Assembly: GCA_944377365.1 (NCBI GenBank)
Contig: CALWEQ010000001.1
Coordinates: 1-64,000, forward strand
Length of the DNA stretch: 64,000 bases
Reading direction: 5' to 3'
DNA from: an uncultured Clostridia bacterium
GTDB lineage: Bacteria; Bacillota; Clostridia; Christensenellales; UBA1242
This document shows positions 1 to 64,000 of the stretch, piece after piece (the stretch's first letter is position 1; each line of letters begins with the position of its first letter). Made by a program: the position numbers and the translations under genes. The notes under the pieces are model-generated. The model was given only the letters and a program-made list of their open reading frames with translations. It ran no database searches and had not been told where the DNA came from.

Positions 1-102
1 TATAGAAATTGATTCTCCTTCATTCAATGAAAAAGATAGGTTATCAAAAAGTTGCCCATAACCAAAATTTTTAGAAATTTTATCTACGTTTAATATAAGC
101 AT
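1..102 (-). CDS. ABC-type ATPase, N-terminal fragment (cut by window edge)
   Basis: Only the first 34 residues are inside the window. They read as the first beta strands of an ABC nucleotide-binding domain: 'ILNVDKISKNFG', then 'LFDNLSFSLNEGE', stopping just before the expected Walker A. An AAGGAG ribosome binding site lies about 7 nt before the ATG at 102. The 'LFDNLSF..NEGE' wording resembles ABC-F translation factors (YfmR/YdiF type), but an exporter ATPase is equally possible from so little sequence. It is divergent from the aminoglycoside phosphotransferase gene and may belong to the same protective unit. Confidence 0.7.
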   Translation of the reverse strand, partial: MLILNVDKISKNFGYGQLFDNLSFSLNEGESISI

Positions 103-176
103 TTATAAACTCCTTAACTCTCAAAAAGTATACCATTTTTTTTTCTATTTTGTCAATAAGCCGTATAGTTATAATG

Positions 177-205
177 TTGACAATTTTACTGAAATATTTT
201 ATAAT
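177..205 (+). promoter_or_regulatory. Consensus promoter for the phosphotransferase gene
   Basis: TTGACA at 177-182, a 17-nt spacer and TATAAT at 200-205 form a perfect sigma-A type promoter. The start codon of the gene it serves is at 234, preceded by GGAG. Confidence 0.85.
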
Positions 206-233
206 AAATTAAAATGATGAAATGGAGAAAAAA

Positions 234-1004
234 ATGAAAAAAATACCAACTTTTATTAAAAATTTTATAAAAAATACGACAATTCAAGAAATAAGTATAG
301 GTTGTTCAAATACAGCAGTTTATAAAATAATAAAAGACAACGAAACTTTCTTTTTGAAAATAGGGAAGATACCTTCATTAACAAAAGAATATGCAGCGCT
401 AATATGGTTGAATGGGAAATTGTCGGTTCCTAAATGTGTTTATTTTTGTAATGACGGGACAAACGAATATTTACTTACAACTACAATGGCTGGCGAAATG
501 AGTTGCTCAGACTCCAACTTAAAAAAACCAGAACAAACTATCAAACTGCTAGCACATGCAATTAAGCAATTGCAAAGTGTAGAGATTTTAGAGTGTCCTT
601 TTAGAAGTGATTTAAATTACAAATTAGGTTTAGTGGAATACAATGTTAAAAATAAATTACTAACTGATTCTCCATCCAGTAAAATTGGGAGAGAATTAAA
701 ATCATACAACAATATTTTTAAATACCTAATTGACAAGAAGCCAACAACTGAGCAATTGGTATTTTCTCATGGGGATACAAGTCTGCCAAACATATTCTTT
801 AAAGATAATCAAGTAAGTGGGTTCATAGATGTTGGTGAATGCGGAGTGGCTGATAAGTGGTTTGATATTGCAATATGTTATAAGTCTATCATAAGAAATT
901 TCCCAAATAGAGAGGATCTACTTAAATTGTTTTTAAATGAGTTGCAAGAGGAATATTCTGATAAAATAGAATACTATATTACTTTAATGGATTTATACAC
1001 ATAG
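234..1004 (+). CDS. Aminoglycoside O-phosphotransferase, APH(3') type
   Basis: This 256-residue kinase is expected to transfer phosphate from ATP to a hydroxyl of an aminoglycoside-like sugar. The sequence shows the ATP-anchoring lysine in 'FFLKIG' (about residue 42), the catalytic loop 'LVFSHGDTSLPNIF' with Asp181 and Asn186, and the metal-binding 'GFIDVGECGVADKWFDIA' with Asp199. The same segments are strongly alike in APH(3')-IIIa (about 264 residues), and the length fits. The ATG at 234 is preferred over an in-frame ATG at 222 because GGAG lies between them. It has its own consensus promoter and sits at the edge of a putative biosynthetic island, which suggests self-protection, although an acquired or intrinsic resistance gene is an alternative. 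The true substrate is unknown. Confidence 0.88.
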   Translation: MKKIPTFIKNFIKNTTIQEISIGCSNTAVYKIIKDNETFFLKIGKIPSLTKEYAALIWLNGKLSVPKCVYFCNDGTNEYLLTTTMAGEMSCSDSNLKKPEQTIKLLAHAIKQLQSVEILECPFRSDLNYKLGLVEYNVKNKLLTDSPSSKIGRELKSYNNIFKYLIDKKPTTEQLVFSHGDTSLPNIFFKDNQVSGFIDVGECGVADKWFDIAICYKSIIRNFPNREDLLKLFLNELQEEYSDKIEYYITLMDLYT

Positions 1005-1021
1005 AAATATTTTCATAAAAT

Positions 1022-1903
1022 TTATCTTTCAAACATATTATTGTCTTCTAAATAATCGACTAGAGAACACGAAGATTTTAATAGATTATTGTTTATGCCT
1101 GTGCCAATAGTTTTATTATTCTTGTCAGGTCTATGATAATCGGAACCTACAGAAATTAACAATTGATTCTCATTTGCTAATTTTAAATTTTCGGCCATTT
1201 CAGATTGAGAAGCATCCGCATGATAGACCTCGACCCCTTTCAACCCTTTTGCTTTTAATTTTTTTATCAAAAAATCCTTTTCTTTAAAGTCTAATTTTAT
1301 TTCTTGTGGATGAGCGAGGACGGCTACACCACCACAATATTGAATAAGTTGAAGTGCCTTAAATATATCTATTTCATAATTTTTATAATTAGGAACAAAT
1401 GGTTTAACTTTATCGATAAAATTTTTTACGAATTCATAATCATAGTCATTTTTTACAAGCACGCGTTTCATTTCAGTTGCTATACTCAAATAATTCTCAA
1501 ATTTCACCTCATCAAATATACAATTTGGGACATTTATACCAATTTGCAAAATATTATTTAACATTTCTATATTTGCTTTAAATCTTTTGTTTTTGTACGT
1601 TTGCATTAGTTCTACGAGTTTAGAATTATATATATCTATACCATATCCTAAAAGATGCACCTTTCTTGCCTTACAATCACTAGGGCATATATAATAAGTA
1701 GATAATTCCACCGCACTAACAATATTTAGGTTATATTTTTTCGCTAAAGGTTTTAATATTTCAAAATTACGAACATCGTCGTGATCAGAAATAGCAAATG
1801 TTTTGACGTTATTCGACTTTGCCATCTGTACCAATTCTGATATAGACATATAGCCGTCACTAAATATAGAATGAACATGTAGGTCAATATACTCTTTTCC
1901 CAT
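1022..1903 (-). CDS. PHP-domain phosphoesterase
   Basis: The 293-residue protein has the PHP metal-binding signature: 'DLHVHSIFSDG' at the N-terminus, 'AISDHDD' near residue 40, a conserved Glu in 'SAVELS', 'LAHPQE' in the middle and 'VGSDYHRPD' near the C-terminus. PHP proteins of this size hydrolyse phosphate monoesters such as histidinol phosphate or 3',5'-bisphosphonucleotides. The ATG at 1903 is chosen because it has an AGAGGG site and the conserved start of the domain; the longer frame has no support. It is convergent with the phosphotransferase gene and divergent from the GNAT gene. In this island it could dephosphorylate a sugar or nucleotide intermediate, but that is inference. Confidence 0.82.
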   Translation of the reverse strand: MGKEYIDLHVHSIFSDGYMSISELVQMAKSNNVKTFAISDHDDVRNFEILKPLAKKYNLNIVSAVELSTYYICPSDCKARKVHLLGYGIDIYNSKLVELMQTYKNKRFKANIEMLNNILQIGINVPNCIFDEVKFENYLSIATEMKRVLVKNDYDYEFVKNFIDKVKPFVPNYKNYEIDIFKALQLIQYCGGVAVLAHPQEIKLDFKEKDFLIKKLKAKGLKGVEVYHADASQSEMAENLKLANENQLLISVGSDYHRPDKNNKTIGTGINNNLLKSSCSLVDYLEDNNMFER

Positions 1904-1919
1904 AAACCCTCTTTTAATT

Positions 1920-1948
1920 ATATTATAATAAATTTGCAAATTTGTCAA
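1920..1948 (-). promoter_or_regulatory. Promoter of the PHP gene
   Basis: On the minus strand, TTGACA (1943-1948) is followed by a 17-nt spacer and TAATAT (1920-1925). The gene's ATG at 1903 has its own ribosome binding site. Confidence 0.65.
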
Positions 1949-1956
1949 TAATATAG

Positions 1957-1985
1957 TTGCATTTTATAATAAAATGTTTTATAAT
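1957..1985 (+). promoter_or_regulatory. Promoter of the GNAT gene
   Basis: TTGCAT (1957-1962), a 17-nt spacer and TATAAT (1980-1985) lie 25 nt before the ATG. A 14-bp unit, TTTTATAATAAAAT, is directly repeated across this promoter (1963-1976 and 1977-1990), which could also be an operator. Confidence 0.7.
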
Positions 1986-2010
1986 AAAATTAGTTTATAG
2001 GAGAACGTAG

Positions 2011-2481
2011 ATGAATGTAAAAATTAATTTTTTGTCACAACATTTAAATGATATTGATTATGATGAACTTTGTTTGCAACTTTATTATCTTACAGACCAT
2101 TTAACTTCTGATTATCCTCATCATAAAGAGTGGTTTTTTAAAAAACATTTGCCGTTTATTGGTAAAGACAGGGAAATAATTTACTTAACATTTCATAGGA
2201 ATATTTGCGGGGTGGCATTCTTAAAAAAAACTGCTCTAGAAAAAAAGATTTGTACCTTTTACGTCACCGAGCATAGCAGAAATCATGGTGTAGGGCATCT
2301 ATTATTAGAGGAGTGTTTTAAATATTTAGAAACTACAAAACCTCTAATTTCTATGCCTAAATACAAGGTAAGATATTTTCTTTATTATGTTTATAAATAT
2401 GATTGGAAGATAACACAGATATTGCAAGAATTTTATAATAAGGATAACGACGAAGTGGTATTTAATGGAGAATTAAGTTGA
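2011..2481 (+). CDS. GNAT-family N-acetyltransferase
   Basis: The 156-residue protein has the length of a single GNAT domain. The acetyl-CoA pyrophosphate-binding motif A is visible as 'RNHGVGHLLLEECFKYL' (about residues 90-106), after a beta-strand segment 'KICTFYVTEH'. An AGGAG site lies before the ATG. Its 3' end overlaps the convergent DegT-type gene by 9 bp. It could acetylate an amine made by the aminotransferases of this island. The substrate cannot be read from the sequence. Confidence 0.72.
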   Translation: MNVKINFLSQHLNDIDYDELCLQLYYLTDHLTSDYPHHKEWFFKKHLPFIGKDREIIYLTFHRNICGVAFLKKTALEKKICTFYVTEHSRNHGVGHLLLEECFKYLETTKPLISMPKYKVRYFLYYVYKYDWKITQILQEFYNKDNDEVVFNGELS

Positions 2482-3447
2482 ATTGTCGTTTAAAACTTTG
2501 TTAAAAAAATCACATATTTTTTTGATATTATCTTCGTTAATCCAATCGCACGTTCTAAAGTAATGATAGGATTTTTTTAGTTTTTCATATATTTTAAAAT
2601 TTTCCAAATGTAAATCTTGATATACATTTGGAATTTTTTTCTGCAGTGCAGGTTCCCTAAAGGCTTCAATAAAAATTGTAGATTGATAATTATCAAGTTT
2701 ATTTTTATCCATAAATTGATACATTTTTTTACTTATATCATTATAATTTTGTGGTTGATAAAAAAGGATTCGATGGAATATGTTATCAATGAAATTATCA
2801 TTATCCTTTATATTGTTTGTATTTAATAATTGTTTGTATAATTTTACTTTTTGTAATTTATTATCAATTATTGTTTTGATGTCTGTAAATTTATCATAAA
2901 GAAGTGAATACTTATCATTTTCAACAATATTTGGATAGTATTTAATATCCATTTTATTTGATGCTATAAACCCATATTTTTCAACATCAATCGGTTTTCC
3001 CTTTCCAAAAGAGTAAATAATAATATCTCCTTGTGGAACTTTAACATATATATTTCTAGCATTTATATATTGTGCCGAATCTTCGATTAATATAATGCTT
3101 CGTTCCTTACAAAATTTTACCAGTTCAGATATATTTTTATAGATTCCATACGCATGAATATATATAATGGTACTTATATCATTTCGAAAATTATCTTGTA
3201 CCATTTTTAAATCTAAACAAAAGTCAGTATCAACATCAACAAAATAAGGATAACAACCATAATCTAAGACTGCATCAACTACGCTTTTGCAAATAGTTAC
3301 AGGCATAACCACTAATGTCTCTTTTTTTACATTTGCATTAATTAGACAATATTTAATGGCTTCAGAACCACTATTTGTAAGTTTGCCACAATTAAAACCT
3401 AATGTTTTATTTATTTTATTTTCAAGATTATTTTTCAAAATATGCAT
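2473..3447 (-). CDS. DegT/DnrJ/EryC1-type PLP aminotransferase, short form
   Basis: This 324-residue protein resembles sugar aminotransferases: an N-terminal 'TNSGSEAIKYCL' cofactor-phosphate segment, 'IIYIHAYGIYKNI' and 'ILIEDSAQ' with the Asp that contacts the pyridine nitrogen, and 'SFGKGKPIDVEKYG', where the Schiff-base lysine is expected. It is shorter than typical members (about 370-400) and less conserved around the lysine, so it may be a divergent or non-catalytic homologue. The ATG at 3447 has a GAGG site 7 nt upstream. It is the last gene of the operon and overlaps the preceding stop by 20 bp. Confidence 0.7.
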   Translation of the reverse strand: MHILKNNLENKINKTLGFNCGKLTNSGSEAIKYCLINANVKKETLVVMPVTICKSVVDAVLDYGCYPYFVDVDTDFCLDLKMVQDNFRNDISTIIYIHAYGIYKNISELVKFCKERSIILIEDSAQYINARNIYVKVPQGDIIIYSFGKGKPIDVEKYGFIASNKMDIKYYPNIVENDKYSLLYDKFTDIKTIIDNKLQKVKLYKQLLNTNNIKDNDNFIDNIFHRILFYQPQNYNDISKKMYQFMDKNKLDNYQSTIFIEAFREPALQKKIPNVYQDLHLENFKIYEKLKKSYHYFRTCDWINEDNIKKICDFFNKVLNDNST

Positions 3448-4402
3448 ACATAGTCCTCGCAATATCATCATTTCCATTTATGTCGTAATGAAGATTATAA
3501 AATCTGTCTTGATATGCTCCAAATGATATGTTCCAATTTTCTACGCTTTCGTAAACAGAGCCTTCAAAATCAATAAATTCTACATTTTTGTATTTAGATA
3601 GATATTTAAAAATATTATCATATAAAAACGCAATAGCACCTAGGTCATAGTTTTTATCAAAATATGAATACATAATATATGCTATTTTGTTTCTCCATAG
3701 CATTCCAACTGAACCAATAACGATATCATCTTTCAAGGCGACAAAGCACATACCATTGTCGTTTGCGATTGAGTGTGTTAAGATATCTTTAACTTCTTCA
3801 GCAGAAGAGTCAAAACCATATTTGCTTTCCCATTCGACGTATTTTTTTATGTCAGTAAATGTTATGTTGTTATCAATTACAAATTTTACATCATGTTTTA
3901 TTGCTTTACGAATCTCTTTTCTTCTATCATGCCCATAGCCGTCATATAAATTCTCGCTATTTGTAATATCTAATTTATAAGTATATCTTACCTCTGGCAT
4001 AAAACCATTTCTAATATAAGGCATTATATCAATTATTTTAGGGTCAATTGAAAAAGATATTGAAACAAAATTTTCTTTTAAGATTTTAATAAGAGAATTG
4101 TTAATATCTCTTAAAAACCTTATTTTGTTCCTTTCAGTAGTGGGAGGTTCGCTTATTACAGGTCCGCCATATGGGATATACATTGTACTTTGATTTATTT
4201 CATCGTTACTAGATTTAGAACAAAATAATGGCATAAATGCCACAATTTCATTATTTTGTCGCGTAACAATAAATTTGTCAACATTTTTTAATTTTGTAAA
4301 CCATTTAGTTGCAAAAACTGTGCCATTAAAGCTAGCATCTATGAATTTGTCTATATCTAAAATAGAATTAAGTCTATTTCGTGTTATAATCTCACTAATC
4401 AA
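3428..4402 (-). CDS. FemAB/GNAT-like acyl- or aminoacyltransferase
   Basis: The 324-residue protein matches the layout of the double-GNAT FemAB/'Acetyltransf_6' group. The middle has 'GHDRRKEIRKAIKHDVKF' (the basic helix typical of the group), followed by 'CFVALKDDIVIGSVG' and the family-typical end 'FIDFEGSVYESVENWNISFG'. FemAB proteins attach amino acids from aminoacyl-tRNA to amines; related ones use acyl-CoA. The TTG start overlaps the stop of the previous gene (TTGA), which implies translational coupling, and a GGGGG site lies 6 nt upstream. It is the sixth gene of the operon. Whether it uses tRNA or CoA donors is not visible. Confidence 0.65.
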   Translation of the reverse strand: MISEIITRNRLNSILDIDKFIDASFNGTVFATKWFTKLKNVDKFIVTRQNNEIVAFMPLFCSKSSNDEINQSTMYIPYGGPVISEPPTTERNKIRFLRDINNSLIKILKENFVSISFSIDPKIIDIMPYIRNGFMPEVRYTYKLDITNSENLYDGYGHDRRKEIRKAIKHDVKFVIDNNITFTDIKKYVEWESKYGFDSSAEEVKDILTHSIANDNGMCFVALKDDIVIGSVGMLWRNKIAYIMYSYFDKNYDLGAIAFLYDNIFKYLSKYKNVEFIDFEGSVYESVENWNISFGAYQDRFYNLHYDINGNDDIARTMYAYFEK

Positions 4403-5244
4403 TTTTGCCCCCTAATTTCGAAGTGATAACGTCTGATATCTGAATTTTTTAGCATGTCATAAAACTGACTACGCCTTCCCCAAAAATCTAAGTTTAATAT
4501 ATTATTTTGTTTATTTAAAATATAATTTATATGGTTAAACAATACCTTAATACCTGCATTTACAACTCGACCACTATCAGATGCACCCCATTTTGCAGCA
4601 TACCAAGCATCATCATTTGCTTTAAACCATAAAGAATATGCTAGAGGTTCATTATCTTTAAATGCGACCATAAGCGAGGAGTTATTTGGTTCGCTCATTA
4701 AATAGAATATGTATTGCAAATCTTCTCTATCAAGCGATTTCATATCACATAAATTTTTCCCCTTCCACGATTTTTTGTCTATTGTTAAGACACTTGTCCA
4801 TAAATCTAATGCTTTACCACTAAATATTTGATATTCTATTTCTATATCACTAAGATATTTTACATAATCCCTTTTTAATAAAGTACATTTCTTTTTAATA
4901 TAATTAGAAAAATCCTCTGCTAAAATAAGTTTAGGTGCATCCCATTCGTCATTTATAAAGAGATTTAAGTTGTTTTTGTTACACCAATTTTTCAATAATA
5001 TTAATTGCTCTTCAGTTAAATCAATATACTTAAAAATGACATTTTTGCCGTTGATCACTGAACTCTTTATCAACTTTAAAAGATTCTCTGTGAAATCGAT
5101 TTTAAAGTATTGCAAACATAAAATTTCTGTATCTTTAATTACAAAGTCAACATTATCAAGATTAACAACATTTTTTACATCGTACCTAATTCTATTAGAA
5201 TCTTTCCAAATTTTGCTAGAAGTAAAATTATTGTCTTTCAACAC
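4399..5244 (-). CDS. GNAT/FemAB-like acyltransferase, second copy
   Basis: The 281-residue protein has a C-terminal half built like a GNAT fold: 'SSLMVAFKDNEPLAYSLWF', then 'AAKWGASDSGRVVNAGIKVL' and 'LNLDFWGRRSQFYDML'. This is the same general plan as its downstream neighbour, with low apparent identity. The GTG at 5244 is chosen because GGAGG lies exactly 6 nt upstream; a TTG three bases later is possible. It overlaps the aminotransferase upstream by 17 bp and the FemAB-like gene downstream by 4 bp. It probably acylates a substrate amine in the same pathway. Family assignment is moderate, and the N-terminal half is unrecognised. Confidence 0.55.
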   Translation of the reverse strand: MLKDNNFTSSKIWKDSNRIRYDVKNVVNLDNVDFVIKDTEILCLQYFKIDFTENLLKLIKSSVINGKNVIFKYIDLTEEQLILLKNWCNKNNLNLFINDEWDAPKLILAEDFSNYIKKKCTLLKRDYVKYLSDIEIEYQIFSGKALDLWTSVLTIDKKSWKGKNLCDMKSLDREDLQYIFYLMSEPNNSSLMVAFKDNEPLAYSLWFKANDDAWYAAKWGASDSGRVVNAGIKVLFNHINYILNKQNNILNLDFWGRRSQFYDMLKNSDIRRYHFEIRGQN

Positions 5245-6427
5245 GAAAATCCTCCATTTTAGAGATAATATATTTAACATGTTTACATTTTAATTGCGAT
5301 GATAAATTAAACCAAGCTGTTTGGTTAATTAGTTCAATTGCTCTCGGACAATCACTTTCAGAATATTGAACATCTGTAAGATTAAACGGATAGTTTGATT
5401 TATGAGGTCCTTGTTTCTTTTTAAATACGTCATAACTATTTATTAATTTAGTGCAGTATTTGTTAAATGGTATACCATTTTCATGCATGAATTTAATAAA
5501 ATCATTGCATTCTACATCTGTTTTAAATTTTAAACATATACTGACATTGATATTTTTATTTGTTGATAAATTTGGTCGCATCGTATAAAAATTAATATTT
5601 TTGAAATAGTTTTCAAAATACTCAAATAATTTATTTTGGCGATTTATAATCTTTGAAATTTTTGAAAGTTGAGCCACCGCGACTGCACTTTGTAACTCTG
5701 TCATCTTATAATTTTCACCATATGAAGTCCCACCATTTGTCCAAGTAGGATAATCACAACCAATTCTATGTCCACCATTATCATGAAAATCTTTAGCCTT
5801 TTGATATGCTTCATAATCATTTGTTGCAATAAACCCACCTTCACCACAAGTAATTGTCTTACCTGCTTGTAGACTAAAAGCACCAATATTGCCAATAATT
5901 CCACTTTTTTTATTATCGTATTCACTTCCAAATGCTTGTGCTGTATCTTCGATTATGATTAAATTATGTTTTTTTGCTATGTTGAGTATTGGATTCATAT
6001 CACAACATTGGCCTTGCATATGTATACACATTATGGCTTTTGTCTTCTTTGTAATTGCTTCTTCAATTTTTTTAGGGTCTATATTCATTGTTTCATCAAT
6101 ATCAACAAATTTAGGTATAGCACCACATGCTAAGACACTTGAAGCCGAAGCAATAAATGTGAAAGGACTCATAATCACCTCGTCACCATTTCCTATTCCA
6201 TACGCAATACATGAAAGTTTTAATGCAGACGCTCCATTTGTACAAGCCAAAACATATTTAACATTTAAATATTTTTTCAGCATATTTTCTAATTTGTCTG
6301 TCATAAATAACAGTTTTGGGCCATGATAGCGAAAGAGTGATTTAGAATTTAGTACTTTCAGTACATTTATTTTCTCTTTAAATCCTATATAATTTGTCCC
6401 AATAAATGGGTTATTTGGTATTTTCAT
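5228..6427 (-). CDS. DegT/DnrJ/EryC1/StrS-family sugar aminotransferase
   Basis: This 399-residue PLP enzyme has the full family signature: 'LACTNGASALKLS' (cofactor phosphate), 'DEVIMSPFTFIASASS', 'IIIEDTAQAFGS' (Asp to the pyridine ring), and 'FSLQAGKTITCGEGG', where the lysine forms the Schiff base. Members aminate keto-sugars or keto-cyclitols using glutamine or glutamate. The 'LFRYHGP' segment and GEGG loop are typical of enzymes acting on sugar-like ketones in antibiotic and surface-glycan pathways. An AAAGGAG site supports the ATG at 6427. It overlaps both neighbours in the operon. The amino acceptor is unknown. Confidence 0.9.
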   Translation of the reverse strand: MKIPNNPFIGTNYIGFKEKINVLKVLNSKSLFRYHGPKLLFMTDKLENMLKKYLNVKYVLACTNGASALKLSCIAYGIGNGDEVIMSPFTFIASASSVLACGAIPKFVDIDETMNIDPKKIEEAITKKTKAIMCIHMQGQCCDMNPILNIAKKHNLIIIEDTAQAFGSEYDNKKSGIIGNIGAFSLQAGKTITCGEGGFIATNDYEAYQKAKDFHDNGGHRIGCDYPTWTNGGTSYGENYKMTELQSAVAVAQLSKISKIINRQNKLFEYFENYFKNINFYTMRPNLSTNKNINVSICLKFKTDVECNDFIKFMHENGIPFNKYCTKLINSYDVFKKKQGPHKSNYPFNLTDVQYSESDCPRAIELINQTAWFNLSSQLKCKHVKYIISKMEDFRVERQ

Positions 6428-7562
6428 TATTGACTCCTTTTAAAATATAATTAGCAATGATCTCAGGTGCATCACTAGAAAAATTAGAAATGTAAGAATT
6501 TCTTTTAGAAAAGAAGTTTGTCTGTTTGTTTGAATCTATAAAGTGGATTACTTTATTATATAACGTTTTTGAGTTGTCTTTAAGGTATTTTGCTACATTT
6601 TCAACAACCATGTTAACTCCAGCCTCTTCATCTAAAAATTCTGGTATTTTTTTGTAAAAATCAAATGCATCCCAATTTAGAATTTCAAAGCCCAAATCAA
6701 GATTTTTGTATTCTTCAAGTTGTAACAACTGGCTATAATTTACTGGAGGAATATACATAATTGATTTTCCTATTCCAACTGTTTCTATAAAGTTGCCTAA
6801 CCCTGACGACATTATAATATGCGAACATTTATGTAATTTGTCCAAATATTCTTTATAAGGAAGGGTTTTTATTTCTACATTTTCATATAAAGAGCAATTT
6901 TCCATTATTGCATTTATAATTCCACTTCCACCGCAGACAAAAATTTTATCAAATTTATTTAGAACAACTGTATTTAATATTTCACTTAAAATTTTTTTAT
7001 AAAAACGCTTTACTATTTGTTCTTCTAGCATAAAAGATTCAGCACCACCAAAATTAATCATGAGCATATTTTCAGAACCATAATGAGTCTTATCTATATC
7101 TCGCAAAGGCCCTACGAAAATTGGATTTTTTATATTTTGCCCAATCTTCTTAAAATTTTCTTTACTACTAAAAGTTTCAGATATAAAATAACCATCCACA
7201 ATCTCAAGTCCTGGAGTTATTTTGTCCCACATCCAAACAAGGTTGTCTATAAAATAGACATTTTTTGCATTTAATTGTTTTGCATATATTGCACCAAATT
7301 GGTTTTCAGAACTTACAATCGCACAAGCATGAATAAATAATTCCTTAAAATTACTCAAATCATGATAATTGTATGTTTTGCATTCGATAACTTCGTCAAA
7401 TAGTTTTGATGATATTGCTTGTTCTTTAGCAATACTTGTTCCTAAAAATATTAATTTAGTTTTTTTGTCTAATTTTTGTTTAAGAACTTTAACAACGTTT
7501 AAACATGTAATAATAGGTCCATAGCCAAACTTTTCCGCGGTAACTAAAATATATTTTCCCAT
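6411..7562 (-). CDS. GT-B fold glycosyltransferase (MurG/GT28-like)
   Basis: The 383-residue protein begins 'MGKYILVTAEKFGYGPI', a Gly-rich N-terminal loop as in GT-B enzymes. It has a C-terminal nucleotide-sugar site: 'MLMINFGGAESF', 'IFVCGGSG', then 'SHIIMSSGLGNFIETVGIG' and 'PVNYSQLLQ', which parallel the donor-binding region of MurG and macrolide glycosyltransferases. The ATG at 7562 lies 4 nt after the radical SAM stop; the longer frame would overlap it. It has no membrane segment, so it acts in the cytosol, perhaps attaching the aminated sugar made by the adjacent aminotransferase. Confidence 0.75.
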   Translation of the reverse strand: MGKYILVTAEKFGYGPIITCLNVVKVLKQKLDKKTKLIFLGTSIAKEQAISSKLFDEVIECKTYNYHDLSNFKELFIHACAIVSSENQFGAIYAKQLNAKNVYFIDNLVWMWDKITPGLEIVDGYFISETFSSKENFKKIGQNIKNPIFVGPLRDIDKTHYGSENMLMINFGGAESFMLEEQIVKRFYKKILSEILNTVVLNKFDKIFVCGGSGIINAIMENCSLYENVEIKTLPYKEYLDKLHKCSHIIMSSGLGNFIETVGIGKSIMYIPPVNYSQLLQLEEYKNLDLGFEILNWDAFDFYKKIPEFLDEEAGVNMVVENVAKYLKDNSKTLYNKVIHFIDSNKQTNFFSKRNSYISNFSSDAPEIIANYILKGVNNENTK

Positions 7563-7566
7563 CTCT

Positions 7567-8580
7567 TTACACCCCTTTAAGAAAAGTTCTATTAAAAATG
7601 CAGTTTGCTTCATCACATTTTGTTTTACAACTCATATCTCCGTGGTTTAGTTTTTCAATTAAATTAAGTCTTATTTTCCCTTCCCAAATATCTTTAAAAG
7701 ATAGGTTATGCAGAGAACCCAAACAATACAAATTTCTATCGCAATGTATAGAACAGTCACAAGGATAGACTTTTCCTGTTGGACAGTCTATAAAGGCGCT
7801 GAAATTTGCAAAAAAACAACGAAGGTTTTCATTTTGCTTTCTTTCACCATTTATGTTGATTTCTTCTTTAAAAATATCTAGGGTATTGCATAGCAGTTTA
7901 ACATTGTATTTATTAAGCAATGATTCGAATTTTTGTTTTTTTGCATTAAAGTTTGATATTTGTTCTTTTGTAGGTGTAAGATTTTCGCAATCTTTAATTA
8001 CAATGGGATTTAAAAAATCAAAGTTTACTTTTTCTTTTAATGCGATAAAATTTTCAAATGAATCTATATTTTTACTATTTAAAACATGGTTAATGTTTAT
8101 TTTTACTTCAGGTTTTATTTTTTTTAATTTGTTTATTCCTTCAATTGCATGTTCAAACAGATTATTTGTTCTTCTCAAATTATTATGAATTTCTGGATAA
8201 CAACTATCTAAAGAAACAAACACCGCTTTGATATTAATATTTATAAATTTATCTACATATTGATTTAACAAATATCCATTTGTAATAAAAATAATATTTA
8301 TGTCTTTATTTGAAGCGTATTCCATATAATTAATGATGTTTTTATCTGTAAATGGTTCTCCACCTCCAGTGAAATGTATATATTTTGTACCCATTAAAGA
8401 TAACTCATCGATTAATTTATATACATCAATTGAACATAAGAGATTTTTATTGCTTCGCACATCACAAAAAACGCAATTTGCATTGCAGATGTTTGTTAAA
8501 GATAAAAATACGAAAAAAGGTTTATTAAAATATTTCTCTTTAACATTACTTATATTTTCATTCAATAAACTAAGATACAT
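7567..8580 (-). CDS. Radical SAM protein with SPASM-like C-terminus
   Basis: The 337-residue protein has the radical SAM cluster motif CX3CX2C ('CNANCVFC', Cys32, Cys36, Cys39), the SAM-binding 'TGGGEPF' at about 71, and a Cys-rich C-terminus ('CPTGKVYPCDC', 'HCDRNLYC', 'CKTKCDEANC') as in SPASM proteins with auxiliary Fe-S clusters. SPASM enzymes modify peptides or oxidise sugar or cyclitol alcohols, as BtrN (a SPASM/twitch enzyme) does in butirosin synthesis. No small precursor-peptide gene is visible next to it, which favours a small-molecule substrate. AAGGAG lies before the ATG at 8580. It is an oxygen-sensitive enzyme, consistent with an anaerobe. Confidence 0.88.
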   Translation of the reverse strand: MYLSLLNENISNVKEKYFNKPFFVFLSLTNICNANCVFCDVRSNKNLLCSIDVYKLIDELSLMGTKYIHFTGGGEPFTDKNIINYMEYASNKDINIIFITNGYLLNQYVDKFININIKAVFVSLDSCYPEIHNNLRRTNNLFEHAIEGINKLKKIKPEVKININHVLNSKNIDSFENFIALKEKVNFDFLNPIVIKDCENLTPTKEQISNFNAKKQKFESLLNKYNVKLLCNTLDIFKEEININGERKQNENLRCFFANFSAFIDCPTGKVYPCDCSIHCDRNLYCLGSLHNLSFKDIWEGKIRLNLIEKLNHGDMSCKTKCDEANCIFNRTFLKGV

Positions 8581-9035
8581 TATTTTACTCCTTCATCTAG
8601 GATAACTTGTTCTATATCTTTGAGCAAATCCTCTGATGGGAATACTTTTGAATAATGATATGTGACATTTGTTAAACTATTTAGTCCATAAACGACAGGG
8701 GAATATTTTCTATCTTCCTCTAAAAATATATGCATTTTTTTCTTATTTGCAGAAGCCCAACCCATTTCAACATGAACTCCACCAGAAATTGGATTGCCTG
8801 GTACAACAATCATTATATCAGAATTTATAACTCCAGCATAATCATTTGGTACACACTCATCTGGGCCCTTATATTCGGCTCCCCAATTTTCTCGTTCATG
8901 AGCCAAAAAGTATTGATGTCCATTTTGTTTTGCTATTTTTTTTAGACCTTCAAAGAAGTATCTATATTTTTCATCAACCTGTCCATTTTTATTATTACAC
9001 AATTGTGCAAATGGAAATGCATAAAATATATACAT
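8580..9035 (-). CDS. Nucleoside 2-deoxyribosyltransferase-like protein
   Basis: The 151-residue protein has the deoxyribosyltransferase fold pattern: 'MYIFYAFPFAQ' at the start, 'NSDIMIVVPGNPISGGV' and the catalytic-Glu region 'HVEMGWASANKKK'. Family members exchange or hydrolyse bases of (deoxy)nucleosides or nucleotides; some, such as the CMP hydrolase MilB, release sugar phosphates in antibiotic pathways. Its stop overlaps the radical SAM start by 1 bp, and it begins 2 nt after the MazG-like gene, so it is within the operon. A role in releasing a ribose-derived sugar is only a hypothesis. Confidence 0.7.
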   Translation of the reverse strand: MYIFYAFPFAQLCNNKNGQVDEKYRYFFEGLKKIAKQNGHQYFLAHERENWGAEYKGPDECVPNDYAGVINSDIMIVVPGNPISGGVHVEMGWASANKKKMHIFLEEDRKYSPVVYGLNSLTNVTYHYSKVFPSEDLLKDIEQVILDEGVK

Positions 9036-9037
9036 AA

Positions 9038-9337
9038 TTATTCTCCTTTCAATTTATTTATTCTATTTTGAGTTCTTATTAATTTTTCTAATCTTATTTG
9101 TGAAATTTTTTCTTCTCCAAAAAAGATTTCCATTTGTTCTAGCATATTATGAACATCAGCAAGTTCTTCAAGTAAATTGTTTTTAATTTCTTCGTCAGCC
9201 TTTTCATAACCAAAACGTTTGTATTTACACAACGCCTTGATTAGTTCTCCCATTTCCTCAATCAACATAGTGCTTTGCGGTTCATAACCCCAAAAATCTA
9301 ATGCTTCTTTTGATATTTTTTTAATTTTATTGTCCAT
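9038..9337 (-). CDS. MazG-like nucleotide pyrophosphohydrolase
   Basis: This 99-residue all-alpha protein carries the MazG-type metal site: 'IEEMGELIKAL' (EExxE-like) followed about 27 residues later by 'LLEELADV' (ExxD). Such enzymes cleave NTPs to NMP and pyrophosphate. The ATG at 9337 has a strong GGAGGTAAC site; the longer frame is not supported. It is the first gene of the eight-gene operon, 25 nt after its -10 box. Together with the next gene it could feed nucleotides into the pathway or clean up modified nucleotides. Confidence 0.75.
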   Translation of the reverse strand: MDNKIKKISKEALDFWGYEPQSTMLIEEMGELIKALCKYKRFGYEKADEEIKNNLLEELADVHNMLEQMEIFFGEEKISQIRLEKLIRTQNRINKLKGE

Positions 9338-9356
9338 GTTACCTCCATCTATCAAT

Positions 9357-9385
9357 AATTTAGCATATATTTTATAATAAGTCAA
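9357..9385 (-). promoter_or_regulatory. Promoter of the eight-gene island operon
   Basis: On the minus strand, TTGACT (9380-9385), a 17-nt spacer and TAAATT (9357-9362) precede the MazG-like gene. It lies back to back with the aminotransferase promoter in a 112-bp divergent region, a good place for a LysR-type regulator to bind. Confidence 0.65.
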
Positions 9386-9413
9386 CTAATTATAAAAATT
9401 TTTTATAATATAT

Positions 9414-9443
9414 TTGACTTAAAAACCGATTTTGTTATATAAT
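9414..9443 (+). promoter_or_regulatory. Promoter giving a leaderless aminotransferase mRNA
   Basis: TTGACT (9414-9419), an 18-nt spacer and TATAAT (9438-9443) are followed by only 6 nt before the ATG at 9450. No Shine-Dalgarno sequence is present, so transcription is predicted to start at the A of the ATG. Confidence 0.7.
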
Positions 9444-9449
9444 TTAAAC

Positions 9450-10928
9450 ATGAATAAAGCAGTAAATAGACTTATCGAAAAAGATTTATCATTGTTAGAT
9501 AAAAGTATGATTCCTAATATAGGGAAAAGGGCTGATGGCTCTTCCTTTTTGTCTAATGTGGCAAAAATAGAAAAATCGGCATATGTATATAGAAATGAAA
9601 TTTACTCATACTTAAATAAGGATGAACACGAGTTTTTCAATTTAGGGGGCGGCGATCCAATAAATTATAAACCTTTTCCTTTAGCATATAAAAGTCTAAA
9701 ACAAGAGTTTTTTAAATCTTCAATTTATTCCTATCCACTATCTCAAGGAGAATCTTTATACAAAGAAAACATTTGCAATTATCTAAATGATATAGGCATT
9801 AGAAATGGTTTAGAAAAAGTAAACAATGATAATATCATTTTTACGCAATCAACAACACATGCATTTTACTTAATATTAAAATCAATTCTTCGCCCCTATG
9901 ATGTTGTTTTATTTACAGCTCCAACTTATGGACTATTTACATATATACCAGAAAGGCTAGGTGGAATAAGCGAGTTCGTTCCACTTAAAGAAAGTGATAA
10001 TTGGTTAATAAATCCACAAATTTTAAAATCTAAAATTTTAGAAATCAATGCACGGCTAAAAATTGAGTATTGCACCTTAGGTTATCAGCCTAAAGTAGTG
10101 GCTTTCGTAAATATAAATCCACATAATCCATTAGGTACAATTTTAACACGAGATAATTATGATTTAATTTCATCTATGGGAAAAGTTTGCAAGGATTTAG
10201 GAGTATTCCTAATAGATGATTTAGTATATTATGACTTAAACTATAATAGAGAGAAACCACCCTGCCCAGTCTCTTCTATTCCAGAAATGTTTGATAACAC
10301 TATATCTTTATTTGGATTATCTAAATCTTTTGGTTTGGCTGGAGCTCGGGCAGGTTTTATAGTTGCGAATGAAATTGTAATTAGGGCAGTAAGAAATTTA
10401 ATATTTCACCAAATGGACTCAGTACCAACAATACAGGCAAGAATGTTATCTGAAATATTTTCAACAAAAAAGAAAAGACGTGTGTGTTATCAAAAGTATT
10501 TTAAGAAATTAATAGAAAGGTACAAGTTTAAACTTGATATACTAAAATGTTTTGTAAATGGTATAGATTCAACAAATAAAAAGAATAGGAAAAGAATAAT
10601 AAGTTTATTAAAAAAACATAAGATAGATCTAAATAGTATAAATAACCATCATGTGCGTTTAGTCTTAGAGCCACAAGGAGGATTTTTTGCACTGCTTGAT
10701 CTAACATATTATAAAAACAAACAATATGTAGATATAACTATTACAAGTGCAGAAGATTTGCTTGTTTTTTCTTTTAAGCAAGCACGCATAAAGTTTTTAA
10801 CAGGTGCGTCATTTGCTTGGCCAAATGATGATTTAATTGTGAGAATTACATATACGGCAAAAGATGACAAATTTGTTGAAATGTTATACAAATTTTTTTT
10901 AAATTTAAATAAATTAAGTGTTGGTTAA
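9450..10928 (+). CDS. Class I/II PLP-dependent aminotransferase
   Basis: This 492-residue fold-type I aminotransferase has 'INPHNPLGTILTRDNYD' (substrate and PLP contacts), 'VFLIDDLVYYDLNY' (Asp and Tyr to the cofactor ring) and 'LFGLSKSFGLAGARAGF' with the Schiff-base lysine. It is longer than the usual 390-430 residues because of insertions in the C-terminal half, including a Lys/Arg-rich stretch near 370-390. It is divergent from the island operon and convergent with the LysR gene, whose 3' end it overlaps by 15 bp. The mRNA is predicted to be leaderless. It probably supplies an amino or keto acid to the pathway. Confidence 0.85.
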   Translation: MNKAVNRLIEKDLSLLDKSMIPNIGKRADGSSFLSNVAKIEKSAYVYRNEIYSYLNKDEHEFFNLGGGDPINYKPFPLAYKSLKQEFFKSSIYSYPLSQGESLYKENICNYLNDIGIRNGLEKVNNDNIIFTQSTTHAFYLILKSILRPYDVVLFTAPTYGLFTYIPERLGGISEFVPLKESDNWLINPQILKSKILEINARLKIEYCTLGYQPKVVAFVNINPHNPLGTILTRDNYDLISSMGKVCKDLGVFLIDDLVYYDLNYNREKPPCPVSSIPEMFDNTISLFGLSKSFGLAGARAGFIVANEIVIRAVRNLIFHQMDSVPTIQARMLSEIFSTKKKRRVCYQKYFKKLIERYKFKLDILKCFVNGIDSTNKKNRKRIISLLKKHKIDLNSINNHHVRLVLEPQGGFFALLDLTYYKNKQYVDITITSAEDLLVFSFKQARIKFLTGASFAWPNDDLIVRITYTAKDDKFVEMLYKFFLNLNKLSVG

Positions 10929-11765
10929 AATATTTATTAGATTTCTTGTCTCTTTTGAGATAAATTTATCATTATAAATTACATTAATGGGAGTTGAAGG
11001 CAGTTCAAAATCTACTTTTATTACATGAAATTTGTCATTGTTAAATGTACTATAAACCAATTCTTTTGGAATATAAAAAATAGCATCTAAATTATTCATA
11101 AGAGACATGCAAATATGGTTAGAATTGAATTCGTATACAGGATTTATACCAATATTATTTTTTAAAAGTATAGTATCTAAATCTTTTCTAGACTTTGTTG
11201 TTTTAATAGGTAAAGCAAATTTATAATTTTTAATTGAATTATTATCAAATTTTATATTTTTTGGGGAAACAAAAGCCATATGAAGATCCATAATCTTTTT
11301 ACAATTTAGTACACCATAATAATACCCAGCAATAATAGCAAATTCAATTTCTTTATTTTCAACCTTTTTGACTAGGTTATCTAATGAGTCATCTATTAAT
11401 TTGTATTCTGCAAAATTTTGTTCAGAGATATACTTTTTAAATGCGGGTAATAGGTTTATTAAATAAGATTGTATGCCTAAATCCATGTGAATCTGCTTAT
11501 TTTCATAAGATACACTCAATCTTTTTTCGGCTAGTTGCAGTGTGTTAAAACAATCTTCAACATATTCAAATAAATCTGTACCTATTTTTGTTAATTCGAT
11601 TTTTTTGCCACGTCTGATAAAAAGTTGTGCATTAATTGTTTTTTCAAGTTCTGAAATAGTATAACTAATAGCGGGCTGAGAAACCTCAAGTTTTTTTGCG
11701 GCTAAAGAGAAATTTCCTAATTTGACAACATAGTAAAAAACTTTGTAATAATTTAAATCAATCAT
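10914..11765 (-). CDS. LysR-family transcriptional regulator
   Basis: The 283-residue protein has an N-terminal winged helix-turn-helix ('FSLAAKKLEVSQPAISYTIS', about residues 18-37, then 'LFIRRGKKIELT') and a C-terminal periplasmic-binding-like effector domain of two lobes. LysR proteins usually respond to a pathway metabolite and act on nearby divergent promoters. A GGAGG site supports the ATG at 11765. The likely target is the aminotransferase/MazG divergent promoter region at 9338-9449, or its own promoter. It is the last gene before the tRNA-derived boundary of the island. Confidence 0.92.
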   Translation of the reverse strand: MIDLNYYKVFYYVVKLGNFSLAAKKLEVSQPAISYTISELEKTINAQLFIRRGKKIELTKIGTDLFEYVEDCFNTLQLAEKRLSVSYENKQIHMDLGIQSYLINLLPAFKKYISEQNFAEYKLIDDSLDNLVKKVENKEIEFAIIAGYYYGVLNCKKIMDLHMAFVSPKNIKFDNNSIKNYKFALPIKTTKSRKDLDTILLKNNIGINPVYEFNSNHICMSLMNNLDAIFYIPKELVYSTFNNDKFHVIKVDFELPSTPINVIYNDKFISKETRNLINILTNT

Positions 11766-11964
11766 ATAAGTAAACCTCCATAACTATTATTATATTTTAA
11801 ATGAATATGAAAAAAAAATCAAGGAATTGACAAGTTTTAAATTACAATTTTGTAACATAACTGTCTGCGAATTTTTGCACAATTTTTGCAAAGATTATGA
11901 AAAAGGTGCCGTTTTGTGATGTGTTTTTAGGTTTTGTTTTCGTTTGATGTTGTATGTTAAAAAT

Positions 11965-12005
11965 AAAAGCCTATTCGCCTTATTTTATAAGGGTTATAGG
12001 CTTTT
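11965..12005. terminator. Long hairpin, possible bidirectional terminator
   Basis: Outer arms AAAAGCCTAT (11965-11974) and ATAGGCTTTT (11996-12005) pair perfectly, and inner arms CCTTAT and ATAAGG (11978-11983 and 11987-11992) extend the stem. Only four T residues follow, so terminator activity is uncertain. Confidence 0.4.
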
Positions 12006-12069
12006 GATTAAATGATAAAACATGATAAAAATGGTGTAAAATGAGTAAAATATAACATTTTTAGGTGCT

Positions 12070-12116
12070 TGCTACGGAACCAAAGGTCAGGAGTTCGAAT
12101 CTCTTACGGCGCACCA
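12070..12116 (+). other. 3' half of tRNA-Arg(ACG): probable island attachment site
   Basis: The sequence from 12072 runs as a tRNA from the anticodon loop CTACGGA (anticodon ACG) through the 3' anticodon stem, variable region GGTC, T arm (stem AGGAG/CTCTT around TTCGAAT), acceptor strand ACGGCGC, discriminator A and CCA. The 5' half (D arm, 5' anticodon stem, acceptor 5' strand) is absent: the bases before the loop do not pair with ACCAA. Tyrosine recombinases that cross over in the anticodon loop leave exactly such a 3' duplicate at the distal end of the integrated element. With this orientation, the intact gene and integrase should lie to the left of the window. Confidence 0.75.
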
Positions 12117-12214
12117 GAATTCAGATTAGTGTTTATTTTTTTTATTTCAATTTTTATGACATAAGCCTTTTAACACATTTTATTTTGAGGAATAAAATGA
12201 GTTAGGAGGCTTTA

Positions 12215-13396
12215 ATGTTTTTTTGTAACAATTTTAATAATAAATGCCCACAAAACAAAATTATAGTTAAGACAATTCCAGGATTAAGTATACAAGGCCC
12301 TACCGGCGCCACAGGCCCTACAGGGGCGACAGGCCCCATTGGTAGAACAGGAACAACAGGGCCAATAGGACCAACTGGTGCGACAGGACCGACAGGCGCT
12401 GACGGAACAACTGGTGCTACAGGTCCTACAGGGGCTACCGGACCAATAGGCGCTACAGGTCCTATGGGTCCAATAGGCCCAACAGGAATATCTGGCAATA
12501 CAGGTTCTACAGGTGCGACCGGCCCTACCGGCCCTGCAGGAATAACTGGAGCAACTGGGGAAATAGGACCAACGGGAGCAACGGGCCCCACGGGAGCAGA
12601 CGGAATAACAGGTGCAACAGGTGCTACAGGCGCGACGGGAGCAACAGGTCCTACGGGCCCGACTGGTGCTACGGGACCAACAGGCACTCTTGGAGTAAAC
12701 AACTCTTTTCTCTTTGTGAAAAGTGGCAACGTTGGAGGAGATGGAACGCAAGCAAATCCACTGCCATCGATTTCTGACGCAATCAATTTAGTTGATGAAG
12801 ATGGGATCATAGTTGTAGAGGAAGGAGATTATCAAATCTCTTCTACTTTAAACTTAAATAAGAATGGAATTTCACTCATAGGCAAACCAAACTCAGTAAT
12901 AAACCTTCAATCCGATGTTGTTGGTATGCTTGTTGGTGGCGACAACAATGAAATTTATGGCCTAACTTTTACAAGTGACATTCCCTACCCTAGCGAATTT
13001 ATTCAAATTGGTGGAAACAACAATATAATAAGAAACAACGTTATTTTTGGCCCAACACAGGCAGGAAGTTCAGACACCTGGATAACAAACAGAGGCGTCG
13101 TAACTCAAGGCTCGACACAAAACAACTGGATTGATGGAAACATATTTTACTCTTTACGCCAAGCAGGTTATTTAAATCCAAATTCCGCGGGATTTATAAC
13201 TCATAACGTTGTTTACAACACTCGTGGCTGGGTGGTTGACCAAGCGCTTATGCAGTTTTCGGGAAACTCTTGGGGTAGCCCTGCTAATACTGTGGACATA
13301 GCACTTTTAGCAGGAACGACAACATCTGCACCTTATGATTCTGTTGCAGACTTGCAAAGAAACAACAGTATGGCAACAATTAGTGACCAAAGATAA
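12215..13396 (+). CDS. Collagen-like repeat protein with beta-helix C-terminus
   Basis: The 393-residue protein has a 27-residue head, 44 uninterrupted Gly-X-Y triplets rich in GPT and GAT (residues 28-159), and a C-terminal domain with Asn-rich short strands ('[12 protein letters not shown]', '[13 protein letters not shown]', '[10 protein letters not shown]') typical of a right-handed parallel beta-helix. No signal peptide or membrane segment is seen. Bacterial GPT-rich collagen proteins such as BclA coat spores, so a spore- or cell-surface role is plausible. TAGGAGG lies 5 nt before the ATG. The collagen part is markedly GC-richer than its surroundings. It is followed after 7 nt by the amidase gene. 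Confidence 0.85.
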
Positions 13397-13403
13397 AATA
13401 AAT

Positions 13404-13883
13404 ATGGTAAAAGAATATAATCGAACCCTTGCCGTCGAATATGCAAAAAAATGGGCTTTGTCGCACAATGTAGAGTTTTTTCATTTTGGTGGAGTTGGTG
13501 GAGATTGCACAAACTTTGTCAGTCAATGTCTTTTGGCTGGTGGCGGAGTAATGAATTACAACAAATATTACGGATGGTTTTATATTGACCAAGCAAACCG
13601 ATCTCCAAGTTGGGCAAGCGTAAACTATCTAAGACGTTTTTTGTTGGATAAGAATATTCCTGGACCTTTCGCTGAAATAAAAAAAATAAACCGTTTACAA
13701 GTCGGTGATATAATTCAACTTAGGCAAAATCCATTTAATTTTAATCATTCTTTAATCATATCTAAAATTCAAAATGGAGAAATTTTTGTCTGTGCGCACT
13801 CGATCAGCGCATTAGATCGGCCACTGACAAGCTACAAATTTGAAGAAGCAATAGGCTTGCATGTTTTAGGTGTTCACTTATAA
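13404..13883 (+). CDS. Putative amidase (Amidase_6, NlpC/P60-like)
   Basis: This 159-residue protein matches the small Cys/His amidase fold often linked to sporulation proteins. The catalytic Cys is in 'GGVGGDCTNFVSQCL' and the catalytic His in 'FNHSLIIS', followed by 'FVCAHSIS'. The ATG at 13404 directly after the upstream stop is preferred; an earlier in-frame start would overlap the collagen-like gene by 62 bp and add residues unlike the family. No clear ribosome binding site is visible, so it may depend on coupling to the upstream gene. No signal peptide is seen, consistent with action in a mother cell or after lysis. Confidence 0.7.
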   Translation: MVKEYNRTLAVEYAKKWALSHNVEFFHFGGVGGDCTNFVSQCLLAGGGVMNYNKYYGWFYIDQANRSPSWASVNYLRRFLLDKNIPGPFAEIKKINRLQVGDIIQLRQNPFNFNHSLIISKIQNGEIFVCAHSISALDRPLTSYKFEEAIGLHVLGVHL

Positions 13884-13893
13884 TTCCTTTTGT

Positions 13894-13922
13894 TTGCATA
13901 AAAGACAAAAAAAGTATATAAT
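13894..13922 (+). promoter_or_regulatory. Promoter of the HtrA-like gene
   Basis: TTGCAT (13894-13899), a 17-nt spacer and TATAAT (13917-13922) lie upstream of the ATG at 13947, which has an AAAGGAG site. Confidence 0.7.
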
Positions 13923-13946
13923 TTGTCTTATAGCAAAGGAGTTGTT

Positions 13947-15164
13947 ATGAAAAAACTTAAATACTTTTTGATTTGTTTACTAATTTTGCCTTGTGCAATA
14001 GTGTTTAGCGCTTGTACAGTTAAGACTGAATATGTTGCGCCATCGGTTACAGAAGAAGTTGTAATAAACTCAGATTTGACGCAAGCCACAAACCTTGCCA
14101 TGATGTCAACAGTCGCAATATTTACAGAAACAAAAACTGGTTATAGTGCAGGAGCAGGAGTAATTTATTCACTTGACAAAGAAAAGGGCGAAGCATATAT
14201 AATAACCAATTATCATGTTATATGCGGTGATAATTACTTTGACAATACTATTGCATCTGTCATTTATGCTCAGCCATATGGTTCTCAATATTGTAGCATC
14301 TCCGAAACTTTTGTCGGGCAAACGCAACTTGTTACTGGAAACAATCTGCTGTCCTGCGAGTTTGTTGGTGGATCCCAGGCATATGACATAGCAGTCTTAT
14401 TTGTAAAAAGTGATTTGTTGTCCAATCTCGATGTAAGAGCAGTAACCGTTTCAAACTCATCTGCAAAACTCGGGTCAACTGTCATAGCAATAGGCAATCC
14501 CAACTTTCAGGGACTAAGTGCAACTCGAGGCATTGTTAGTGTCGAGTCTGAATCAATAAATGTGTACGTAGGCAAAGAGGCTACGATCCCTACTGAAACG
14601 AACGAAATCATTTCTTATCGTGCGATTAGATTTGATGCCGCAATAAATGGAGGAAACAGTGGCGGTGGTCTTTTTAACGAAAAGGGTGAATTAATAGGCA
14701 TACCTAGCGCTTCGGCAGAGGGCTTAGACGACTTTAGCAGTGCCATCCCTGTTAGCATTGCTGTGGGTGCGACCGAAAACATAATTCATTCAAAAAACAC
14801 ATATGCGTTAAACGGAATCTATCTAGTTGACCTTGGTGTTCACTACGAAGCGAGCAACTCTTACTCAATTTATGAGGAGCAAACTGGCTTAACTTTTATA
14901 AAAGAAGACATTCTTGTCACTTCAGTTTCTAATGATGAAAACACGTTGTTTTATGATAGCGGAATATCTGTTGGTGACAAGATCACCTCAATTAAAGTTG
15001 GCGAACGTGAATTAGAGCTTTCCAGAGCTTTTGAACTTGACGACTTTTTGCTTACAGTGGTCCCAGGAGATATTGTAGAGATAACTTGGGTTAACGGAGA
15101 TGGCGCGCACACTTCAACGTTTGAATCCGTAAGGGCAAATTTTGCCTTGCTTGGCATTGCATAG
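13947..15164 (+). CDS. HtrA/DegP-like trypsin-type protease, lipoprotein
   Basis: The 405-residue protein begins with a lipoprotein signal ending in 'VFSAC', so it is probably tethered outside the membrane. The trypsin-like triad is visible: His in 'IITNYHVIC', Asp in 'AYDIAVLFV' and Ser in 'GGNSGGGLFN'. A C-terminal region ('YDSGISVGDKITSIKVG') resembles a PDZ domain. HtrA proteases degrade or refold damaged envelope proteins. Most Firmicutes HtrA proteins use a membrane anchor, so lipid anchoring is slightly unusual. The gene has its own promoter and precedes the nucleoside hydrolase gene by 8 nt, so the two are probably co-transcribed. Confidence 0.88.
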   Translation: MKKLKYFLICLLILPCAIVFSACTVKTEYVAPSVTEEVVINSDLTQATNLAMMSTVAIFTETKTGYSAGAGVIYSLDKEKGEAYIITNYHVICGDNYFDNTIASVIYAQPYGSQYCSISETFVGQTQLVTGNNLLSCEFVGGSQAYDIAVLFVKSDLLSNLDVRAVTVSNSSAKLGSTVIAIGNPNFQGLSATRGIVSVESESINVYVGKEATIPTETNEIISYRAIRFDAAINGGNSGGGLFNEKGELIGIPSASAEGLDDFSSAIPVSIAVGATENIIHSKNTYALNGIYLVDLGVHYEASNSYSIYEEQTGLTFIKEDILVTSVSNDENTLFYDSGISVGDKITSIKVGERELELSRAFELDDFLLTVVPGDIVEITWVNGDGAHTSTFESVRANFALLGIA

Positions 15165-15172
15165 AGGAAAAT

Positions 15173-16093
15173 ATGAAACAAAAAATTATTTTAGATGTTG
15201 ACCCAGGGGTTGACGATTCGATCTCAATGATTTACTCTTTCATAACAAACAAACTTGACTTAAAACTTATATGCGTCACCAAAGGCAATAAGGATTTGGA
15301 GCAAAGCACTCTCAACGCATTGTTTATTAACGAGAATTTTTCAAAAAAAGTTATTCCTGTGGTTCAAGGGGCAGGTGCGCCAATCAAATCAAACAAAATC
15401 CCTTCCCTAAACGTTCATGGTAAGAGTGGACTTGGAAACTTAATAAATGTAACACAAACATCAAGTCAAACAATAAACAGAGAAGGTTATGGTTTTGAAG
15501 AGGCTATATTAGATTGCGTTAAAAAACACAAAGACATAATCTATGTGTGCAACGGACCATGTTCAAGCCTCGCAAAAGCTTTACAAAAATATCCTGAAAT
15601 ATCACAGAAATTAAAAAAAGTTTTAATAATGGGCGGAACATATAGTGGCATAGGTAGTATCACACCATATGCAAGCTTTAACATGTATTGCGATCCTGAT
15701 GCAACGCAAATAATATTAAATAGCATTGAATATGTAAGATTTAGCCCTTCAGAAATAGGACTTTCAGTTTTTTTAAACAAGCAACTGTTAGACAAATGGA
15801 GTCGCTATGGAAAATATGGAAGTATCGTTAAAAAGCTTTATACTGGTTACAGAGATTTGCTCATGCCTACAGACAAACTTGCAACACATGATTTGTGTGC
15901 AATTATGACAATAACAAACCCCAAATTTTTCAAATTTAAAAATGTTGATGTAAAAATTAACACATCTTTTGGCAAAAAACGTGGGCAAACGACTTTTGTA
16001 GACAACCCAAATTCAAAACGCTCTCTTGTTTGGGAAGCAGATAGGGAAAAGATAATTGATTGCTTTGACAAACTACTAAAAAAAGCAAAATAA
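15173..16093 (+). CDS. Inosine/uridine-preferring nucleoside hydrolase
   Basis: The 306-residue protein has the family's N-terminal calcium site 'LDVDPGVDDSISM', the conserved 'ILIMGGTY'-type strand (here 'VLIMGGTYSG'), 'SFNMYCDPDATQIIL' with the Asn/Asp ligands, and the late 'ATHDLCAIM' motif. It hydrolyses the N-glycosidic bond of ribonucleosides for purine and pyrimidine salvage. The length matches RihA/RihC-type enzymes. AGGAAA precedes the ATG. It shares a transcript with the protease upstream and ends at a bidirectional terminator. Confidence 0.88.
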   Translation: MKQKIILDVDPGVDDSISMIYSFITNKLDLKLICVTKGNKDLEQSTLNALFINENFSKKVIPVVQGAGAPIKSNKIPSLNVHGKSGLGNLINVTQTSSQTINREGYGFEEAILDCVKKHKDIIYVCNGPCSSLAKALQKYPEISQKLKKVLIMGGTYSGIGSITPYASFNMYCDPDATQIILNSIEYVRFSPSEIGLSVFLNKQLLDKWSRYGKYGSIVKKLYTGYRDLLMPTDKLATHDLCAIMTITNPKFFKFKNVDVKINTSFGKKRGQTTFVDNPNSKRSLVWEADREKIIDCFDKLLKKAK

Positions 16094-16125
16094 AACCTTT
16101 GCAGTTAGCAAAGGTTTTGTTTTAT
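16092..16125. terminator. Bidirectional terminator between nucleoside hydrolase and cls
   Basis: Arms AAAACCTTTGC (16092-16102) and GCAAAGGTTTT (16108-16118) with a 5-nt loop. T-rich tracts on both strands serve the two convergent genes. Confidence 0.85.
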
Positions 16126-16127
16126 AT

Positions 16128-17585
16128 TTACAGCAATGGGGCAAAAAGCCTAAACACCGACTGCGCAAGTTTACTTAAAGCCGGCGCCTTTTTAAAATAC
16201 GACTCATCTGCCAAATTTGAATTGTCCATGTCTTTTTTCATCTCTTGTGCATACTGTTGATTTAATTTTTCTGAATACATTATCGCTGTCGATTCAAAAT
16301 TTAAACCAAATGATCTGTTGTCAAGATTGCAACTTCCAATGGAAAGTAGATTGTCATCGACAAGCAAAGTTTTTGCGTGCATAAATCCGTTGTAAAAATA
16401 TGTCTTTATGCCGATCTGCGCCATCTCGCGAGCATAAGAGAGTGTTGGAAAAAAAACCGTCCACCTGTCAGGTTTTGAAGGCAACATTATCCTAACGTCT
16501 ACTCCACTTTTTTGCGCTATTGTGAGAGCGGATATGAAAACATCGTCTGGGACAAAATAGGGTGTTTGCAACCAAACTCTTTTCTTAGCAGAGGTGATCA
16601 TCTTTACATACGCTTCTTTAATTTTTTGTAATTTCGAATCTGGCCCCGATGTCAATATTTGAAGCCCCACATCACCCTTTTGTTCTGGAACTGGAAAATA
16701 TTCTTCAATGTATTGTTCAACTGGAGTGTTGTCTTTTTTTGCATATCTCCAGTCATCAAGAAAAATGTTTTGCAAAGGAAATGCACCGCTCCCCTCAATT
16801 CTTATGCTGGCATCTCTCCATGGAGAAAGCTTCTTTTTCATACCCATATGATCCTCACGGATATTTATGCCACCCGTATATGCGATTTTGCCGTCTATCA
16901 CAACGATTTTTCTATGATTTCGATAGTTTATCTTTAAGTTAATCATTCTAATATGCATGAATGGTGGGAAAAACTCGGCAACCTCTCCACCAGCCTTTTC
17001 AAGTTTTTTAAAAAAACGTTTGCGTGTGTTTTTGCTTCCTACTGAATCATATATGAGCTTTACTTTAACCCCTTCGTTTGCTTTTTTAATTAATATGTCC
17101 ATAATCTCTTTGCCAACTTTGTCATTGGCAAAAATGTAATACTCCAAATTGATAGATTTTTTAGCGGACATTAGATCCTGCTTTAAAATTGCAATTTTTT
17201 CAAATCCGAAACAAAAATATTTTACGTCATTATATAGGCAAGGATATCCACCCATGTCAAAACAAAGTTTGACAAGTTCTGCATTTTGACCGAAATTTTT
17301 TGTCCCACTGACCTCTGAAAAAGTTTGCAAACCTCTGATGTTGTTTAAAACGTCTTTTTCCGAGATTGCTTTCTTTTTAAGCATTCTACGTGTTCGATAG
17401 CTTAGCCCACTTCCAAGTAAAACATAAAATATAAACCCTATGCCTGGAAAAAAAGTTAAAATTGAAAGCCATGCAATTATCGTTTGAGGTTTTTTCTTTT
17501 CAAGAAAAATCATACCAACAAGTAAAAACAAGTTGACTACGCCTAATATACCAAATGCGGTCAAAAGCCAAAATGCCCAATGCAA
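16128..17585 (-). CDS. cls: Cardiolipin synthase
   Basis: The 485-residue protein has two N-terminal membrane segments ('FWLLTAFGILGVVNLFLLVG' and 'IIAWLSILTFFPGIGFIFYV') and two phospholipase D domains. Their HKD motifs are 'HRKIVVIDGKIAYTGG' and 'HAKTLLVDDNLLSIGS'. It joins two phosphatidylglycerols into cardiolipin at the inner membrane. The length matches Firmicutes Cls. The start appears to be TTG at 17585 with GAGGAGG about 9 nt upstream; no ATG lies nearby in frame. It stands alone between a terminator and the structured element downstream of the giant gene. Confidence 0.93.
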   Translation of the reverse strand: MHWAFWLLTAFGILGVVNLFLLVGMIFLEKKKPQTIIAWLSILTFFPGIGFIFYVLLGSGLSYRTRRMLKKKAISEKDVLNNIRGLQTFSEVSGTKNFGQNAELVKLCFDMGGYPCLYNDVKYFCFGFEKIAILKQDLMSAKKSINLEYYIFANDKVGKEIMDILIKKANEGVKVKLIYDSVGSKNTRKRFFKKLEKAGGEVAEFFPPFMHIRMINLKINYRNHRKIVVIDGKIAYTGGINIREDHMGMKKKLSPWRDASIRIEGSGAFPLQNIFLDDWRYAKKDNTPVEQYIEEYFPVPEQKGDVGLQILTSGPDSKLQKIKEAYVKMITSAKKRVWLQTPYFVPDDVFISALTIAQKSGVDVRIMLPSKPDRWTVFFPTLSYAREMAQIGIKTYFYNGFMHAKTLLVDDNLLSIGSCNLDNRSFGLNFESTAIMYSEKLNQQYAQEMKKDMDNSNLADESYFKKAPALSKLAQSVFRLFAPLL

Positions 17586-17633
17586 TGTTTATTTCCTCCT
17601 CAACATCAACGACAAAAGTAACCTTTTCTAACG

Positions 17634-17685
17634 AAAAGTTTTGCTTTGCCTTTCGGCAAAGCGCCCGCAACATGCGGGCACTTTT
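17634..17685. repeat. Nested inverted repeats forming a three-way junction
   Basis: Outer arms AAAAGT (17634-17639) and ACTTTT (17680-17685) enclose two perfect hairpins: GCTTTGCC/GGCAAAGC (17643-17650, 17655-17662, loop GAAA on the minus strand) and GCCCGCA/TGCGGGC (17663-17669, 17673-17679). It begins a few bases after the giant gene's stop on the minus strand and may act as its terminator or a stabilising 3' end. The overall plan resembles the element at 39951-40031. Confidence 0.7.
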
Positions 17686-17688
17686 GTC

Positions 17689-20600
17689 TTAAACTAAAAT
17701 CACTCTAAACCAACCAAGCCTGTAATCATTTCCGTGAACATTTCGTTCAAATGTCCTGTCTGGCCCACCAGAAGCCTTGACATAGATGTTTACCAAAATA
17801 TATTGTTGATTGTTTACGGTGTAATCAGGCCCTGTGTAAAGATATGTTCCGTCAAAGTATGCTGTTGAAACGTCACCCTCACCTGCTGTAACTTCGAAGT
17901 AAATCGAACTTGTGAGCAGTATCGAGCTGAATTTTTCCCCGCTTTCAATATTAACCGTATGCCCATTTATTGATATAAGATTTCCATTGCTATCAGTCTT
18001 GAATTCATAAGTGGTTGTTTCACCTCCATATGTCATATCAAAAGAGCCTACTCCGTTTTCAAAGCTAATATTAGTAAATGTAGCATTCGTCCCTGCTGTA
18101 AAAGTGCAAGTTGCAGGAGTCTCTCCTTCAGCTGGAACGTATCTGTATGTTATGTTAAATACACTATTAAACAGTCCAATTAATCCTATTTCTGAATCAT
18201 TCCCTATCTGACCATTATTTTGTGTTGCTTGATAAATTGTTACGCCATTCGCCCATGCGCTTATAGGTATTTTGAAGTTAGCGGTTGTTGGGGTTCCGTT
18301 TGCAGACTGAATATAATTTTTCCACACTTTATTTGTTTCATCATAATACTGAATGCCTGATTCACTTGCGTCTGCATCAATTTGTCTTATCGTTGTGTCG
18401 CCGAGTCCTGTGTCAAGTGAATAATATTCTCTTGTCAACCAGTACACTTGATTATAGCGGTAATATAAATTATTCACGCCAACAATATATGATTTATTCA
18501 CCGTAGCATAGTTGTTTGTAAATCTTCCAGAGTCTTCAATGTATAGGGTGTCGTTTTCAATATGTTGCCAACTACTACTGATTGTATAACCACCGTTTAA
18601 GCAGTTTTCTTTTATATCATTGCCACCATATCTCACACGGAAATCTACACTATCTAATATATCTTCGGAAGCAGTAACATTTATTGTTACCGTGTCAGTG
18701 TTAGGTTGCAAAGTCATACCCAAAATTTCTGACAAGCTGTTATAGGTCGTTTCAGGTCTATATTGGTAAGTGTTGTTTATTGTTTTCGAACCTTCAAATT
18801 CTTCAGATCCACGCGTCATCTCAACGGTCACTGTTGCTTGACCGCCTGCTGGAAGAGTAACTTCTAATGTGTCGTCATAATAAGTTACACCTGAGTTTAC
18901 ATCGTTGCCGTTATTTTTAACTTTTATATAGTCGCTTAAATTAAAGCGTTGTGCGTCGATAACAACATTTTTTGAGGTGCTGACGTTGTATTGCCTGCTA
19001 ACAGTTGCAGGGAAACTTATGTCACATGTTTCAATATCACCGTCTTTTTGATATTTCAACGTTACATGCACTTCAACTTGAACGCTACTGTTTGTTCCAT
19101 AGTACCAACCTGGCAAATTAGGAACAGTAAATCGCCCTTCGCCGCTAGCTTGTATTCCCTCATATGAAATTTGGACATCTCCTTCTTCCTTATCTGTTAG
19201 TTCCCATGGGTTCTTCAATTCACTGCTTGTAATTAATTTATTATTGTTTATATTTAAGCCTCGAACAGCATTTTCATCAAGATATTTAAATCCAACACTT
19301 TCAATCGTAACGTATTGATAAATCATGTTGGCTGTACTAGCCATGTAATTATCATAAATATCTTGTCCGCTATTGATGTTGTCGCTGTTAACATTGTTCG
19401 CCTCTGCATTTACGCCCCATGTTGCAATATTGTCAACGACGATCATTTTCACTGATCCGCTATTGTCTTCTGGTGGATTGTCTCTCTGCATGGTCAAGTC
19501 ATATTTATCGTCTTTTTCGTTCTCTGGTGTACCCATATCATTCTTATTAGCAACAATCTTATCATAAATTACGCCAACGTCAAATTTTTCACCTTCGGTA
19601 AATGTTGCATCAGAAAAAGCTGTGCTAATCACAGGATTTTGAGACGATGGAGATGAAAGAGTGAAGTAAAACTCTATTTCAAATCCCCAAGAGTTGGTTA
19701 TTTCAAGCATGTACAACTTCTGCCCAAATGCGATTGAATCAGGTTTTAATGTTAGTTCATTGTTTTCTCCATCATTATTTTTCCAACTGTAAATGTTTCC
19801 AGCAAGGGCTTTGTCAGTATCTAGATCAACATCATCAATTTCCGAGTCACTCTCACTTATTTTTTTCTGCCACGGAGAATCGATGTTTAATTTTGCAATG
19901 TTGCTTGCGTCATTATAGCCATTTCCTGACCCTCGCACTGTCAACGTATAAGTCAAGCTTTTTGCAATATTACTGCTGTCCCAATTTGATCTTACAAAGG
20001 ATATGATTGAATTGCTGTTTGTTGCGATGTTGAAAACACTTTTATCGTCCGGAACAAAATTGTAAGGGTTGTCTTCATTTGATGCCACTCCATCAGTTAC
20101 AACTCCCGCAGTAGCAACTTGCATTCCACCGATTGTTACGTTGTAGTCAGGTATAAGTTTAACGACAAAATAGAATTCTTTCCTAGTGTCCGAAACTTCG
20201 TAAGTCAACTCCAAGAGAACGTAGGTGCCATTATTGTCAGTTCCTTCGCCAAATAGATAATAATCGTAAACTTTGTCATTGTCTTTTATCGGTGTAAAAC
20301 TTAAATAGTCATCACGTGACGTCGTTTGATATTTAAATTCATTAGATGAAATGTTGCTTGGCAAACCACCAATTGTTTTCCAATCCCAACTTTCATCCAA
20401 AGTGTTAACTACTTGTAAGCTTATTTCTGCCTCCCCAATGTTTTCGGCAGACAACATCTCGCCGGTAGATGGGTGACGTATGCCCATTTCGTTTACAAGA
20501 GTGTAATGGTTGATTTTGTTTGTTTCAATTTCGATTATTGTTTGATTGCTTCCCGACCAAGCATGTTGCGCTTCAATATCAAGTGCTTTTTTGAGTCTGT

Positions 20601-23600
20601 ATTTTATTTCACCATTGGTTGTTTCGCCGATTTGATATTTTACGCTGAAAGTTGCAACTTCATCATTGTCAAAAAGCGAGGACCCTCCGGCTTCTATTTC
20701 TTCTCTTTCTATTATAGTTAATGAACTGCTATTAATAATTTGTGTGTTGCCGTTTGATAGGCGATACTTATATTCAACTCGGCTTGCTTGTCTAACAAAC
20801 GAAACTGCCGTAGAACCAACGAAATCGTCATTTGAATTAAACGAGCCGATCACAAATTCATAACCCTCTTTGAGTAAATTATCTGCTAAATTACCTGTAG
20901 TTAGATCGGTAGTTGAAATTTGGCTACCAGCAATTGTTTTATCACTTAATATACCAATATCGACAAATATGTTAGATCCCTTGTCGATCATGCTTTGTGT
21001 GAGGACAAAAGACGCAAGAGGATTGTCTAAATAATCATCTTTGTCCTCAGCCCCGAGTGTTCTCACATAAATTTTCTGTAATGAGCCTGCTACTGCACCA
21101 TCTCTTACAATACTTAATTCAACGAGTCTATTTTTTGCAAATATGTTTGTTGTTGTTGTGCCATCCTCATAAATCTCACTATTGTCGGCATAAATATTTT
21201 CATAGCTTCCGCTAGCTGTCGTCACATAATTGATTGTGTTGTTAGTGCTTGCAGAGATCACCGTTGTAAAGAAGTAAATTGTGTATTGCGCTGTCACACC
21301 TTTATAAGTTATACCAAAAGTAACTGACGCCCCTTCAGCAACAGTAACATCGCTCTTCACTTTAAATGTCTTGTTATTATTCCACTTTGTTGAATCATAA
21401 ATATCTTCTGAATTTGTAATGACCCCAGCAGTATTCGAAAACCCGCTAAATGAAATTATTGAGTAAGTTATGTCATTTGCTATATCGCTATAAAGTTTTG
21501 AAGTTGTAGTTATTGATATTGTACCATCTTTTTCAGTTAAAGCAACATCGTTAAACGTAATTCTGTTATTTTCAGCAAAATAAGCTTTCCCACCAAAGAA
21601 ATCGGTTAAATTTATACCTCCACCAGCATTTGCTATGGCGCTCTTGGAATAACTCTCATAACCAAGATTATCAACTGCTCCAAAAGGATTTGGGTAAGAA
21701 ACATCATAGGTTGCAGCAGCAACTATTGTAAATGTCAACTCAATATTATCTGTTGTAAATGAATAACCATCCTCCTTTTCATAAGTCAAAGTAAACACTA
21801 TTCTCGCCGGTGTGTTTTGTCCAACATATTCTGGCGTGATTTCTAAATAAGGATATGCTGTGTCACTCTCACTCCCTGAATTTACAACCTTAATCCCGCC
21901 ACTCGCAAACAAATTTTCGTCGATATTGACGCTTTTAAGGGTGTATGTTCCGCCTGAAGTTATCTTTGTGCCAGAACTTTCCAATATCTGCGTCAATTCA
22001 ATTGTTTTGGTGCCCCTTGCAAGAATATCTCCTATACCCTGCGATTTGATCGATATGTTTGGTTCAAAATTAAACGTTTTTTCAGTATAGCCTGTATTCC
22101 CATTATAACTATAATAAACTCTTATAGTAGCTGTTTTGCTTTCGCCATACATTGGTTGAACTGAAACCGTTGTGTCAGTTATATCTATGAAATTTGCTGG
22201 AATATAGTTTTTGCCTGTGTTTGCATCGGCTAAAGTTACATCTTCAATTGCGTCAACATCATAATTCTCTGGTTCATATGCGATTACATCTGTTACGGTA
22301 GCACCTGCTAAAGATGTAAACAAACCTATTGTTGCCTCAACCGACGCAATATACTCGCTTCCTCCACGCAAGGTATCATCAGTCGTCCATTGCATATCAA
22401 CTGTCGCTGGGATTAAAACTTTTACGTTTATTTCTGCTTGCCCATCGTTTATCACAAAAGTCAAATTAATTTCTCTGTCAGCTTCTACAAAGGCTGGAAC
22501 CGTAATTGTCAACGTTTTAGGATTTGTTTCAGTTGTGTCTAATGTAAAACTATAACCTTCTACACTTGGCGCTTGAAGAATCGTTTCCACCTCGTTAGGT
22601 AAAACAGAGCTTTCTTCACCATTTTCCCATCGCTGTTTGGTTGTAATTGAAAATTTGTGATCTCCTTCGCCACGTCCAAGGTTGATGACCCAATCACCGT
22701 TCTCCTGGGAAACATTGTCAGCGCTTTCATCATTAACTTTTTTAATATCTAAGAAGTACTCCACATTTGTGCTGTTGATTGTAAAGATGTATTCAAGAGT
22801 TTCGCCAAAGAAATTTGAATAAGATTTTTCAACAATCAACGTAGAATTGTCAAGCCCATTGTTTGTATTCGTCAGTGTAAGCTCGCTTCCAGAGATAGAA
22901 ACGAGATTGTCATAACTAGCTTCAACTCCGTCCACATAGAATGCTTTTATTTTGTAAGTCGCCTCGCCTAATCCTAGTAAACTTAGAGTTAATATAGAAT
23001 CGTTCAATGCATAGCTGTATTCCTTGCCTTCTACAATTATTTTTCCGTTTTCGCCTTTAGCAACAGTTTCACCAAAACTTAAAGTCAATAGATTTGTTTC
23101 TGCAGTATATTCTACGTTGTAGGTCTCTCCGTTTATTAATATACTGCCCGTAAAATTATTGTCATCGCTAGATGTAAGAGTTGCAGTCAAATTCTCTTCC
23201 ACAGTTGGAGTTGCAATGTCTGGGAAGCGTTTGTTTCCGTTAGAATGCGGAGTTTCGAGATTTACAGGCAATGAAGACTCAACACTTAAATATTCTGTTG
23301 TTGCTTCTTCATATGGATAATTTACGGAGTCAAGTGTTGCGTTTGGAGTAACAGAGATGTGTAATATAAACGTATGAGAGAAATCGCCTTTCAACATTGT
23401 AATTTGAATATCCATTGGCAATTTCCCATCAACAAGTCCCGAATAATTTGTTGAAAGGTTTTTAAACACGATGTTTCCATTTGTCAATGAGCTAATCAAC
23501 GAATCGCTGTAATCAGTCGAAACAGCGCCATCTTTCAAATAGCCAAAACTAATGGTAACATCTTCACTAGTAGCGGTTAACCCTGCTAAATCAAGCAGGC

Positions 23601-26600
23601 TGTAAGCTCCTCCGCCAAGAGCGTCTGCATTCACGCCGTTGTTTATGACACCGTAAAGGTCAGCATTATCTTCACCTGGGAAATCACCACCAATCTGTGA
23701 CAAAACAACCGGAATGTCCCACGTAGCATAATTAAAACCTCTTGCATTCTTAAAATTAAACCTTATGTAAGCATTGTTGTCATATCTAAGTGCTTGAGTT
23801 TTGGATTGAAGGCTTAATGTGTAAGTATTCTCTTCCGTTGAAGTAACTCTGTAAAAATCACTATTTGCCGTTGATAGAAGTTCGGCAGTTAAGCCACTAT
23901 ACACCCAGCCTCTTGAAACCTTTATTGATGACTGCGTGATTAACGCCATCTTTTTGCCATCAAAGTTAAGTGCCTCCTCTATCGCATTTACACCATCTGC
24001 TGTTGTTAACAAAGCTTCGCTTATAAGTGTTTCAACGCCAATCCCGAGTGTAAGGTCAAACGTGTTTGACGCTATAACATTTCCCGAGTTGTCATAACAA
24101 TATAAAACTATCTCTTTTGAAGAAGTATTTCTGTCAAAATGCAAACTTGTTGTTTTCCTACTTATATTTCCGTTGCTTTCCATATCAACTTTAATGTATT
24201 CAAGGTCATTGTTGTTTTCGTCTACAAACTTATACGAACCTACCAAACCACCAGCCTTTAAAGTATCAGTCAAATCATTGGTTCCTATTGAAGTATTATA
24301 TGGTGACGAAACTTTGTAAGTGGTGATTCGGCTTAATTCGAAAATGTTCGTGTATGAATAGCCAGAAGTTTCTGCTTGCGCCATATCTAATAAGCTAATA
24401 GTCCCGTTCGTAATTTCAGATTTTTCTATTTGTAAATTTGGATAGACAACAAATGAAAGGTCAATCGAAAAACCATAATAGTTGCCTTTTAAAGTACCGT
24501 CATCTGGCGTGTTTACTGCATAAAGCTTTATATTATATGAAGTTTGCTGAGTGACATCATTAAAGGTAAGCACGCCTTTGTTGATTTGAGCAATATATCC
24601 ATTTTCATTTTCTGTTTTTATCGAGCCATCTGAGTAAATGTAATAATTGCCCTCAAATACTGCGCCCCACTCAACATTATTTACCTGCAAATAATTTTTT
24701 ACATCGTTAGGTATTGTTGTGTCTGTGCCACTTGTATTGTTCAAATTAATGCCAAAGCCAGCATAAACGCCTATTGTGTTTGTATCTGTATGCTTTTCGA
24801 CGCCTGTGATCCCTTCACCATAATTCACTTGATTTAAACTGTTTTCAGTAAGTTGTGCCGTTGGCTGAATTGTAAGTGAGAATGTGAAGTTGAGTGTGCC
24901 ATTTGCATTGCGAGCATTGAAAATCAATGTAACACTTCGCCCAAAATAGTAGTTAAGACGCAAAGAATAAATAGAATCTGAGCTTAAAGGCGTTCCGTTA
25001 CTAAAATCACTGACTGTTCCATCGGCATTAATTGTCTTATAAGAAATCATATTCCACAAATCGCTATTTACTTCTGATAAAAACGTTGGTGCCAACGTGA
25101 TTGTATAGGCATCGTTACTGTATTTATCTCCGTCATTTACATAAACAGTCAAAATGCCCTGGTCAACTGACGAACTATTTTGGTTGCCACTTTCGTTTTT
25201 TAATTTTATTTCTGTGCTTCCTTCTCCTACCCCAGTCGGAGTGTAACTATACGAAACAGAAGATGTGCCTGTATACTGTTGATCAAGCACATAGATCGAC
25301 GAAACACCTGTGCTCGTAACACTAAAGGTTAAAGTTATGGTGGCAGATCCCGATTTGATAGTAACCGTTGCAGTGCCACTTCCATTTCCAAAACTTATTG
25401 TTTTTGAAATATCATTCGCCATAACTAGTGTAGGGTTCGAAGAAGCTATGCTGTAATTTCCCTTAAACTCTCTGCCGTATTGATCCAGAGTTTTAATACC
25501 GTTTTGATTTTCTTCTCCAAATTCTGCAAAATAGTTGTTTAGTACGTTTAAACCAACACTTGATTCTTCCAATCCTGTTATATCTATTGAACTTGTGCCG
25601 TCTGATTCTAATGTTTGCGTAACAGTGAGATTTTTGCCTTCTAAATCACTTACAATCGTCTTTGTTTGTTGATCATAAACCGTTATATAATCAAGTCTGT
25701 CTGCCCCACCAATATTTGCAATCTTTCTTTCTGTAGAAATTGAGTTGTTGTATTCAACAACCAGGTAATAATTTTCTCCCTTTTCAACTGAAAATTTTAA
25801 GTTTGGCTCGATGCCTATATTTAAAGAAACACTGCCTGTTCCTGCACCATTTGAAACAGGTGTGCCAAATCTAAATACGTTTGTTATTTTTTCACCAGCA
25901 CCGTTTTCATCTTTAGAAGCGAAGAAAGTGATGTTGCCGTTGTTAAATTCATCTCTAAACAATTGCTCGTCGCCACTTTCTACGGAAATCGTCATTTTAA
26001 TGGTGTTGCCAATAGTGTCGCCTGTTATATTTGACCCAGATGGAATTGCATAAGCAGGTGCTTGAGTGCCCTCGAGCCACACGTCTCCATTTGTCACTTC
26101 AACTTCAACGCCGTTTATTCCACGCAAGCTATCTTCTACATCCACCGTAACTAGTGAAGAAGTCTTAATCAACTTGTATGTGCCATCTTCGTTAAATATT
26201 GGCTCGTTGTATGCGTTGGTTTGAACTGTTGCAAACACGATGTTAAATGATGTCGCATGATTTACAACCAATTCTCCACCTTCTAAAGGATAAAATTTGG
26301 TGTTCCCACCATTATAAGAATAAGTACCCAGACCTTGTTGTGAATAAGACACGTTGCCTTCAACTCCGTCGCCATAGGCAAAAACAACCTTTCTTTGATA
26401 AACGTTGGTTGCAGGAACGACAGCTACGTCATACAAGTTTTGTGCATATTGGGCTGGAACAGGAACCCCGTTGTTATATATTATCTTTAAATTTATACCT
26501 TCTACTTCTTCATCCAACCAATCGATATCCCATTCAACATCATCTTCTTCATGCGTTGAAACCGAAGCATACAAAATTTTTTCTTCGTCAAATATGTTGT

Positions 26601-27993
26601 AGTTTCCCTCTTCGTCCTGAACGATGAGAACTATTCCAAGTTGAATTTCACATTCTACGCTTGAAGAAAGCTCAAAATAAGCTAGATTTAAATCACGAAC
26701 ATTTGAATTTATTAAAACATAAGAATTTTCGTTGCTTGCTGTTCTTTCATCACCACCTCTCAGATCGACTTTGCTAATGAGATCTTCACCATTTGCTCCT
26801 GTCGCAGAAATCACTCTCATTCCAATGTTTCTGATCATGCCAGAAAGATCTGCGCCGTGGATGTCTTGAATGGTGGCGCTCAGCACCCCGCCGTTTGAAT
26901 TGTTGTTGCCTGCTAAAATCGTAAAGAGCTTGTCTACGCTAAGTTCGTAAGGGTGATCTGCAGAATTTTGAAGAATACTGAACAATCCCACATTTGCTTC
27001 AATCACAGAAAGGTTTGCATCGCCCTTTATGGAATTTTCGCTGGTTGACAACACGCTTATTGCTTGATTGTAAAACGCCTCGCCTTCCAAAGAAGAATTT
27101 TGTGCGACAAACTCAAGTTCATCTTTTGCGCTGGCAAAGGCAAAAGCTCTAACTAAGTTGTCTTGTGAAACTTGTTCAAGCGCCGTGAAATAAATGCCAT
27201 CAACAGATTGGTTTAGCTGTATGCCAGTGACGCCAGTCCCTAATGTGTAAAAAACACTTTTTTCGCGCTTGTTTTCTTCACTTATGTTGCTCGCTTTGTC
27301 ATCACTAAACATATAGGCACTTTCTTGTGGAGTGAAAACAGGTTTGGCAACAAAATTAGTCCCTTCAGGAATTATGGTTGCACCGCTTTCCTGTTCAAAT
27401 TCCAGCCCTGTTGTTAAATCGAAAAACTTTAATTCTACTGAAAGCACCGGCACGTCAACTGCAATTCTGATTTGTCTGCTGTAATCTGTGTCGCTCTCAG
27501 GTGTTATCACAAGGTTTGAAACACCACCTTTGTTTATGTAATTAGGTGCGCCATTTTCTTCTGCATTATAGTTGTTTAAATCTTCTATTAAGTTGTTGTT
27601 TTTGTCATATGGCTGTTTGACGAGAGAAACAGTAAAGCTTTCATCAAGATTGACTTTTTCTGGAACGATAATAACGCCGTCAGAAATTGTCCCATTTTCT
27701 TCATCACGCGAAACTGCTATGCCTGACGGAAATGAAAGAGTTATGCCCTTTCTGTTTACACCTTCTGTTTGAGAAGTAAATGTCAAACTAAAATCTTCAG
27801 TCGCCTCATACTGAGAAGTCGCTAAATTTAAAATGTTGTCTGAATCGGTAATATCAATCGTTTGGGGATAAACTTCGCTGGTTTTAAAACCATCGTTTAA
27901 ATAAACATACAAAACCCCACCGCCAACAATTAAAAGAACTATTGTCACAAATATCAAAACCATTTGCCAAGTTTTAGGTGCTTTTAGTTTCAT
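17689..27993 (-). CDS. Giant 3434-residue beta-rich surface protein
   Basis: The gene is over 10 kb. A short basic N-terminus is followed by one membrane segment ('WQMVLIFVTIVLLIVGGG', residues 10-27), and the rest is predicted to be outside the cell. It is rich in Thr, Ser, Asn, Gly and acidic residues, very poor in Cys, and has endless alternating hydrophobic strands as in stacked Ig-like or bacterial adhesin domains. I see no LPXTG motif, S-layer domain or catalytic signature; the C-terminus ends in an ordinary strand, 'GWFRVILV'. Anchoring by an uncleaved N-terminal segment is likely. GGAGGAG precedes the ATG. Its precise family is not recognised; adhesin or cell-surface scaffold is an inference from architecture. 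Confidence 0.8.
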   Translation of the reverse strand: MKLKAPKTWQMVLIFVTIVLLIVGGGVLYVYLNDGFKTSEVYPQTIDITDSDNILNLATSQYEATEDFSLTFTSQTEGVNRKGITLSFPSGIAVSRDEENGTISDGVIIVPEKVNLDESFTVSLVKQPYDKNNNLIEDLNNYNAEENGAPNYINKGGVSNLVITPESDTDYSRQIRIAVDVPVLSVELKFFDLTTGLEFEQESGATIIPEGTNFVAKPVFTPQESAYMFSDDKASNISEENKREKSVFYTLGTGVTGIQLNQSVDGIYFTALEQVSQDNLVRAFAFASAKDELEFVAQNSSLEGEAFYNQAISVLSTSENSIKGDANLSVIEANVGLFSILQNSADHPYELSVDKLFTILAGNNNSNGGVLSATIQDIHGADLSGMIRNIGMRVISATGANGEDLISKVDLRGGDERTASNENSYVLINSNVRDLNLAYFELSSSVECEIQLGIVLIVQDEEGNYNIFDEEKILYASVSTHEEDDVEWDIDWLDEEVEGINLKIIYNNGVPVPAQYAQNLYDVAVVPATNVYQRKVVFAYGDGVEGNVSYSQQGLGTYSYNGGNTKFYPLEGGELVVNHATSFNIVFATVQTNAYNEPIFNEDGTYKLIKTSSLVTVDVEDSLRGINGVEVEVTNGDVWLEGTQAPAYAIPSGSNITGDTIGNTIKMTISVESGDEQLFRDEFNNGNITFFASKDENGAGEKITNVFRFGTPVSNGAGTGSVSLNIGIEPNLKFSVEKGENYYLVVEYNNSISTERKIANIGGADRLDYITVYDQQTKTIVSDLEGKNLTVTQTLESDGTSSIDITGLEESSVGLNVLNNYFAEFGEENQNGIKTLDQYGREFKGNYSIASSNPTLVMANDISKTISFGNGSGTATVTIKSGSATITLTFSVTSTGVSSIYVLDQQYTGTSSVSYSYTPTGVGEGSTEIKLKNESGNQNSSSVDQGILTVYVNDGDKYSNDAYTITLAPTFLSEVNSDLWNMISYKTINADGTVSDFSNGTPLSSDSIYSLRLNYYFGRSVTLIFNARNANGTLNFTFSLTIQPTAQLTENSLNQVNYGEGITGVEKHTDTNTIGVYAGFGINLNNTSGTDTTIPNDVKNYLQVNNVEWGAVFEGNYYIYSDGSIKTENENGYIAQINKGVLTFNDVTQQTSYNIKLYAVNTPDDGTLKGNYYGFSIDLSFVVYPNLQIEKSEITNGTISLLDMAQAETSGYSYTNIFELSRITTYKVSSPYNTSIGTNDLTDTLKAGGLVGSYKFVDENNNDLEYIKVDMESNGNISRKTTSLHFDRNTSSKEIVLYCYDNSGNVIASNTFDLTLGIGVETLISEALLTTADGVNAIEEALNFDGKKMALITQSSIKVSRGWVYSGLTAELLSTANSDFYRVTSTEENTYTLSLQSKTQALRYDNNAYIRFNFKNARGFNYATWDIPVVLSQIGGDFPGEDNADLYGVINNGVNADALGGGAYSLLDLAGLTATSEDVTISFGYLKDGAVSTDYSDSLISSLTNGNIVFKNLSTNYSGLVDGKLPMDIQITMLKGDFSHTFILHISVTPNATLDSVNYPYEEATTEYLSVESSLPVNLETPHSNGNKRFPDIATPTVEENLTATLTSSDDNNFTGSILINGETYNVEYTAETNLLTLSFGETVAKGENGKIIVEGKEYSYALNDSILTLSLLGLGEATYKIKAFYVDGVEASYDNLVSISGSELTLTNTNNGLDNSTLIVEKSYSNFFGETLEYIFTINSTNVEYFLDIKKVNDESADNVSQENGDWVINLGRGEGDHKFSITTKQRWENGEESSVLPNEVETILQAPSVEGYSFTLDTTETNPKTLTITVPAFVEADREINLTFVINDGQAEINVKVLIPATVDMQWTTDDTLRGGSEYIASVEATIGLFTSLAGATVTDVIAYEPENYDVDAIEDVTLADANTGKNYIPANFIDITDTTVSVQPMYGESKTATIRVYYSYNGNTGYTEKTFNFEPNISIKSQGIGDILARGTKTIELTQILESSGTKITSGGTYTLKSVNIDENLFASGGIKVVNSGSESDTAYPYLEITPEYVGQNTPARIVFTLTYEKEDGYSFTTDNIELTFTIVAAATYDVSYPNPFGAVDNLGYESYSKSAIANAGGGINLTDFFGGKAYFAENNRITFNDVALTEKDGTISITTTSKLYSDIANDITYSIISFSGFSNTAGVITNSEDIYDSTKWNNNKTFKVKSDVTVAEGASVTFGITYKGVTAQYTIYFFTTVISASTNNTINYVTTASGSYENIYADNSEIYEDGTTTTNIFAKNRLVELSIVRDGAVAGSLQKIYVRTLGAEDKDDYLDNPLASFVLTQSMIDKGSNIFVDIGILSDKTIAGSQISTTDLTTGNLADNLLKEGYEFVIGSFNSNDDFVGSTAVSFVRQASRVEYKYRLSNGNTQIINSSSLTIIEREEIEAGGSSLFDNDEVATFSVKYQIGETTNGEIKYRLKKALDIEAQHAWSGSNQTIIEIETNKINHYTLVNEMGIRHPSTGEMLSAENIGEAEISLQVVNTLDESWDWKTIGGLPSNISSNEFKYQTTSRDDYLSFTPIKDNDKVYDYYLFGEGTDNNGTYVLLELTYEVSDTRKEFYFVVKLIPDYNVTIGGMQVATAGVVTDGVASNEDNPYNFVPDDKSVFNIATNSNSIISFVRSNWDSSNIAKSLTYTLTVRGSGNGYNDASNIAKLNIDSPWQKKISESDSEIDDVDLDTDKALAGNIYSWKNNDGENNELTLKPDSIAFGQKLYMLEITNSWGFEIEFYFTLSSPSSQNPVISTAFSDATFTEGEKFDVGVIYDKIVANKNDMGTPENEKDDKYDLTMQRDNPPEDNSGSVKMIVVDNIATWGVNAEANNVNSDNINSGQDIYDNYMASTANMIYQYVTIESVGFKYLDENAVRGLNINNNKLITSSELKNPWELTDKEEGDVQISYEGIQASGEGRFTVPNLPGWYYGTNSSVQVEVHVTLKYQKDGDIETCDISFPATVSRQYNVSTSKNVVIDAQRFNLSDYIKVKNNGNDVNSGVTYYDDTLEVTLPAGGQATVTVEMTRGSEEFEGSKTINNTYQYRPETTYNSLSEILGMTLQPNTDTVTINVTASEDILDSVDFRVRYGGNDIKENCLNGGYTISSSWQHIENDTLYIEDSGRFTNNYATVNKSYIVGVNNLYYRYNQVYWLTREYYSLDTGLGDTTIRQIDADASESGIQYYDETNKVWKNYIQSANGTPTTANFKIPISAWANGVTIYQATQNNGQIGNDSEIGLIGLFNSVFNITYRYVPAEGETPATCTFTAGTNATFTNISFENGVGSFDMTYGGETTTYEFKTDSNGNLISINGHTVNIESGEKFSSILLTSSIYFEVTAGEGDVSTAYFDGTYLYTGPDYTVNNQQYILVNIYVKASGGPDRTFERNVHGNDYRLGWFRVILV

Positions 27994-28013
27994 ACTCCTC
28001 CTTACTGCTTCAA

Positions 28014-28419
28014 AAATATTCTTTGCATAAAATTACATTTTAATTATACTTTTTTTGACAAAAAACACCAAACAATCAACAAAGATTTTATTATTTTAAT
28101 AATAAAAAAATTAAAGTTTGAAAATTAGTAAAATAAAACCGTTTTTATCTTTTTGTTTTTATGAAAAAAATCTTTACGTTTTTTTTAATTAATCAAAATG
28201 GTTTTAAATTAAAATTAATTGTTTTTTTAATAATTTTCTTTTTTTATTGTTTTTTTTTAATTTTTTTATGATTTTTTTATGATATTTTTTAATTTTTATG
28301 AAATTTAATTAAAATAATGTTTATGCAATTTAAAAAAACAATTTTTTCCAAAGGTTAGAATGTTTGACTTTTAACGACTTTTGTTTTATAATCTTTGCAG
28401 TAAAAGGAACTAACTAAAC
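28014..28419. other. Very AT-rich gene-free region
   Basis: About 400 bp of mostly poly-T and poly-A tracts separate the divergent giant gene and the ABC-F gene. It should contain the giant gene's promoter, which I cannot pick out reliably, and the ABC-F promoter at 28364-28392. No hairpin or gene is evident. Confidence 0.6.
28364..28392 (+). promoter_or_regulatory. Promoter of the ABC-F gene
   Basis: TTGACT (28364-28369), a 17-nt spacer and TATAAT (28387-28392) precede the ATG at 28420. Confidence 0.75.
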
Positions 28420-29997
28420 ATGATACAAGCAATCAACATTTCATTAGCATTTGGCGGAAGAACTCTTTACAAAGATGTAAATTTAAAATTTACAAAAGGC
28501 AACTGCTACGGCATAATTGGAGCAAATGGTGCAGGAAAAAGCACTTTTTTAAAGATTCTCACAAGCGAGCTTGAGCCAAACACTGGCGAAATTTTTGTCA
28601 CGCCTGGTGAGAGAATGAGTGTTTTACAGCAAAATCAAAATGCTTATGATGACGAAACTATTTTAAACACAGTTTTGCTAGGGCATAAAAGGCTTATGGA
28701 AATTCAACAGGAAAAAGATGCGCTTTACGCAAAGCCAGATTTTTCGGAAGCTGATGGAATTCGAGCTGGTGATTTAGAAACTGAATTTGCCGAACTTGGA
28801 GGTTGGGAAGCAGAAGGACAAGCAAAGACTCTTTTGCAAAATCTTGGCATAAAAGAAGCAGAATACTACACGCTGATGCGTGATACTGACCCTAAAATTA
28901 AAGTAAAAGTCTTGCTTGCACAAGCTCTATTTGGCAATCCTGACATTTTAATACTCGACGAGCCAACAAACAACCTTGACTTTAAAACTGTTGTTTGGCT
29001 GGAAAACTTTTTGTTAGATTTTGAAAATACTGTAATAATTGTTTCACACAACCGTCACTTTTTAAACAAAGTTTGTACTCACATTTGTGATGTAGATTTT
29101 GGACAAATCAATATGTTTGTAGGAAATTATGACTTTTGGTATCAATCAAGCCAACTCATTGCTAGACAATTAAAAGATCAAAACAAAAAAGCTGAACAAA
29201 GGGCAAAAGAACTAAAAGAATTTATTGCTCGGTTTTCTGCAAACGCTTCAAAGTCTAGACAAGCTACGAGTCGAAAACGTGAGCTCGAAAAACTTACCAT
29301 AGAAGACATTAAGCCTTCTTCAAGAAAATATCCTTATGTAGATTTCAAATTTGATCAAGAAATTGGAAAAGAAATATTGAAAGTTGAAGGGCTTACAAAA
29401 AAAGGTTTTTTCAAAAATCTTTCTTTTAACGTAGAAAAGGACCAAAAGATTGCCTTTTTTGCTCAAAACGGGCAAGTGATTACAACGCTTTTTAACATAT
29501 TGACAGGCAAAGAACAAGCTGACAGTGGCTCAATCCATTTTGGAAAGACCATTTCAGTAAGTTATCTCCCGCAAGATAATAGAGAATTCTTTGAAAACTG
29601 TTCACTTTCTCTTGTCGATTGGCTACGCCAATATTCAAAAGATCAAAACGAAACCTTCATCAGGAGCTGGCTGGGACGCATGCTTTTTACTGGTGAAGAA
29701 AACTTAAAACCTGTAAACGTACTTTCTGGGGGAGAGAGAGTCAGGTGTATGTTTGCGAAAACCATGTTGGAAGGTTCAAATCTAATTATTATGGACGAAC
29801 CAACAAACCACTTAGACCTTGAAAGCATAACATCTCTAAACAATGGAATGAGGAATTTTAAGGGCATTTTACTCTTTTCATCACATGATCAAGAAATCAT
29901 TGAAACTGTGACAAACCGCATAATAGACATTCGTGATGAAAATCATGTCATAGACAGAGTTATGTCGTTTGAAGAATACAACGAAAAGTTTAATTAG
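28420..29997 (+). CDS. ABC-F family ATPase (YkpA/YbiT subgroup)
   Basis: The 525-residue soluble protein has two ABC domains and no membrane segment. Domain 1 has Walker A 'GANGAGKST' and Walker B 'LILDEPTNNLD', but a degenerate signature ('DTDPKIKVKVLLAQALF'). Domain 2 has a degenerate Walker A ('FFAQNGQVITTLF'), a good signature 'VLSGGERVRC' and Walker B 'IIMDEPTNHLDLES'. The charged linker near 245-300 is the ABC-F interdomain arm. These degenerate sites are characteristic of the YkpA/YbiT subgroup, which acts on ribosomes as translation factors. It has its own promoter. No evidence ties it to drug resistance. Confidence 0.9.
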   Translation: MIQAINISLAFGGRTLYKDVNLKFTKGNCYGIIGANGAGKSTFLKILTSELEPNTGEIFVTPGERMSVLQQNQNAYDDETILNTVLLGHKRLMEIQQEKDALYAKPDFSEADGIRAGDLETEFAELGGWEAEGQAKTLLQNLGIKEAEYYTLMRDTDPKIKVKVLLAQALFGNPDILILDEPTNNLDFKTVVWLENFLLDFENTVIIVSHNRHFLNKVCTHICDVDFGQINMFVGNYDFWYQSSQLIARQLKDQNKKAEQRAKELKEFIARFSANASKSRQATSRKRELEKLTIEDIKPSSRKYPYVDFKFDQEIGKEILKVEGLTKKGFFKNLSFNVEKDQKIAFFAQNGQVITTLFNILTGKEQADSGSIHFGKTISVSYLPQDNREFFENCSLSLVDWLRQYSKDQNETFIRSWLGRMLFTGEENLKPVNVLSGGERVRCMFAKTMLEGSNLIIMDEPTNHLDLESITSLNNGMRNFKGILLFSSHDQEIIETVTNRIIDIRDENHVIDRVMSFEEYNEKFN

Positions 29998-30042
29998 TAG
30001 GCTACAAAACAAGTTATATTCGTTTTTTTATGACAAATTTTG

Positions 30043-30071
30043 TTGACAATTTTTCTTTAAATGAATAAAAT
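30043..30071 (+). promoter_or_regulatory. Promoter of the glyS transcript
   Basis: TTGACA (30043-30048), a 17-nt spacer and TAAAAT (30066-30071). Transcription should start near 30078, immediately at the first hairpin of the T-box. Confidence 0.75.
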
Positions 30072-30075
30072 TATC

Positions 30076-30215
30076 TTAGCTGTGAAGGACTTGGCAACTC
30101 CTGAGCTAACGCGCGCCGGCGTAAAGGCAACTAATAAGGCATTTTTTGCGAATTAGGGTGGAACAGCGAACTAACAACTCGCCCCTATGCTTGTTTTGGC
30201 ATAGGGTTTTTTGTT
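30076..30215 (+). promoter_or_regulatory. T-box riboswitch for glycyl-tRNA synthetase, short stem I
   Basis: The T-box core AGGGTGGAACAGCG is at 30155-30168. It can pair with CGCCCCT near 30180 as antiterminator, competing with the terminator CCCTATGC/GCATAGGG (30183-30190, 30199-30206) and its T tract. Uncharged tRNA-Gly should stabilise the antiterminator and turn on glyS. Stem I is unusually small: TTAGCT (30076-30081) pairs with AGCTAA (30104-30109) and AGGA (30086-30089) with TCCT (30099-30102), leaving a 9-nt loop that contains GGC (30093-30095), the best glycine specifier candidate. The promoter's position leaves no room for a longer stem I. Confidence 0.88.
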
Positions 30216-30232
30216 TTTAAAGGAGAAAAAAT

Positions 30233-31606
30233 ATGGAAAAATTAAAAAATTTAGACAAAATCGTAAATTTGTGTAAAACACGAGGCATAATCTTTCCAGG
30301 AAGCGAAATATATGGGGGCATGGGAAACACTTGGGATTATGGTCCAGTTGGTGTTGAACTGAAAAACAACATCAAACGCGCATGGTGGAAAAGGTTTGTT
30401 CAAGAGTGTCCAACTTCATATGGAGTCGATGCCGCAATACTTATGAACCCAAGAGTGTGGGATGCAAGCGGTCACACTTCTTCATTTTCAGATCCAAAAA
30501 TGGATTGCAAAAATTGTAAATCACGCTGTCGTGCTGACAATTTAATTTCTTCTCACTCGAAAGGAAAGGTAAATCCTGACACCATGACAAACGAAGAAAT
30601 GGAAAGCTATATAAAAACCCACCATATTGCCTGCCCTATTTGCGGAAAATTTGATTGGACCCCAATAAGACAATTTAATCTTATGTTTGAAACTTCACGT
30701 GGAGTTGTGGATGATTCTTCAAGCAAAATCTATTTGCGTCCAGAAACAGCTCAAGGAGAGTTTGTAAACTTTGTAAACGTACAGCGTTCTATGAGAGCCA
30801 AGGTTCCATTCGGTATCGCACAAATAGGGAAAGCTTTTAGAAATGAAATAACACCAGGGAATTTCATTTTTAGAACGATCGAATTTGAACAGATGGAGCA
30901 TCAACAATTTTGTAAAGACGGTGAAGATGAAGCATTCTATGAACAGTTTAAACAAAAAGCCTTCGACTTTTTGACAGACTTAGGAATAAAAAAAGAAAAT
31001 CTTCGTTTTAAAGATCACGACAAACTTGCTCACTACGCAAAAGCCGCTTGTGACATTCAATACAATTATCCAATGGGTTGGGACGAACTTAACGGAATTC
31101 ACAACAGGTCAAATTATGACCTATCTCGACATCAAGAATTTTCGGGCAAATCTATGGAATACACCGATCCTTTTACCAATGAAAAATATATACCTCATGT
31201 GATTGAGTACTCAATAGGCGCAGACAGATTGACACTTGTCATCTTGTGCGACGCCTACGACGAAGAGCAATTGGACAACGGAGAAACCAGGGTCGTTATG
31301 CACTTTCACCCTGCCATTGCACCATTTAAAGTTGCAGTTTTGCCTCTGCAAAAAAATCTTTCCGAAAAAGCAAAAGAGGTTTATAAAAAACTTTCTCCAT
31401 CTTTTATGTGTGATTATGATGAAGCCGGCTCAATTGGAAAACGCTATCGCAGACAAGACGAAATTGGCACACCTTTTTGCGTGACAATCGATTTCGACAC
31501 CTTGCAAGACGAAACGGTAACAATTAGAGATCGCGACACAATGAAACAAGAAAGAATAAAGATTGATGATATTGCTTGTTATGTTTTAAACAAAATATCA
31601 TTTTAA
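30233..31606 (+). CDS. glyS: Glycyl-tRNA synthetase, homodimeric type
   Basis: This 457-residue class II synthetase charges tRNA-Gly. It shows 'IYGGMGNTWDYGPVGVEL' near the start, motif 2 'AFRNEITPGNFIFRT', 'EFEQMEHQQF', the ligand pair 'CKNCKSRC'/'CPICGKFDW' and a C-terminal anticodon-binding domain ('VAVLPLQKN'). It is the single-chain alpha2 form, not the GlyQ/GlyS heterotetramer. AGGAG precedes the ATG. It is the only gene after the T-box leader and ends at a strong terminator, so it is regulated alone by glycyl-tRNA charging. Confidence 0.97.
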   Translation: MEKLKNLDKIVNLCKTRGIIFPGSEIYGGMGNTWDYGPVGVELKNNIKRAWWKRFVQECPTSYGVDAAILMNPRVWDASGHTSSFSDPKMDCKNCKSRCRADNLISSHSKGKVNPDTMTNEEMESYIKTHHIACPICGKFDWTPIRQFNLMFETSRGVVDDSSSKIYLRPETAQGEFVNFVNVQRSMRAKVPFGIAQIGKAFRNEITPGNFIFRTIEFEQMEHQQFCKDGEDEAFYEQFKQKAFDFLTDLGIKKENLRFKDHDKLAHYAKAACDIQYNYPMGWDELNGIHNRSNYDLSRHQEFSGKSMEYTDPFTNEKYIPHVIEYSIGADRLTLVILCDAYDEEQLDNGETRVVMHFHPAIAPFKVAVLPLQKNLSEKAKEVYKKLSPSFMCDYDEAGSIGKRYRRQDEIGTPFCVTIDFDTLQDETVTIRDRDTMKQERIKIDDIACYVLNKISF

Positions 31607-31608
31607 GA

Positions 31609-31634
31609 AAAAGCGACCGTGGGGTCGCTTTTTT
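31609..31634 (+). terminator. Terminator of glyS
   Basis: AAAAGCGACC (31609-31618), loop GTGG and GGTCGCTTTT (31623-31632), continuing into a T tract. Confidence 0.9.
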
Positions 31635-31749
31635 GTTAATTTGTTAAAGATTATTTTACTATCTTTTGGCAAGATTAGGGTTTAATCAAAAATTTTTAAG
31701 CTTATAACTTGTTAATGTTTTTTTAATTTTTAAATATCTCTTTTTAGTT

Positions 31750-32469
31750 TTAATCTCTCCTGTGCGCAAAAAGAATAACCAACAATCTAAAAAGCACAAT
31801 TAAACTCACAGCCAACGAAGCCACATAAGTAAGTGCAGCTGCAGTTAAAACCTTTTTTACTTGAGATTGCTCCTCTTCTGTTAAGATATTCATCGAGCTT
31901 AAAGAGTTGAGTGCTCGGCGAGAAGCATTTATTTCCACAGGCAGTGTAGCTAGATTTACGATAAATCCAAGAGTAAAAACAATAAGCGTCGACACAATGA
32001 AAATCAGCCCAATGTTTGTGCCAGCAAACACAAACCAAAACATTGTCCCAATGCCCAAAAATGGCAAAAGCAAAGATGAGGCAAAGTTGCTAACTTTGAT
32101 CGCCATGGTCCTTACTTTCATAGGAAAATATTTTCTGTCATCTTGAATGGCGTGCCCCACCTCGTGAGAAGCAACACCTATTGAAGCCACCGATGAAGAA
32201 TTGTAAACCGGTGTTGAAAGCTGAATAACTTGCGCCTGGGGATTATAATTGTCAGTAAGGTCGCCCTCCGTTTGCATTATATCCACTTTTACATTGTTTG
32301 CGTCAAGTATTTTTCTAGCCACCTCGCTTGCAGTCATATTACAACTTGCCCTAACTTTAGAATATTTACTAAAAGTACTGTTTACCTTAAAATGAGCATA
32401 AATCACAAATATCATTGCCAAAAGCAATAAGATGGAAGGAATAATATACCACAAATTTATCAAATCCAT
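31750..32469 (-). CDS. Membrane zinc metallopeptidase, YugP-like
   Basis: The 239-residue protein has an N-terminal membrane helix, the zinc-binding 'ASHEVGHAIQD' (HExxH near residue 110) and further hydrophobic helices before and after the 'INASRRALNSL' segment, as in the YugP/Zn_peptidase_2 family. The substrate is unknown for the family. The ATG at 32469 has GGAG upstream and follows the previous gene's stop by 1 nt, so it is translationally linked to the upstream paralogue. The usual length is about 225. Confidence 0.82.
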   Translation of the reverse strand: MDLINLWYIIPSILLLLAMIFVIYAHFKVNSTFSKYSKVRASCNMTASEVARKILDANNVKVDIMQTEGDLTDNYNPQAQVIQLSTPVYNSSSVASIGVASHEVGHAIQDDRKYFPMKVRTMAIKVSNFASSLLLPFLGIGTMFWFVFAGTNIGLIFIVSTLIVFTLGFIVNLATLPVEINASRRALNSLSSMNILTEEEQSQVKKVLTAAALTYVASLAVSLIVLFRLLVILFAHRRD

Positions 32470-32470
32470 A

Positions 32471-33187
32471 TCAATCTCCAAAAATTTTTTTCTTTCTGGT
32501 TAGCCCTGTCCAGCCGAAAAGTAATGTCATAAAATCGCTCCAATATGTCAGTCTTGCGGTGTTTAAATATTTTTTTGCAAGCTTTAAGTCTTGAGAAGAA
32601 AAAATTTCTTTTAACAAACCTAATGCACGTTTGCTTGCATCTTTTTCAATATAAACAATAAAAAGTCTTAAAAAGCCAGTAAGCAAAAATATGCCAGCAG
32701 ACACGCTTGTCATGATTATTGCCAAAGTAAAATAATCGGGAAAGAAAAAAAGTATTAGCCCAACAATCAGAGATGGCAAAAAAAGTTTTCCCAAAAACCA
32801 AACAAGTTTTTTTAGAAAAAACTTAACCTTCAAAATGTTTCCTTCCTTATCTTGAAGTGCATGCCCTAGCTCATGAGCTGATATGGCGAAAGCAGATATT
32901 GAGCCACCGTTAAGAGTGTCGTCTGATAAAACAAGAGTTTTGCTTTTTCTTGCATAGCCGTCGCCTATATATTTCGTCGTCCGTGCAATTTTTAATTTGC
33001 CATCGAAATTTATATTATTGACCTCCGATATAAATTCTAACACGGATATAGAAGTATTCGCAGGTTTTATTTTCATCTCCTCATGCAAGGCAAAGAGTTT
33101 GTCGTGCGAGTAATTTGCAATTGAAAGCATGGCACTTACAAGCACCACTACTCCAAGCACAATCAACAATATCCACCAAATTTCCAT
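32471..33187 (-). CDS. Membrane zinc metallopeptidase, YugP-like paralogue
   Basis: This 238-residue protein repeats the plan of the following gene: one N-terminal helix, 'ISAHELGHALQD' (HExxH), paired hydrophobic helices and 'EKDASKRALGLL'. The two genes are an evident tandem duplication that has diverged considerably. There is no ribosome binding site before the ATG; a TTGATA-17-TAATAT promoter ends 6 nt before it, so the mRNA is predicted to be leaderless. It lies 40 bp downstream of the penicillin-binding protein gene. Confidence 0.8.
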   Translation of the reverse strand: MEIWWILLIVLGVVVLVSAMLSIANYSHDKLFALHEEMKIKPANTSISVLEFISEVNNINFDGKLKIARTTKYIGDGYARKSKTLVLSDDTLNGGSISAFAISAHELGHALQDKEGNILKVKFFLKKLVWFLGKLFLPSLIVGLILFFFPDYFTLAIIMTSVSAGIFLLTGFLRLFIVYIEKDASKRALGLLKEIFSSQDLKLAKKYLNTARLTYWSDFMTLLFGWTGLTRKKKIFGD

Positions 33188-33193
33188 AGCTTT

Positions 33194-33222
33194 ATATTAC
33201 TATATTTTGTTAATATTATCAA
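33194..33222 (-). promoter_or_regulatory. Promoter giving a leaderless metallopeptidase mRNA
   Basis: On the minus strand, TTGATA (33217-33222), a 17-nt spacer and TAATAT (33194-33199), then 6 nt (AAAGCT) and the ATG at 33187. Confidence 0.65.
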
Positions 33223-33227
33223 GTAAA

Positions 33228-35126
33228 TCACGTAATAAGCAAAATAGTGTCACCCTTTGCAACGGTCGTGCCGGGCGGAGGTAACTGTTTTAGCACGCGA
33301 TCACCATCGCCATCGGTTTCAAAATAAATACCAACCTTTTTTAACACTACTTCGGCAGCAGAGACGGTCATGCTGGTTACATCTGGCATTTCCACTGTTT
33401 CAACAACAACCGTTTGATTGTCTTTTGGAATGTTTTTATATTTCAATATGCCGGCTAATATCTCTTTCCCATAAGGCGAAGCGACAACGCTTCCATAGTA
33501 TGCTCCTGCTCCCGGCTCGTCGACCATTATCATGACAACATAATCGGGATCGCTAGCAGGATAAGTTCCTATAAAACTCGAAATATACTTGCCTTGCGCT
33601 ATATGTCCACTTTCATCATATTTTTGTGCAGTTCCGGTTTTTCCTCCCACATCATAACCTTCCAAGAACGAATAAGGTGTTTGCTTGTTTGTAACAGACG
33701 AGAGCATTTTGCAGATTGTTTGAGAGGTTTCTTTACTTACAATTTGTCCCTTAACAGTATGATTTGCTTCGATCAAAACGTTTCCAAAGCAGTCAATAAT
33801 GTTTTCTATAATTGACGGTTGCATCAAATTTCCACCATTTAAAATTCCACAGACGATAGTCAATAATTGGATAGGCGTAACTGCAACTGCATGACCAAAC
33901 CCCATTCTAGCAAGGTCGACATTTTTGACAAGTGATTTGTCCATCAAAATCCCACTCGCTTCACCTGCTAAATCTATCCCAGTCTTTTGCCCCAATCCAA
34001 ATTTTTGCATATACTCGTAAAATCTGTCGACGCCAAGACGCAATGCAAGTTCCATAAACACACAGTTGCAAGAATTCATAAGCCCTTCTTCTAGGGTTTG
34101 CGAGCCATGTCCTTTACTGCGCCAACACTTGATTTTTACTCCATCGACTACTCGCGATCCGCTACAATAAAATGTGTCGGATTCATCAACCACGCCAGCT
34201 TCAAGCGCCGCAGCAAGTGTTAAAATCTTGAAAGTTGAACCAGGCTCATAAACATCGGTGATCGCTTTTATTCTCGACTGCTCAAACAGGATTTCGATGT
34301 TGTCACGAGGCAATTCGTTTAAATCGAAACTAGGCTTTGACGACATCGCCAAAATCTCGCTGGTTTTTGCATTCATAACTAACCCCGTAACGCCTTTTGC
34401 TTTTTGTTCGAGCATGGCTTTTTCGAGTGCCTGTTCTAAAATGAGTTGTATTTTTGAATCAACGGTTATTGTGATGTCTGCGCCTTTTGTAGCAGGAACA
34501 TAATATCTCAACGTTCCACCAATTTCTTTGCCTTGCAAATCGCTTTGCGTAAATGAATAGCCGTCCTCACCTTTTAAATAACTTTCAAACTGCGATTCAA
34601 TGCCACTTTGCCCAACGTTGTCAACGCTGACAAACCCCAGCACTTGCGAAAGCAAGTTGCCATATGTGTAATACCTGCCGACGCTCTCTGCCAAATAAAC
34701 TCCATCAAGATTTTTTTGATATATGTTTTCTGCTATCTCTGGTGAAACTTGCAGTTTTATTAACACTTCGGACACATTTTTCTTTATTGTTTTTTCATAG
34801 ACGTTAAGATAGTTTAGCCCTAACAGGTTGGAAAGATACTGAGCCACCTCTTTGGGATCTCTGACTTCACGCGCTCGCACATAGACGTTGTAGGTTGTGT
34901 AACTTACTGCAAGTCGAGAGCCTGTCGCATCATATATATCACCGCGTGGCGCGACAATTGCGAGATCTCTTGTCCACTGGTCAGTTGCGCGCAACTGTAA
35001 ATCTTTGCCATTTATGATTTGAATGACAAACAGCCTAACAATAAGTGCACAAAAAAGAAAGGATACCAGCGTGATTAAAGCAAGTATCCTTTTTCGAAAC
35101 GAGTGTAGGGTGAAAAGGCTCTGCAA
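33228..35126 (-). CDS. Class B penicillin-binding protein (FtsI/SpoVD type) with PASTA domain
   Basis: The 632-residue protein has one N-terminal membrane helix ('ILALITLVSFLFCALIVRLF'), a pedestal domain and a transpeptidase domain with the three active-site motifs: SxxK in 'EPGSTFKIL', SxN in 'MNSCNCVF' and KTG in 'GGKTGTAQ'. A single PASTA domain ends the chain ('VEMPDVTSMTVSAAEVVLKK'). It crosslinks septal or spore-cortex peptidoglycan; the PASTA domain is as in SpoVD and PBP2x. The start is probably TTG at 35126 with GGAGG 8 nt upstream. It follows the FtsL-like gene by 3 nt, the usual ftsL-ftsI pairing. Confidence 0.92.
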   Translation of the reverse strand: MQSLFTLHSFRKRILALITLVSFLFCALIVRLFVIQIINGKDLQLRATDQWTRDLAIVAPRGDIYDATGSRLAVSYTTYNVYVRAREVRDPKEVAQYLSNLLGLNYLNVYEKTIKKNVSEVLIKLQVSPEIAENIYQKNLDGVYLAESVGRYYTYGNLLSQVLGFVSVDNVGQSGIESQFESYLKGEDGYSFTQSDLQGKEIGGTLRYYVPATKGADITITVDSKIQLILEQALEKAMLEQKAKGVTGLVMNAKTSEILAMSSKPSFDLNELPRDNIEILFEQSRIKAITDVYEPGSTFKILTLAAALEAGVVDESDTFYCSGSRVVDGVKIKCWRSKGHGSQTLEEGLMNSCNCVFMELALRLGVDRFYEYMQKFGLGQKTGIDLAGEASGILMDKSLVKNVDLARMGFGHAVAVTPIQLLTIVCGILNGGNLMQPSIIENIIDCFGNVLIEANHTVKGQIVSKETSQTICKMLSSVTNKQTPYSFLEGYDVGGKTGTAQKYDESGHIAQGKYISSFIGTYPASDPDYVVMIMVDEPGAGAYYGSVVASPYGKEILAGILKYKNIPKDNQTVVVETVEMPDVTSMTVSAAEVVLKKVGIYFETDGDGDRVLKQLPPPGTTVAKGDTILLIT

Positions 35127-35129
35127 AAA

Positions 35130-35657
35130 TCAACCTCCAATTACCCCCGATAAAAAATTGCATAGTCTGTCAAACCAGTTTGATTGCTCCTCAAAATCGC
35201 TTGGACGCATCACCTCATCAGGAAAGGTCTCCACAAGCTCGGCCATCTTGTTTCCCGAATCTACAGAGGCGATTTTTTGCATGAGCGTTGCAACATTGAC
35301 CGAATATTCACTCTGCGCCACATTGTAAGCCGAGATCGTGTCGGAAAGCTCAACTGCTGTGAAAATGCCGAGTGCAATGGTAACTCCTATTCCAAGCGCG
35401 AGCGCTCCTCGTTTAAGATAAGAAAGTCTTTTCTTTTTTGGCTCTTCTTTTTCAACAAGTTTTTCAAGCTTCAACACTCTCTTCTTTTTTTGAGGAGTGA
35501 TTTCTGGCATAAGGTCATAATTGGGGGTTTCAACAACGATATTCTGTTGCTTCGAAAAAGTTTTTTCAGTTTCAACTTGCTTGTCTGTTTTGACTTCAAT
35601 TTGAGTTTTAGTTTCGACCTCTTTTTCAAGCAAGAGAGTTTTTTGCTCTCGCTTCAT
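35130..35657 (-). CDS. FtsL-like single-pass division protein (positional call)
   Basis: The 175-residue protein has a long charged cytoplasmic N-terminus (Lys/Glu-rich, about 85 residues), one membrane helix ('GALALGIGVTIALGIFTAVE') and an extracytoplasmic part of about 65 residues with heptad-like hydrophobics, ending in an acidic stretch. The topology and its place 3 nt before the class B PBP gene match FtsL, which is too variable to identify by sequence alone. The ATG at 35657 has GGTGAG upstream. FtsL would link the divisome to the transpeptidase. The long basic tail is larger than usual for FtsL. Confidence 0.6.
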   Translation of the reverse strand: MKREQKTLLLEKEVETKTQIEVKTDKQVETEKTFSKQQNIVVETPNYDLMPEITPQKKKRVLKLEKLVEKEEPKKKRLSYLKRGALALGIGVTIALGIFTAVELSDTISAYNVAQSEYSVNVATLMQKIASVDSGNKMAELVETFPDEVMRPSDFEEQSNWFDRLCNFLSGVIGG

Positions 35658-35684
35658 TATACTCACCCCCGTTAAAAACTATTC

Positions 35685-37802
35685 TTATTGCCAAACAGGA
35701 TCATTAGGATATTCTGGTGGTTCTATCAAGTTTAAGATTGAACAATAGAACGCATAATTCTTATCCCTATTTCCTGGCTCTTTCTCAATGTCAAACGCAA
35801 CTTCAAAATATGAAAAGTTAAATCTCTCGCTGTCTAGCACTGCAAATGATCCTGCATTGTTAAAGCCACTCTCCAAAACTTCATAATATTTTCTTGCATC
35901 CGTTTCACCCGTAATGGTAACCACGTTGTTTGTCTTGTCTTCCGTTTTGTCAGGTTGAAGAACATCTGGCACGGCAAACTTGCCTATCTTGACCGTTTCA
36001 CCGAAATATTCGTTCGCGTCAAGTTCAAATTCAAAATACGATCCTTCCTCTCCTGCTTCGTGAGGTCCGTCCTTTAAGGTGATGTTTTGCCTTATCTCTT
36101 TTATCTCTCTGTTAAGCACATTGCCTGTCGCGTCGGTCTGCACTTTGACATACCTTAAAATTACCGTCATCGTAAGTGTTTCGTCAGTTACTATGCTGTC
36201 TCCATCATTGCCAGCATCATATTTCATATCAAGCCAAATGTCACCAATCTCAACTTGCTCTTCCGATGGCAACAAAACAAAGCTTTGATATTCAAATGGT
36301 CCTCCAACGTTTACGAATGGATCGTCTGATGTCGCTGACGAGAAGAATGTTGTGTAAGGGAATAACGCCACCTCCGATGCAGTAAACGCATCACCAACAT
36401 ATGTCGGTTCGTCATCTTGTTGCTCTTCACCAGAAGTCGTTCCCCCCTCTTCGTCGATGTCATAACTCGTCATTCCTGTCGTCGTCAATGTGCCAGCATA
36501 GTTTACTATCGCCTCGACCATGACCTCATAGTTTAAAGTGTTTTTTGCAAGCTCAGTCGAATATGCCGTTTCTCCAATGATCTCTTCCAAAATGAAGTCC
36601 ACAATAAACTGCTTGTCTGTTGACGTGAGTCCAACATAAGTGCCGAGTTTGTAAAAATCTTCCTTTGCACTTTCAAGGGCAACTTGAACACTGCTCTTTA
36701 CTTCTGGTGCGGTTTGAGGCAAAAATCCGTCAACGGAAACCATTGGTAGCCCTGTTTCACCATAACTCACCGTTATCTCTGCTGGTGTCAAGCCAATGGC
36801 AATTCGATAGATAGCATATTCCAGCGCTGTAACATACTCCTCATTGACAAAATCGGTGAGGTATGTACGTGAAACAAAAGGATAGCCAAACTCCTGAAAA
36901 ATGCTTGTATAATATTTTTCAAAAGTCTCAAAATCATATTTAAAATTTTCATCTTCCTTGTTAAAAGTCGCTTCTACCTTTCCATCTGAGGCCTCACTTC
37001 CATACGCATAGATCCACGCTTCATAACTTGCCTGGTCATATGGCAGGCTCCAATTCCAAGCATAACTGTCATCTGCTGTTACTTTTGTGCCTATGTTTTC
37101 GACTGATTGCATTTGTAAAACATTTGTTTCTATGTTATAGGTGAAAAAATAGCTAACATTTTCGATAGTAACTATATCACTGCCAGCGCTGTTTTTAAAT
37201 ATTGACCCGTCCAGTGTAGATTGCAAAGTAATAATTCCATCTGAAAAACTATAACGATATTCAATTTCATTGATAGTTATAAAGTTGTCTTCCCCAACAA
37301 CAGTTATTTTTACAGGTTCAACATTTGTGATTTGATAACGAATAGCGTCATAAAAGCCTACGAAGTCGTCCTTATTCGAGTCATATCTACCTTTTAAATC
37401 TTCTAGTTCTTCATTCCCTTCGTTTTCAGATAACAATAGTTCGAAAATATTAGAATACTTTTCCTCTTCTCCAATGTTTGGATGATAATTCATACTACCA
37501 TAAATCTGAAACATTGTAGTTACCACATCTTCTGCAAAAGAATTGTAGTAATTACTTTCAACAACGTTATTGTCAAAATCATAATTTAACGGTTTTCGAA
37601 GCACAAGCACGCCGTCTAGCTTTACGCCGTCGGACTCTTCTTGCAAAGCGTCGTTGAATTCGTCTTCGGTTATCTCTCCATTTTCGAGTTGATCTTCAAG
37701 TTCGTCAAGTCTGTCCGGGTCAACACCCATGCAACCGGAAAACATGATTGCAAAAACAAACACAAAAATCAAACTTAAAATTGAAATCCATTTCTTTTTC
37801 AT
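35685..37802 (-). CDS. Large predicted lipoprotein, unknown function
   Basis: The 705-residue protein has a lipoprotein signal ending in the lipobox 'MFSGC' (Cys24), followed by an acidic helix ('PDRLDELEDQLENGEITEDE') and a long extracytoplasmic region. It includes segments reminiscent of SurA-type helical domains ('KQFIVDFILEEIIGETAY') and a beta-rich C-terminal part. No catalytic motif is recognised. It lies between an upstream terminator and the FtsL-like gene and is probably transcribed with the division genes. No Shine-Dalgarno sequence is suitably spaced; a TATACT box ends 6 nt before the ATG, so it is predicted to be leaderless. An accessory role in wall synthesis is inference from position. 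Confidence 0.72.
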   Translation of the reverse strand: MKKKWISILSLIFVFVFAIMFSGCMGVDPDRLDELEDQLENGEITEDEFNDALQEESDGVKLDGVLVLRKPLNYDFDNNVVESNYYNSFAEDVVTTMFQIYGSMNYHPNIGEEEKYSNIFELLLSENEGNEELEDLKGRYDSNKDDFVGFYDAIRYQITNVEPVKITVVGEDNFITINEIEYRYSFSDGIITLQSTLDGSIFKNSAGSDIVTIENVSYFFTYNIETNVLQMQSVENIGTKVTADDSYAWNWSLPYDQASYEAWIYAYGSEASDGKVEATFNKEDENFKYDFETFEKYYTSIFQEFGYPFVSRTYLTDFVNEEYVTALEYAIYRIAIGLTPAEITVSYGETGLPMVSVDGFLPQTAPEVKSSVQVALESAKEDFYKLGTYVGLTSTDKQFIVDFILEEIIGETAYSTELAKNTLNYEVMVEAIVNYAGTLTTTGMTSYDIDEEGGTTSGEEQQDDEPTYVGDAFTASEVALFPYTTFFSSATSDDPFVNVGGPFEYQSFVLLPSEEQVEIGDIWLDMKYDAGNDGDSIVTDETLTMTVILRYVKVQTDATGNVLNREIKEIRQNITLKDGPHEAGEEGSYFEFELDANEYFGETVKIGKFAVPDVLQPDKTEDKTNNVVTITGETDARKYYEVLESGFNNAGSFAVLDSERFNFSYFEVAFDIEKEPGNRDKNYAFYCSILNLIEPPEYPNDPVWQ

Positions 37803-37808
37803 ATGATT

Positions 37809-37837
37809 AGTATAACTTATCCTCTCAAAAAAATCAA
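37809..37837 (-). promoter_or_regulatory. Promoter giving a leaderless lipoprotein mRNA
   Basis: On the minus strand, TTGATT (37832-37837), a 17-nt spacer and TATACT (37809-37814), then 6 nt and the ATG at 37802. Confidence 0.65.
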
Positions 37838-37864
37838 ACTTTTTCTTGTTTTAATTTAATAGTC

Positions 37865-37892
37865 AAAAAGCAGGCTTTTGCCTGCTTTTTTT
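37865..37892. terminator. Terminator of the repeat-bearing lipoprotein gene
   Basis: AAAAAGCAGGC (37865-37875), loop TTTT and GCCTGCTTTTT (37880-37890). It is symmetrical, so it could work on both strands, and it directly follows the minus-strand stop at 37891. Confidence 0.9.
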
Positions 37893-39864
37893 AAAATTCT
37901 CTGCTTGCCTCGTTCGGCAACAGTTCTGGTGATATTATCGGATCTTGGATTATTGTAGTTTCTTCTTTACTTAATTCGTAATCCTTTCCCTTTTCTCCAA
38001 GCCCTAATGAGTAAGAAAAATTATCAGTGGAATTTGTATACCAAGGAACCCTAACAGTAAATTTCTTTACTATAATATCATTATCACTTTCTTGATAAAC
38101 AACTAACGCATCAAACCATTGAACATATCCTGTCCCAAATGAATTGTCAAGGGTTTTTGGATTAATGGCCCCCACATAACAAGCAATAGGTGTTGCGCCC
38201 TCTGGCGTGTATTCCTTTGCATAATCGTCAAGGTTTATGTCCGCTGTGGTGTTGTTTATAAGTGTTGAGATATTAAAAGAAGATTTTCTAGTAAAATCTC
38301 TTATCATGTCAATATCGTCAGCCTTTGTTTTATATTCTTGCAACATTGCTTTGACTTGGTCAATATCACTGTTATCTACTTGATCGCCTGTCGAACAAAC
38401 ATTTTTTAAATAATCTTTAAAATTTGAGTCTCCTATTCGCTGGGACAACTCTGAATATTCTAATATTATGCTTAAAAAGGATGCTTTATAAATTGCTTCT
38501 GCTAATCTATGATTTGTAGTGTCAGGGCCCACACAGTCTGCATAAAGTTTAAATCCGTTCTCTGAAAGTTGCATAAATTGAATTTTGTATTCTGAAGCAA
38601 CATCAAACACTTTATCAGTCACATCATTAAAAAATGTTTCAAAAGGCACGAGGTCGTAACCCTCACCAAACACCTCGTTGTAGAGCGAGTCGAATGAAAC
38701 CTCTTGGGCTGTTTCTGGCTGAGAGAGTTCTGGCAAATTTTCAACAGTTGTGCCTAATGCAAAACTGCCCACTTCGGCGACATCGACGTTTCCACTCAAA
38801 TCGGTTTTGCCCTCTTCAACTGTGACTGCATATGCTTTCACGCTTCCATCACTTTCGACTGTGAAGACGTTTGCCATTTGACAATTTGCAGTTGTGATGT
38901 TTCCACCAGCCGTATAAGGCATTGGCTGAGTAAACTCGCCAACGCAAATCTTTTCAGCACCACCAAACAGAGTGCTCAACTCGTTTGTGACGTCTGCCAT
39001 TGCAGAAAAGTTTGTAATTTGTTTAAGTTCAATCAAATCTGCCAAATCCGTAAGTTCGCTAGTCAAACTGTCAACGCTCTGCAAGTATTGTGCAGTGGCA
39101 CTGTCGAGCTTGTTGATTAAATCTCCCTTTTCGCTTTCTTTGATTGTGGCATTTTCATCAATGCCAGCAATGTCAAGGATCTTTTGTACAAGGCTGCTTC
39201 CATTTAACAGAGAGTTCCACTTGCTTTCATATTCTTTGAACGTGTTTGAACTCATAGAAAAACTTGTCAAAATTTTTGTTTGGTCATTTTCAAACGCAAA
39301 AACCGATCGTGTCGTCTCTTCGCCTATCTCATACCAGAATGGCTCATTGACCATTTGCAGATTTTCTAAGCCCGGGAATTTTTTTCTTAAAATCTCTTCT
39401 TGACAGGTGCTTAATGCCTCTTTAACATATTCCTGCAAACTCTCTTCCGAAAGCGACTGCCCAACAATCTCACCAACCACGATTTCAGCATCCGGATCTT
39501 CTGTTCCTGGTTCTTCTATTCCAGGTTCTTCTGTTCCTGGGTTGTCAACACCTGGTTCGTTTGTTCCTGGTTCTTCTACCCCAGGGTTGTCAACACTTGG
39601 GTCGTCTATTCCCGGATTTTCAATGCCTGGGTTGTCAGTCCCTGGGTTTTCAATTCCCGGGATGTCGGTCCCTGGGTTTTCAATCCCTGGTTTTGTTGGA
39701 TCGTCAGCAGTTAGATTTGAGTCTGGTGTGCATGCTCCAATAGAAAAAGCTAATGCTGTTGTGACCGTAACTGCCGAAAAGATCATGCCCACTTTTTTAA
39801 GTGTTGACATAGTTGTTTGTTTAGAACTTTTAAACAACTCGGCAATTCTTTCTTTTACAGACAT
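37891..39864 (-). CDS. Predicted lipoprotein with Pro-Gly-rich stalk repeats
   Basis: The 657-residue protein has an 18-residue cytoplasmic head, a hydrophobic signal ending in 'FSIGAC' (lipobox), then about 75 residues of degenerate repeats of the type PG-x-(E/D)-(N/D/E)-PG ('PGIENPGTDNPGIENPG', DNA about 39488-39710). A helical extracytoplasmic domain without recognised motifs follows. The repeats look like a flexible stalk that spans the wall. GGAGGG precedes the ATG. It follows rsmH after 243 bp containing a large four-way-junction repeat, and it ends at a strong terminator. Its function is unknown. Confidence 0.75.
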   Translation of the reverse strand: MSVKERIAELFKSSKQTTMSTLKKVGMIFSAVTVTTALAFSIGACTPDSNLTADDPTKPGIENPGTDIPGIENPGTDNPGIENPGIDDPSVDNPGVEEPGTNEPGVDNPGTEEPGIEEPGTEDPDAEIVVGEIVGQSLSEESLQEYVKEALSTCQEEILRKKFPGLENLQMVNEPFWYEIGEETTRSVFAFENDQTKILTSFSMSSNTFKEYESKWNSLLNGSSLVQKILDIAGIDENATIKESEKGDLINKLDSATAQYLQSVDSLTSELTDLADLIELKQITNFSAMADVTNELSTLFGGAEKICVGEFTQPMPYTAGGNITTANCQMANVFTVESDGSVKAYAVTVEEGKTDLSGNVDVAEVGSFALGTTVENLPELSQPETAQEVSFDSLYNEVFGEGYDLVPFETFFNDVTDKVFDVASEYKIQFMQLSENGFKLYADCVGPDTTNHRLAEAIYKASFLSIILEYSELSQRIGDSNFKDYLKNVCSTGDQVDNSDIDQVKAMLQEYKTKADDIDMIRDFTRKSSFNISTLINNTTADINLDDYAKEYTPEGATPIACYVGAINPKTLDNSFGTGYVQWFDALVVYQESDNDIIVKKFTVRVPWYTNSTDNFSYSLGLGEKGKDYELSKEETTIIQDPIISPELLPNEASREF

Positions 39865-39950
39865 ATTTCCCTCCGCCTATTAATTTTTATTTTTTCTACT
39901 TGCGTTTTGCCTAAATTTTTTGTTGCGACCAAAATCGATCGCAGTCAATG

Positions 39951-40031
39951 GACCGAAGCCTCTCGCGTTTGCGAGGGCAAAAACCCGCAAGGGTTTTTGC
40001 AACTTTCACGGAAGTGAAAGTGGCTTCGGTC
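39951..40031. repeat. Inverted-repeat element able to form a perfect four-way junction
   Basis: Outer arms GACCGAAGCC (39951-39960) and GGCTTCGGTC (40022-40031) pair perfectly over 10 bp. Inside are three consecutive hairpins, each with a 4-nt loop: CTCGC/GCGAG (39962-39975), GCAAAAACCC/GGGTTTTTGC (39977-40000, loop GCAA) and CTTTCAC/GTGAAAG (40003-40020, loop GGAA). The element is in the 5' region of the stalk lipoprotein gene (minus strand). It has no T tract and is not a simple terminator. Its GC content stands out from the flanks. Confidence 0.8.
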
Positions 40032-40107
40032 ATTTTCATTTTATCACACTTGTCTGCCTTTTTCAACATTTTTTCAAAAAATTACAACCATTCGAACGCT
40101 TTCGACA

Positions 40108-41043
40108 TCAAAATTTTTCAAAAACACGAAGTTTTGCTGACCTTGACCTTTCATTTTTTTCAATTTCCTGCGCTGTTGGGACTATCGGCTTTTTGTTTAC
40201 AAGCTTTCCCTCCGCCTTATGCCCGCAAATGCAAATCGGTGTTTTTGGAGGACAAATGCAATCGGTAGATTTTTCTTTAAACACATTTTTCACAATCCTA
40301 TCTTCCAAACTGTGAAAGGTTATGATTGAAACTCTGCCTTTTGAATTTAACAGTTCAACAAAATCTTCAACTGCGTTTTTCAAAATTTCAAGTTCGCCAT
40401 TTACTTCAATCCTAATCGCCTGAAAAGTCTTTTTTGTGACGCCACCTTTTCCAAATATGACTTTTTTAGGAAAAGCAGACTCAACAATCTCTTTTAGTTG
40501 CAAAGTCGTTTCGATAGGCTTGATTTTTCTTGCTTTTACAATCGCTTTAACAATGTTGCTTGCATTAGCCTCCTCTCCATATTGCCACAAAACATTTTTC
40601 AGTTTTTCTTCGCTATAACCGTTTACGACGTCAAATGCGCTGACAGTTTGCTCCCTATTCATACGCATATCAAGTGGGCCATCATGCAAAAACGAAAACC
40701 CCCTTTCTGCCGTGTCGATTTGATAACTGCTTACTCCAAGGTCAGCCAAAATTCCGTCCACTTTTGTTATGCCCATCTTCGCAAGTTCGGTTTTCAAATC
40801 TTTAAAATTCGAGTGGACAAATGCAACATTTTTAAACCCTTTCAATCTTTCTTTGCTCGCTTTAATTGCTTCTTCGTCTTGATCAAAGCAAACAAGTCTG
40901 CCATCATTTGACAGACTTTCTGCGATTTTTTTGCTATGTCCTCCGCCACCACAAGTCGCATCGACATAAATTCCATTAGGCTTTATTGCCAGCCCTTCTA
41001 CTGCTTCATTTAAAAGCACCGGTATATGTAAAAACTCAGCCAT
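40108..41043 (-). CDS. rsmH: 16S rRNA (cytosine1402-N4)-methyltransferase
   Basis: This 311-residue SAM-dependent enzyme methylates C1402 of 16S rRNA. It has 'HIPVLLNEAVEGL' at the start, the SAM-binding 'YVDATCGGGGHSKKI', 'GILADLGVSSYQ', 'HDGPLDMRM' and the late 'ISIITFHSLEDRIVK'-type segment. The ATG at 41043 has GGAG upstream and lies 8 bp inside the end of the CvpA-like gene, so the two are coupled. rsmH usually opens a division cluster with ftsL and ftsI; here two lipoprotein genes intervene. mraZ is absent. Confidence 0.96.
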   Translation of the reverse strand: MAEFLHIPVLLNEAVEGLAIKPNGIYVDATCGGGGHSKKIAESLSNDGRLVCFDQDEEAIKASKERLKGFKNVAFVHSNFKDLKTELAKMGITKVDGILADLGVSSYQIDTAERGFSFLHDGPLDMRMNREQTVSAFDVVNGYSEEKLKNVLWQYGEEANASNIVKAIVKARKIKPIETTLQLKEIVESAFPKKVIFGKGGVTKKTFQAIRIEVNGELEILKNAVEDFVELLNSKGRVSIITFHSLEDRIVKNVFKEKSTDCICPPKTPICICGHKAEGKLVNKKPIVPTAQEIEKNERSRSAKLRVFEKF

Positions 41044-43858
41044 TAATCGAAACTCCAAACAATTTTTTTAACCCTTCAATCAAACTTTGATCAACGCTCT
41101 CATCATTTTCTAATTCTGCAAGTTTTTCTTCGATGACAGCTTTGTCATCTTCTTGAACTTCAACTTGAATGTCATACTTGCTCGTGATCTCCAAAATCTG
41201 TCCGGCAAGTTCTTGATTGCTTTCGTCTTTGATCGCACCAACAATTGTGTCAATGCTGTCGCCAGCAGTTGTATTTCCAGATATCGCCAAATCTTTAAAG
41301 GCTTCTGCGAACGCGTTTTCTGTTTCATTTGCAAGTTGAATAAGTGTAAACACTTCGGTGAAATCTACTTCATAAATGCTTGTTACATTAAACACCTCAG
41401 TGAACGAAACGTCAAATTCGGCTTCGGCTTGACTAATCAATGCATCAAACACCGACTTAAACACACCCTCTTCCTTCTTATCATATATCTTCTTACGATA
41501 AGCATTAAGTTTTATGTTTTCCATCAAATTTCCAAGCAAGGTTTGATCCATATCTTTTAGAGTTGTCAAATCTCCCTGCTTTAAAATCGCCACAAGAGAT
41601 TTTACAATCTCTGCAATCTCTTGCGATTGATCCTCTGCGTTGTTTGGGTCATATGTTGCATTGTTTAAATCGAGCGAAACTTCCACCGTTTCGTCAACAA
41701 CATCTTTTATTTTGTCAAGCACGCTTTGTGACAGTTTATCTCTAAGTGGTTTAAGCGACTTAGCTTGCATGATAGGTGGAACAATTAAATCAACAGCCTC
41801 GTCGTCTAGCGATTTTATCACTTCATTGATGTCTCCACCGCTTAAAATATATTGCAACATTGTTTGGTTTTCGTTGTAACTGCGCGAATTAAGTTCAAAC
41901 AAAACTTGACTGATTAGAGGCAATTCACTGTTCCAATTTTCAAAGCACTGTTCGAAATTTGTTTCATAGCCTGCTTCTTCCAATATCGACAAATCCACCA
42001 CTTGTGAAGACGAACTGCTTTCAATAATTTCACTGAAAATCAAATCATGCACCCCTGCGATCTTATATAGAGGCAAAATTATGTCAGAAAGCGTTGACGA
42101 ATAGACTTTTGCTCCGTCAATTTCTTCAACTGAAATGGCATTTGCTACAACGGTTAAAATGGAATTCAAGTCAAAACCCTCTTTAATAAAGGCGTAAATG
42201 TCCAACTCAATAATTTTCTCAATTGGCTCAGAAACAAACTCAAAAAATTCTTGATAGTTTGTAATTTTCTCGCCTTTGACATCCAACAAATTTCCATCTT
42301 TAATTCCAGCGATCTCTAGAATTTGAGGAAGTAGCTTTTCGCCAGTGCTTGTTTTTGCTATTTCTAAACTATCGACAGAATCTAAAAGCTTTCCAAATTT
42401 TCCTAGTATGTCGTTGACGTTATCGGCGTTTAAAGTTAAAATTTGCGTCAAATCATCAAACACTTCGCCAAAAGATGTGCCTTGGTTTTTAAAAGCTTTT
42501 GAAAGATCGCTAAAACTTACTAAAACATTATTTAATTGTTGTCCTAATTCTTTCCAATCTTTAATTTGAGTGTTGATTTTCGAAAATACGTTTTCGAATT
42601 CTCCCAAATCTATCCTTGCAATCGCCATGTCAACGACCGATGAAAAACTGTCCTTGACAATGTTAATATCTGCAAAATCCTTTAACACCTGCGAAACCAA
42701 GTTTTTGTGTTGGTCAACAAAAGAAGAAATGTATTGTTCAAAGTCACTTGCGTTTGCCAAATCATCAAAAAAACCCTCCCTTGCTAATCCCGAAAATATC
42801 GAATAGATTTTGTCTATGTCGTCAGCAAAATACTTTGTCTTGCTTTCGCTTGATTTCAGCCCCTCTCTCACATCGTTGAGGATAGGAGCATATTCGTTAA
42901 TTTCAGGAAAAACAGAGACGATGTTTTCATAGTTTTCAACAAGTTCGGACACCACGTTTAAAACGATGGTGTTGTAGATTGTCATGCCTGTCGCTTTTTC
43001 ATAAAGAGCGTCCATTTCATCCCAATCAATTTGAGAAAGTTTTGTGTCACCAGATATTGACATCGATGAATAAGCTTTGTAAACTTCGACACCAACTTCT
43101 ATATCTCTCCTCAAATATACGGTCTCGTCATCAATATTAAATTTTGATATATCGTCAAAGATAAAATCATCAAGTCCAACAGCACCATTAAGCACACCAA
43201 AAAAACTTGAATTTATACCTGAGATTGCATTTGTTAATTGTTCCGGAATGACAATCGTATTTTGATCAGCATCTGTTTGCATCTCCTCTAACGCTTGCGT
43301 TGTAGGCATCGAATCCATTGTGTTTCCAGCTAGTTTTGTTAAACTTGTCAATGGCATAAATATCACAAGCATAAAGATAAACGTTTTTAAAACACCTATC
43401 GCTCCACCTGCCCAACGGTTTCTCTTCAGGCCGAGTTCTTTTTCCTTCTTCTTACTTTTAAAAGCAACAGCAGAAATTATTTTATAAATAATATATCCAA
43501 CAAGACCTACTGCCAAATTTAATATTAAAAACACAACAGCGCACAAGATAAACTGTGGTAAATATTCAAACAATTTTACAAGTGTTGGTGAATTTTCCAC
43601 CATCTTAGAAACATTTGGATCTTGCATCACAATATCAACAACATATTGATTTAAAGTTTTTCCCTGTGCGACTGATATGTTTAAAATCGCGTTTGTAATA
43701 ACAGGAGTTAAAAAACCTGCAATCACAATACAAATAATTGTTATGGCTATTTCAAGTGCAGACCTCTTTACCCCTCGCCAGAATCCTATTAAAAAGCCTA
43801 AAGCCAACAAAACAAAAAATACAATATCCAAAATTATCACAATTGTTTGCGCTGACAT
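41036..43858 (-). CDS. CvpA-like membrane protein with very long extracytoplasmic region
   Basis: The 940-residue protein starts with four hydrophobic helices in the first about 175 residues ('IVIILDIVFFVLLALGFLIG' followed by 'FWRGVKRSALEIAIT', 'FILCAVVFLILNLAVGLVGY', 'GAIGVLKTFIFMLVIFMPL'), the layout of the CvpA/colicin V production family. About 750 residues of mostly helical, acidic sequence then follow, with no recognised domain. Ordinary CvpA proteins have 160-200 residues, so this is a large fusion or extension. GGAGGAAG precedes the ATG at 43858. It is transcribed into rsmH. A role in the cell envelope near the divisome is inferred. Confidence 0.7.
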   Translation of the reverse strand: MSAQTIVIILDIVFFVLLALGFLIGFWRGVKRSALEIAITIICIVIAGFLTPVITNAILNISVAQGKTLNQYVVDIVMQDPNVSKMVENSPTLVKLFEYLPQFILCAVVFLILNLAVGLVGYIIYKIISAVAFKSKKKEKELGLKRNRWAGGAIGVLKTFIFMLVIFMPLTSLTKLAGNTMDSMPTTQALEEMQTDADQNTIVIPEQLTNAISGINSSFFGVLNGAVGLDDFIFDDISKFNIDDETVYLRRDIEVGVEVYKAYSSMSISGDTKLSQIDWDEMDALYEKATGMTIYNTIVLNVVSELVENYENIVSVFPEINEYAPILNDVREGLKSSESKTKYFADDIDKIYSIFSGLAREGFFDDLANASDFEQYISSFVDQHKNLVSQVLKDFADINIVKDSFSSVVDMAIARIDLGEFENVFSKINTQIKDWKELGQQLNNVLVSFSDLSKAFKNQGTSFGEVFDDLTQILTLNADNVNDILGKFGKLLDSVDSLEIAKTSTGEKLLPQILEIAGIKDGNLLDVKGEKITNYQEFFEFVSEPIEKIIELDIYAFIKEGFDLNSILTVVANAISVEEIDGAKVYSSTLSDIILPLYKIAGVHDLIFSEIIESSSSSQVVDLSILEEAGYETNFEQCFENWNSELPLISQVLFELNSRSYNENQTMLQYILSGGDINEVIKSLDDEAVDLIVPPIMQAKSLKPLRDKLSQSVLDKIKDVVDETVEVSLDLNNATYDPNNAEDQSQEIAEIVKSLVAILKQGDLTTLKDMDQTLLGNLMENIKLNAYRKKIYDKKEEGVFKSVFDALISQAEAEFDVSFTEVFNVTSIYEVDFTEVFTLIQLANETENAFAEAFKDLAISGNTTAGDSIDTIVGAIKDESNQELAGQILEITSKYDIQVEVQEDDKAVIEEKLAELENDESVDQSLIEGLKKLFGVSING

Positions 43859-44185
43859 AAATCTTCCTCCAATGTTAATTTTAAACCATTTAATATTTTT
43901 TAACAAGCATTTGTTAAAGTTTTTAAATTCAACGGTTTACCCCTATGGCAATTTTCGACACATTTTTAATAAAATATACCCATTAACATGGGCATTTATT
44001 TACATGGCGCAAGAACATATAGCTATTAGACAACAAACACAATTTTTAAAATTATTTTTACAACATCTCCACTGCATCGGCAGGGTAAAACACTTGACTG
44101 GTAAACCTTTTTGTATAATCTGAATTAATAAAAAAATCGCAAACTTGCGATTTTTTATGTATTTATTTTAAATTTTAAAGATTTT
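43859..44185. other. Gene-free spacer with one bidirectional terminator
   Basis: It contains the CvpA-like gene's ribosome binding site, AT-rich sequence, a short stretch around 44010-44110 with weak protein-like character (see rejected items) and the terminator at 44131-44156. Confidence 0.6.
44131..44156. terminator. Bidirectional terminator
   Basis: AAAAAATCGCA and TGCGATTTTTT pair over 11 bp around a 4-nt loop. It terminates the minus-strand DUF2188 gene. Confidence 0.8.
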
Positions 44186-44398
44186 TTACCTTTTTTTCTG
44201 AAATTTTCCGTCTTTTTTATGAATAACAAAACCAACTTCGTTATTTTGGCTGAGCATCTTCACCCTCTCCAAAGCTTCCTCTTTCGTCTGTTTACTGTCA
44301 ATGATCCTCTGCGCTCCGTCTTTTTTTATAAGCCATTTTCTATTTTCAGAATCATAAACGACTCTGTATATTCCTTTTTTTTCCTTATCTTCTGTCAT
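44186..44398 (-). CDS. Small DUF2188-like protein
   Basis: The 70-residue protein has the beta-beta-alpha layout of DUF2188: 'YRVVYDSENRKWLIKKDGAQRIIDS', here given in parts ('YRVVYDSENRKW', 'IKKDGAQR'), a helix 'TKEEALERVKML', and the end 'VGFVIHKKDGKFQ' matching the family's 'xxVIHKKDGKIQ'. Function is unknown for the family. GGAGGG precedes the ATG at 44398. It is a single gene with a terminator directly downstream. Confidence 0.78.
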   Translation of the reverse strand: MTEDKEKKGIYRVVYDSENRKWLIKKDGAQRIIDSKQTKEEALERVKMLSQNNEVGFVIHKKDGKFQKKR

Positions 44399-44464
44399 AT
44401 GTTCCCTCCATTTTATTTTACTACAAATTGAAACATCTGTCAACGTTTAAACTATAAATTTTTT

Positions 44465-45028
44465 TTATTTAAATAAAATTTTCATATTGTAAATAGCTTT
44501 ATTGTGTTCATATTCATGCTGATAAAAACTTCTTTGAAATGTAGCCAAATCAACTGCCTCCCAAACAAACCCCCATACAATTATATCTATAACTTCTGTA
44601 ACTATAAATGGAGCGCAAAAATATTCTGCCAAAAACAGCGTTGCGACCGAAAAAGCTGAAAGAAAAACCATTAACAAAAACAATTTTAAATTGCTCTTGA
44701 GTTTACGATTCATCTGAACAAGTGTATTGTGATAGTAATTTTTTATGGCAGATGCTACGTCAAATTTATCTTCATCATTCCATTTTTTTCCTTTAATATA
44801 AAAGCAAAAATCTTGATTTGGATTTATTGATTTTCCAATATTGTCCAACAAATTTGCAAACTCTAAATTGATTGAGGATTTACCATTAACAAGATACGGC
44901 GTTATCACTTCTTCTTTCGCGCCAACTTCGACTTCTATGCATGATTTGTTTTTTCTTTTTACACTATCACGTGAAGCTTCTTTTTTTCTTTTAAGATAAG
45001 CAAGTAATCCTTTCATATTTTTAACCAT
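44465..45028 (-). CDS. Unknown membrane protein, 187 residues
   Basis: The first 120 residues are hydrophilic and very basic at the start ('LKRKKEASRDSVKRKNKS'). Two hydrophobic segments follow ('LKLFLLMVFLSAFSVATLFL' and 'APFIVTEVIDIIVWGFVWEA'), then a short soluble tail. No family is recognised. No clear ribosome binding site is seen before either ATG (45028 or 45016). A TAATAT box lies 5 nt before the first ATG but has no good -35 partner. It is divergent from the small membrane protein gene at 45127. Confidence 0.6.
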   Translation of the reverse strand: MVKNMKGLLAYLKRKKEASRDSVKRKNKSCIEVEVGAKEEVITPYLVNGKSSINLEFANLLDNIGKSINPNQDFCFYIKGKKWNDEDKFDVASAIKNYYHNTLVQMNRKLKSNLKLFLLMVFLSAFSVATLFLAEYFCAPFIVTEVIDIIVWGFVWEAVDLATFQRSFYQHEYEHNKAIYNMKILFK

Positions 45029-45126
45029 TTTTTATATTAATGTTTACAATTAAACATCTTTTATGTGTTTCACGTTATATTTAATTTTTTTTAATCATAT
45101 AATTAATCAGTTTTAGGAGGTATTTT

Positions 45127-45351
45127 ATGGTTAAAACTTTTGACAAATTACCTTTATGGGCAAAACTCATTCTTTCTTTGCCATTTCTTGACATTCTATG
45201 GGTAATTTACAGATTATGTAAAAGTATTGATAAAAATAATATGATTGGCATCGTCTTGGCGTGCGTTCTTTTAATACTCGGTATACCATTTTTATGGCTA
45301 GTTGATTTAATTACAATCGCCTTATACAACAAGATCATTTGGTTAGACTAA
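45127..45351 (+). CDS. Small membrane protein, 74 residues
   Basis: The protein has two hydrophobic helices ('LWAKLILSLPFLDILWVIY' and 'MIGIVLACVLLILGIPFLWL') joined by a short basic loop, and a final amphipathic segment. A strong TAGGAGGT site 5-6 nt before the ATG makes expression likely. It ends at a strong terminator. Similar small proteins of two helices are common in Firmicutes, but I cannot assign a function. Confidence 0.7.
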   Translation: MVKTFDKLPLWAKLILSLPFLDILWVIYRLCKSIDKNNMIGIVLACVLLILGIPFLWLVDLITIALYNKIIWLD

Positions 45352-45362
45352 ACATATTATCA

Positions 45363-45398
45363 AAAAAAAGTATTGTATTGCACAATACTTTTTTTTAA
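45363..45398 (+). terminator. Terminator of the small membrane protein gene
   Basis: AAGTATTGT (45368-45376) and ACAATACTT (45382-45390) around a 5-nt loop, followed by seven or more T residues. Confidence 0.85.
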
Positions 45399-45578
45399 TA
45401 TTTTAGGATAATTTTTGTTTTTTTTAATAATTTAAGATAATATTTGATTTTTTTTATTTTTTGCTTAATTTTTAAATATTTTTTTTAATTTTTAATTATT
45501 TTTTACTTTTATTCTTTTATTTTAACTTTTATTTGATATTTAATTTTTAGATTTCATTATATTTTATTTTTACTTTTT

Positions 45579-46316
45579 TTAATCTTTTTGTATGTTTTTG
45601 TCTTGCAATTTAATTATTGATTTTAGATATTTTTTTACTTCTTTTTGTGGAGCTAAAACTTTTATATCTAATTGTATTTCTTCTATTATTAATTCAAAAA
45701 CGTCTTTGTTTTCTTCATTTTTTGTTTCACATTCTTTAATTATCAAATTATACGGAACAACTTTACTATCAAAAATATTTTTTTCATCAACAACATAAGC
45801 AAGAGAATTATTTAATATAAAATATTTTTGATTATATTTAAAGAAATATTGAGACCCGAAATATTTTTGCATTTCAAAATCTAATTTAGTTTTTTCTACC
45901 CCGAATATATACAATATTTTTCCATCTTGATTTTTTATATTAATCTCATCTTTAAATTGATAAAATTTACAATTTTTATTTAATTTATTTGCACAATCAA
46001 AAAACTCTTCTTTTGTTTTAGAATTTATCATTTTTTCTAATATATTTTTATTTTCTTCTATTTTTTTTATTGTTTTAATATTTGCTTCTAAATTTTCAAA
46101 ATTGAGCATTCCATCTTCTAAAAAACTTAAATATTGTGCTGAATTAAAATTTAACTGATTTTTTTTACAAAAAGCATGCACTTTTTTTATTTTTTTATTA
46201 TAACCAGTTATCAAAAACTCTGTCAGCCTTGTTGGAAATTTTAACTTTTTATTATATATAAAATAAACGGCTAAACACACAACCATCAGGGACATCACTA
46301 TCAAACCAAAATACAT
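45579..46316 (-). CDS. Unknown protein with N-terminal membrane anchor, 245 residues
   Basis: One membrane helix ('GLIVMSLMVVCLAVYFIYN', residues 4-22) is followed by a Lys-, Asn- and Ile-rich cytoplasmic or external domain with helical then mixed structure. No family is recognised. TAGGAG precedes the ATG. It is flanked by the rubrerythrin terminator upstream and by very AT-rich DNA downstream, and its codon use is extremely AT-biased. It appears to be a single-gene unit. Confidence 0.62.
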   Translation of the reverse strand: MYFGLIVMSLMVVCLAVYFIYNKKLKFPTRLTEFLITGYNKKIKKVHAFCKKNQLNFNSAQYLSFLEDGMLNFENLEANIKTIKKIEENKNILEKMINSKTKEEFFDCANKLNKNCKFYQFKDEINIKNQDGKILYIFGVEKTKLDFEMQKYFGSQYFFKYNQKYFILNNSLAYVVDEKNIFDSKVVPYNLIIKECETKNEENKDVFELIIEEIQLDIKVLAPQKEVKKYLKSIIKLQDKNIQKD

Positions 46317-46326
46317 ATCGCTCCTA

Positions 46327-46357
46327 TAAAAAAAACTTCCCTCAAAAAGAGGGAAGT
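46327..46357 (-). terminator. Terminator of the rubrerythrin gene
   Basis: ACTTCCCTC (46335-46343) and GAGGGAAGT (46349-46357) around a 5-nt loop, with an A tract on the plus strand that reads as a T tract for the minus-strand gene. Confidence 0.88.
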
Positions 46358-46368
46358 AATATCAATTA

Positions 46369-46908
46369 CTAAAATTCTTCATTAAATAGTTCAAAATATG
46401 CCTGAGGATGATTGCACACTGGGCATACCTTCGGTGCTTCGTTGCCAACATATATATGCCCGCAATTTCTGCATATCCAAACTTTCTTCCCTGTTTTCTT
46501 AAACACTTTTTTGTTTTTTACAAGTTCTGCAAGTTTTCTATATCTTTCTTCGTGTCTTTTTTCAATTGCTCCAACTCCTGCAAATTTAGCAGCAATTTCT
46601 AAAAACCCTTCTTCTTTTGCTTCTTTTGCCATTCTTTCATACATGTCTGTCCATTCACCATGTTCGCCAGCTGCAGCATCCAACAAATTTTCAAGTGTTG
46701 TTGGCACATCTCCTCCATGAAGATATTTAAACCAAAGCTTTGCGTGTTCCTTTTCGTTTCCTGATGTTTCTTGGAATATTTCCGCTATTTGTTCATATCC
46801 TTCTTTTTTTGCTTTTGAAGCATAATAAAGATATTTATTTGTAGCTTGGCTTTCACCTGCAAATGCTTCTTTTAGATTTTGTTCAGTTTTTGATCCTTCA
46901 AGTTTCAT
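46369..46908 (-). CDS. rbr: Rubrerythrin
   Basis: The 179-residue protein is a peroxide-reducing non-haem iron protein of anaerobes. It has a ferritin-like diiron domain with Glu/His ligands ('[16 protein letters not shown]', '[14 protein letters not shown]', '[13 protein letters not shown]') and a C-terminal rubredoxin domain with two CxxC pairs ('[11 protein letters not shown]', '[12 protein letters not shown]'). Length and domain order match classical rubrerythrin. A GGAGG-type site precedes the ATG. It is a single gene between the large parS-bearing gap and its own terminator. Confidence 0.96.
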
Positions 46909-47811
46909 ATTTCCTCCTTCAACTTTATTAATAATACATCATTTGCTGTTTTTTGTCAAACGATTTTACAACTTATTTTTATTATTTATAACAGCACGTT
47001 CGTTATTTTAAAATAACTATTATTTTGTCTTTTTTATTATTAATTTCTATATTGATGCGACAAATAATATAACGGATTAAGTTTTTAGTTTTTATTGTAC
47101 CAATGTTCATTTTCTGTATTGTTAATTATTTTTCATACCTTCTTTTGCCTTGCTTCTCGTCCACTATTTTTTATTTAAACGAGTGTGTTGCGTTTTTATG
47201 ATATAATAAAACATATTTTAGTAACACTTTTTTTCTACATTATATTATTGTTTCAATTAAATTAATTTGCCGAAATATTTGACTAAAAATATGTATATAG
47301 TAAGCATATTTAATTTTTCTGTACTTTTTCAACATTTATTGATATTAATCATTTGTTTTTTATAAAGAAAATTTAATCTATTTATTTTATTACATCACTA
47401 TGTTTTTATATCATTAATTTTACTATCTTTAATAAGTTTGTTTAAACAATAGTACTTTCGCAGATTTTCTTCATCTGCACAATCTTTATTTAATATTTTA
47501 GTAACAACCGTCTTATAATGGCAAAACATTTTAAAACTAATATATCTATGAAGTTATATATTTTTTATCTAAATTAACCACGTATGTTTATCTGCGTTTT
47601 AAACATTTTATTTTTGCACGACAATAACTGCTTGCTTTTTCGCAACGCATAATGATTTTATGCTTTTCACAATACTTTTACGTATAATTAGTTGCATAAT
47701 TATCGTTTGGGTTTCAAATTATATTTAGGTTTTTTTTAAAGAAGTATTGCCAGATTCACTTTTTATTCAATAATCGACTGCGTTATAAACGAAGTTGTAT
47801 AAAATAGATTT

Positions 47812-47827
47812 TGTTTCACGTGAAACA
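47812..47827. promoter_or_regulatory. parS site, perfect
   Basis: TGTTTCACGTGAAACA, a perfect 16-bp palindrome identical to the bacterial parS consensus TGTTNCACGTGAAACA. It is the binding and CTP-loading site of ParB for chromosome segregation. Confidence 0.95.
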
Positions 47828-47959
47828 AATTAATAGAGATTCTACTTATAATATCTTTTTGTCGACAACAAAACAAAAAGTTTGTTTTACTTATTAATCT
47901 ATCATAAGAACACAACACACTATGTCTTACATAATACAAGGTTATAGATAATAAAAAAA

Positions 47960-47975
47960 TGTTTCATGTGAAACA
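47960..47975. promoter_or_regulatory. Second parS site overlapping the parB terminator
   Basis: TGTTTCATGTGAAACA differs from consensus at one central base. It lies 14 bp after the parB stop. The arms extend to AAAAATGTTTCA/TGAAACATTTTT and end in a T tract on the minus strand, so the same palindrome can act as parB's terminator. Confidence 0.88.
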
Positions 47976-47989
47976 TTTTTGGTAATCTA

Positions 47990-48874
47990 TTATCTTTTAG
48001 TGTTAAGCAGCGTAATCATGTCAGCTATTCTGTCGAGGTCGTCTCTATTATAATAATCAATATATATTCTTCCTTTTGAATCGTTTCCAATTGCAGATAC
48101 CTTTGTGCCTAAAACACGTTGCATTGTTTGTATTAATTCTCTCAATTCAATCGATTGATTCGGTTGAAATTTAGTAATTGTAACAGGGTGCTGAAGCTTT
48201 TTTACTGCCTTTTCCAAATCTCGAACCGTCCATTTGTCTTTCACTGCTTGATTTGCAAGCTTTAATTGAAGAAGATGATCTTCTACAACAACTAATGCCC
48301 TTGCATGACCAGCAGAAAGCTTTCCTTCTTCAACCATTGTCATAACATCTGGATATAAAGTTAGTAGCCTGAGCACGTTTGCAATATTTGGCCTGCTTTT
48401 GCCAATTCTTTCTGCAACAGCTTCTTGTGTGAGTTTGTATTCTTCCATTAGCTGCTTAATGGCTCTAGCGGCTTCGATAGGGTTTAAATCTTCTCTTTGA
48501 AGATTTTCTATGATCGCAATTTCTTTGATTTGCCTGTCTGTATAATTTTTTACAACCGCCGGTATCTTTTCTAAACCAGCTTTTTTTGCAGCCCTGTATC
48601 TTCTTTCGCCGGCTATAATAAGATATGTGCCATCCCCATTATCATTTAAAACTATTGGTTGAATTACACCATGCAACTTAATCGATGAAGCAAGTTCATT
48701 AAGAGCATCTTCATCAAAAACTTTTCTAGGTTGGTTGGGGTTTGTTTTTATTACATTCAAGTCAATCAAATCAACAGAACTCTTGTCCACTTTTGATGAA
48801 GATTGTGCTGCTTCTTCATCATACATGGCAAAAAGCGACTCCAACCCTCTGCCAAGACCTTTTTTTACAGACAT
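47990..48874 (-). CDS. parB: ParB/Spo0J chromosome partitioning protein
   Basis: This 294-residue CTP-dependent DNA clamp loads at parS. It has the N-terminal 'KKGLGRGLESLF', the CTPase-domain motif 'IIAGERRYRAAKKAGL', and the helix-turn-helix 'TQEAVAERIGKSRPNIANVL', then a C-terminal dimerisation region. Its start codon overlaps the parA stop (TAATG) and has AGGAGG upstream, so the two are translationally coupled. parS sites lie directly downstream. Confidence 0.97.
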   Translation of the reverse strand: MSVKKGLGRGLESLFAMYDEEAAQSSSKVDKSSVDLIDLNVIKTNPNQPRKVFDEDALNELASSIKLHGVIQPIVLNDNGDGTYLIIAGERRYRAAKKAGLEKIPAVVKNYTDRQIKEIAIIENLQREDLNPIEAARAIKQLMEEYKLTQEAVAERIGKSRPNIANVLRLLTLYPDVMTMVEEGKLSAGHARALVVVEDHLLQLKLANQAVKDKWTVRDLEKAVKKLQHPVTITKFQPNQSIELRELIQTMQRVLGTKVSAIGNDSKGRIYIDYYNRDDLDRIADMITLLNTKR

Positions 48875-49695
48875 TATACATTACCTCCTCTAAGCTTTAT
48901 TTTTGTATGTCTAGTTATGTTTTCATACTTAATCTTGTTTCTATCAAGGAATTCCTCGGCCAACGACAAGTATGCTTCAGCACCTTTTGACGATGGATCA
49001 TATAAAACAATTGGCAAGCCATGGCTTGGGGCTTCTGCCAGACGAATGTTTCTTGGTATATAAGTCTCATAAACTTTGTTCTTAAAAAATCTAATAATTT
49101 CTTGACTAACTTGATTAATAAGGTTTGAACGATTGTCCTTCATAGTTCTAACGACGCCTTCAATATCTAAATCTGGATTGAGATGGAGTTTAACTAATCT
49201 AATAGTGTTCATAAGTTGAGTTAAGCCGTCTAAAGGATAAAACTCACATTGCATAGGAATAATAACGCTGTCTGATGCTGTTAATGCATTTATCGTTAAG
49301 AGACCTAGTGATGGTTGACAATCAATCATTATGAAATCATAACTATTTCTAATTTTTTCAAGTAAACTTTTTAATATATGTTCTCTGTTCTGTTTAGAAA
49401 CAAGAGAAATCTCGGCCGCCGCGAGATCAACAGTTGATGGAATAACATCAAGATTTTCAATTTGTGTTTGCACAATTGCTTCTTCAATAGAGCATTCATT
49501 GTCTATTAAATCATAAATCGTTTTTAAGCCTTTGTTTTTTTCGACCCCAACGCCACTTGTGGCATTGCCCTGTGGGTCAAGGTCAACAATTAAAACCTTT
49601 TGTCCCATTACTGCGAGATATGCTGAAAGGTTGACACATGTAGTTGTTTTTCCAACACCGCCTTTTTGATTTGTAAAAGAAATAATTTTTGCCAT
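48874..49695 (-). CDS. parA: ParA/Soj chromosome partitioning ATPase
   Basis: This 273-residue protein has the deviant Walker A 'NQKGGVGKTTTCVNLSAYL', the Walker B region 'DFIMIDCQPSLG' and 'IPMQCEFYPLDGL', as in Soj. It drives ParB-parS segregation and influences DnaA. The ATG at 49695 with GAGGG upstream is preferred to the longer frame, which would add six residues before the conserved start. It is separated from rsmG by 92 bp with its own promoter, unlike the continuous operons of some relatives. Confidence 0.96.
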   Translation of the reverse strand: MAKIISFTNQKGGVGKTTTCVNLSAYLAVMGQKVLIVDLDPQGNATSGVGVEKNKGLKTIYDLIDNECSIEEAIVQTQIENLDVIPSTVDLAAAEISLVSKQNREHILKSLLEKIRNSYDFIMIDCQPSLGLLTINALTASDSVIIPMQCEFYPLDGLTQLMNTIRLVKLHLNPDLDIEGVVRTMKDNRSNLINQVSQEIIRFFKNKVYETYIPRNIRLAEAPSHGLPIVLYDPSSKGAEAYLSLAEEFLDRNKIKYENITRHTKIKLRGGNV

Positions 49696-49755
49696 ATATC
49701 CCTCTTTTGTCAAAATTTTTACTGAAATAAAGCATAATAATACTAATTACAATTG

Positions 49756-49764
49756 ATTATAACA
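49756..49764 (-). promoter_or_regulatory. Extended -10 promoter of parAB
   Basis: TGTTATAAT on the minus strand is an extended -10 element (TGn-TATAAT). A -35 match is weak. It lies 61 nt before the parA start. Confidence 0.5.
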
Positions 49765-49787
49765 TAATTTTTTTTGTTTTAAAAGCG

Positions 49788-50468
49788 TTAAAGGGGCTTT
49801 TTTCTAGGAAGATTTTTACCTCGCGGAAAATTGTTAGGTGAAGAAAACAATTTTTTTACTATAACGAGCGTCCTTGTGTTGTCAAAAAGTGAATAATTAG
49901 TCATTTCTTCAATTTGACCACCCAATATTTTTAAAGCTTCAGATGATTTTTCGACTTCATCAAAACAGTTTGATCCTTTATATATCACTGCCCTTCCGCC
50001 AATTTTAACAAAAGGCAAGAGATATTCAAGCAAAGTAGGCAATTCGGCGACGGCTCTTGCAGTAACGCAATCAAAAAAATTTTTCTGTTTGAAATCTTCA
50101 ACCCTCGAATGAATTGCTGTTATGTTATTGATTTTTAGCTCTTCTTTAACCATGTTTAAAAAATTTACACGTTTATTTAAACTGTCAAGAAGTGTTAGTT
50201 GCAATTTTTCGTTTAAAATTGCTAAAACTATTCCAGGAAATCCAGCACCAGAACCAACATCCAAAACCTTTCCATGAAAATATGGTAACGCAATTGCACT
50301 GTCAATAAAGTGCTTTTTTACCACATCATCAAAATCTTTTATTGCCGTCAAGTTGTATTTTTCGTTTTCTCGCATAAGAATTTGATAAAACATAAATAAT
50401 TTTTCAGCTTGCTCGTCAGAAATATCAATTTTTACTTGGTCAAACATTCTTTTTATTTTTTCTTTCAT
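49788..50468 (-). CDS. rsmG: 16S rRNA (guanine527-N7)-methyltransferase
   Basis: This 226-residue SAM enzyme shows 'VLDVGSGAGFPGIVLAI' (SAM site), 'HFIDSAIALPYF' and 'FDCVTARAVAELPTL'. It methylates G527 of 16S rRNA. The ATG at 50468 is preferred over a GTG nine bases upstream because GAGGG sits 8 nt before it. It overlaps the end of mnmG by 29 bp. The order mnmE-mnmG-rsmG is the usual one. Confidence 0.95.
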   Translation of the reverse strand: MKEKIKRMFDQVKIDISDEQAEKLFMFYQILMRENEKYNLTAIKDFDDVVKKHFIDSAIALPYFHGKVLDVGSGAGFPGIVLAILNEKLQLTLLDSLNKRVNFLNMVKEELKINNITAIHSRVEDFKQKNFFDCVTARAVAELPTLLEYLLPFVKIGGRAVIYKGSNCFDEVEKSSEALKILGGQIEEMTNYSLFDNTRTLVIVKKLFSSPNNFPRGKNLPRKKPL

Positions 50469-52329
50469 TTTTTTCACCCTCGTGTTTTTTTATTAAGACA
50501 GGCAGCACTGCTATGTCAGCAGGGGATACGCCAGAAATTCTTGATGCTTGACCCAGATTTTCAGGTTTAATTTCGCTCAATTTTTGCATTGTTTCTATTT
50601 TTAAGCCCTTTTGCTTGTAATAATCAAAATCATTCGGTATTTTTACTTGTTCTGTTTTTTTTGCTTTTTCAATGTCTTCTTTTTGTTGTTTTAAATAGCC
50701 CTCAAATTTTACAATTAAATTTAATTCAGCAATTATTTCATCGCTAAATTCAGCAAAAATGCCAAATTCTTCGTTGATTTTTTTTGCATCAATATTCGAC
50801 CTTTTTATTGCGTCTTTAACTTTTATTGAATTTTTTGGAGGATTTTCTTCGTTTTTAATAAAAAAATTAATTAATTTTTCATTAATTTTTAATTTTTCAT
50901 TTAATTTTGAAATTGCTTTTTCTAAATCATTTTTTTTCTTTAAAAAAACGTTATATCTTTTATTGTCAACAAGTCCAACCTCTCTGCCAATTTGTGTCAA
51001 ACGCAAATCTGCATTGTCTTGTCTTAAGGATAGTCTATATTCTGCTCTGCTTGTCATCATGCGGTATGGTTCATTTGTTCCTTTTGTGACAATATCATCT
51101 ATGAGCACACCGATATAACCGTCTCCACGTGACAATATTAATGGTTCTTTTTTTTCTAATTTTAAACCCGCATTAAGACCCGCGATCAACCCTTGTGCTG
51201 CAGCCTCCTCATAACCACTCGTTCCATTAATTTGTCCCGCAAAAAACAATCCTTCGTGCAACTTGCTTTCAAGTGATAATGAAAGTTGTTGAGGATCTAT
51301 ACAGTCGTATTCAATAGCATAAGAATCACGCATAATTTCTGCTTTTTCTAAACCCTTTACTGAATGAATCATTTGTTCTTGTACGCTTGTAGGCATCGAT
51401 GTTGAAAATCCTTGAATATAAATCTCTGCTGTTGTTAGAGATTCAGGCTCTAAAAAGAGTTGATGTCTGTCTTTGTCTGCAAAACGCACAATTTTTGTTT
51501 CAATTGAAGGGCAGTATCTAGGCCCAATACCTTTGATTTCACCAGATAATGACGGTGCTTTATCAAGATTAGACTGTATTATCTCATGTGTTTTTGTGTT
51601 TGTATAAGTTAGATAACATTTTGCTCTGTTTTTTATTTTTTTCTTAGTGATAAAGGAAAACGGCTGAATTTCCTCGTCCCCGTTTTGTTCTTCTAATTCT
51701 TTAAAATTGACACTTCTAGCATTTACTCTTGCAGGTGTACCGGTTTTAAACCTCAAAAGCTTATAGCCTAATTTTGTTAATGATCCAGAAAGTTTTTTAG
51801 CATTTTTAAATCCGTTAGGTCCAACATCTTCTGTGTACTTGCCAATAATGATTCTGCTGTTAAGATACACACCCGTAGCAAAAACCAAAACTTTTGCTTC
51901 AAATTCATCTCCCACTGCCGTTCTTACAATTTTTTTGTCTCCATCAATGATAATTTCTTCCGCTTCAGCTTGCTTCAAAAACAGGTTTGGACAAGATTCA
52001 ACTACTTTTTTCATCTCAGTATGATATTTAATTTTATCTGCCTGAGCTCTCAAACTTTGAACTGCAGGCCCTCTCCCTCGGTTTAACATTCGAAGTTGTA
52101 TTGCTGTTTTGTCTGCTATTATACCCATTTGCCCGCCTAAAGCATCTATTTCTGACACTAACTGACCTTTAGCCGTTCCTCCAATTGAAGGGTTGCACGC
52201 CAAAAAAGCCACTGCATCTAAACTTATTGTCAAAAGCAGTGTTTTATGTCCTTTTCTTGCAAGCGCGAGGGAAGCCTCACATCCAGCATGTCCCGCGCCT
52301 ATAACTATTGCTTCATATTTTTCTTTCAT
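50440..52329 (-). CDS. mnmG: tRNA uridine-5-carboxymethylaminomethyl modification enzyme MnmG
   Basis: This 629-residue FAD enzyme works with MnmE to modify U34 of tRNAs. It begins with the FAD-binding 'IVIGAGHAGCEASLALARKG', then 'CNPSIGGTAKGQLVSEIDALGG' in parts ('NPSIGGTAKGQLV'), 'RGPAVQSLRAQADK' and the catalytic-region 'GTPARVN'. The C-terminal helical domain ('EAQGISRISGVSPADI'-like, here 'ASRISGVSPADIAVL') is complete. It starts 2 nt after the mnmE stop. Confidence 0.97.
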   Translation of the reverse strand: MKEKYEAIVIGAGHAGCEASLALARKGHKTLLLTISLDAVAFLACNPSIGGTAKGQLVSEIDALGGQMGIIADKTAIQLRMLNRGRGPAVQSLRAQADKIKYHTEMKKVVESCPNLFLKQAEAEEIIIDGDKKIVRTAVGDEFEAKVLVFATGVYLNSRIIIGKYTEDVGPNGFKNAKKLSGSLTKLGYKLLRFKTGTPARVNARSVNFKELEEQNGDEEIQPFSFITKKKIKNRAKCYLTYTNTKTHEIIQSNLDKAPSLSGEIKGIGPRYCPSIETKIVRFADKDRHQLFLEPESLTTAEIYIQGFSTSMPTSVQEQMIHSVKGLEKAEIMRDSYAIEYDCIDPQQLSLSLESKLHEGLFFAGQINGTSGYEEAAAQGLIAGLNAGLKLEKKEPLILSRGDGYIGVLIDDIVTKGTNEPYRMMTSRAEYRLSLRQDNADLRLTQIGREVGLVDNKRYNVFLKKKNDLEKAISKLNEKLKINEKLINFFIKNEENPPKNSIKVKDAIKRSNIDAKKINEEFGIFAEFSDEIIAELNLIVKFEGYLKQQKEDIEKAKKTEQVKIPNDFDYYKQKGLKIETMQKLSEIKPENLGQASRISGVSPADIAVLPVLIKKHEGEKNERKNKKNV

Positions 52330-52330
52330 A

Positions 52331-53656
52331 TCACTTGCCTACACAAAATCTTGAAAAAATGAGAGATATAATATCTTCGTTTTCTGTTTGACCTGTGATT
52401 TTCCCAAGGGTTTGCCAAACTTTTTTTATCAAAAGAGACAAAATTTCAATATTGTCTTCCTTGGAATTTAAAACGTTAATAATTTGAGCCCTCGCTTGTT
52501 TCAATATTTCAAGTTGTCTCTCATTTAACACTGTCGTTGCGTTAAAATTGATGTTTTCTCCTATAACTTTTTCAAAGATTTTCTTTTTTAAAATGTCTAT
52601 GTTTTTGTTTGTCTTTGCAGAGACTTCGATTTCATCTTTTTGTTTTTCTAAAACACGTTTCTTGTCACTTTTGTTAGCTACAAAAATATGTGGTGTTTTC
52701 AGACTTTTAATAAGACTCTTTTCTTCATTAGTAATCTTTTCACTTGCATCTAAAACAATTAAAACAAGATTTGCTGTGTTTAACATTCTTTTACTCTTTT
52801 CAATCCCAAGTTTTTCTATTGTGTCAGAGCTATCACGAATGCCAGCAGTGTCATAAAAATTGAATCTCACGCCTTTGTAATCTATCTTTGCTTCAACAAT
52901 ATCGCGCGTAGTTCCTTCTATGTCAGCAACTATGGCCTTTTCCTCTCCAATGAGCGCATTGAGTAAACTGCTTTTTCCAACATTAGTTCTTCCTACGATT
53001 GCAACGTTGACTCCATTTTTAATTAATTTGATTTGTTCTGCATTTAAAATAAAATGATCTAAGCTTTCTTTAATTTGTGTCAAATTATCAAAAATAGAAG
53101 TTTTTAATTGCGTAAACTCTGTTTCCTCAGGATAATCAAGCCCTACCTCAATTTCTGCCAAAATGTTTTTTAGCAAGTCTTGTTTTTCAATTATTTCTTT
53201 TTTTAGCTTTCCGTCTGCAGAAGAAAGAGCAACTCTCAGTTCCGCTTCGCTTTCGCTGTTTATTTCATCAATAATTCCTTCAGCCTCATCTAGACTTAAT
53301 TTGCCATTTAAAAATGCAAGTTTAGTAAATTCCCCAGGTTCTGCGAGTGTCGCACCTGCTTCGAGCAATTTTGATTGGACTAGTTGTGTTATTACTAATC
53401 CGCCATGCAAATGAAATTCAACCATATCTTCACCCGTGTAAGAGTTAGGTGAGGGAAAATAAACCATCAAACACTTTTCAAAATTTTCACCTAGTTCGAA
53501 TTTGCCTAGGTGCATTTTTCTTGGAATTATTTTTTGTTTTTTTAATGGTGTGAAAAATTCACATGCAATTTTAAATGCATCTATTCCACTTAATCTAACA
53601 ATTGAAATTGCACCACTTCCAAGTGGTGTTGAGATTGCAACAATGGTTTTGTTCAT
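52331..53656 (-). CDS. mnmE: tRNA modification GTPase MnmE
   Basis: The 441-residue protein has an N-terminal formyl-THF-binding domain ('TIVAISTPLGSGAISIVRLS'), a central G domain with G1 'GRTNVGKSSLLNAL', G3 'DTAGIRDS' and G4 'ANKSD', and the C-terminal 'FCVGK' ending that matches the C(I/V/L)GK catalytic motif. The ATG at 53656 is preferred over a TTG 36 nt upstream, since the family starts here. There is no Shine-Dalgarno sequence; TATAAT ends 7 nt before the ATG, so a leaderless start is predicted. It heads an mnmE-mnmG-rsmG unit after the jag terminator. Confidence 0.97.
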   Translation of the reverse strand: MNKTIVAISTPLGSGAISIVRLSGIDAFKIACEFFTPLKKQKIIPRKMHLGKFELGENFEKCLMVYFPSPNSYTGEDMVEFHLHGGLVITQLVQSKLLEAGATLAEPGEFTKLAFLNGKLSLDEAEGIIDEINSESEAELRVALSSADGKLKKEIIEKQDLLKNILAEIEVGLDYPEETEFTQLKTSIFDNLTQIKESLDHFILNAEQIKLIKNGVNVAIVGRTNVGKSSLLNALIGEEKAIVADIEGTTRDIVEAKIDYKGVRFNFYDTAGIRDSSDTIEKLGIEKSKRMLNTANLVLIVLDASEKITNEEKSLIKSLKTPHIFVANKSDKKRVLEKQKDEIEVSAKTNKNIDILKKKIFEKVIGENINFNATTVLNERQLEILKQARAQIINVLNSKEDNIEILSLLIKKVWQTLGKITGQTENEDIISLIFSRFCVGK

Positions 53657-53663
53657 ACTTAGA

Positions 53664-53692
53664 ATTATATCACAAATCTTTTTTAATAACAA
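53664..53692 (-). promoter_or_regulatory. Promoter giving a leaderless mnmE mRNA
   Basis: On the minus strand, TTGTTA (53687-53692), a 17-nt spacer and TATAAT (53664-53669), then 7 nt and the ATG at 53656. It lies just beyond the jag terminator. Confidence 0.6.
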
Positions 53693-53705
53693 TAATTTAC
53701 ATCAA

Positions 53706-53728
53706 TAAAAAAAGTGGCGTTGCCACTT
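53706..53728 (-). terminator. Terminator of the rpmH-to-jag operon
   Basis: AAGTGGC/GCCACTT (53712-53718, 53722-53728) around GTT, followed on the minus strand by eight T residues. The stem overlaps the jag stop codon by 2 bp. Confidence 0.88.
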
Positions 53729-54521
53729 AATCTTTATATTCTCTTGGAAAAATGATCAAATATCTTTTAGGTTCTATCCCTTTGGACATAGTAGTCACTT
53801 TGTCATTGTCTTGTAACGCTAAATGAATTATACGTCTTTCGCTTGCATCCATAGGCTCTAGTTTTGCAAATCTTCCACTTTTAATAACTTTTGAAGCCAT
53901 ACGATAAGCAAGTTTTTTCAATGCCTCTTCTCTTTTATTTCTATATCCACAGATGTCTAAAACAACTTTTTTGTTTTCTTTTTTACAAATACTTGACATT
54001 AAATAAGACAATGCAAAAAGTGCTTCTCCTCGATAACCTATAAGGTCTCCTAATTCTTCACCTTCTAACAATATTTTTTTAACTTCATCTTCTTCCAATT
54101 CGCTTATTTGTGCTGTTTTACCAAAAGCATCAACAAGACCTTTTACAAATTCTATACAAGAAATTCTTTCTATTTTTTCTTCAGAATTTTTAATTTCTTC
54201 CTTTTCTTCCTTAAAAGTTTCTTTTTCTTTTATCTCTTTTTCTTCTTCTTTTTTGATGTCTTTGCTGAACACTTCTTCTTTGTCAGAAATTTTTTCTTGT
54301 ATAGATTTTTGTTCTTTTTCCTCTTCGCGTAGTTTTTCTCTCTTTTCATATTTTTCTATCGCATCTTCTGAGATTGAAACTATCACCTTTGCTTTTTTAA
54401 ATAATCCACCTTCACTCAATATTTTAATGTCCACATCTTCTCTTGGTGCTTTTAATTCAAATAATGCATTTTCTATTGCTTGTTCTATGTTTTTGCCTGT
54501 TGCTTCCGCGCTGCGTGTCAT
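53727..54521 (-). CDS. jag: RNA-binding protein Jag/KhpB (SpoIIIJ-associated)
   Basis: The 264-residue protein has an N-terminal Jag domain ('EATGKNIEQAIENALFEL'), a Lys/Glu-rich linker (about residues 70-125), a KH domain with 'DLIGYRGEALFALSYLM' and an R3H domain ('MASERRIIHLAL'-type, here 'MDASERRIIHLAL'). It binds RNA and in relatives affects cell elongation. AAGGAGG precedes the ATG. It follows yidC by 25 bp. The highly charged linker is longer than in Bacillus Jag (208 residues in total). Confidence 0.94.
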   Translation of the reverse strand: MTRSAEATGKNIEQAIENALFELKAPREDVDIKILSEGGLFKKAKVIVSISEDAIEKYEKREKLREEEKEQKSIQEKISDKEEVFSKDIKKEEEKEIKEKETFKEEKEEIKNSEEKIERISCIEFVKGLVDAFGKTAQISELEEDEVKKILLEGEELGDLIGYRGEALFALSYLMSSICKKENKKVVLDICGYRNKREEALKKLAYRMASKVIKSGRFAKLEPMDASERRIIHLALQDNDKVTTMSKGIEPKRYLIIFPREYKD

Positions 54522-54546
54522 TTTTTTCCTCCTTAATTGGATTTTA

Positions 54547-55959
54547 TCACTTTCTTCTGTATTCTACAACTGATTTTCGCTTTTCTTCTTCTTTTTTTTC
54601 TTGACTTGCGTCCCATTTGTTTATAATAAGATTTTCAAGTGGTGTTAATGCAACGCTAATTATCTGACTCGTAACCATGTATATTGCAAAAACTGAGTTG
54701 TAGAAAACCGCAAATATTCCCATGATTAACGGCATCACAATCATCATTACTTTTGAGCCTGGCGCTTTTGTCTTAGGTTGACCTTTTTTTCTTGTTGTTA
54801 AATTTCCTATCCATATTGCAAGTACCGAAACTCCAACACTTAATATCGCAAGTATTAAGTAGCCATTCACTCTTCCAACCTTGTTGTTTAAATTTGTCAT
54901 AAAGCTGTCATAAATAGTCTTTTCATATTCACTTACATTATTTGTTCCTATTTCACTTACAAACTGGTCATAAGTAAAAATAGAATTTTTTAATGGAGAA
55001 TCTGCAATCCAATAGTTTTCTATCCACAGAAATTTAGAGCTTTCAGGACTGTTTTGATATTGCTCTTCAATAAACTTGGAAGAAAACTCATCTATTGCTT
55101 GCTTTATGGTCGTGTCAGAAACAGCTTGTCCTCCCACATATCTCTCTTCAAAGATAGGATTGCCGTTTTCATCTTTTAGTTGCTCTCCATTTTCATTCAT
55201 TTTAGGTTGTGGTGAAACAAATTTTGTAACTAAATCATAAATGGCTTTATCCGATGAAACAACGACTTTTAAAGGTTCGCCTGTTTGCTCGTCAGTTAAA
55301 ATGTTGCCATTTTCATCTTTTTGATTTTCTTCACTTAAATATGAAAAATCTGTAAGATAATTTGTTCTTGCTATTTCTTCGCCACTTGAGAGCATTGCTA
55401 TGATTTGACCGTCAACAATTTCAAATTTCAATTCCTTGTAATTTTCAAAATAACCAACAATATCGTTGTTTTCATCAAGGTCGTTATTTCTTTCATAAAC
55501 ATCGTTGGTTAGATTTAGCACGTTTGCATAACTGTATTTTAAGTAGTCATATTGTTGACTTATTTTATAGTCAGCCATTGAATTTATTCCAGCAAAAAGA
55601 GTAAAAAATATTGTCAAGTTTAATGCTAAAAAAACCAGCATAAAAAGACAGCTTCCCATCATTGAATAATTGTGCTTTTTATACAGTTCTTGAGTTTTTT
55701 GATTTAGTAAATTTCTATCAGCGCCATATCTAGCTTTTATTTTTTCTAACTCGGGTTGTAATGTCGCTTGTATGCGCATATTTTTTTTGTTTATTTTTTT
55801 GTTTATAGTTTCAAATGGTGCCCAAATAATTTTGATTATAAGAGTTATTAAAACTATTGCAAGTATATAACTTCCAACTCCTGCCTCAAATACCTTTATT
55901 ATGCTCTCCCAAACTCCTGTTGGTTGTGGCACTGACAGAAGACTTGTTATAAAAGCCAT
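54547..55959 (-). CDS. yidC: Membrane protein insertase YidC/SpoIIIJ with large external insert
   Basis: The 470-residue insertase places proteins in the membrane. Conserved parts are helix 1 'SYILAIVLITLIIKIIWAPFE', given in part as 'LAIVLITLIIKIIWAPF' with Lys43 at the usual groove Arg, the cytoplasmic coiled hairpin 'QPELEKIKARYG', helix 2 'GSCLFMLVFLALNLTIFF', the external 'SSKFLWIENYWIADS' and three later helices. Between helix 2 and the 'FLWI' segment lies an extra stretch of about 180 residues (130-308), acidic and Asn-rich. Firmicutes homologues have about 260-280 residues in all. No lipobox is present. It overlaps yidD by 13 bp. Confidence 0.93.
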   Translation of the reverse strand: MAFITSLLSVPQPTGVWESIIKVFEAGVGSYILAIVLITLIIKIIWAPFETINKKINKKNMRIQATLQPELEKIKARYGADRNLLNQKTQELYKKHNYSMMGSCLFMLVFLALNLTIFFTLFAGINSMADYKISQQYDYLKYSYANVLNLTNDVYERNNDLDENNDIVGYFENYKELKFEIVDGQIIAMLSSGEEIARTNYLTDFSYLSEENQKDENGNILTDEQTGEPLKVVVSSDKAIYDLVTKFVSPQPKMNENGEQLKDENGNPIFEERYVGGQAVSDTTIKQAIDEFSSKFIEEQYQNSPESSKFLWIENYWIADSPLKNSIFTYDQFVSEIGTNNVSEYEKTIYDSFMTNLNNKVGRVNGYLILAILSVGVSVLAIWIGNLTTRKKGQPKTKAPGSKVMMIVMPLIMGIFAVFYNSVFAIYMVTSQIISVALTPLENLIINKWDASQEKKEEEKRKSVVEYRRK

Positions 55960-56213
55960 CTAGAATCTCCTTTTATGTTTATTGGAACTGGATCATAACC
56001 ATGTTGATGACAAAATGGTGAACATCTCAAAATTCTTTTTGATCCTATTATAAATCCTTTAAAAGGTCCAAACTCTTTTATAGAATTTAAAAAATAAGTT
56101 GAACAGCTTGGAAAATATTTGCATACTTTTGGAAGCATTGGTGAAATAAACCACTTGTAAAAATAAACAACAGAAAAAAGAATAATTTTAAACGGAAACA
56201 AAACTATTTTCAT
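55947..56213 (-). CDS. yidD: Membrane protein insertion efficiency factor YidD
   Basis: This 88-residue protein has the family core 'YKWFISPMLPKVCKYFPSCS', 'TYFLNSIKEFGPFKG' and 'RILRCSPFCHQHGYDPVP' with its conserved Cys residues. It assists YidC-mediated insertion at the inner face of the membrane. It overlaps rnpA by 4 bp and yidC by 13 bp in the standard order rpmH-rnpA-yidD-yidC. Confidence 0.96.
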   Translation of the reverse strand: MKIVLFPFKIILFSVVYFYKWFISPMLPKVCKYFPSCSTYFLNSIKEFGPFKGFIIGSKRILRCSPFCHQHGYDPVPINIKGDSRWLL

Positions 56214-56533
56214 TTTTGATTTGCCTTGTCAAAAAGATTTTTAACTTGTTTTTGCAAATCCTTATATTCTATTTCTGTTGCACCAACTTTTGCTACAATT
56301 ACATAATTATGAAAGTTTTTTGGCCATTCACTTTTTCTTACAATTTCTCTAAGTCGTCTTTTTAATTTATTTCTCTTGTTGGCTTTTCCAATTTTTTTAG
56401 AAATGGCATATCCAATACGATAATTTCTAAATTTGCTTTCAACTGAAAAAAGCGTCAAATGATCGGTATGATTTTTTTTTCCTCTTCTGTAAACATAAGA
56501 AAATTGTTTTTCTTTTTTCAGTCTATGATCCAT
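56210..56533 (-). CDS. rnpA: Ribonuclease P protein component
   Basis: This 107-residue basic protein joins the catalytic RNA to mature tRNA 5' ends. The signature 'KRNKLKRRLREIVR' and the start 'LKKEKQFSYVYRRGK' are typical, and the length is normal. It starts 9 bp after the rpmH stop and is part of the same transcript. Confidence 0.97.
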   Translation of the reverse strand: MDHRLKKEKQFSYVYRRGKKNHTDHLTLFSVESKFRNYRIGYAISKKIGKANKRNKLKRRLREIVRKSEWPKNFHNYVIVAKVGATEIEYKDLQKQVKNLFDKANQK

Positions 56534-56542
56534 TGTTTTCCC

Positions 56543-56677
56543 TTACACTGCAATATTTTTTCTTCCGCGATTTCTGCGTCTTTTTAAAACATTTCTTCCG
56601 CCTTGACTGCGCATTCTTTCTCTAAAACCATGCACTTTTTTTCTTTTAGCTTTCTTTGGTTGATAAGTTTGTTTCAT
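56543..56677 (-). CDS. rpmH: 50S ribosomal protein L34
   Basis: The 44-residue protein reads '[18 protein letters not shown]' followed by '[20 protein letters not shown]' and a short basic end, an unmistakable L34. AAGGAGG lies 7 nt before the ATG. It opens the rpmH-rnpA-yidD-yidC-jag operon. Here it is co-oriented with dnaA and dnaN, whereas in most Firmicutes it is divergent from dnaA. Confidence 0.98.
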
Positions 56678-56733
56678 TATGTCCTCCTTGTAATCTAGTC
56701 ATGTTTAAAAACTTTTTGTCAATAAACTTTTAT

Positions 56734-56762
56734 AGTATATAATTTTTTATGCCGTTTGTCAA
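56734..56762 (-). promoter_or_regulatory. Promoter of the rpmH operon
   Basis: On the minus strand, TTGACA (56757-56762), a 17-nt spacer and TATACT (56734-56739), 57 nt before the rpmH start. Confidence 0.78.
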
Positions 56763-56852
56763 CTTTATTTTGATGAGAAATTTTCAGTCTTTTGATTTGT
56801 TTTGACGTAAATTAAAATTTTTTAACATTTTTTTATTTCTAGATTTTACACG

Positions 56853-56886
56853 TAAAAAAACAACTTTCTAAAAGTTGCTTTTTTCT
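56853..56886 (-). terminator. Terminator of dnaN
   Basis: AAGCAACTTT and AAAGTTGTTT pair on the minus strand around a 3-nt loop (56861-56877), followed by a run of T residues. It separates dnaN from rpmH. Confidence 0.82.
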
Positions 56887-56890
56887 TTTT

Positions 56891-57991
56891 TTAATTAAAT
56901 ATTCTAACTGGCAAGATTAAATACAAAAATTCGTCTCCTTCTGTTGGAACAATTACGCATGGATTAGAAGGTGAGTTTAAACACAGTTTGACAAATTCAT
57001 CTGTGTTTGTCTTTAAGGCCTCTAAAATAAATCTTGGATTAAAAGCTATTTCTATGTCTTTTCCATTTAAGACAGCTGAAATTTTTTCTTTTATGTTTCC
57101 TATTTCAGAATTTGAGGTTAAGATGATTGAATTTTCTTTTAAATCAAACTTGACAAAATTGTTTTGTCCCACTTTGCTTAAAAGCGAAACCCTTTCGAGA
57201 GCATCTTCAAGTTGAACTTTGTTTACCACTACATAAGTTTCATAATTGACAGGTATGATTTGTTTGTAATTTATGAAATCTCCTTCCAACAGTCTTGAAA
57301 TAATCTTTGTGTCTACAGTGTCTATCATTATTGCATTTGTGTCAATATAAACGTTTATTATGTCATCGCTGTCATCTAAAAGTTTGCTGATTTCATTTAA
57401 AGATCTGGTTGGAACAACTATTGATTTACGCACGTTCGCACTTGCTTTCTTTTTTACTAAAGCTAATCTATATCCGTCAAGTGCAACTGTTGTAAGCTCT
57501 TTTTGTGATATATCAAACAAAACACCTTTTAAAATTGGTCTTGAGTCATCTAGCGCTACTGAAAATATTGTCTTGTTTATTAAAGACTTTAAATCATGTT
57601 GACTTATTCCAAACCACTCATCTGTTTTTATTTTTCTAAAACCTGGGTATTCAATTGGATTGTAGCATTGTATTATACTCTCATTTCCATCATATCTTAT
57701 CAAAAGTTGGTTTTTATCATTTACTTCTAGTTCTATGTCAGCTGACGAAAGCTTTTTAACAAATTCTGTAATAAACTTTCCAGGAACAACTGTTTCACCT
57801 TCTATTTTTATGTCAGCTTTTATTTTTTTCTCAATAGATAAATCCGTGTCTGTTGCACTTAAAGTCAAAGTGTTGTCTTCTGCCACTATTTTAATGCCTT
57901 CCAAAATAGGATTTGTGATTTTGTTTGAAATGGCTTTACTAACTCTTAAAAATGCTTCTGAAAGTTCTAATCCCATACAATTTAATAACAT
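56891..57991 (-). CDS. dnaN: DNA polymerase III beta subunit (sliding clamp)
   Basis: The 366-residue protein forms the ring clamp. It has the three-domain pattern with 'AFLRVSKAISNKITNPILEG' at the start, 'VPGKFITEFVKKLSS', 'LDGYRLALVKK', 'VPTRSLNEISKLL' and the C-terminal clamp ending 'DEFLYLILPVRIFN' with the conserved P-x-R/M region. AAGGAG precedes the ATG. It is downstream of dnaA as usual, but recF does not follow it; instead a terminator and rpmH follow. Confidence 0.97.
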   Translation of the reverse strand: MLLNCMGLELSEAFLRVSKAISNKITNPILEGIKIVAEDNTLTLSATDTDLSIEKKIKADIKIEGETVVPGKFITEFVKKLSSADIELEVNDKNQLLIRYDGNESIIQCYNPIEYPGFRKIKTDEWFGISQHDLKSLINKTIFSVALDDSRPILKGVLFDISQKELTTVALDGYRLALVKKKASANVRKSIVVPTRSLNEISKLLDDSDDIINVYIDTNAIMIDTVDTKIISRLLEGDFINYKQIIPVNYETYVVVNKVQLEDALERVSLLSKVGQNNFVKFDLKENSIILTSNSEIGNIKEKISAVLNGKDIEIAFNPRFILEALKTNTDEFVKLCLNSPSNPCVIVPTEGDEFLYLILPVRIFN

Positions 57992-58053
57992 ATTTTTTCT
58001 CCTTTATTTTGCGCGCGATTGCACATTCTTTATTTTTTTATAATTTTAAATTC

Positions 58054-58082
58054 ATAATAGTATTAATAGTGTTATGTGTAAA
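58054..58082 (-). promoter_or_regulatory. Promoter of dnaN
   Basis: On the minus strand, TTTACA (58077-58082), a 17-nt spacer and TATTAT (58054-58059), about 60 nt before the dnaN start. Confidence 0.6.
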
Positions 58083-58217
58083 TGTTGACAACTTCATTTT
58101 CGTTCTATATATATTGTTTTTTAATCCTCTTGAAGCGAAATGTTATACAATATATAGATTAAATTTTTGTGGACAACTTTGTGGACAAGTAGTAAAATTA
58201 TTTTAAAATTATCCACT
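58083..58217. other. oriC: Probable oriC: DnaA boxes and AT-rich DNA between dnaA and dnaN
   Basis: Two direct TTGTCCACA boxes on the minus strand (58180-58188 and 58168-58176, 12 bp apart) each differ from the consensus TTATCCACA at one base. TTATCCACT on the plus strand (58209-58217) overlaps the dnaA stop, and a weaker box, TTATACAAT, is at 58143-58151. An AT-rich tract runs from here towards dnaN. DnaA-box spacing and position next to dnaA fit an origin or a DnaA control region. Confidence 0.65.
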
Positions 58218-59561
58218 TTTCAACATCTTTTTGATTTCACTTACAAAAGTTTGAATTTTTCGATTGGTTTTGATTTCTGAAGAAATTTTATCACGAGAAT
58301 GCATTATCGTTGTGTGATCTCTTCCGCCGAATATTTTTCCTATGGTTACGAGAGGAAGTTCTAGCATTTCGCTAATCATATATATAGCAATCATTCTTGG
58401 TTCAACAATCTCTTTGTTTTTTTTCTTTCCAGTTATGTCATCTTTTGTTATGTCAAAATAATCACACACTGCTTTTATTATTTGGTCAGAATTAGCCCCA
58501 CCTTCATTTTTTTCGTCGTACTTATCTGAAAAAGCTTCACGAACGTCATTTATGTCTGCCTCATTTTTGCCAATAAGATTTGAAAGAAAGCATACTTTTG
58601 AAAGCATTCCTTCTAGTTCACGTACGTTTGAGTCAATGTGATCTGCTATATAATTTATTGCATCATCTGTAATTGAACATTTTTCCAACTGACATTTTTT
58701 TCTTAAAATAGCAACTCTAGTTTCGAAATCAGGTGGCTGAAGATCTTGAATCAACCCCATAGTAAAACGAGAACGTAATCTGTCTTCCAAAGTTTCTATT
58801 TCTTTAGGAGGTCTGTCAGAAGCAATAATTATTTGTTTGCCAAACTGATAAAGGTCATTAAAAGTATGAAAAAACTCTTCTTGTGTGCTTGTCTTTTTAC
58901 TGATAAATTGAATATCATCTACTATTAAAACATCAACGTTTCTGTATTTTTCGCGAAACTGTGAGTTTGTTTTATTTTTTATTGAAGAACCCAAACTTTC
59001 AATGTAGTCATTTGTAAACTGCTCACAGGTGACATATTTTACTTTCATTTGTGGAGAAGATTCACGAATAAAATTTCCAATTGCATGCAATAGATGTGTT
59101 TTCCCTAAACCAACACCACCATAGATGAAAAGTGGGTTAAAACTCTTTCCAGGATTTTCAGCAACTGCTCTTGAAGCAGCATAAACAGTTTGATTACATT
59201 TTCCTACTACAAAATTTCCAAAAGTGTATTTTGGATTAAAAGGATTTTTTGTTGTTTCTACCTCATTCTTAGTAAGATTTGGTTTGTTTTTAGAAAGATA
59301 TTCTTTTTCTTCATTAGGATCAAGAATTTCTATTTCAACCCCTTCACCAAAAATTTCTTCAACTCCAGATTTGAGTTTGTCGAAGTAATTTTTTAGTATT
59401 TGGTTTTTTGCAAAAGAAGATTTTGTAGAAAGAAACAAAATTTTGTTTTCAGAAAAATCAACTATTTTTAACGGCTTAAACCACATAACAAAAGAAACAT
59501 TGGAAACAGAAAGTTCCAATTTGTCCATAAGTTGTTGCCAAAGTTTGTTTAGTTCTTGCAT
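58209..59561 (-). CDS. dnaA: Chromosomal replication initiator DnaA
   Basis: The 450-residue protein has the four domains of DnaA: domain I from 'MQELNKLWQQLMDKLE', AAA+ Walker A 'GGVGLGKTHLLHAIG', Walker B 'VLIVDDIQFIS', and domain IV with the DNA-binding signature 'FGGRDHTTIMHSRDKI'. It opens oriC. The ATG at 59561 has AAGAAGGT 5 nt upstream and is the conserved start; 15 upstream codons in frame are within the promoter. It is divergent from recF. Confidence 0.98.
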   Translation of the reverse strand: MQELNKLWQQLMDKLELSVSNVSFVMWFKPLKIVDFSENKILFLSTKSSFAKNQILKNYFDKLKSGVEEIFGEGVEIEILDPNEEKEYLSKNKPNLTKNEVETTKNPFNPKYTFGNFVVGKCNQTVYAASRAVAENPGKSFNPLFIYGGVGLGKTHLLHAIGNFIRESSPQMKVKYVTCEQFTNDYIESLGSSIKNKTNSQFREKYRNVDVLIVDDIQFISKKTSTQEEFFHTFNDLYQFGKQIIIASDRPPKEIETLEDRLRSRFTMGLIQDLQPPDFETRVAILRKKCQLEKCSITDDAINYIADHIDSNVRELEGMLSKVCFLSNLIGKNEADINDVREAFSDKYDEKNEGGANSDQIIKAVCDYFDITKDDITGKKKNKEIVEPRMIAIYMISEMLELPLVTIGKIFGGRDHTTIMHSRDKISSEIKTNRKIQTFVSEIKKMLKSG

Positions 59562-59577
59562 ATTTACCTTCTTAAAT

Positions 59578-59606
59578 ATTTTACTAAACAAAAAGTAGTT
59601 TGTCAA
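59578..59606 (-). promoter_or_regulatory. Promoter of dnaA
   Basis: On the minus strand, TTGACA (59601-59606), a 17-nt spacer and TAAAAT (59578-59583), 16 nt before the dnaA start. Confidence 0.82.
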
Positions 59607-59617
59607 GTAAAGAAAGC

Positions 59618-59646
59618 TTGTTTGAAAACTAATTTAGTGATATACT
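59618..59646 (+). promoter_or_regulatory. Promoter giving a leaderless recF mRNA
   Basis: TTGTTT (59618-59623), a 17-nt spacer and TATACT (59641-59646) are followed by 6 nt and the ATG at 59653. No Shine-Dalgarno sequence is present. Confidence 0.68.
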
Positions 59647-59652
59647 ATACAC

Positions 59653-60714
59653 ATGAAAATAAAAAGATTGACACTCAACAACTTTCGAAATTATAAAAAA
59701 CAAACCTTAAATTTTGATGATAATATTATTTCTTTGTGTGGAAAAAATGCACAAGGAAAAACAAACTTAATAGAGGCTATTTTTTTTGCGTGCATAGGAA
59801 AAAGTTTTAGAACAAACAAAGAAAAACAGTTGATAAAATGGGGAGAAGATTTTGCAAAAATAACGTTATTAGCAAGCAACGAAGTAAGGACAAAAAAGAT
59901 TGAGGTTATAATTTGGAAAAGCCAAAAGAAAACCGTAAAACTAGATGGCCTTCCTATAAAAAGAATAGGAGACGTTTTAGGAGAAGTTCCAATTGTTTTC
60001 TTTTCACCTGATGAATTAAAACTTGTAAAAGAGAGTCCTGAAGAAAGAAGAAAGTTTATGAATATTCACATTTCACAAACAAACAAAAAGTATTTTTATC
60101 TTTTATCTAGATATGAAAAGATCTTAGACAATAGAAACAAACTTTTGAAAACTACAAAAGACTTTAATGTTTTAAAAGAAAATATCCAAATTTGGGACAA
60201 AGCACTAGCAAACGCAGGAATTAAAATTATTAAAGAAAGGGAAAAGTTTGTAAACGAAATACAGCCTTTTGCAAGCAAAGCACATGAGTATATTTCTGGA
60301 GGTGAAAGATTAAGACTCGTGTACAAAAAGTTTGAAGTAGCTGACGAAAATGAGTTTATGAAAAAATTGTCAAAAGCACTTGAAAAAGATTTTAAGATGG
60401 GATACACAACCTTTGGTCCTCATAGAGATGATATAGACATATTTGTAAACGATCAAGAGGTAAAAAGTTTCGGTTCACAAGGACAGCAACGCACAGTTTC
60501 ATTATCATTAAAACTTGCAGAATTAGAAATTATGAAAAATGTTACTGGGGAATATCCTATCCTTATCCTAGATGATGTTTTTTCTGAACTAGATGAAAAT
60601 CGCAGAAAAAAATTAATAAAATTTACATCTCGATGTCAGACCTTTTTAACGACTACCGACGAAAGTCTTTGCGAAGGAAAAATTGTTAGAGTAGAAGATG
60701 GCAAAGCCAACTAA
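59653..60714 (+). CDS. recF: DNA replication and repair protein RecF
   Basis: The 353-residue ABC/SMC-like ATPase loads recombinase at gaps. It shows 'RLTLNNFRNYKKQTLNF', Walker A 'GKNAQGKTNLIEAIFF', the signature 'SFGSQGQQRTVSLSLKLAEL' and Walker B 'ILILDDVFSELDENRR'. The length is typical (about 360-370). It is divergent from dnaA and followed by aspS, not gyrB, which is an unusual neighbourhood. The start lacks a Shine-Dalgarno sequence and appears leaderless. Confidence 0.97.
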   Translation: MKIKRLTLNNFRNYKKQTLNFDDNIISLCGKNAQGKTNLIEAIFFACIGKSFRTNKEKQLIKWGEDFAKITLLASNEVRTKKIEVIIWKSQKKTVKLDGLPIKRIGDVLGEVPIVFFSPDELKLVKESPEERRKFMNIHISQTNKKYFYLLSRYEKILDNRNKLLKTTKDFNVLKENIQIWDKALANAGIKIIKEREKFVNEIQPFASKAHEYISGGERLRLVYKKFEVADENEFMKKLSKALEKDFKMGYTTFGPHRDDIDIFVNDQEVKSFGSQGQQRTVSLSLKLAELEIMKNVTGEYPILILDDVFSELDENRRKKLIKFTSRCQTFLTTTDESLCEGKIVRVEDGKAN

Positions 60715-60718
60715 ATTG

Positions 60719-60748
60719 TTGACAAATTCAATTGATAAATATTAAAAT
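60719..60748 (+). promoter_or_regulatory. Promoter of aspS
   Basis: TTGACA (60719-60724), an 18-nt spacer and TAAAAT (60743-60748), immediately after the recF stop. Confidence 0.72.
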
Positions 60749-60766
60749 AACACTATAGGAGAAATG

Positions 60767-62506
60767 ATGAAAGCAAATATTTACAGAACCAACAATTGTG
60801 GAGAACTTAGAATAAATGATGTCGGAAAAAGAGTAATAGTTTCTGGATGGATTAACACTATAAGAAAACTTGGAGGAATTGCTTTTTTGACACTAAGAGA
60901 CAACTTTGGGGTTACACAAATCATTTTAAGAGACGAAAAAATGCTTGAGGGTTTAAACAAGGAAAGCGTTGTTAAAATTGAAGGCAAAGTTGTAGAAAGA
61001 GAAAGTAAAAATTTAAAAATGCCAACAGGAGAAATAGAAGTAGAGGCAGAAAGCATTTCATTGTTAGGAAAATGTCAAAATGCATTACCTTTTGAAATAA
61101 GCGAAGCGCCTGAAACAAAAGAAGAACTACGTCTAAAGTACAGATTTTTGGATTTGAGAAACCCACAGCTTCACGAAAGAATTTTAAAAAGGGCAAAAAT
61201 TTTACAGTTTGTCAGAAATAGACTTACAGAGCTAGGTTTTGTTGAATTTCAAACACCAATACTAGCAAACACTTCACCAGAAGGAGCAAGAGATTTTATT
61301 GTTCCAACCGTTTATGCTCCGGGAGAATTTTATGCTTTGCCACAATCACCACAACAATTTAAACAGCTTTTAATGGTAAGTGGTTTTGACAAATATTTTC
61401 AAATAGCGCCATGTTTTAGAAATGAAGCAGCTAGAGCTGACAGAACGCCTGGAGAGTTTTACCAAATTGACATGGAAATGTCTTTTGCTACACAAGATGA
61501 CGTTTTTGAAGTGTGTGAGACACTTTCAACAGAAATATTTAAAAACTTTTCAGACTATCAAGTTTGCAACGCACCTTTTAAACGCATAAAGTGGGTTGAA
61601 GCTATGGAGAAATATTGTACTGACAAGCCAGACCTTAGAAACCCATTGGTTATTGAAGATGCAACAAAATTTTTTGAATCAACTGATGTAAGTTTTTTAA
61701 AGGGAAAAACTGTCAAGCTCATAAAAGCTAAAGCAGGAGACAAATCTCGTAAGTTTTTTGACAATCTTTCAACGTTTATAGTCAGTTTAGAGGGCAAGGG
61801 TCTTGCATGGGCAAAAATGGTTGAAAATGAGCTTTCTGGAACTTTTGTTAAGGCTTTTAAAGATGAAGAAAAAAACGAATTTGTAAAGCAATATGAAATT
61901 AAAAACGGAGATGCAGTTTTTATAATTGCAGATCAAAAAGACAAGGCAACAAAATTTGCTGGGGCTTTAAGAAACAAATTAGGAGAAGAATTAGACATCG
62001 TTGATAAAAACAAAATTGAAATGTGTTGGATAGTTGATTTTCCTTTTTATGAAAAAAATGAAGAAACAGGAAAGCCAGACTTTGCCCACAATCCATTTTC
62101 AATGCCACAAGGTGAGCTAAAAGCGTTAAATGAAAAAGATCCTTTCGATATAGAAGCTTATCAATATGACCTTGTTTGCAACGGTTATGAGATGCTTTCA
62201 GGAGCGATAAGAAATCATGATCCAGAAATAATGGTCAAGGCTTTTGAAATAGCGGGATATTCAAAGGAAGTTGTAGAACAGAAATTTCCAGCACTTTACA
62301 ATGCGTTTCATTACGGAGCACCACCTCACGCAGGATGTGCATTTGGTTTTGACAGAATGCTTATGCCAATAATGCATCAAGATTCAATACGAGAGGTGAT
62401 TGCGTTCCCACTTAACAAAAATGGAAGGGATTTACTTATGGGGTCACCATCAGTTCCAACAGAAGAGCAACTGAAAAGCTGTGGAATATCAATAGACAAG
62501 AAGTAA
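60767..62506 (+). CDS. aspS: Aspartyl-tRNA synthetase
   Basis: This 579-residue class IIb synthetase has an N-terminal OB anticodon-binding domain ('IVSGWINTIRKLGGIAFLTL'), motif 2 in 'CFRNEAARADRTPGEF', a bacterial insertion (GAD) domain of about 120 residues, and motif 3 'GCAFGFDRMLM'. Two ATG codons are adjacent (60764 and 60767); the second is better spaced from AGGAG. No T-box or other leader element is present. It ends at a strong terminator. Confidence 0.97.
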   Translation: MKANIYRTNNCGELRINDVGKRVIVSGWINTIRKLGGIAFLTLRDNFGVTQIILRDEKMLEGLNKESVVKIEGKVVERESKNLKMPTGEIEVEAESISLLGKCQNALPFEISEAPETKEELRLKYRFLDLRNPQLHERILKRAKILQFVRNRLTELGFVEFQTPILANTSPEGARDFIVPTVYAPGEFYALPQSPQQFKQLLMVSGFDKYFQIAPCFRNEAARADRTPGEFYQIDMEMSFATQDDVFEVCETLSTEIFKNFSDYQVCNAPFKRIKWVEAMEKYCTDKPDLRNPLVIEDATKFFESTDVSFLKGKTVKLIKAKAGDKSRKFFDNLSTFIVSLEGKGLAWAKMVENELSGTFVKAFKDEEKNEFVKQYEIKNGDAVFIIADQKDKATKFAGALRNKLGEELDIVDKNKIEMCWIVDFPFYEKNEETGKPDFAHNPFSMPQGELKALNEKDPFDIEAYQYDLVCNGYEMLSGAIRNHDPEIMVKAFEIAGYSKEVVEQKFPALYNAFHYGAPPHAGCAFGFDRMLMPIMHQDSIREVIAFPLNKNGRDLLMGSPSVPTEEQLKSCGISIDKK

Positions 62507-62524
62507 AACAAAGTATGACTTTGT

Positions 62525-62571
62525 AAAAAAAAGGAGATATGTTTTTAAACATTCTCCTATTTTTATTTTTA
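62525..62571. terminator. Bidirectional terminator between aspS and the duplicated-domain gene
   Basis: AGGAGA (62532-62537) and TCTCCT (62553-62558) form the base, with ATGTTT/AAACAT inside. T-rich tracts follow on both strands, serving two convergent genes. Confidence 0.85.
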
Positions 62572-62584
62572 AAACAAAGAATTT

Positions 62585-63493
62585 CTATTTTTTGCAAAAG
62601 CCGTTTTGCAAATCAAAATCTTGTAGTTTTATTTCACCTTTCTCCCAAACTAACGATTTGTTTAAATTTTCTAGTTTTTCGTCCGCTAAATAACGATAAT
62701 CTTCACCAGCAAATTTTAAGAAATTTTCCCGAACATCTTGATAACGTAGAAAATCTGAAGGGAATGTTTCAAAGAAATTCTTCCTGCTTCCCCAAAACAA
62801 GGTGTCAGGAGAATTATCGTTAAGTGAAACTAATATAGCATTTAACCAATTTGCAACAAGATTTTTTTCACTGTCCGAAAGATCGTTAAAATTTTCATGT
62901 TCGGTTTTTTTGTCAAACACAAAAGTTTTCCAAACAATGTCTTTAATTTTTAAGATAAAAGAATTTTTGTTGACCCTGCAAGAATAATCCATGTAAGAAG
63001 TGTCTTTATCTTTTGGAACTCCAACAATATCGCTATTATTTTCCTCTAAAAGGTTTTTAGGGTGTAAAAATGTTGAAGACTTTGTTTCGTGTTGTTTAAG
63101 ATATGAGCTTAAAATTTTCATTTTATTGTCAAAAATGTCTTTAGTTGATGATGAAGAGTTTTTTAGAAAAAGTTCGCGTGTTTCTTTATATCTTAAAAAC
63201 CCAGTAGGCACAGCCTTTAAAATTTTGTCTTGTTGTTTTCTTTTATAATTTAAAAATCTTCCGTTTGCTTTCAAAACTGCGTTTAAAACAAGGTTTACTC
63301 TGTTTTGTTGATCTTCGGTCATAACTGAAAAATCACAATCGTTAGGATTATCAAAAACAAAAGTTTCTTTTGGGTGTTTGGTTTTAATTTTTAATTTTCC
63401 AAAACGCAGAAAAACTTTCGCTTTAAATTTTTCGTTTAACATATTTTCAAAGTTTGCTGACGAGTCGTGTTTTGCTTTATATGTAAATTTCAT
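62585..63493 (-). CDS. Unknown protein with two copies of an internal domain
   Basis: The 302-residue soluble protein contains an internal duplication. Residues about 32-111 and 178-261 align: 'ETFVFDNPND' with 'KTFVFDKKTE', 'NRVNLVLNAVLKANG' with 'NLVANWLNAILVSLN', and 'GFLRYKETRELFLK' with 'DFLRYQDVRENFLK'. Each copy is followed by a Lys-rich helical segment. No membrane segment or known motif is seen. GGAG precedes the ATG, and a consensus promoter lies upstream. It is a single gene between aspS and tRNA-Asn. The function is not recognised. Confidence 0.72.
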   Translation of the reverse strand: MKFTYKAKHDSSANFENMLNEKFKAKVFLRFGKLKIKTKHPKETFVFDNPNDCDFSVMTEDQQNRVNLVLNAVLKANGRFLNYKRKQQDKILKAVPTGFLRYKETRELFLKNSSSSTKDIFDNKMKILSSYLKQHETKSSTFLHPKNLLEENNSDIVGVPKDKDTSYMDYSCRVNKNSFILKIKDIVWKTFVFDKKTEHENFNDLSDSEKNLVANWLNAILVSLNDNSPDTLFWGSRKNFFETFPSDFLRYQDVRENFLKFAGEDYRYLADEKLENLNKSLVWEKGEIKLQDFDLQNGFCKK

Positions 63494-63510
63494 ATTTTTT
63501 CTCCAGCGAT

Positions 63511-63539
63511 ATTATAGCACACTTAAATATACCCGTCAA
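63511..63539 (-). promoter_or_regulatory. Promoter of the duplicated-domain gene
   Basis: On the minus strand, TTGACG (63534-63539), a 17-nt spacer and TATAAT (63511-63516), 17 nt before the ATG. Confidence 0.8.
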
Positions 63540-63683
63540 GACCAAATTCAAATAAAAATTTACAAGAGCTAGAAGCAGGCGTTTTCCTAGTTTTCAAAAG
63601 CAGATGCTTGAATTTAACGTGACGACATAAATTGAAAAAAGCAAAATGTTAAATAAAACAGTCAAAAATTTTTTTAAAAAAAC

Positions 63684-63712
63684 AAAAAAGCAACCAATTT
63701 GTTTGGTTGCCT
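63684..63712 (-). terminator. Terminator of tRNA-Asn
   Basis: GCAACCAA (63690-63697) and TTGGTTGC (63703-63710) pair around a 5-nt loop, with a T tract on the minus strand, just after the tRNA CCA end. Confidence 0.85.
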
Positions 63713-63714
63713 TT

Positions 63715-63789
63715 TGGCGCCTCCTGTAGGATTCGAACCTACGACCTGTCGGTTAACAGCCGAATGCTCTACCGCTGAGCTAAAGAGGC
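63715..63789 (-). tRNA. tRNA-Asn (anticodon GTT), CCA encoded
   Basis: On the minus strand the sequence folds as a full cloverleaf: acceptor GCCTCTT/AGGAGGC (one G-T pair), D arm AGCTCAGCGGTAGAGC, anticodon arm CGGCTGTTAACCG with GTT, T arm with GTTCGAATC, discriminator G and encoded CCA (63715-63717). It is transcribed alone from a promoter at 63887-63915, with a structured leader of about 90 nt. Confidence 0.97.
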
Positions 63790-63791
63790 AG

Positions 63792-63860
63792 AAAGCAATG
63801 TTTTTGCGAATTGCAACGAATTGGCAATTCGCAATCGTTTGTGCTTTGCAAACAATTAGG
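63792..63860 (-). other. Structured 5' leader of pre-tRNA-Asn
   Basis: AAAGCA (63792-63797) pairs with TGCTTT (63842-63847) around an 11-bp hairpin TTGCGAATTGC/GCAATTCGCAA (63804-63814, 63824-63834). GTTTG/CAAAC overlaps the right side as an alternative hairpin. The element is between the predicted tRNA promoter and the mature tRNA 5' end and so would be removed by RNase P. Confidence 0.6.
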
Positions 63861-63886
63861 GAGGGAAGAAACTGTTTGCGAGTATG

Positions 63887-63915
63887 AGTATAACACCTTT
63901 TAAAAAGGTTGTCAA
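63887..63915 (-). promoter_or_regulatory. Promoter of tRNA-Asn
   Basis: On the minus strand, TTGACA (63910-63915), a 17-nt spacer and TATACT (63887-63892). Confidence 0.75.
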
Positions 63916-64000
63916 TTAATTTGTGTAAATTTTTTTAATTCAAGGCAAAAATTATTTTCATGGATGCACTTTTTGTAGCAATTGTGGCGACATTTTCGGT

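Follow-up and report, generated by a model that had tools for sequence, protein, structure and literature searches.

A probable gene cluster for a peptidyl cytosine-nucleoside antibiotic in a small-genome gut bacterium

We conclude with good confidence that one end of the window (the whole 64,000-nucleotide stretch analysed here, from contig CALWEQ010000001.1 of an uncultured Clostridia bacterium) holds a biosynthetic gene cluster, acquired horizontally, whose product is a cytosine-nucleoside antibiotic of the peptidyl type. Judged by sequence, the operon at 2473-9337 encodes the core of a pathway like those of blasticidin S and mildiomycin, and with its neighbours it forms a complete-looking gene set for a blasticidin-like antibiotic together with its own ribosome-protection genes. 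The product would most likely be a ribosome inhibitor, namely an aminoacylated amino-pyranosyl cytosine; the peptidyl transferase centre is the target of the known relatives (PMC7689648). The host genome (0.85 million bases, rated 100% complete) is that of a gut-type bacterium, and relatives of the gene set are scattered through small-genome bacteria of animal guts (rumen, rabbit and goat samples). Soil actinomycetes are the main known source of blasticidin-type nucleosides, which inhibit the ribosomes of both bacteria and eukaryotes; if our reading is true, animal guts are home to small-genome bacteria that produce translation inhibitors. We found no earlier description of gut or rumen clusters for CGA, blasticidin or nucleoside antibiotics in the open-licence literature, and the relatives of this gene set have apparently not been described before.

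Layout and conservation of the locus

Eight minus-strand open reading frames, all without internal stops, occupy 2473-9337, with neighbours that overlap or sit a few bases apart and with clear Shine-Dalgarno-like sequences preceding the first five of the eight genes. The eight-gene operon described in the first-pass annotation is thus real and intact, and the divergent aminotransferase and LysR genes reported beside it are both present. Transcription from a single promoter is plausible, and matches to -35/-10 elements at the operon were not commoner than in shuffled sequence. When we looked for the same gene order elsewhere, it recurred in the genomes of many other species, placing the arrangement far beyond chance. 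The unit is also larger than 2473-9337, taking in a regulator, an aminotransferase, a phosphatase, a GNAT protein, a kinase and a cut ABC-F gene, as follows:

1-102, minus strand: ribosomal-protection ABC-F gene, first 34 codons, the remainder lying past the contig end (91% identity over 34 aa to the L016 ABC-F protein, E 2.5e-13)
222-1004, plus strand: APH(3')-family sugar O-phosphotransferase, retained across the family of clusters (NF033068, 215.6 bits against a cut-off of 205; PDB APH(3'), 8.5e-40)
1022-1903, minus strand: PHP-domain phosphoesterase, conserved in the clusters (Pfam PHP, 2e-11)
2011-2481, plus strand: GNAT acetyltransferase, possibly for resistance or tailoring (weak GNAT matches; homologues in clusters L016, L107, L111 and L115)
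2473-3477, minus strand: DegT2, short DegT-family PLP protein (PF01041, 1.2e-19; possible start ATG at 3447)
3428-4402, minus strand: Fem2, putative GNAT/FemX-like aminoacyltransferase (weak Acetyltransf_6 matches; 46-71% identity across clade A loci)
4399-5280, minus strand: Fem1, aminoacyl-tRNA-dependent aminoacyltransferase by predicted fold (AF2 pLDDT 87.7; likelier start GTG at 5244)
5228-6427, minus strand: DegT1 aminotransferase with PLP Lys190 (PF01041, 1.7e-88; 59-78% identity across clade A loci)
6411-7562, minus strand: GT-B glycosyltransferase related to the CGA synthases BlsD/MilC (TIGR04467, 5.2e-8; hhalign; AF2 fold)
7567-8580, minus strand: radical SAM/SPASM enzyme related to BlsE/MilG (PF04055, 1.7e-19; tblastn against BlsE, 1.4e-21)
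8580-9035, minus strand: CMP N-glycosidase of the BlsM/MilB/BcmB family (PDB matches; conserved MilB residues)
9038-9337, minus strand: MazG-like NTP pyrophosphatase (weak PF03819 match, E 0.035; kept in clusters L016, L109, L112 and L114)
9432-10928, plus strand: AT1, fold-type-I aminotransferase (PF00155, 2.2e-26)
10914-11765, minus strand: LysR-type regulator (PF00126, 6.8e-17; most clusters have a LysR gene in this position)

The families first assigned to the operon held for the MazG-like protein (weakly), the deoxyribosyltransferase family member, the radical SAM/SPASM enzyme, both DegT proteins, the GT-B fold and, for 4399-5280, a FemX/MprF fold, whereas for 3428-4402 the GNAT matches were weak. 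The limits given earlier for the operon had omitted 1-2481, with the ABC-F start and the APH, PHP and GNAT genes.

Across 24 related loci, tblastn detected no genes for BlsF, BlsG or an ATP-grasp ligase (E 1e-3). The AMP-binding and MFS exporter genes of the actinobacterial clusters are absent as well, and no exporter for the product was found, a point against the pathway reading. Six loci in two sister clades carry unambiguous CGA-synthase and BlsE homologues; by its sequences the clade of the window (clade A) has diverged from them.

Cytosine release and the sugar enzymes

The best PDB matches of the protein at 8580-9035, whose profile family is the nucleoside 2-deoxyribosyltransferases, were three known CMP hydrolases (4jen, 4e-23; BlsM 5vto, 7.5e-21; MilB 4jem, 7.6e-20). 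Six CMP-contacting or catalytic residues have been reported for MilB (PMC4081090), and the equivalents of all six (F22, E62, D78, S97, G99 and E103) are kept in the window protein. The MilB Arg23 site, where Arg or Lys serves hydroxymethyl-CMP, is Ala in the window and Ala or Thr among the loci, so that CMP rather than hydroxymethyl-CMP is the expected substrate and plain cytosine the expected base. Loci L018 and L103 lack the glycosidase, which counts against the pathway reading, as does the weakness of the MazG match. Clusters L107, L108, L111 and L115, all four without MazG, encode a HAM1-like pyrophosphatase. No viral contigs carrying the glycosidase and no plasmids carrying the glycosyltransferase were found.

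The glycosyltransferase, which adopts a GT-B fold in the AF2 model, aligned with CGA synthases by hhalign (probability 81.6, E 1.1e-5, 267 columns) and reached 32.4 bits on the CGA-synthase profile, far below the curated cut-off of 300; matches in the sister clades were strong (8e-59 and 5.7e-49; 167-200 bits). A relationship to BlsF, used as the control, was rejected since there was no match. The radical SAM enzyme showed a similar pattern, scoring 75.5 bits on a BlsE profile that was not its top match (curated cut-off 400), against strong matches in the sister clades (4.8e-47 and 2e-49). The low scores of the two window enzymes speak against the pathway reading. It shares the CNAxCxxC, GGEP and CxCxxH motifs with BlsE, and a small tree with long branches placed it in one group with BlsE and the sister-clade enzymes, a second radical SAM enzyme falling outside, with support of 100/100. 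In annotated blasticidin-type clusters, BlsE aligns with this enzyme and BlsH with DegT1.

Amination, aminoacylation and self-protection

DegT1 has a conserved PLP lysine and matched the BlsH protein of L039 at 26% identity (E 4e-41), other DegT enzymes being equally close, and DegT2 keeps its PLP lysine in all homologues compared. AT1 has no homologue among 36 congeners, but homologues lie inside clusters L108 (35%) and L109 (39.5%); we therefore count it as a pathway gene and rejected the view that it is a genus housekeeping gene.

The Fem1 model has a double-GNAT FemX/MprF fold, with Foldseek matches to MprF (E 1.9e-9), FemX (2.7e-9) and the streptothricin-type aminoacyl-tRNA-dependent peptide synthases Sbb17/Sba18 (range 1.9e-9 to 8e-7), suggesting that Fem1 probably forms peptide bonds at the expense of aminoacyl-tRNA and is not a general acylase. 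FemX-like transferases are used in several antibiotic pathways (PMC12945691). The predicted fold resembles those of PacB, Orf11 of BD-12, Sbb17/Sba18 and MprF, although we found no match to these at the sequence level. A Fem2 profile retrieved nothing from the PDB, and homology between Fem1 and Fem2 was rejected when hhalign found none.

Every cluster sequenced as far as that end has an ABC-F gene, and nearly all clusters have an APH gene. On NF000355 (cut-off 380) the ABC-F homologues of L016 and L019 scored 455.8 and 449.8 bits, respectively; the window copy comprises only 34 codons, and its remaining part was not found elsewhere in the assembly, the ABC-F gene at 28420-29997 being an intact, separate one. 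The APH gene is a probable self-resistance gene. The PHP protein gave a match of the nucleoside bisphosphate phosphatase/RNase RNM-like kind below the cut-off. An APH(3')-family kinase beside a ribosome-protection ABC-F gene in a gut producer cluster could be a native context of these resistance-gene families.

Proposed route, alternatives and known systems

From these genes we infer the following substrates, reaction order, product and target. The MazG-like enzyme would convert CTP to CMP, and the BlsM-like N-glycosidase would release free cytosine, which the GT-B enzyme would join to a nucleotide-activated hexose. Next, the BlsE-like radical SAM enzyme would turn the sugar into a keto sugar (by decarboxylation or by dehydration/oxidation), DegT1 would aminate it, and Fem1, probably with Fem2, would place amino acids from aminoacyl-tRNA on the amino sugar. 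The amino-acid part may be provided or modified by DegT2 and AT1, joined in other clusters by a methyltransferase, and phosphate may be taken off in a last step by the PHP phosphatase. The ABC-F protein would protect the ribosome, while APH and GNAT would modify the product inside the cell.

The sugar donor can be read in two ways. A canonical CGA pathway would use UDP-glucuronic acid and a true BlsE-type radical SAM enzyme to make a close blasticidin or gougerotin analogue, its UDP-glucuronate source having been missed in the assembly; we hold this to be quite possible, a little short of an even chance. UDP-glucose 6-dehydrogenase is encoded inside clusters L111 and L115 of clade B, one of the two sister clades, three other producers have clear genes of the family (only 3 of 11 producer genomes), and genes may be missing here because the contig stops, at base 1, within the cluster. 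Against it, the window genome yielded no PF03721 match, close relative L016 has no dehydrogenase beside its ABC-F gene, and Lys18 is replaced by Thr in 17 of the 17 clade A glycosyltransferases compared. The missing dehydrogenase instead favours a donor switch in clade A, for example to UDP-GlcNAc or another hexose nucleotide, as do the clade-specific changes at invariant or nearly invariant sites of the glycosyltransferase (K18T, S106N, Q127S, K128E, T255G and T256N) and the lack of a separate sugar dehydrogenase in clade A clusters. The radical SAM enzyme would then be a dehydrogenase or dehydratase making the ketone for DegT1, and the product a new cytosine amino-sugar nucleoside. We rate this reading the same as the canonical one, a little short of an even chance, with GalU not found in the window genome and GlmU there represented by its C-terminal half alone, both of which speak against it. 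Clade A may even be a new branch of ribosome-targeting nucleoside antibiotics. Its glycosyltransferase would then have left UDP-glucuronate, its radical SAM enzyme would have acquired a new reaction that supplies DegT1 by oxidising or dehydrating the sugar, and two enzymes of the FemX type would assemble the peptide from aminoacyl-tRNA. Tiny-genome gut bacteria would be the makers, and gene transfer would carry the pathway between orders; we put this forward as a conjecture, again a little short of an even chance.

Readings outside the cytosine nucleosides fare worse. An aminoglycoside-like or other non-nucleoside aminated sugar antibiotic would suit the APH(3')-family member, which exceeds its curated cut-off, and aminoglycoside pathways also contain DegT, glycosyltransferase and radical SAM enzymes; however, a CMP N-glycosidase with an intact active site and a CGA-synthase-related glycosyltransferase would have no role there, and no cyclitol synthase was seen among the cluster open reading frames, making this improbable. 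Envelope loci commonly carry DegT, glycosyltransferase and FemAB-like enzymes, and decoration of a surface glycan had been offered earlier as a possible function. It is now very improbable and a capsule locus is rejected, as no polymerase or flippase was recognised among the open reading frames of related loci, where APH, ABC-F and the CMP glycosidase are the conserved partners. Neither a gene set fixed inside a capsule or lipoglycan locus with polymerase and flippase genes nor several genes broken in related strains was found. Least probable of all is a bacimethrin-type pathway, in which a CMP glycosidase like BcmB would serve the making of a thiamine antimetabolite. Among PDB entries the glycosidase matched 4jen (annotated as a CMP N-glycosidase) best, which we take to be the BcmB structure, but the thymidylate-synthase-like partner gene is absent from all loci (tblastn, 24 loci) and the residue for hydroxymethyl-CMP is the wrong one, and we rejected this pathway on both grounds. 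The cytosine-nucleoside reading agrees in outline with the small aminated glycoside or nucleoside-like compound first suggested, but the pathway is not entirely without a known counterpart, since a CMP hydrolase, a CGA-synthase-like glycosyltransferase, a BlsE-like radical SAM enzyme and DegT make a core of the blasticidin/mildiomycin type.

Compared with the blasticidin S cluster (bls; annotated in L038, on a plasmid of Kitasatospora sp. NBC_00039), the locus has counterparts of BlsM and BlsH and diverged relatives of BlsD and BlsE, and an amino acid on an amino pyranose would be the common plan. Identity of the glycosyltransferase and radical SAM enzyme is only about 20-23%, and in place of BlsF, BlsG (arginine aminomutase), the ATP-grasp ligase and the MFS exporter there are Fem1, Fem2, a second DegT, MazG/HAM1, PHP, APH and ABC-F. 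Several enzymes of the locus lend themselves to assay: the glycosyltransferase, whose donor may have switched, the radical SAM enzyme, which resembles BlsE but has diverged, and the aminoacyltransferases of the FemX type. For mildiomycin (mil), the MilB hydrolase, MilC glycosyltransferase, MilG radical SAM enzyme, MilD DegT protein and putative MilH, proposed as a tRNA-dependent FemX-like aminoacyltransferase (PMC11784345), have actual or candidate counterparts here, MilB being the one compared by sequence; a MilA-type hydroxymethylase is lacking, and the Arg23 equivalent is Ala. Gougerotin (gou), likened by description, is similar in its cytosine nucleoside, aminated sugar and peptide part, and its N-methyltransferase GouN (PMC12835213) parallels the methyltransferase of many clusters here, also by description. 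Gougerotin retains its carboxyl as an amide (GouB; PMC12835213), whereas the present locus encodes a BlsE-like radical SAM enzyme.

Enzymes of the operon

All eight minus-strand genes of the operon proposed in the first-pass annotation were found as open reading frames at 2473-9337, abutting or overlapping and without internal stops:

9038-9337, minus, MazG-like protein
8580-9035, minus, CMP N-glycosidase (NDT)
7567-8580, minus, radical SAM enzyme (rSAM)
6411-7562, minus, glycosyltransferase (GT)
5228-6427, minus, DegT1
4399-5280, minus, putative acyltransferase Fem1
3428-4402, minus, putative acyltransferase Fem2
2473-3477, minus, DegT2

Pfam and NCBIfam backed its assignments to the MazG-like, nucleoside deoxyribosyltransferase, radical SAM/SPASM and (twice) DegT families; the GT and both acyltransferases gave little or no Pfam signal. 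The best matches of the 8580-9035 protein were three solved CMP N-glycosidases (4jen, BlsM and MilB), and it keeps every one of the residues Phe22, Glu62, Asp78, Ser97, Gly99 and Glu103 that are reported to bind or cleave the substrate in MilB (PMC4081090). Arg23, by which MilB recognizes the hydroxymethyl group (PMC4081090), is replaced by Ala in the window and in L016 (L numbers denote related loci in other genomes) and by Thr in the remaining loci compared; by the rule of that study, these replacements predict that plain CMP would be the substrate, as for BlsM. A thymidylate-synthase-like hydroxymethylase gene was not present. The glycosidase gene is missing from L018 and L103.

The GT-B fold proposed for the GT was borne out by an AlphaFold2 model (pLDDT 82.8), to which UDP-sugar transferases were nearest. 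Its best NCBIfam match was cytosylglucuronate (CGA) synthase, and the family profile of the GT gave a 267-column alignment to a pair of annotated CGA synthases (E = 1.1e-5) and none to BlsF, profile and model quality being limited by small alignments. GT site 18 is Thr in 17 of 17 clade A (the window's clade) proteins and an invariant Lys in seven other GTs. The window genome contains no UDP-glucose dehydrogenase family gene, and a clear one occurs in only three of 11 producers. Given these two findings, the sugar donor could be either UDP-glucuronic acid or a different nucleotide sugar; the two rivals are alternatives within the reading of a cytosine-nucleoside antibiotic cluster, so confidence in either is not exclusive of it. 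Only the C-terminal half of GlmU was recognized in the window genome, as a separate open reading frame (G000:C6:1717-2313, L077), and its N-terminal pyrophosphorylase part was not.

The radical SAM enzyme shares the motifs CNAxCxxC, GGEP and a C-terminal CxCxxH with BlsE. Some clade A clusters encode an additional radical SAM protein that is very different from the first (L019:14839-15726, L106:13438-14319, L107:12916-13809), in two of these three between the methyltransferase and DegT2.

Relation to blasticidin-type clusters

Annotated blasticidin-type clusters were located via the glycosidase, on plasmids. Like these, the window and nearly all loci encode BlsM, BlsE and BlsH homologues, and a BlsD match was found directly in the window, five more clade A loci and every locus of the sister clades B (L110, L111, L113, L115) and C (L112, L114). 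None of the 24 loci has a gene for BlsF, BlsG, an ATP-grasp, an AMP-binding or an MFS protein, so the amino-acid part must be built in another way, most likely by Fem1 and Fem2. Among the structures matched by the Fem1 model (pLDDT 87.7) are MprF, FemX and two synthases that depend on aminoacyl-tRNA, Sbb17/Sba18. Aminoacyl-tRNA is the substrate of FemX-like enzymes in the biosynthesis of pacidamycin, dehydrophos, valanimycin and BD-12 (PMC12945691), and the same has been proposed for MilH in the mildiomycin pathway (PMC11784345).

Clades B and C share PHP, DegT2, DegT1, Fem2, GT and NDT, as well as rSAM, APH and ABC-F where the sequence extends far enough. CGA synthase is matched by their GTs with E values of 8e-59 and 5.7e-49, BlsE is the clear best match of their radical SAM proteins, and clade B encodes a UDP-glucose 6-dehydrogenase. 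These clades connect the cluster family with the CGA pathway and reveal clade A as a diverged branch. In clade C, the GT is fused to a Fem1-like domain (E = 2e-5). Clade C clusters also encode a protein of about 360 aa with PHFGT and KLSKS motifs (L112:10034-11116, L114:10459-11550), which resembles a class I aminoacyl-tRNA synthetase core and had no match in Pfam, NCBIfam or PDB sequences; it may provide the Fem enzymes with charged tRNA or serve as a resistant copy.

Sequence or fold supports the CMP glycosidase, the CGA-synthase-related GT, the BlsE-related radical SAM enzyme, DegT enzymes with the PLP lysine, a FemX-fold enzyme, and ABC-F and APH(3') family members. MazG would convert CTP to CMP, a step that fits the HAM1-like pyrophosphatase in the MazG-less clusters L107, L108, L111 and L115; many clusters have neither. 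The ABC-F gene suggests that the product would target the ribosome, as does the peptidyl transferase centre being the known site at which blasticidin, gougerotin, amicetin and mildiomycin act (PMC7689648).

Distribution and genomic setting

A GT scan returned ten loci in genomes of uncultured Bacilli and Clostridia, the record names of several pointing to rumen, rabbit and goat samples. A search within the order of one of these loci found the GT in 18 of 385 species genomes, as a close homologue in ten or eleven of them and a distant one in seven; within the window's own order it occurs only in the window genome (0 of 36 congeners). This patchy spread across different orders, together with low G+C (27.4% at 1-11900 vs. 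34.9% in the remainder of the window), indicates horizontal transfer.

Most of clade A follows the order LysR-PHP-NDT-rSAM-GT-DegT1-Fem1-Fem2-(MTase)-(rSAM2)-DegT2-ABC-F-APH. The search for the same gene order suggested earlier was answered by L016, the nearest relative (59-78% identity), which carries the window's arrangement, including GNAT, PHP, APH and ABC-F, without the fold-type-I aminotransferase AT1 (9432-10928). Since AT1 homologues sit within clusters L108 and L109, AT1 is a pathway gene. The genome of L022 has a close AT1 homologue (41%) at L116:8720-10201, not in any such cluster. At the head of cluster L109, a MazG-like part is joined to a DUF1846 domain (L109:5755-7074; E = 1.7e-73).

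The window begins at base 1 of contig C1 in a genome of 852,316 bases in 10 contigs, rated 100% complete. Because window 1-102 is the start of the ABC-F gene, the cluster is cut off at the contig edge. A dehydrogenase or exporter could be hidden in gaps of the MAG assembly. It is possible that these 12 kb at a contig end reflect a chimeric contig, but the same cluster is present independently in L016. The G+C step lies at about 12 kb, and a collagen-like Gly-X-Y repeat protein (12215-13396) adjoins the low-G+C island on the right. Further along, this 0.85 Mb genome contains a single open reading frame of 3434 aa (17689-27993), whose product has one hydrophobic segment at its N terminus and may be a giant surface protein.
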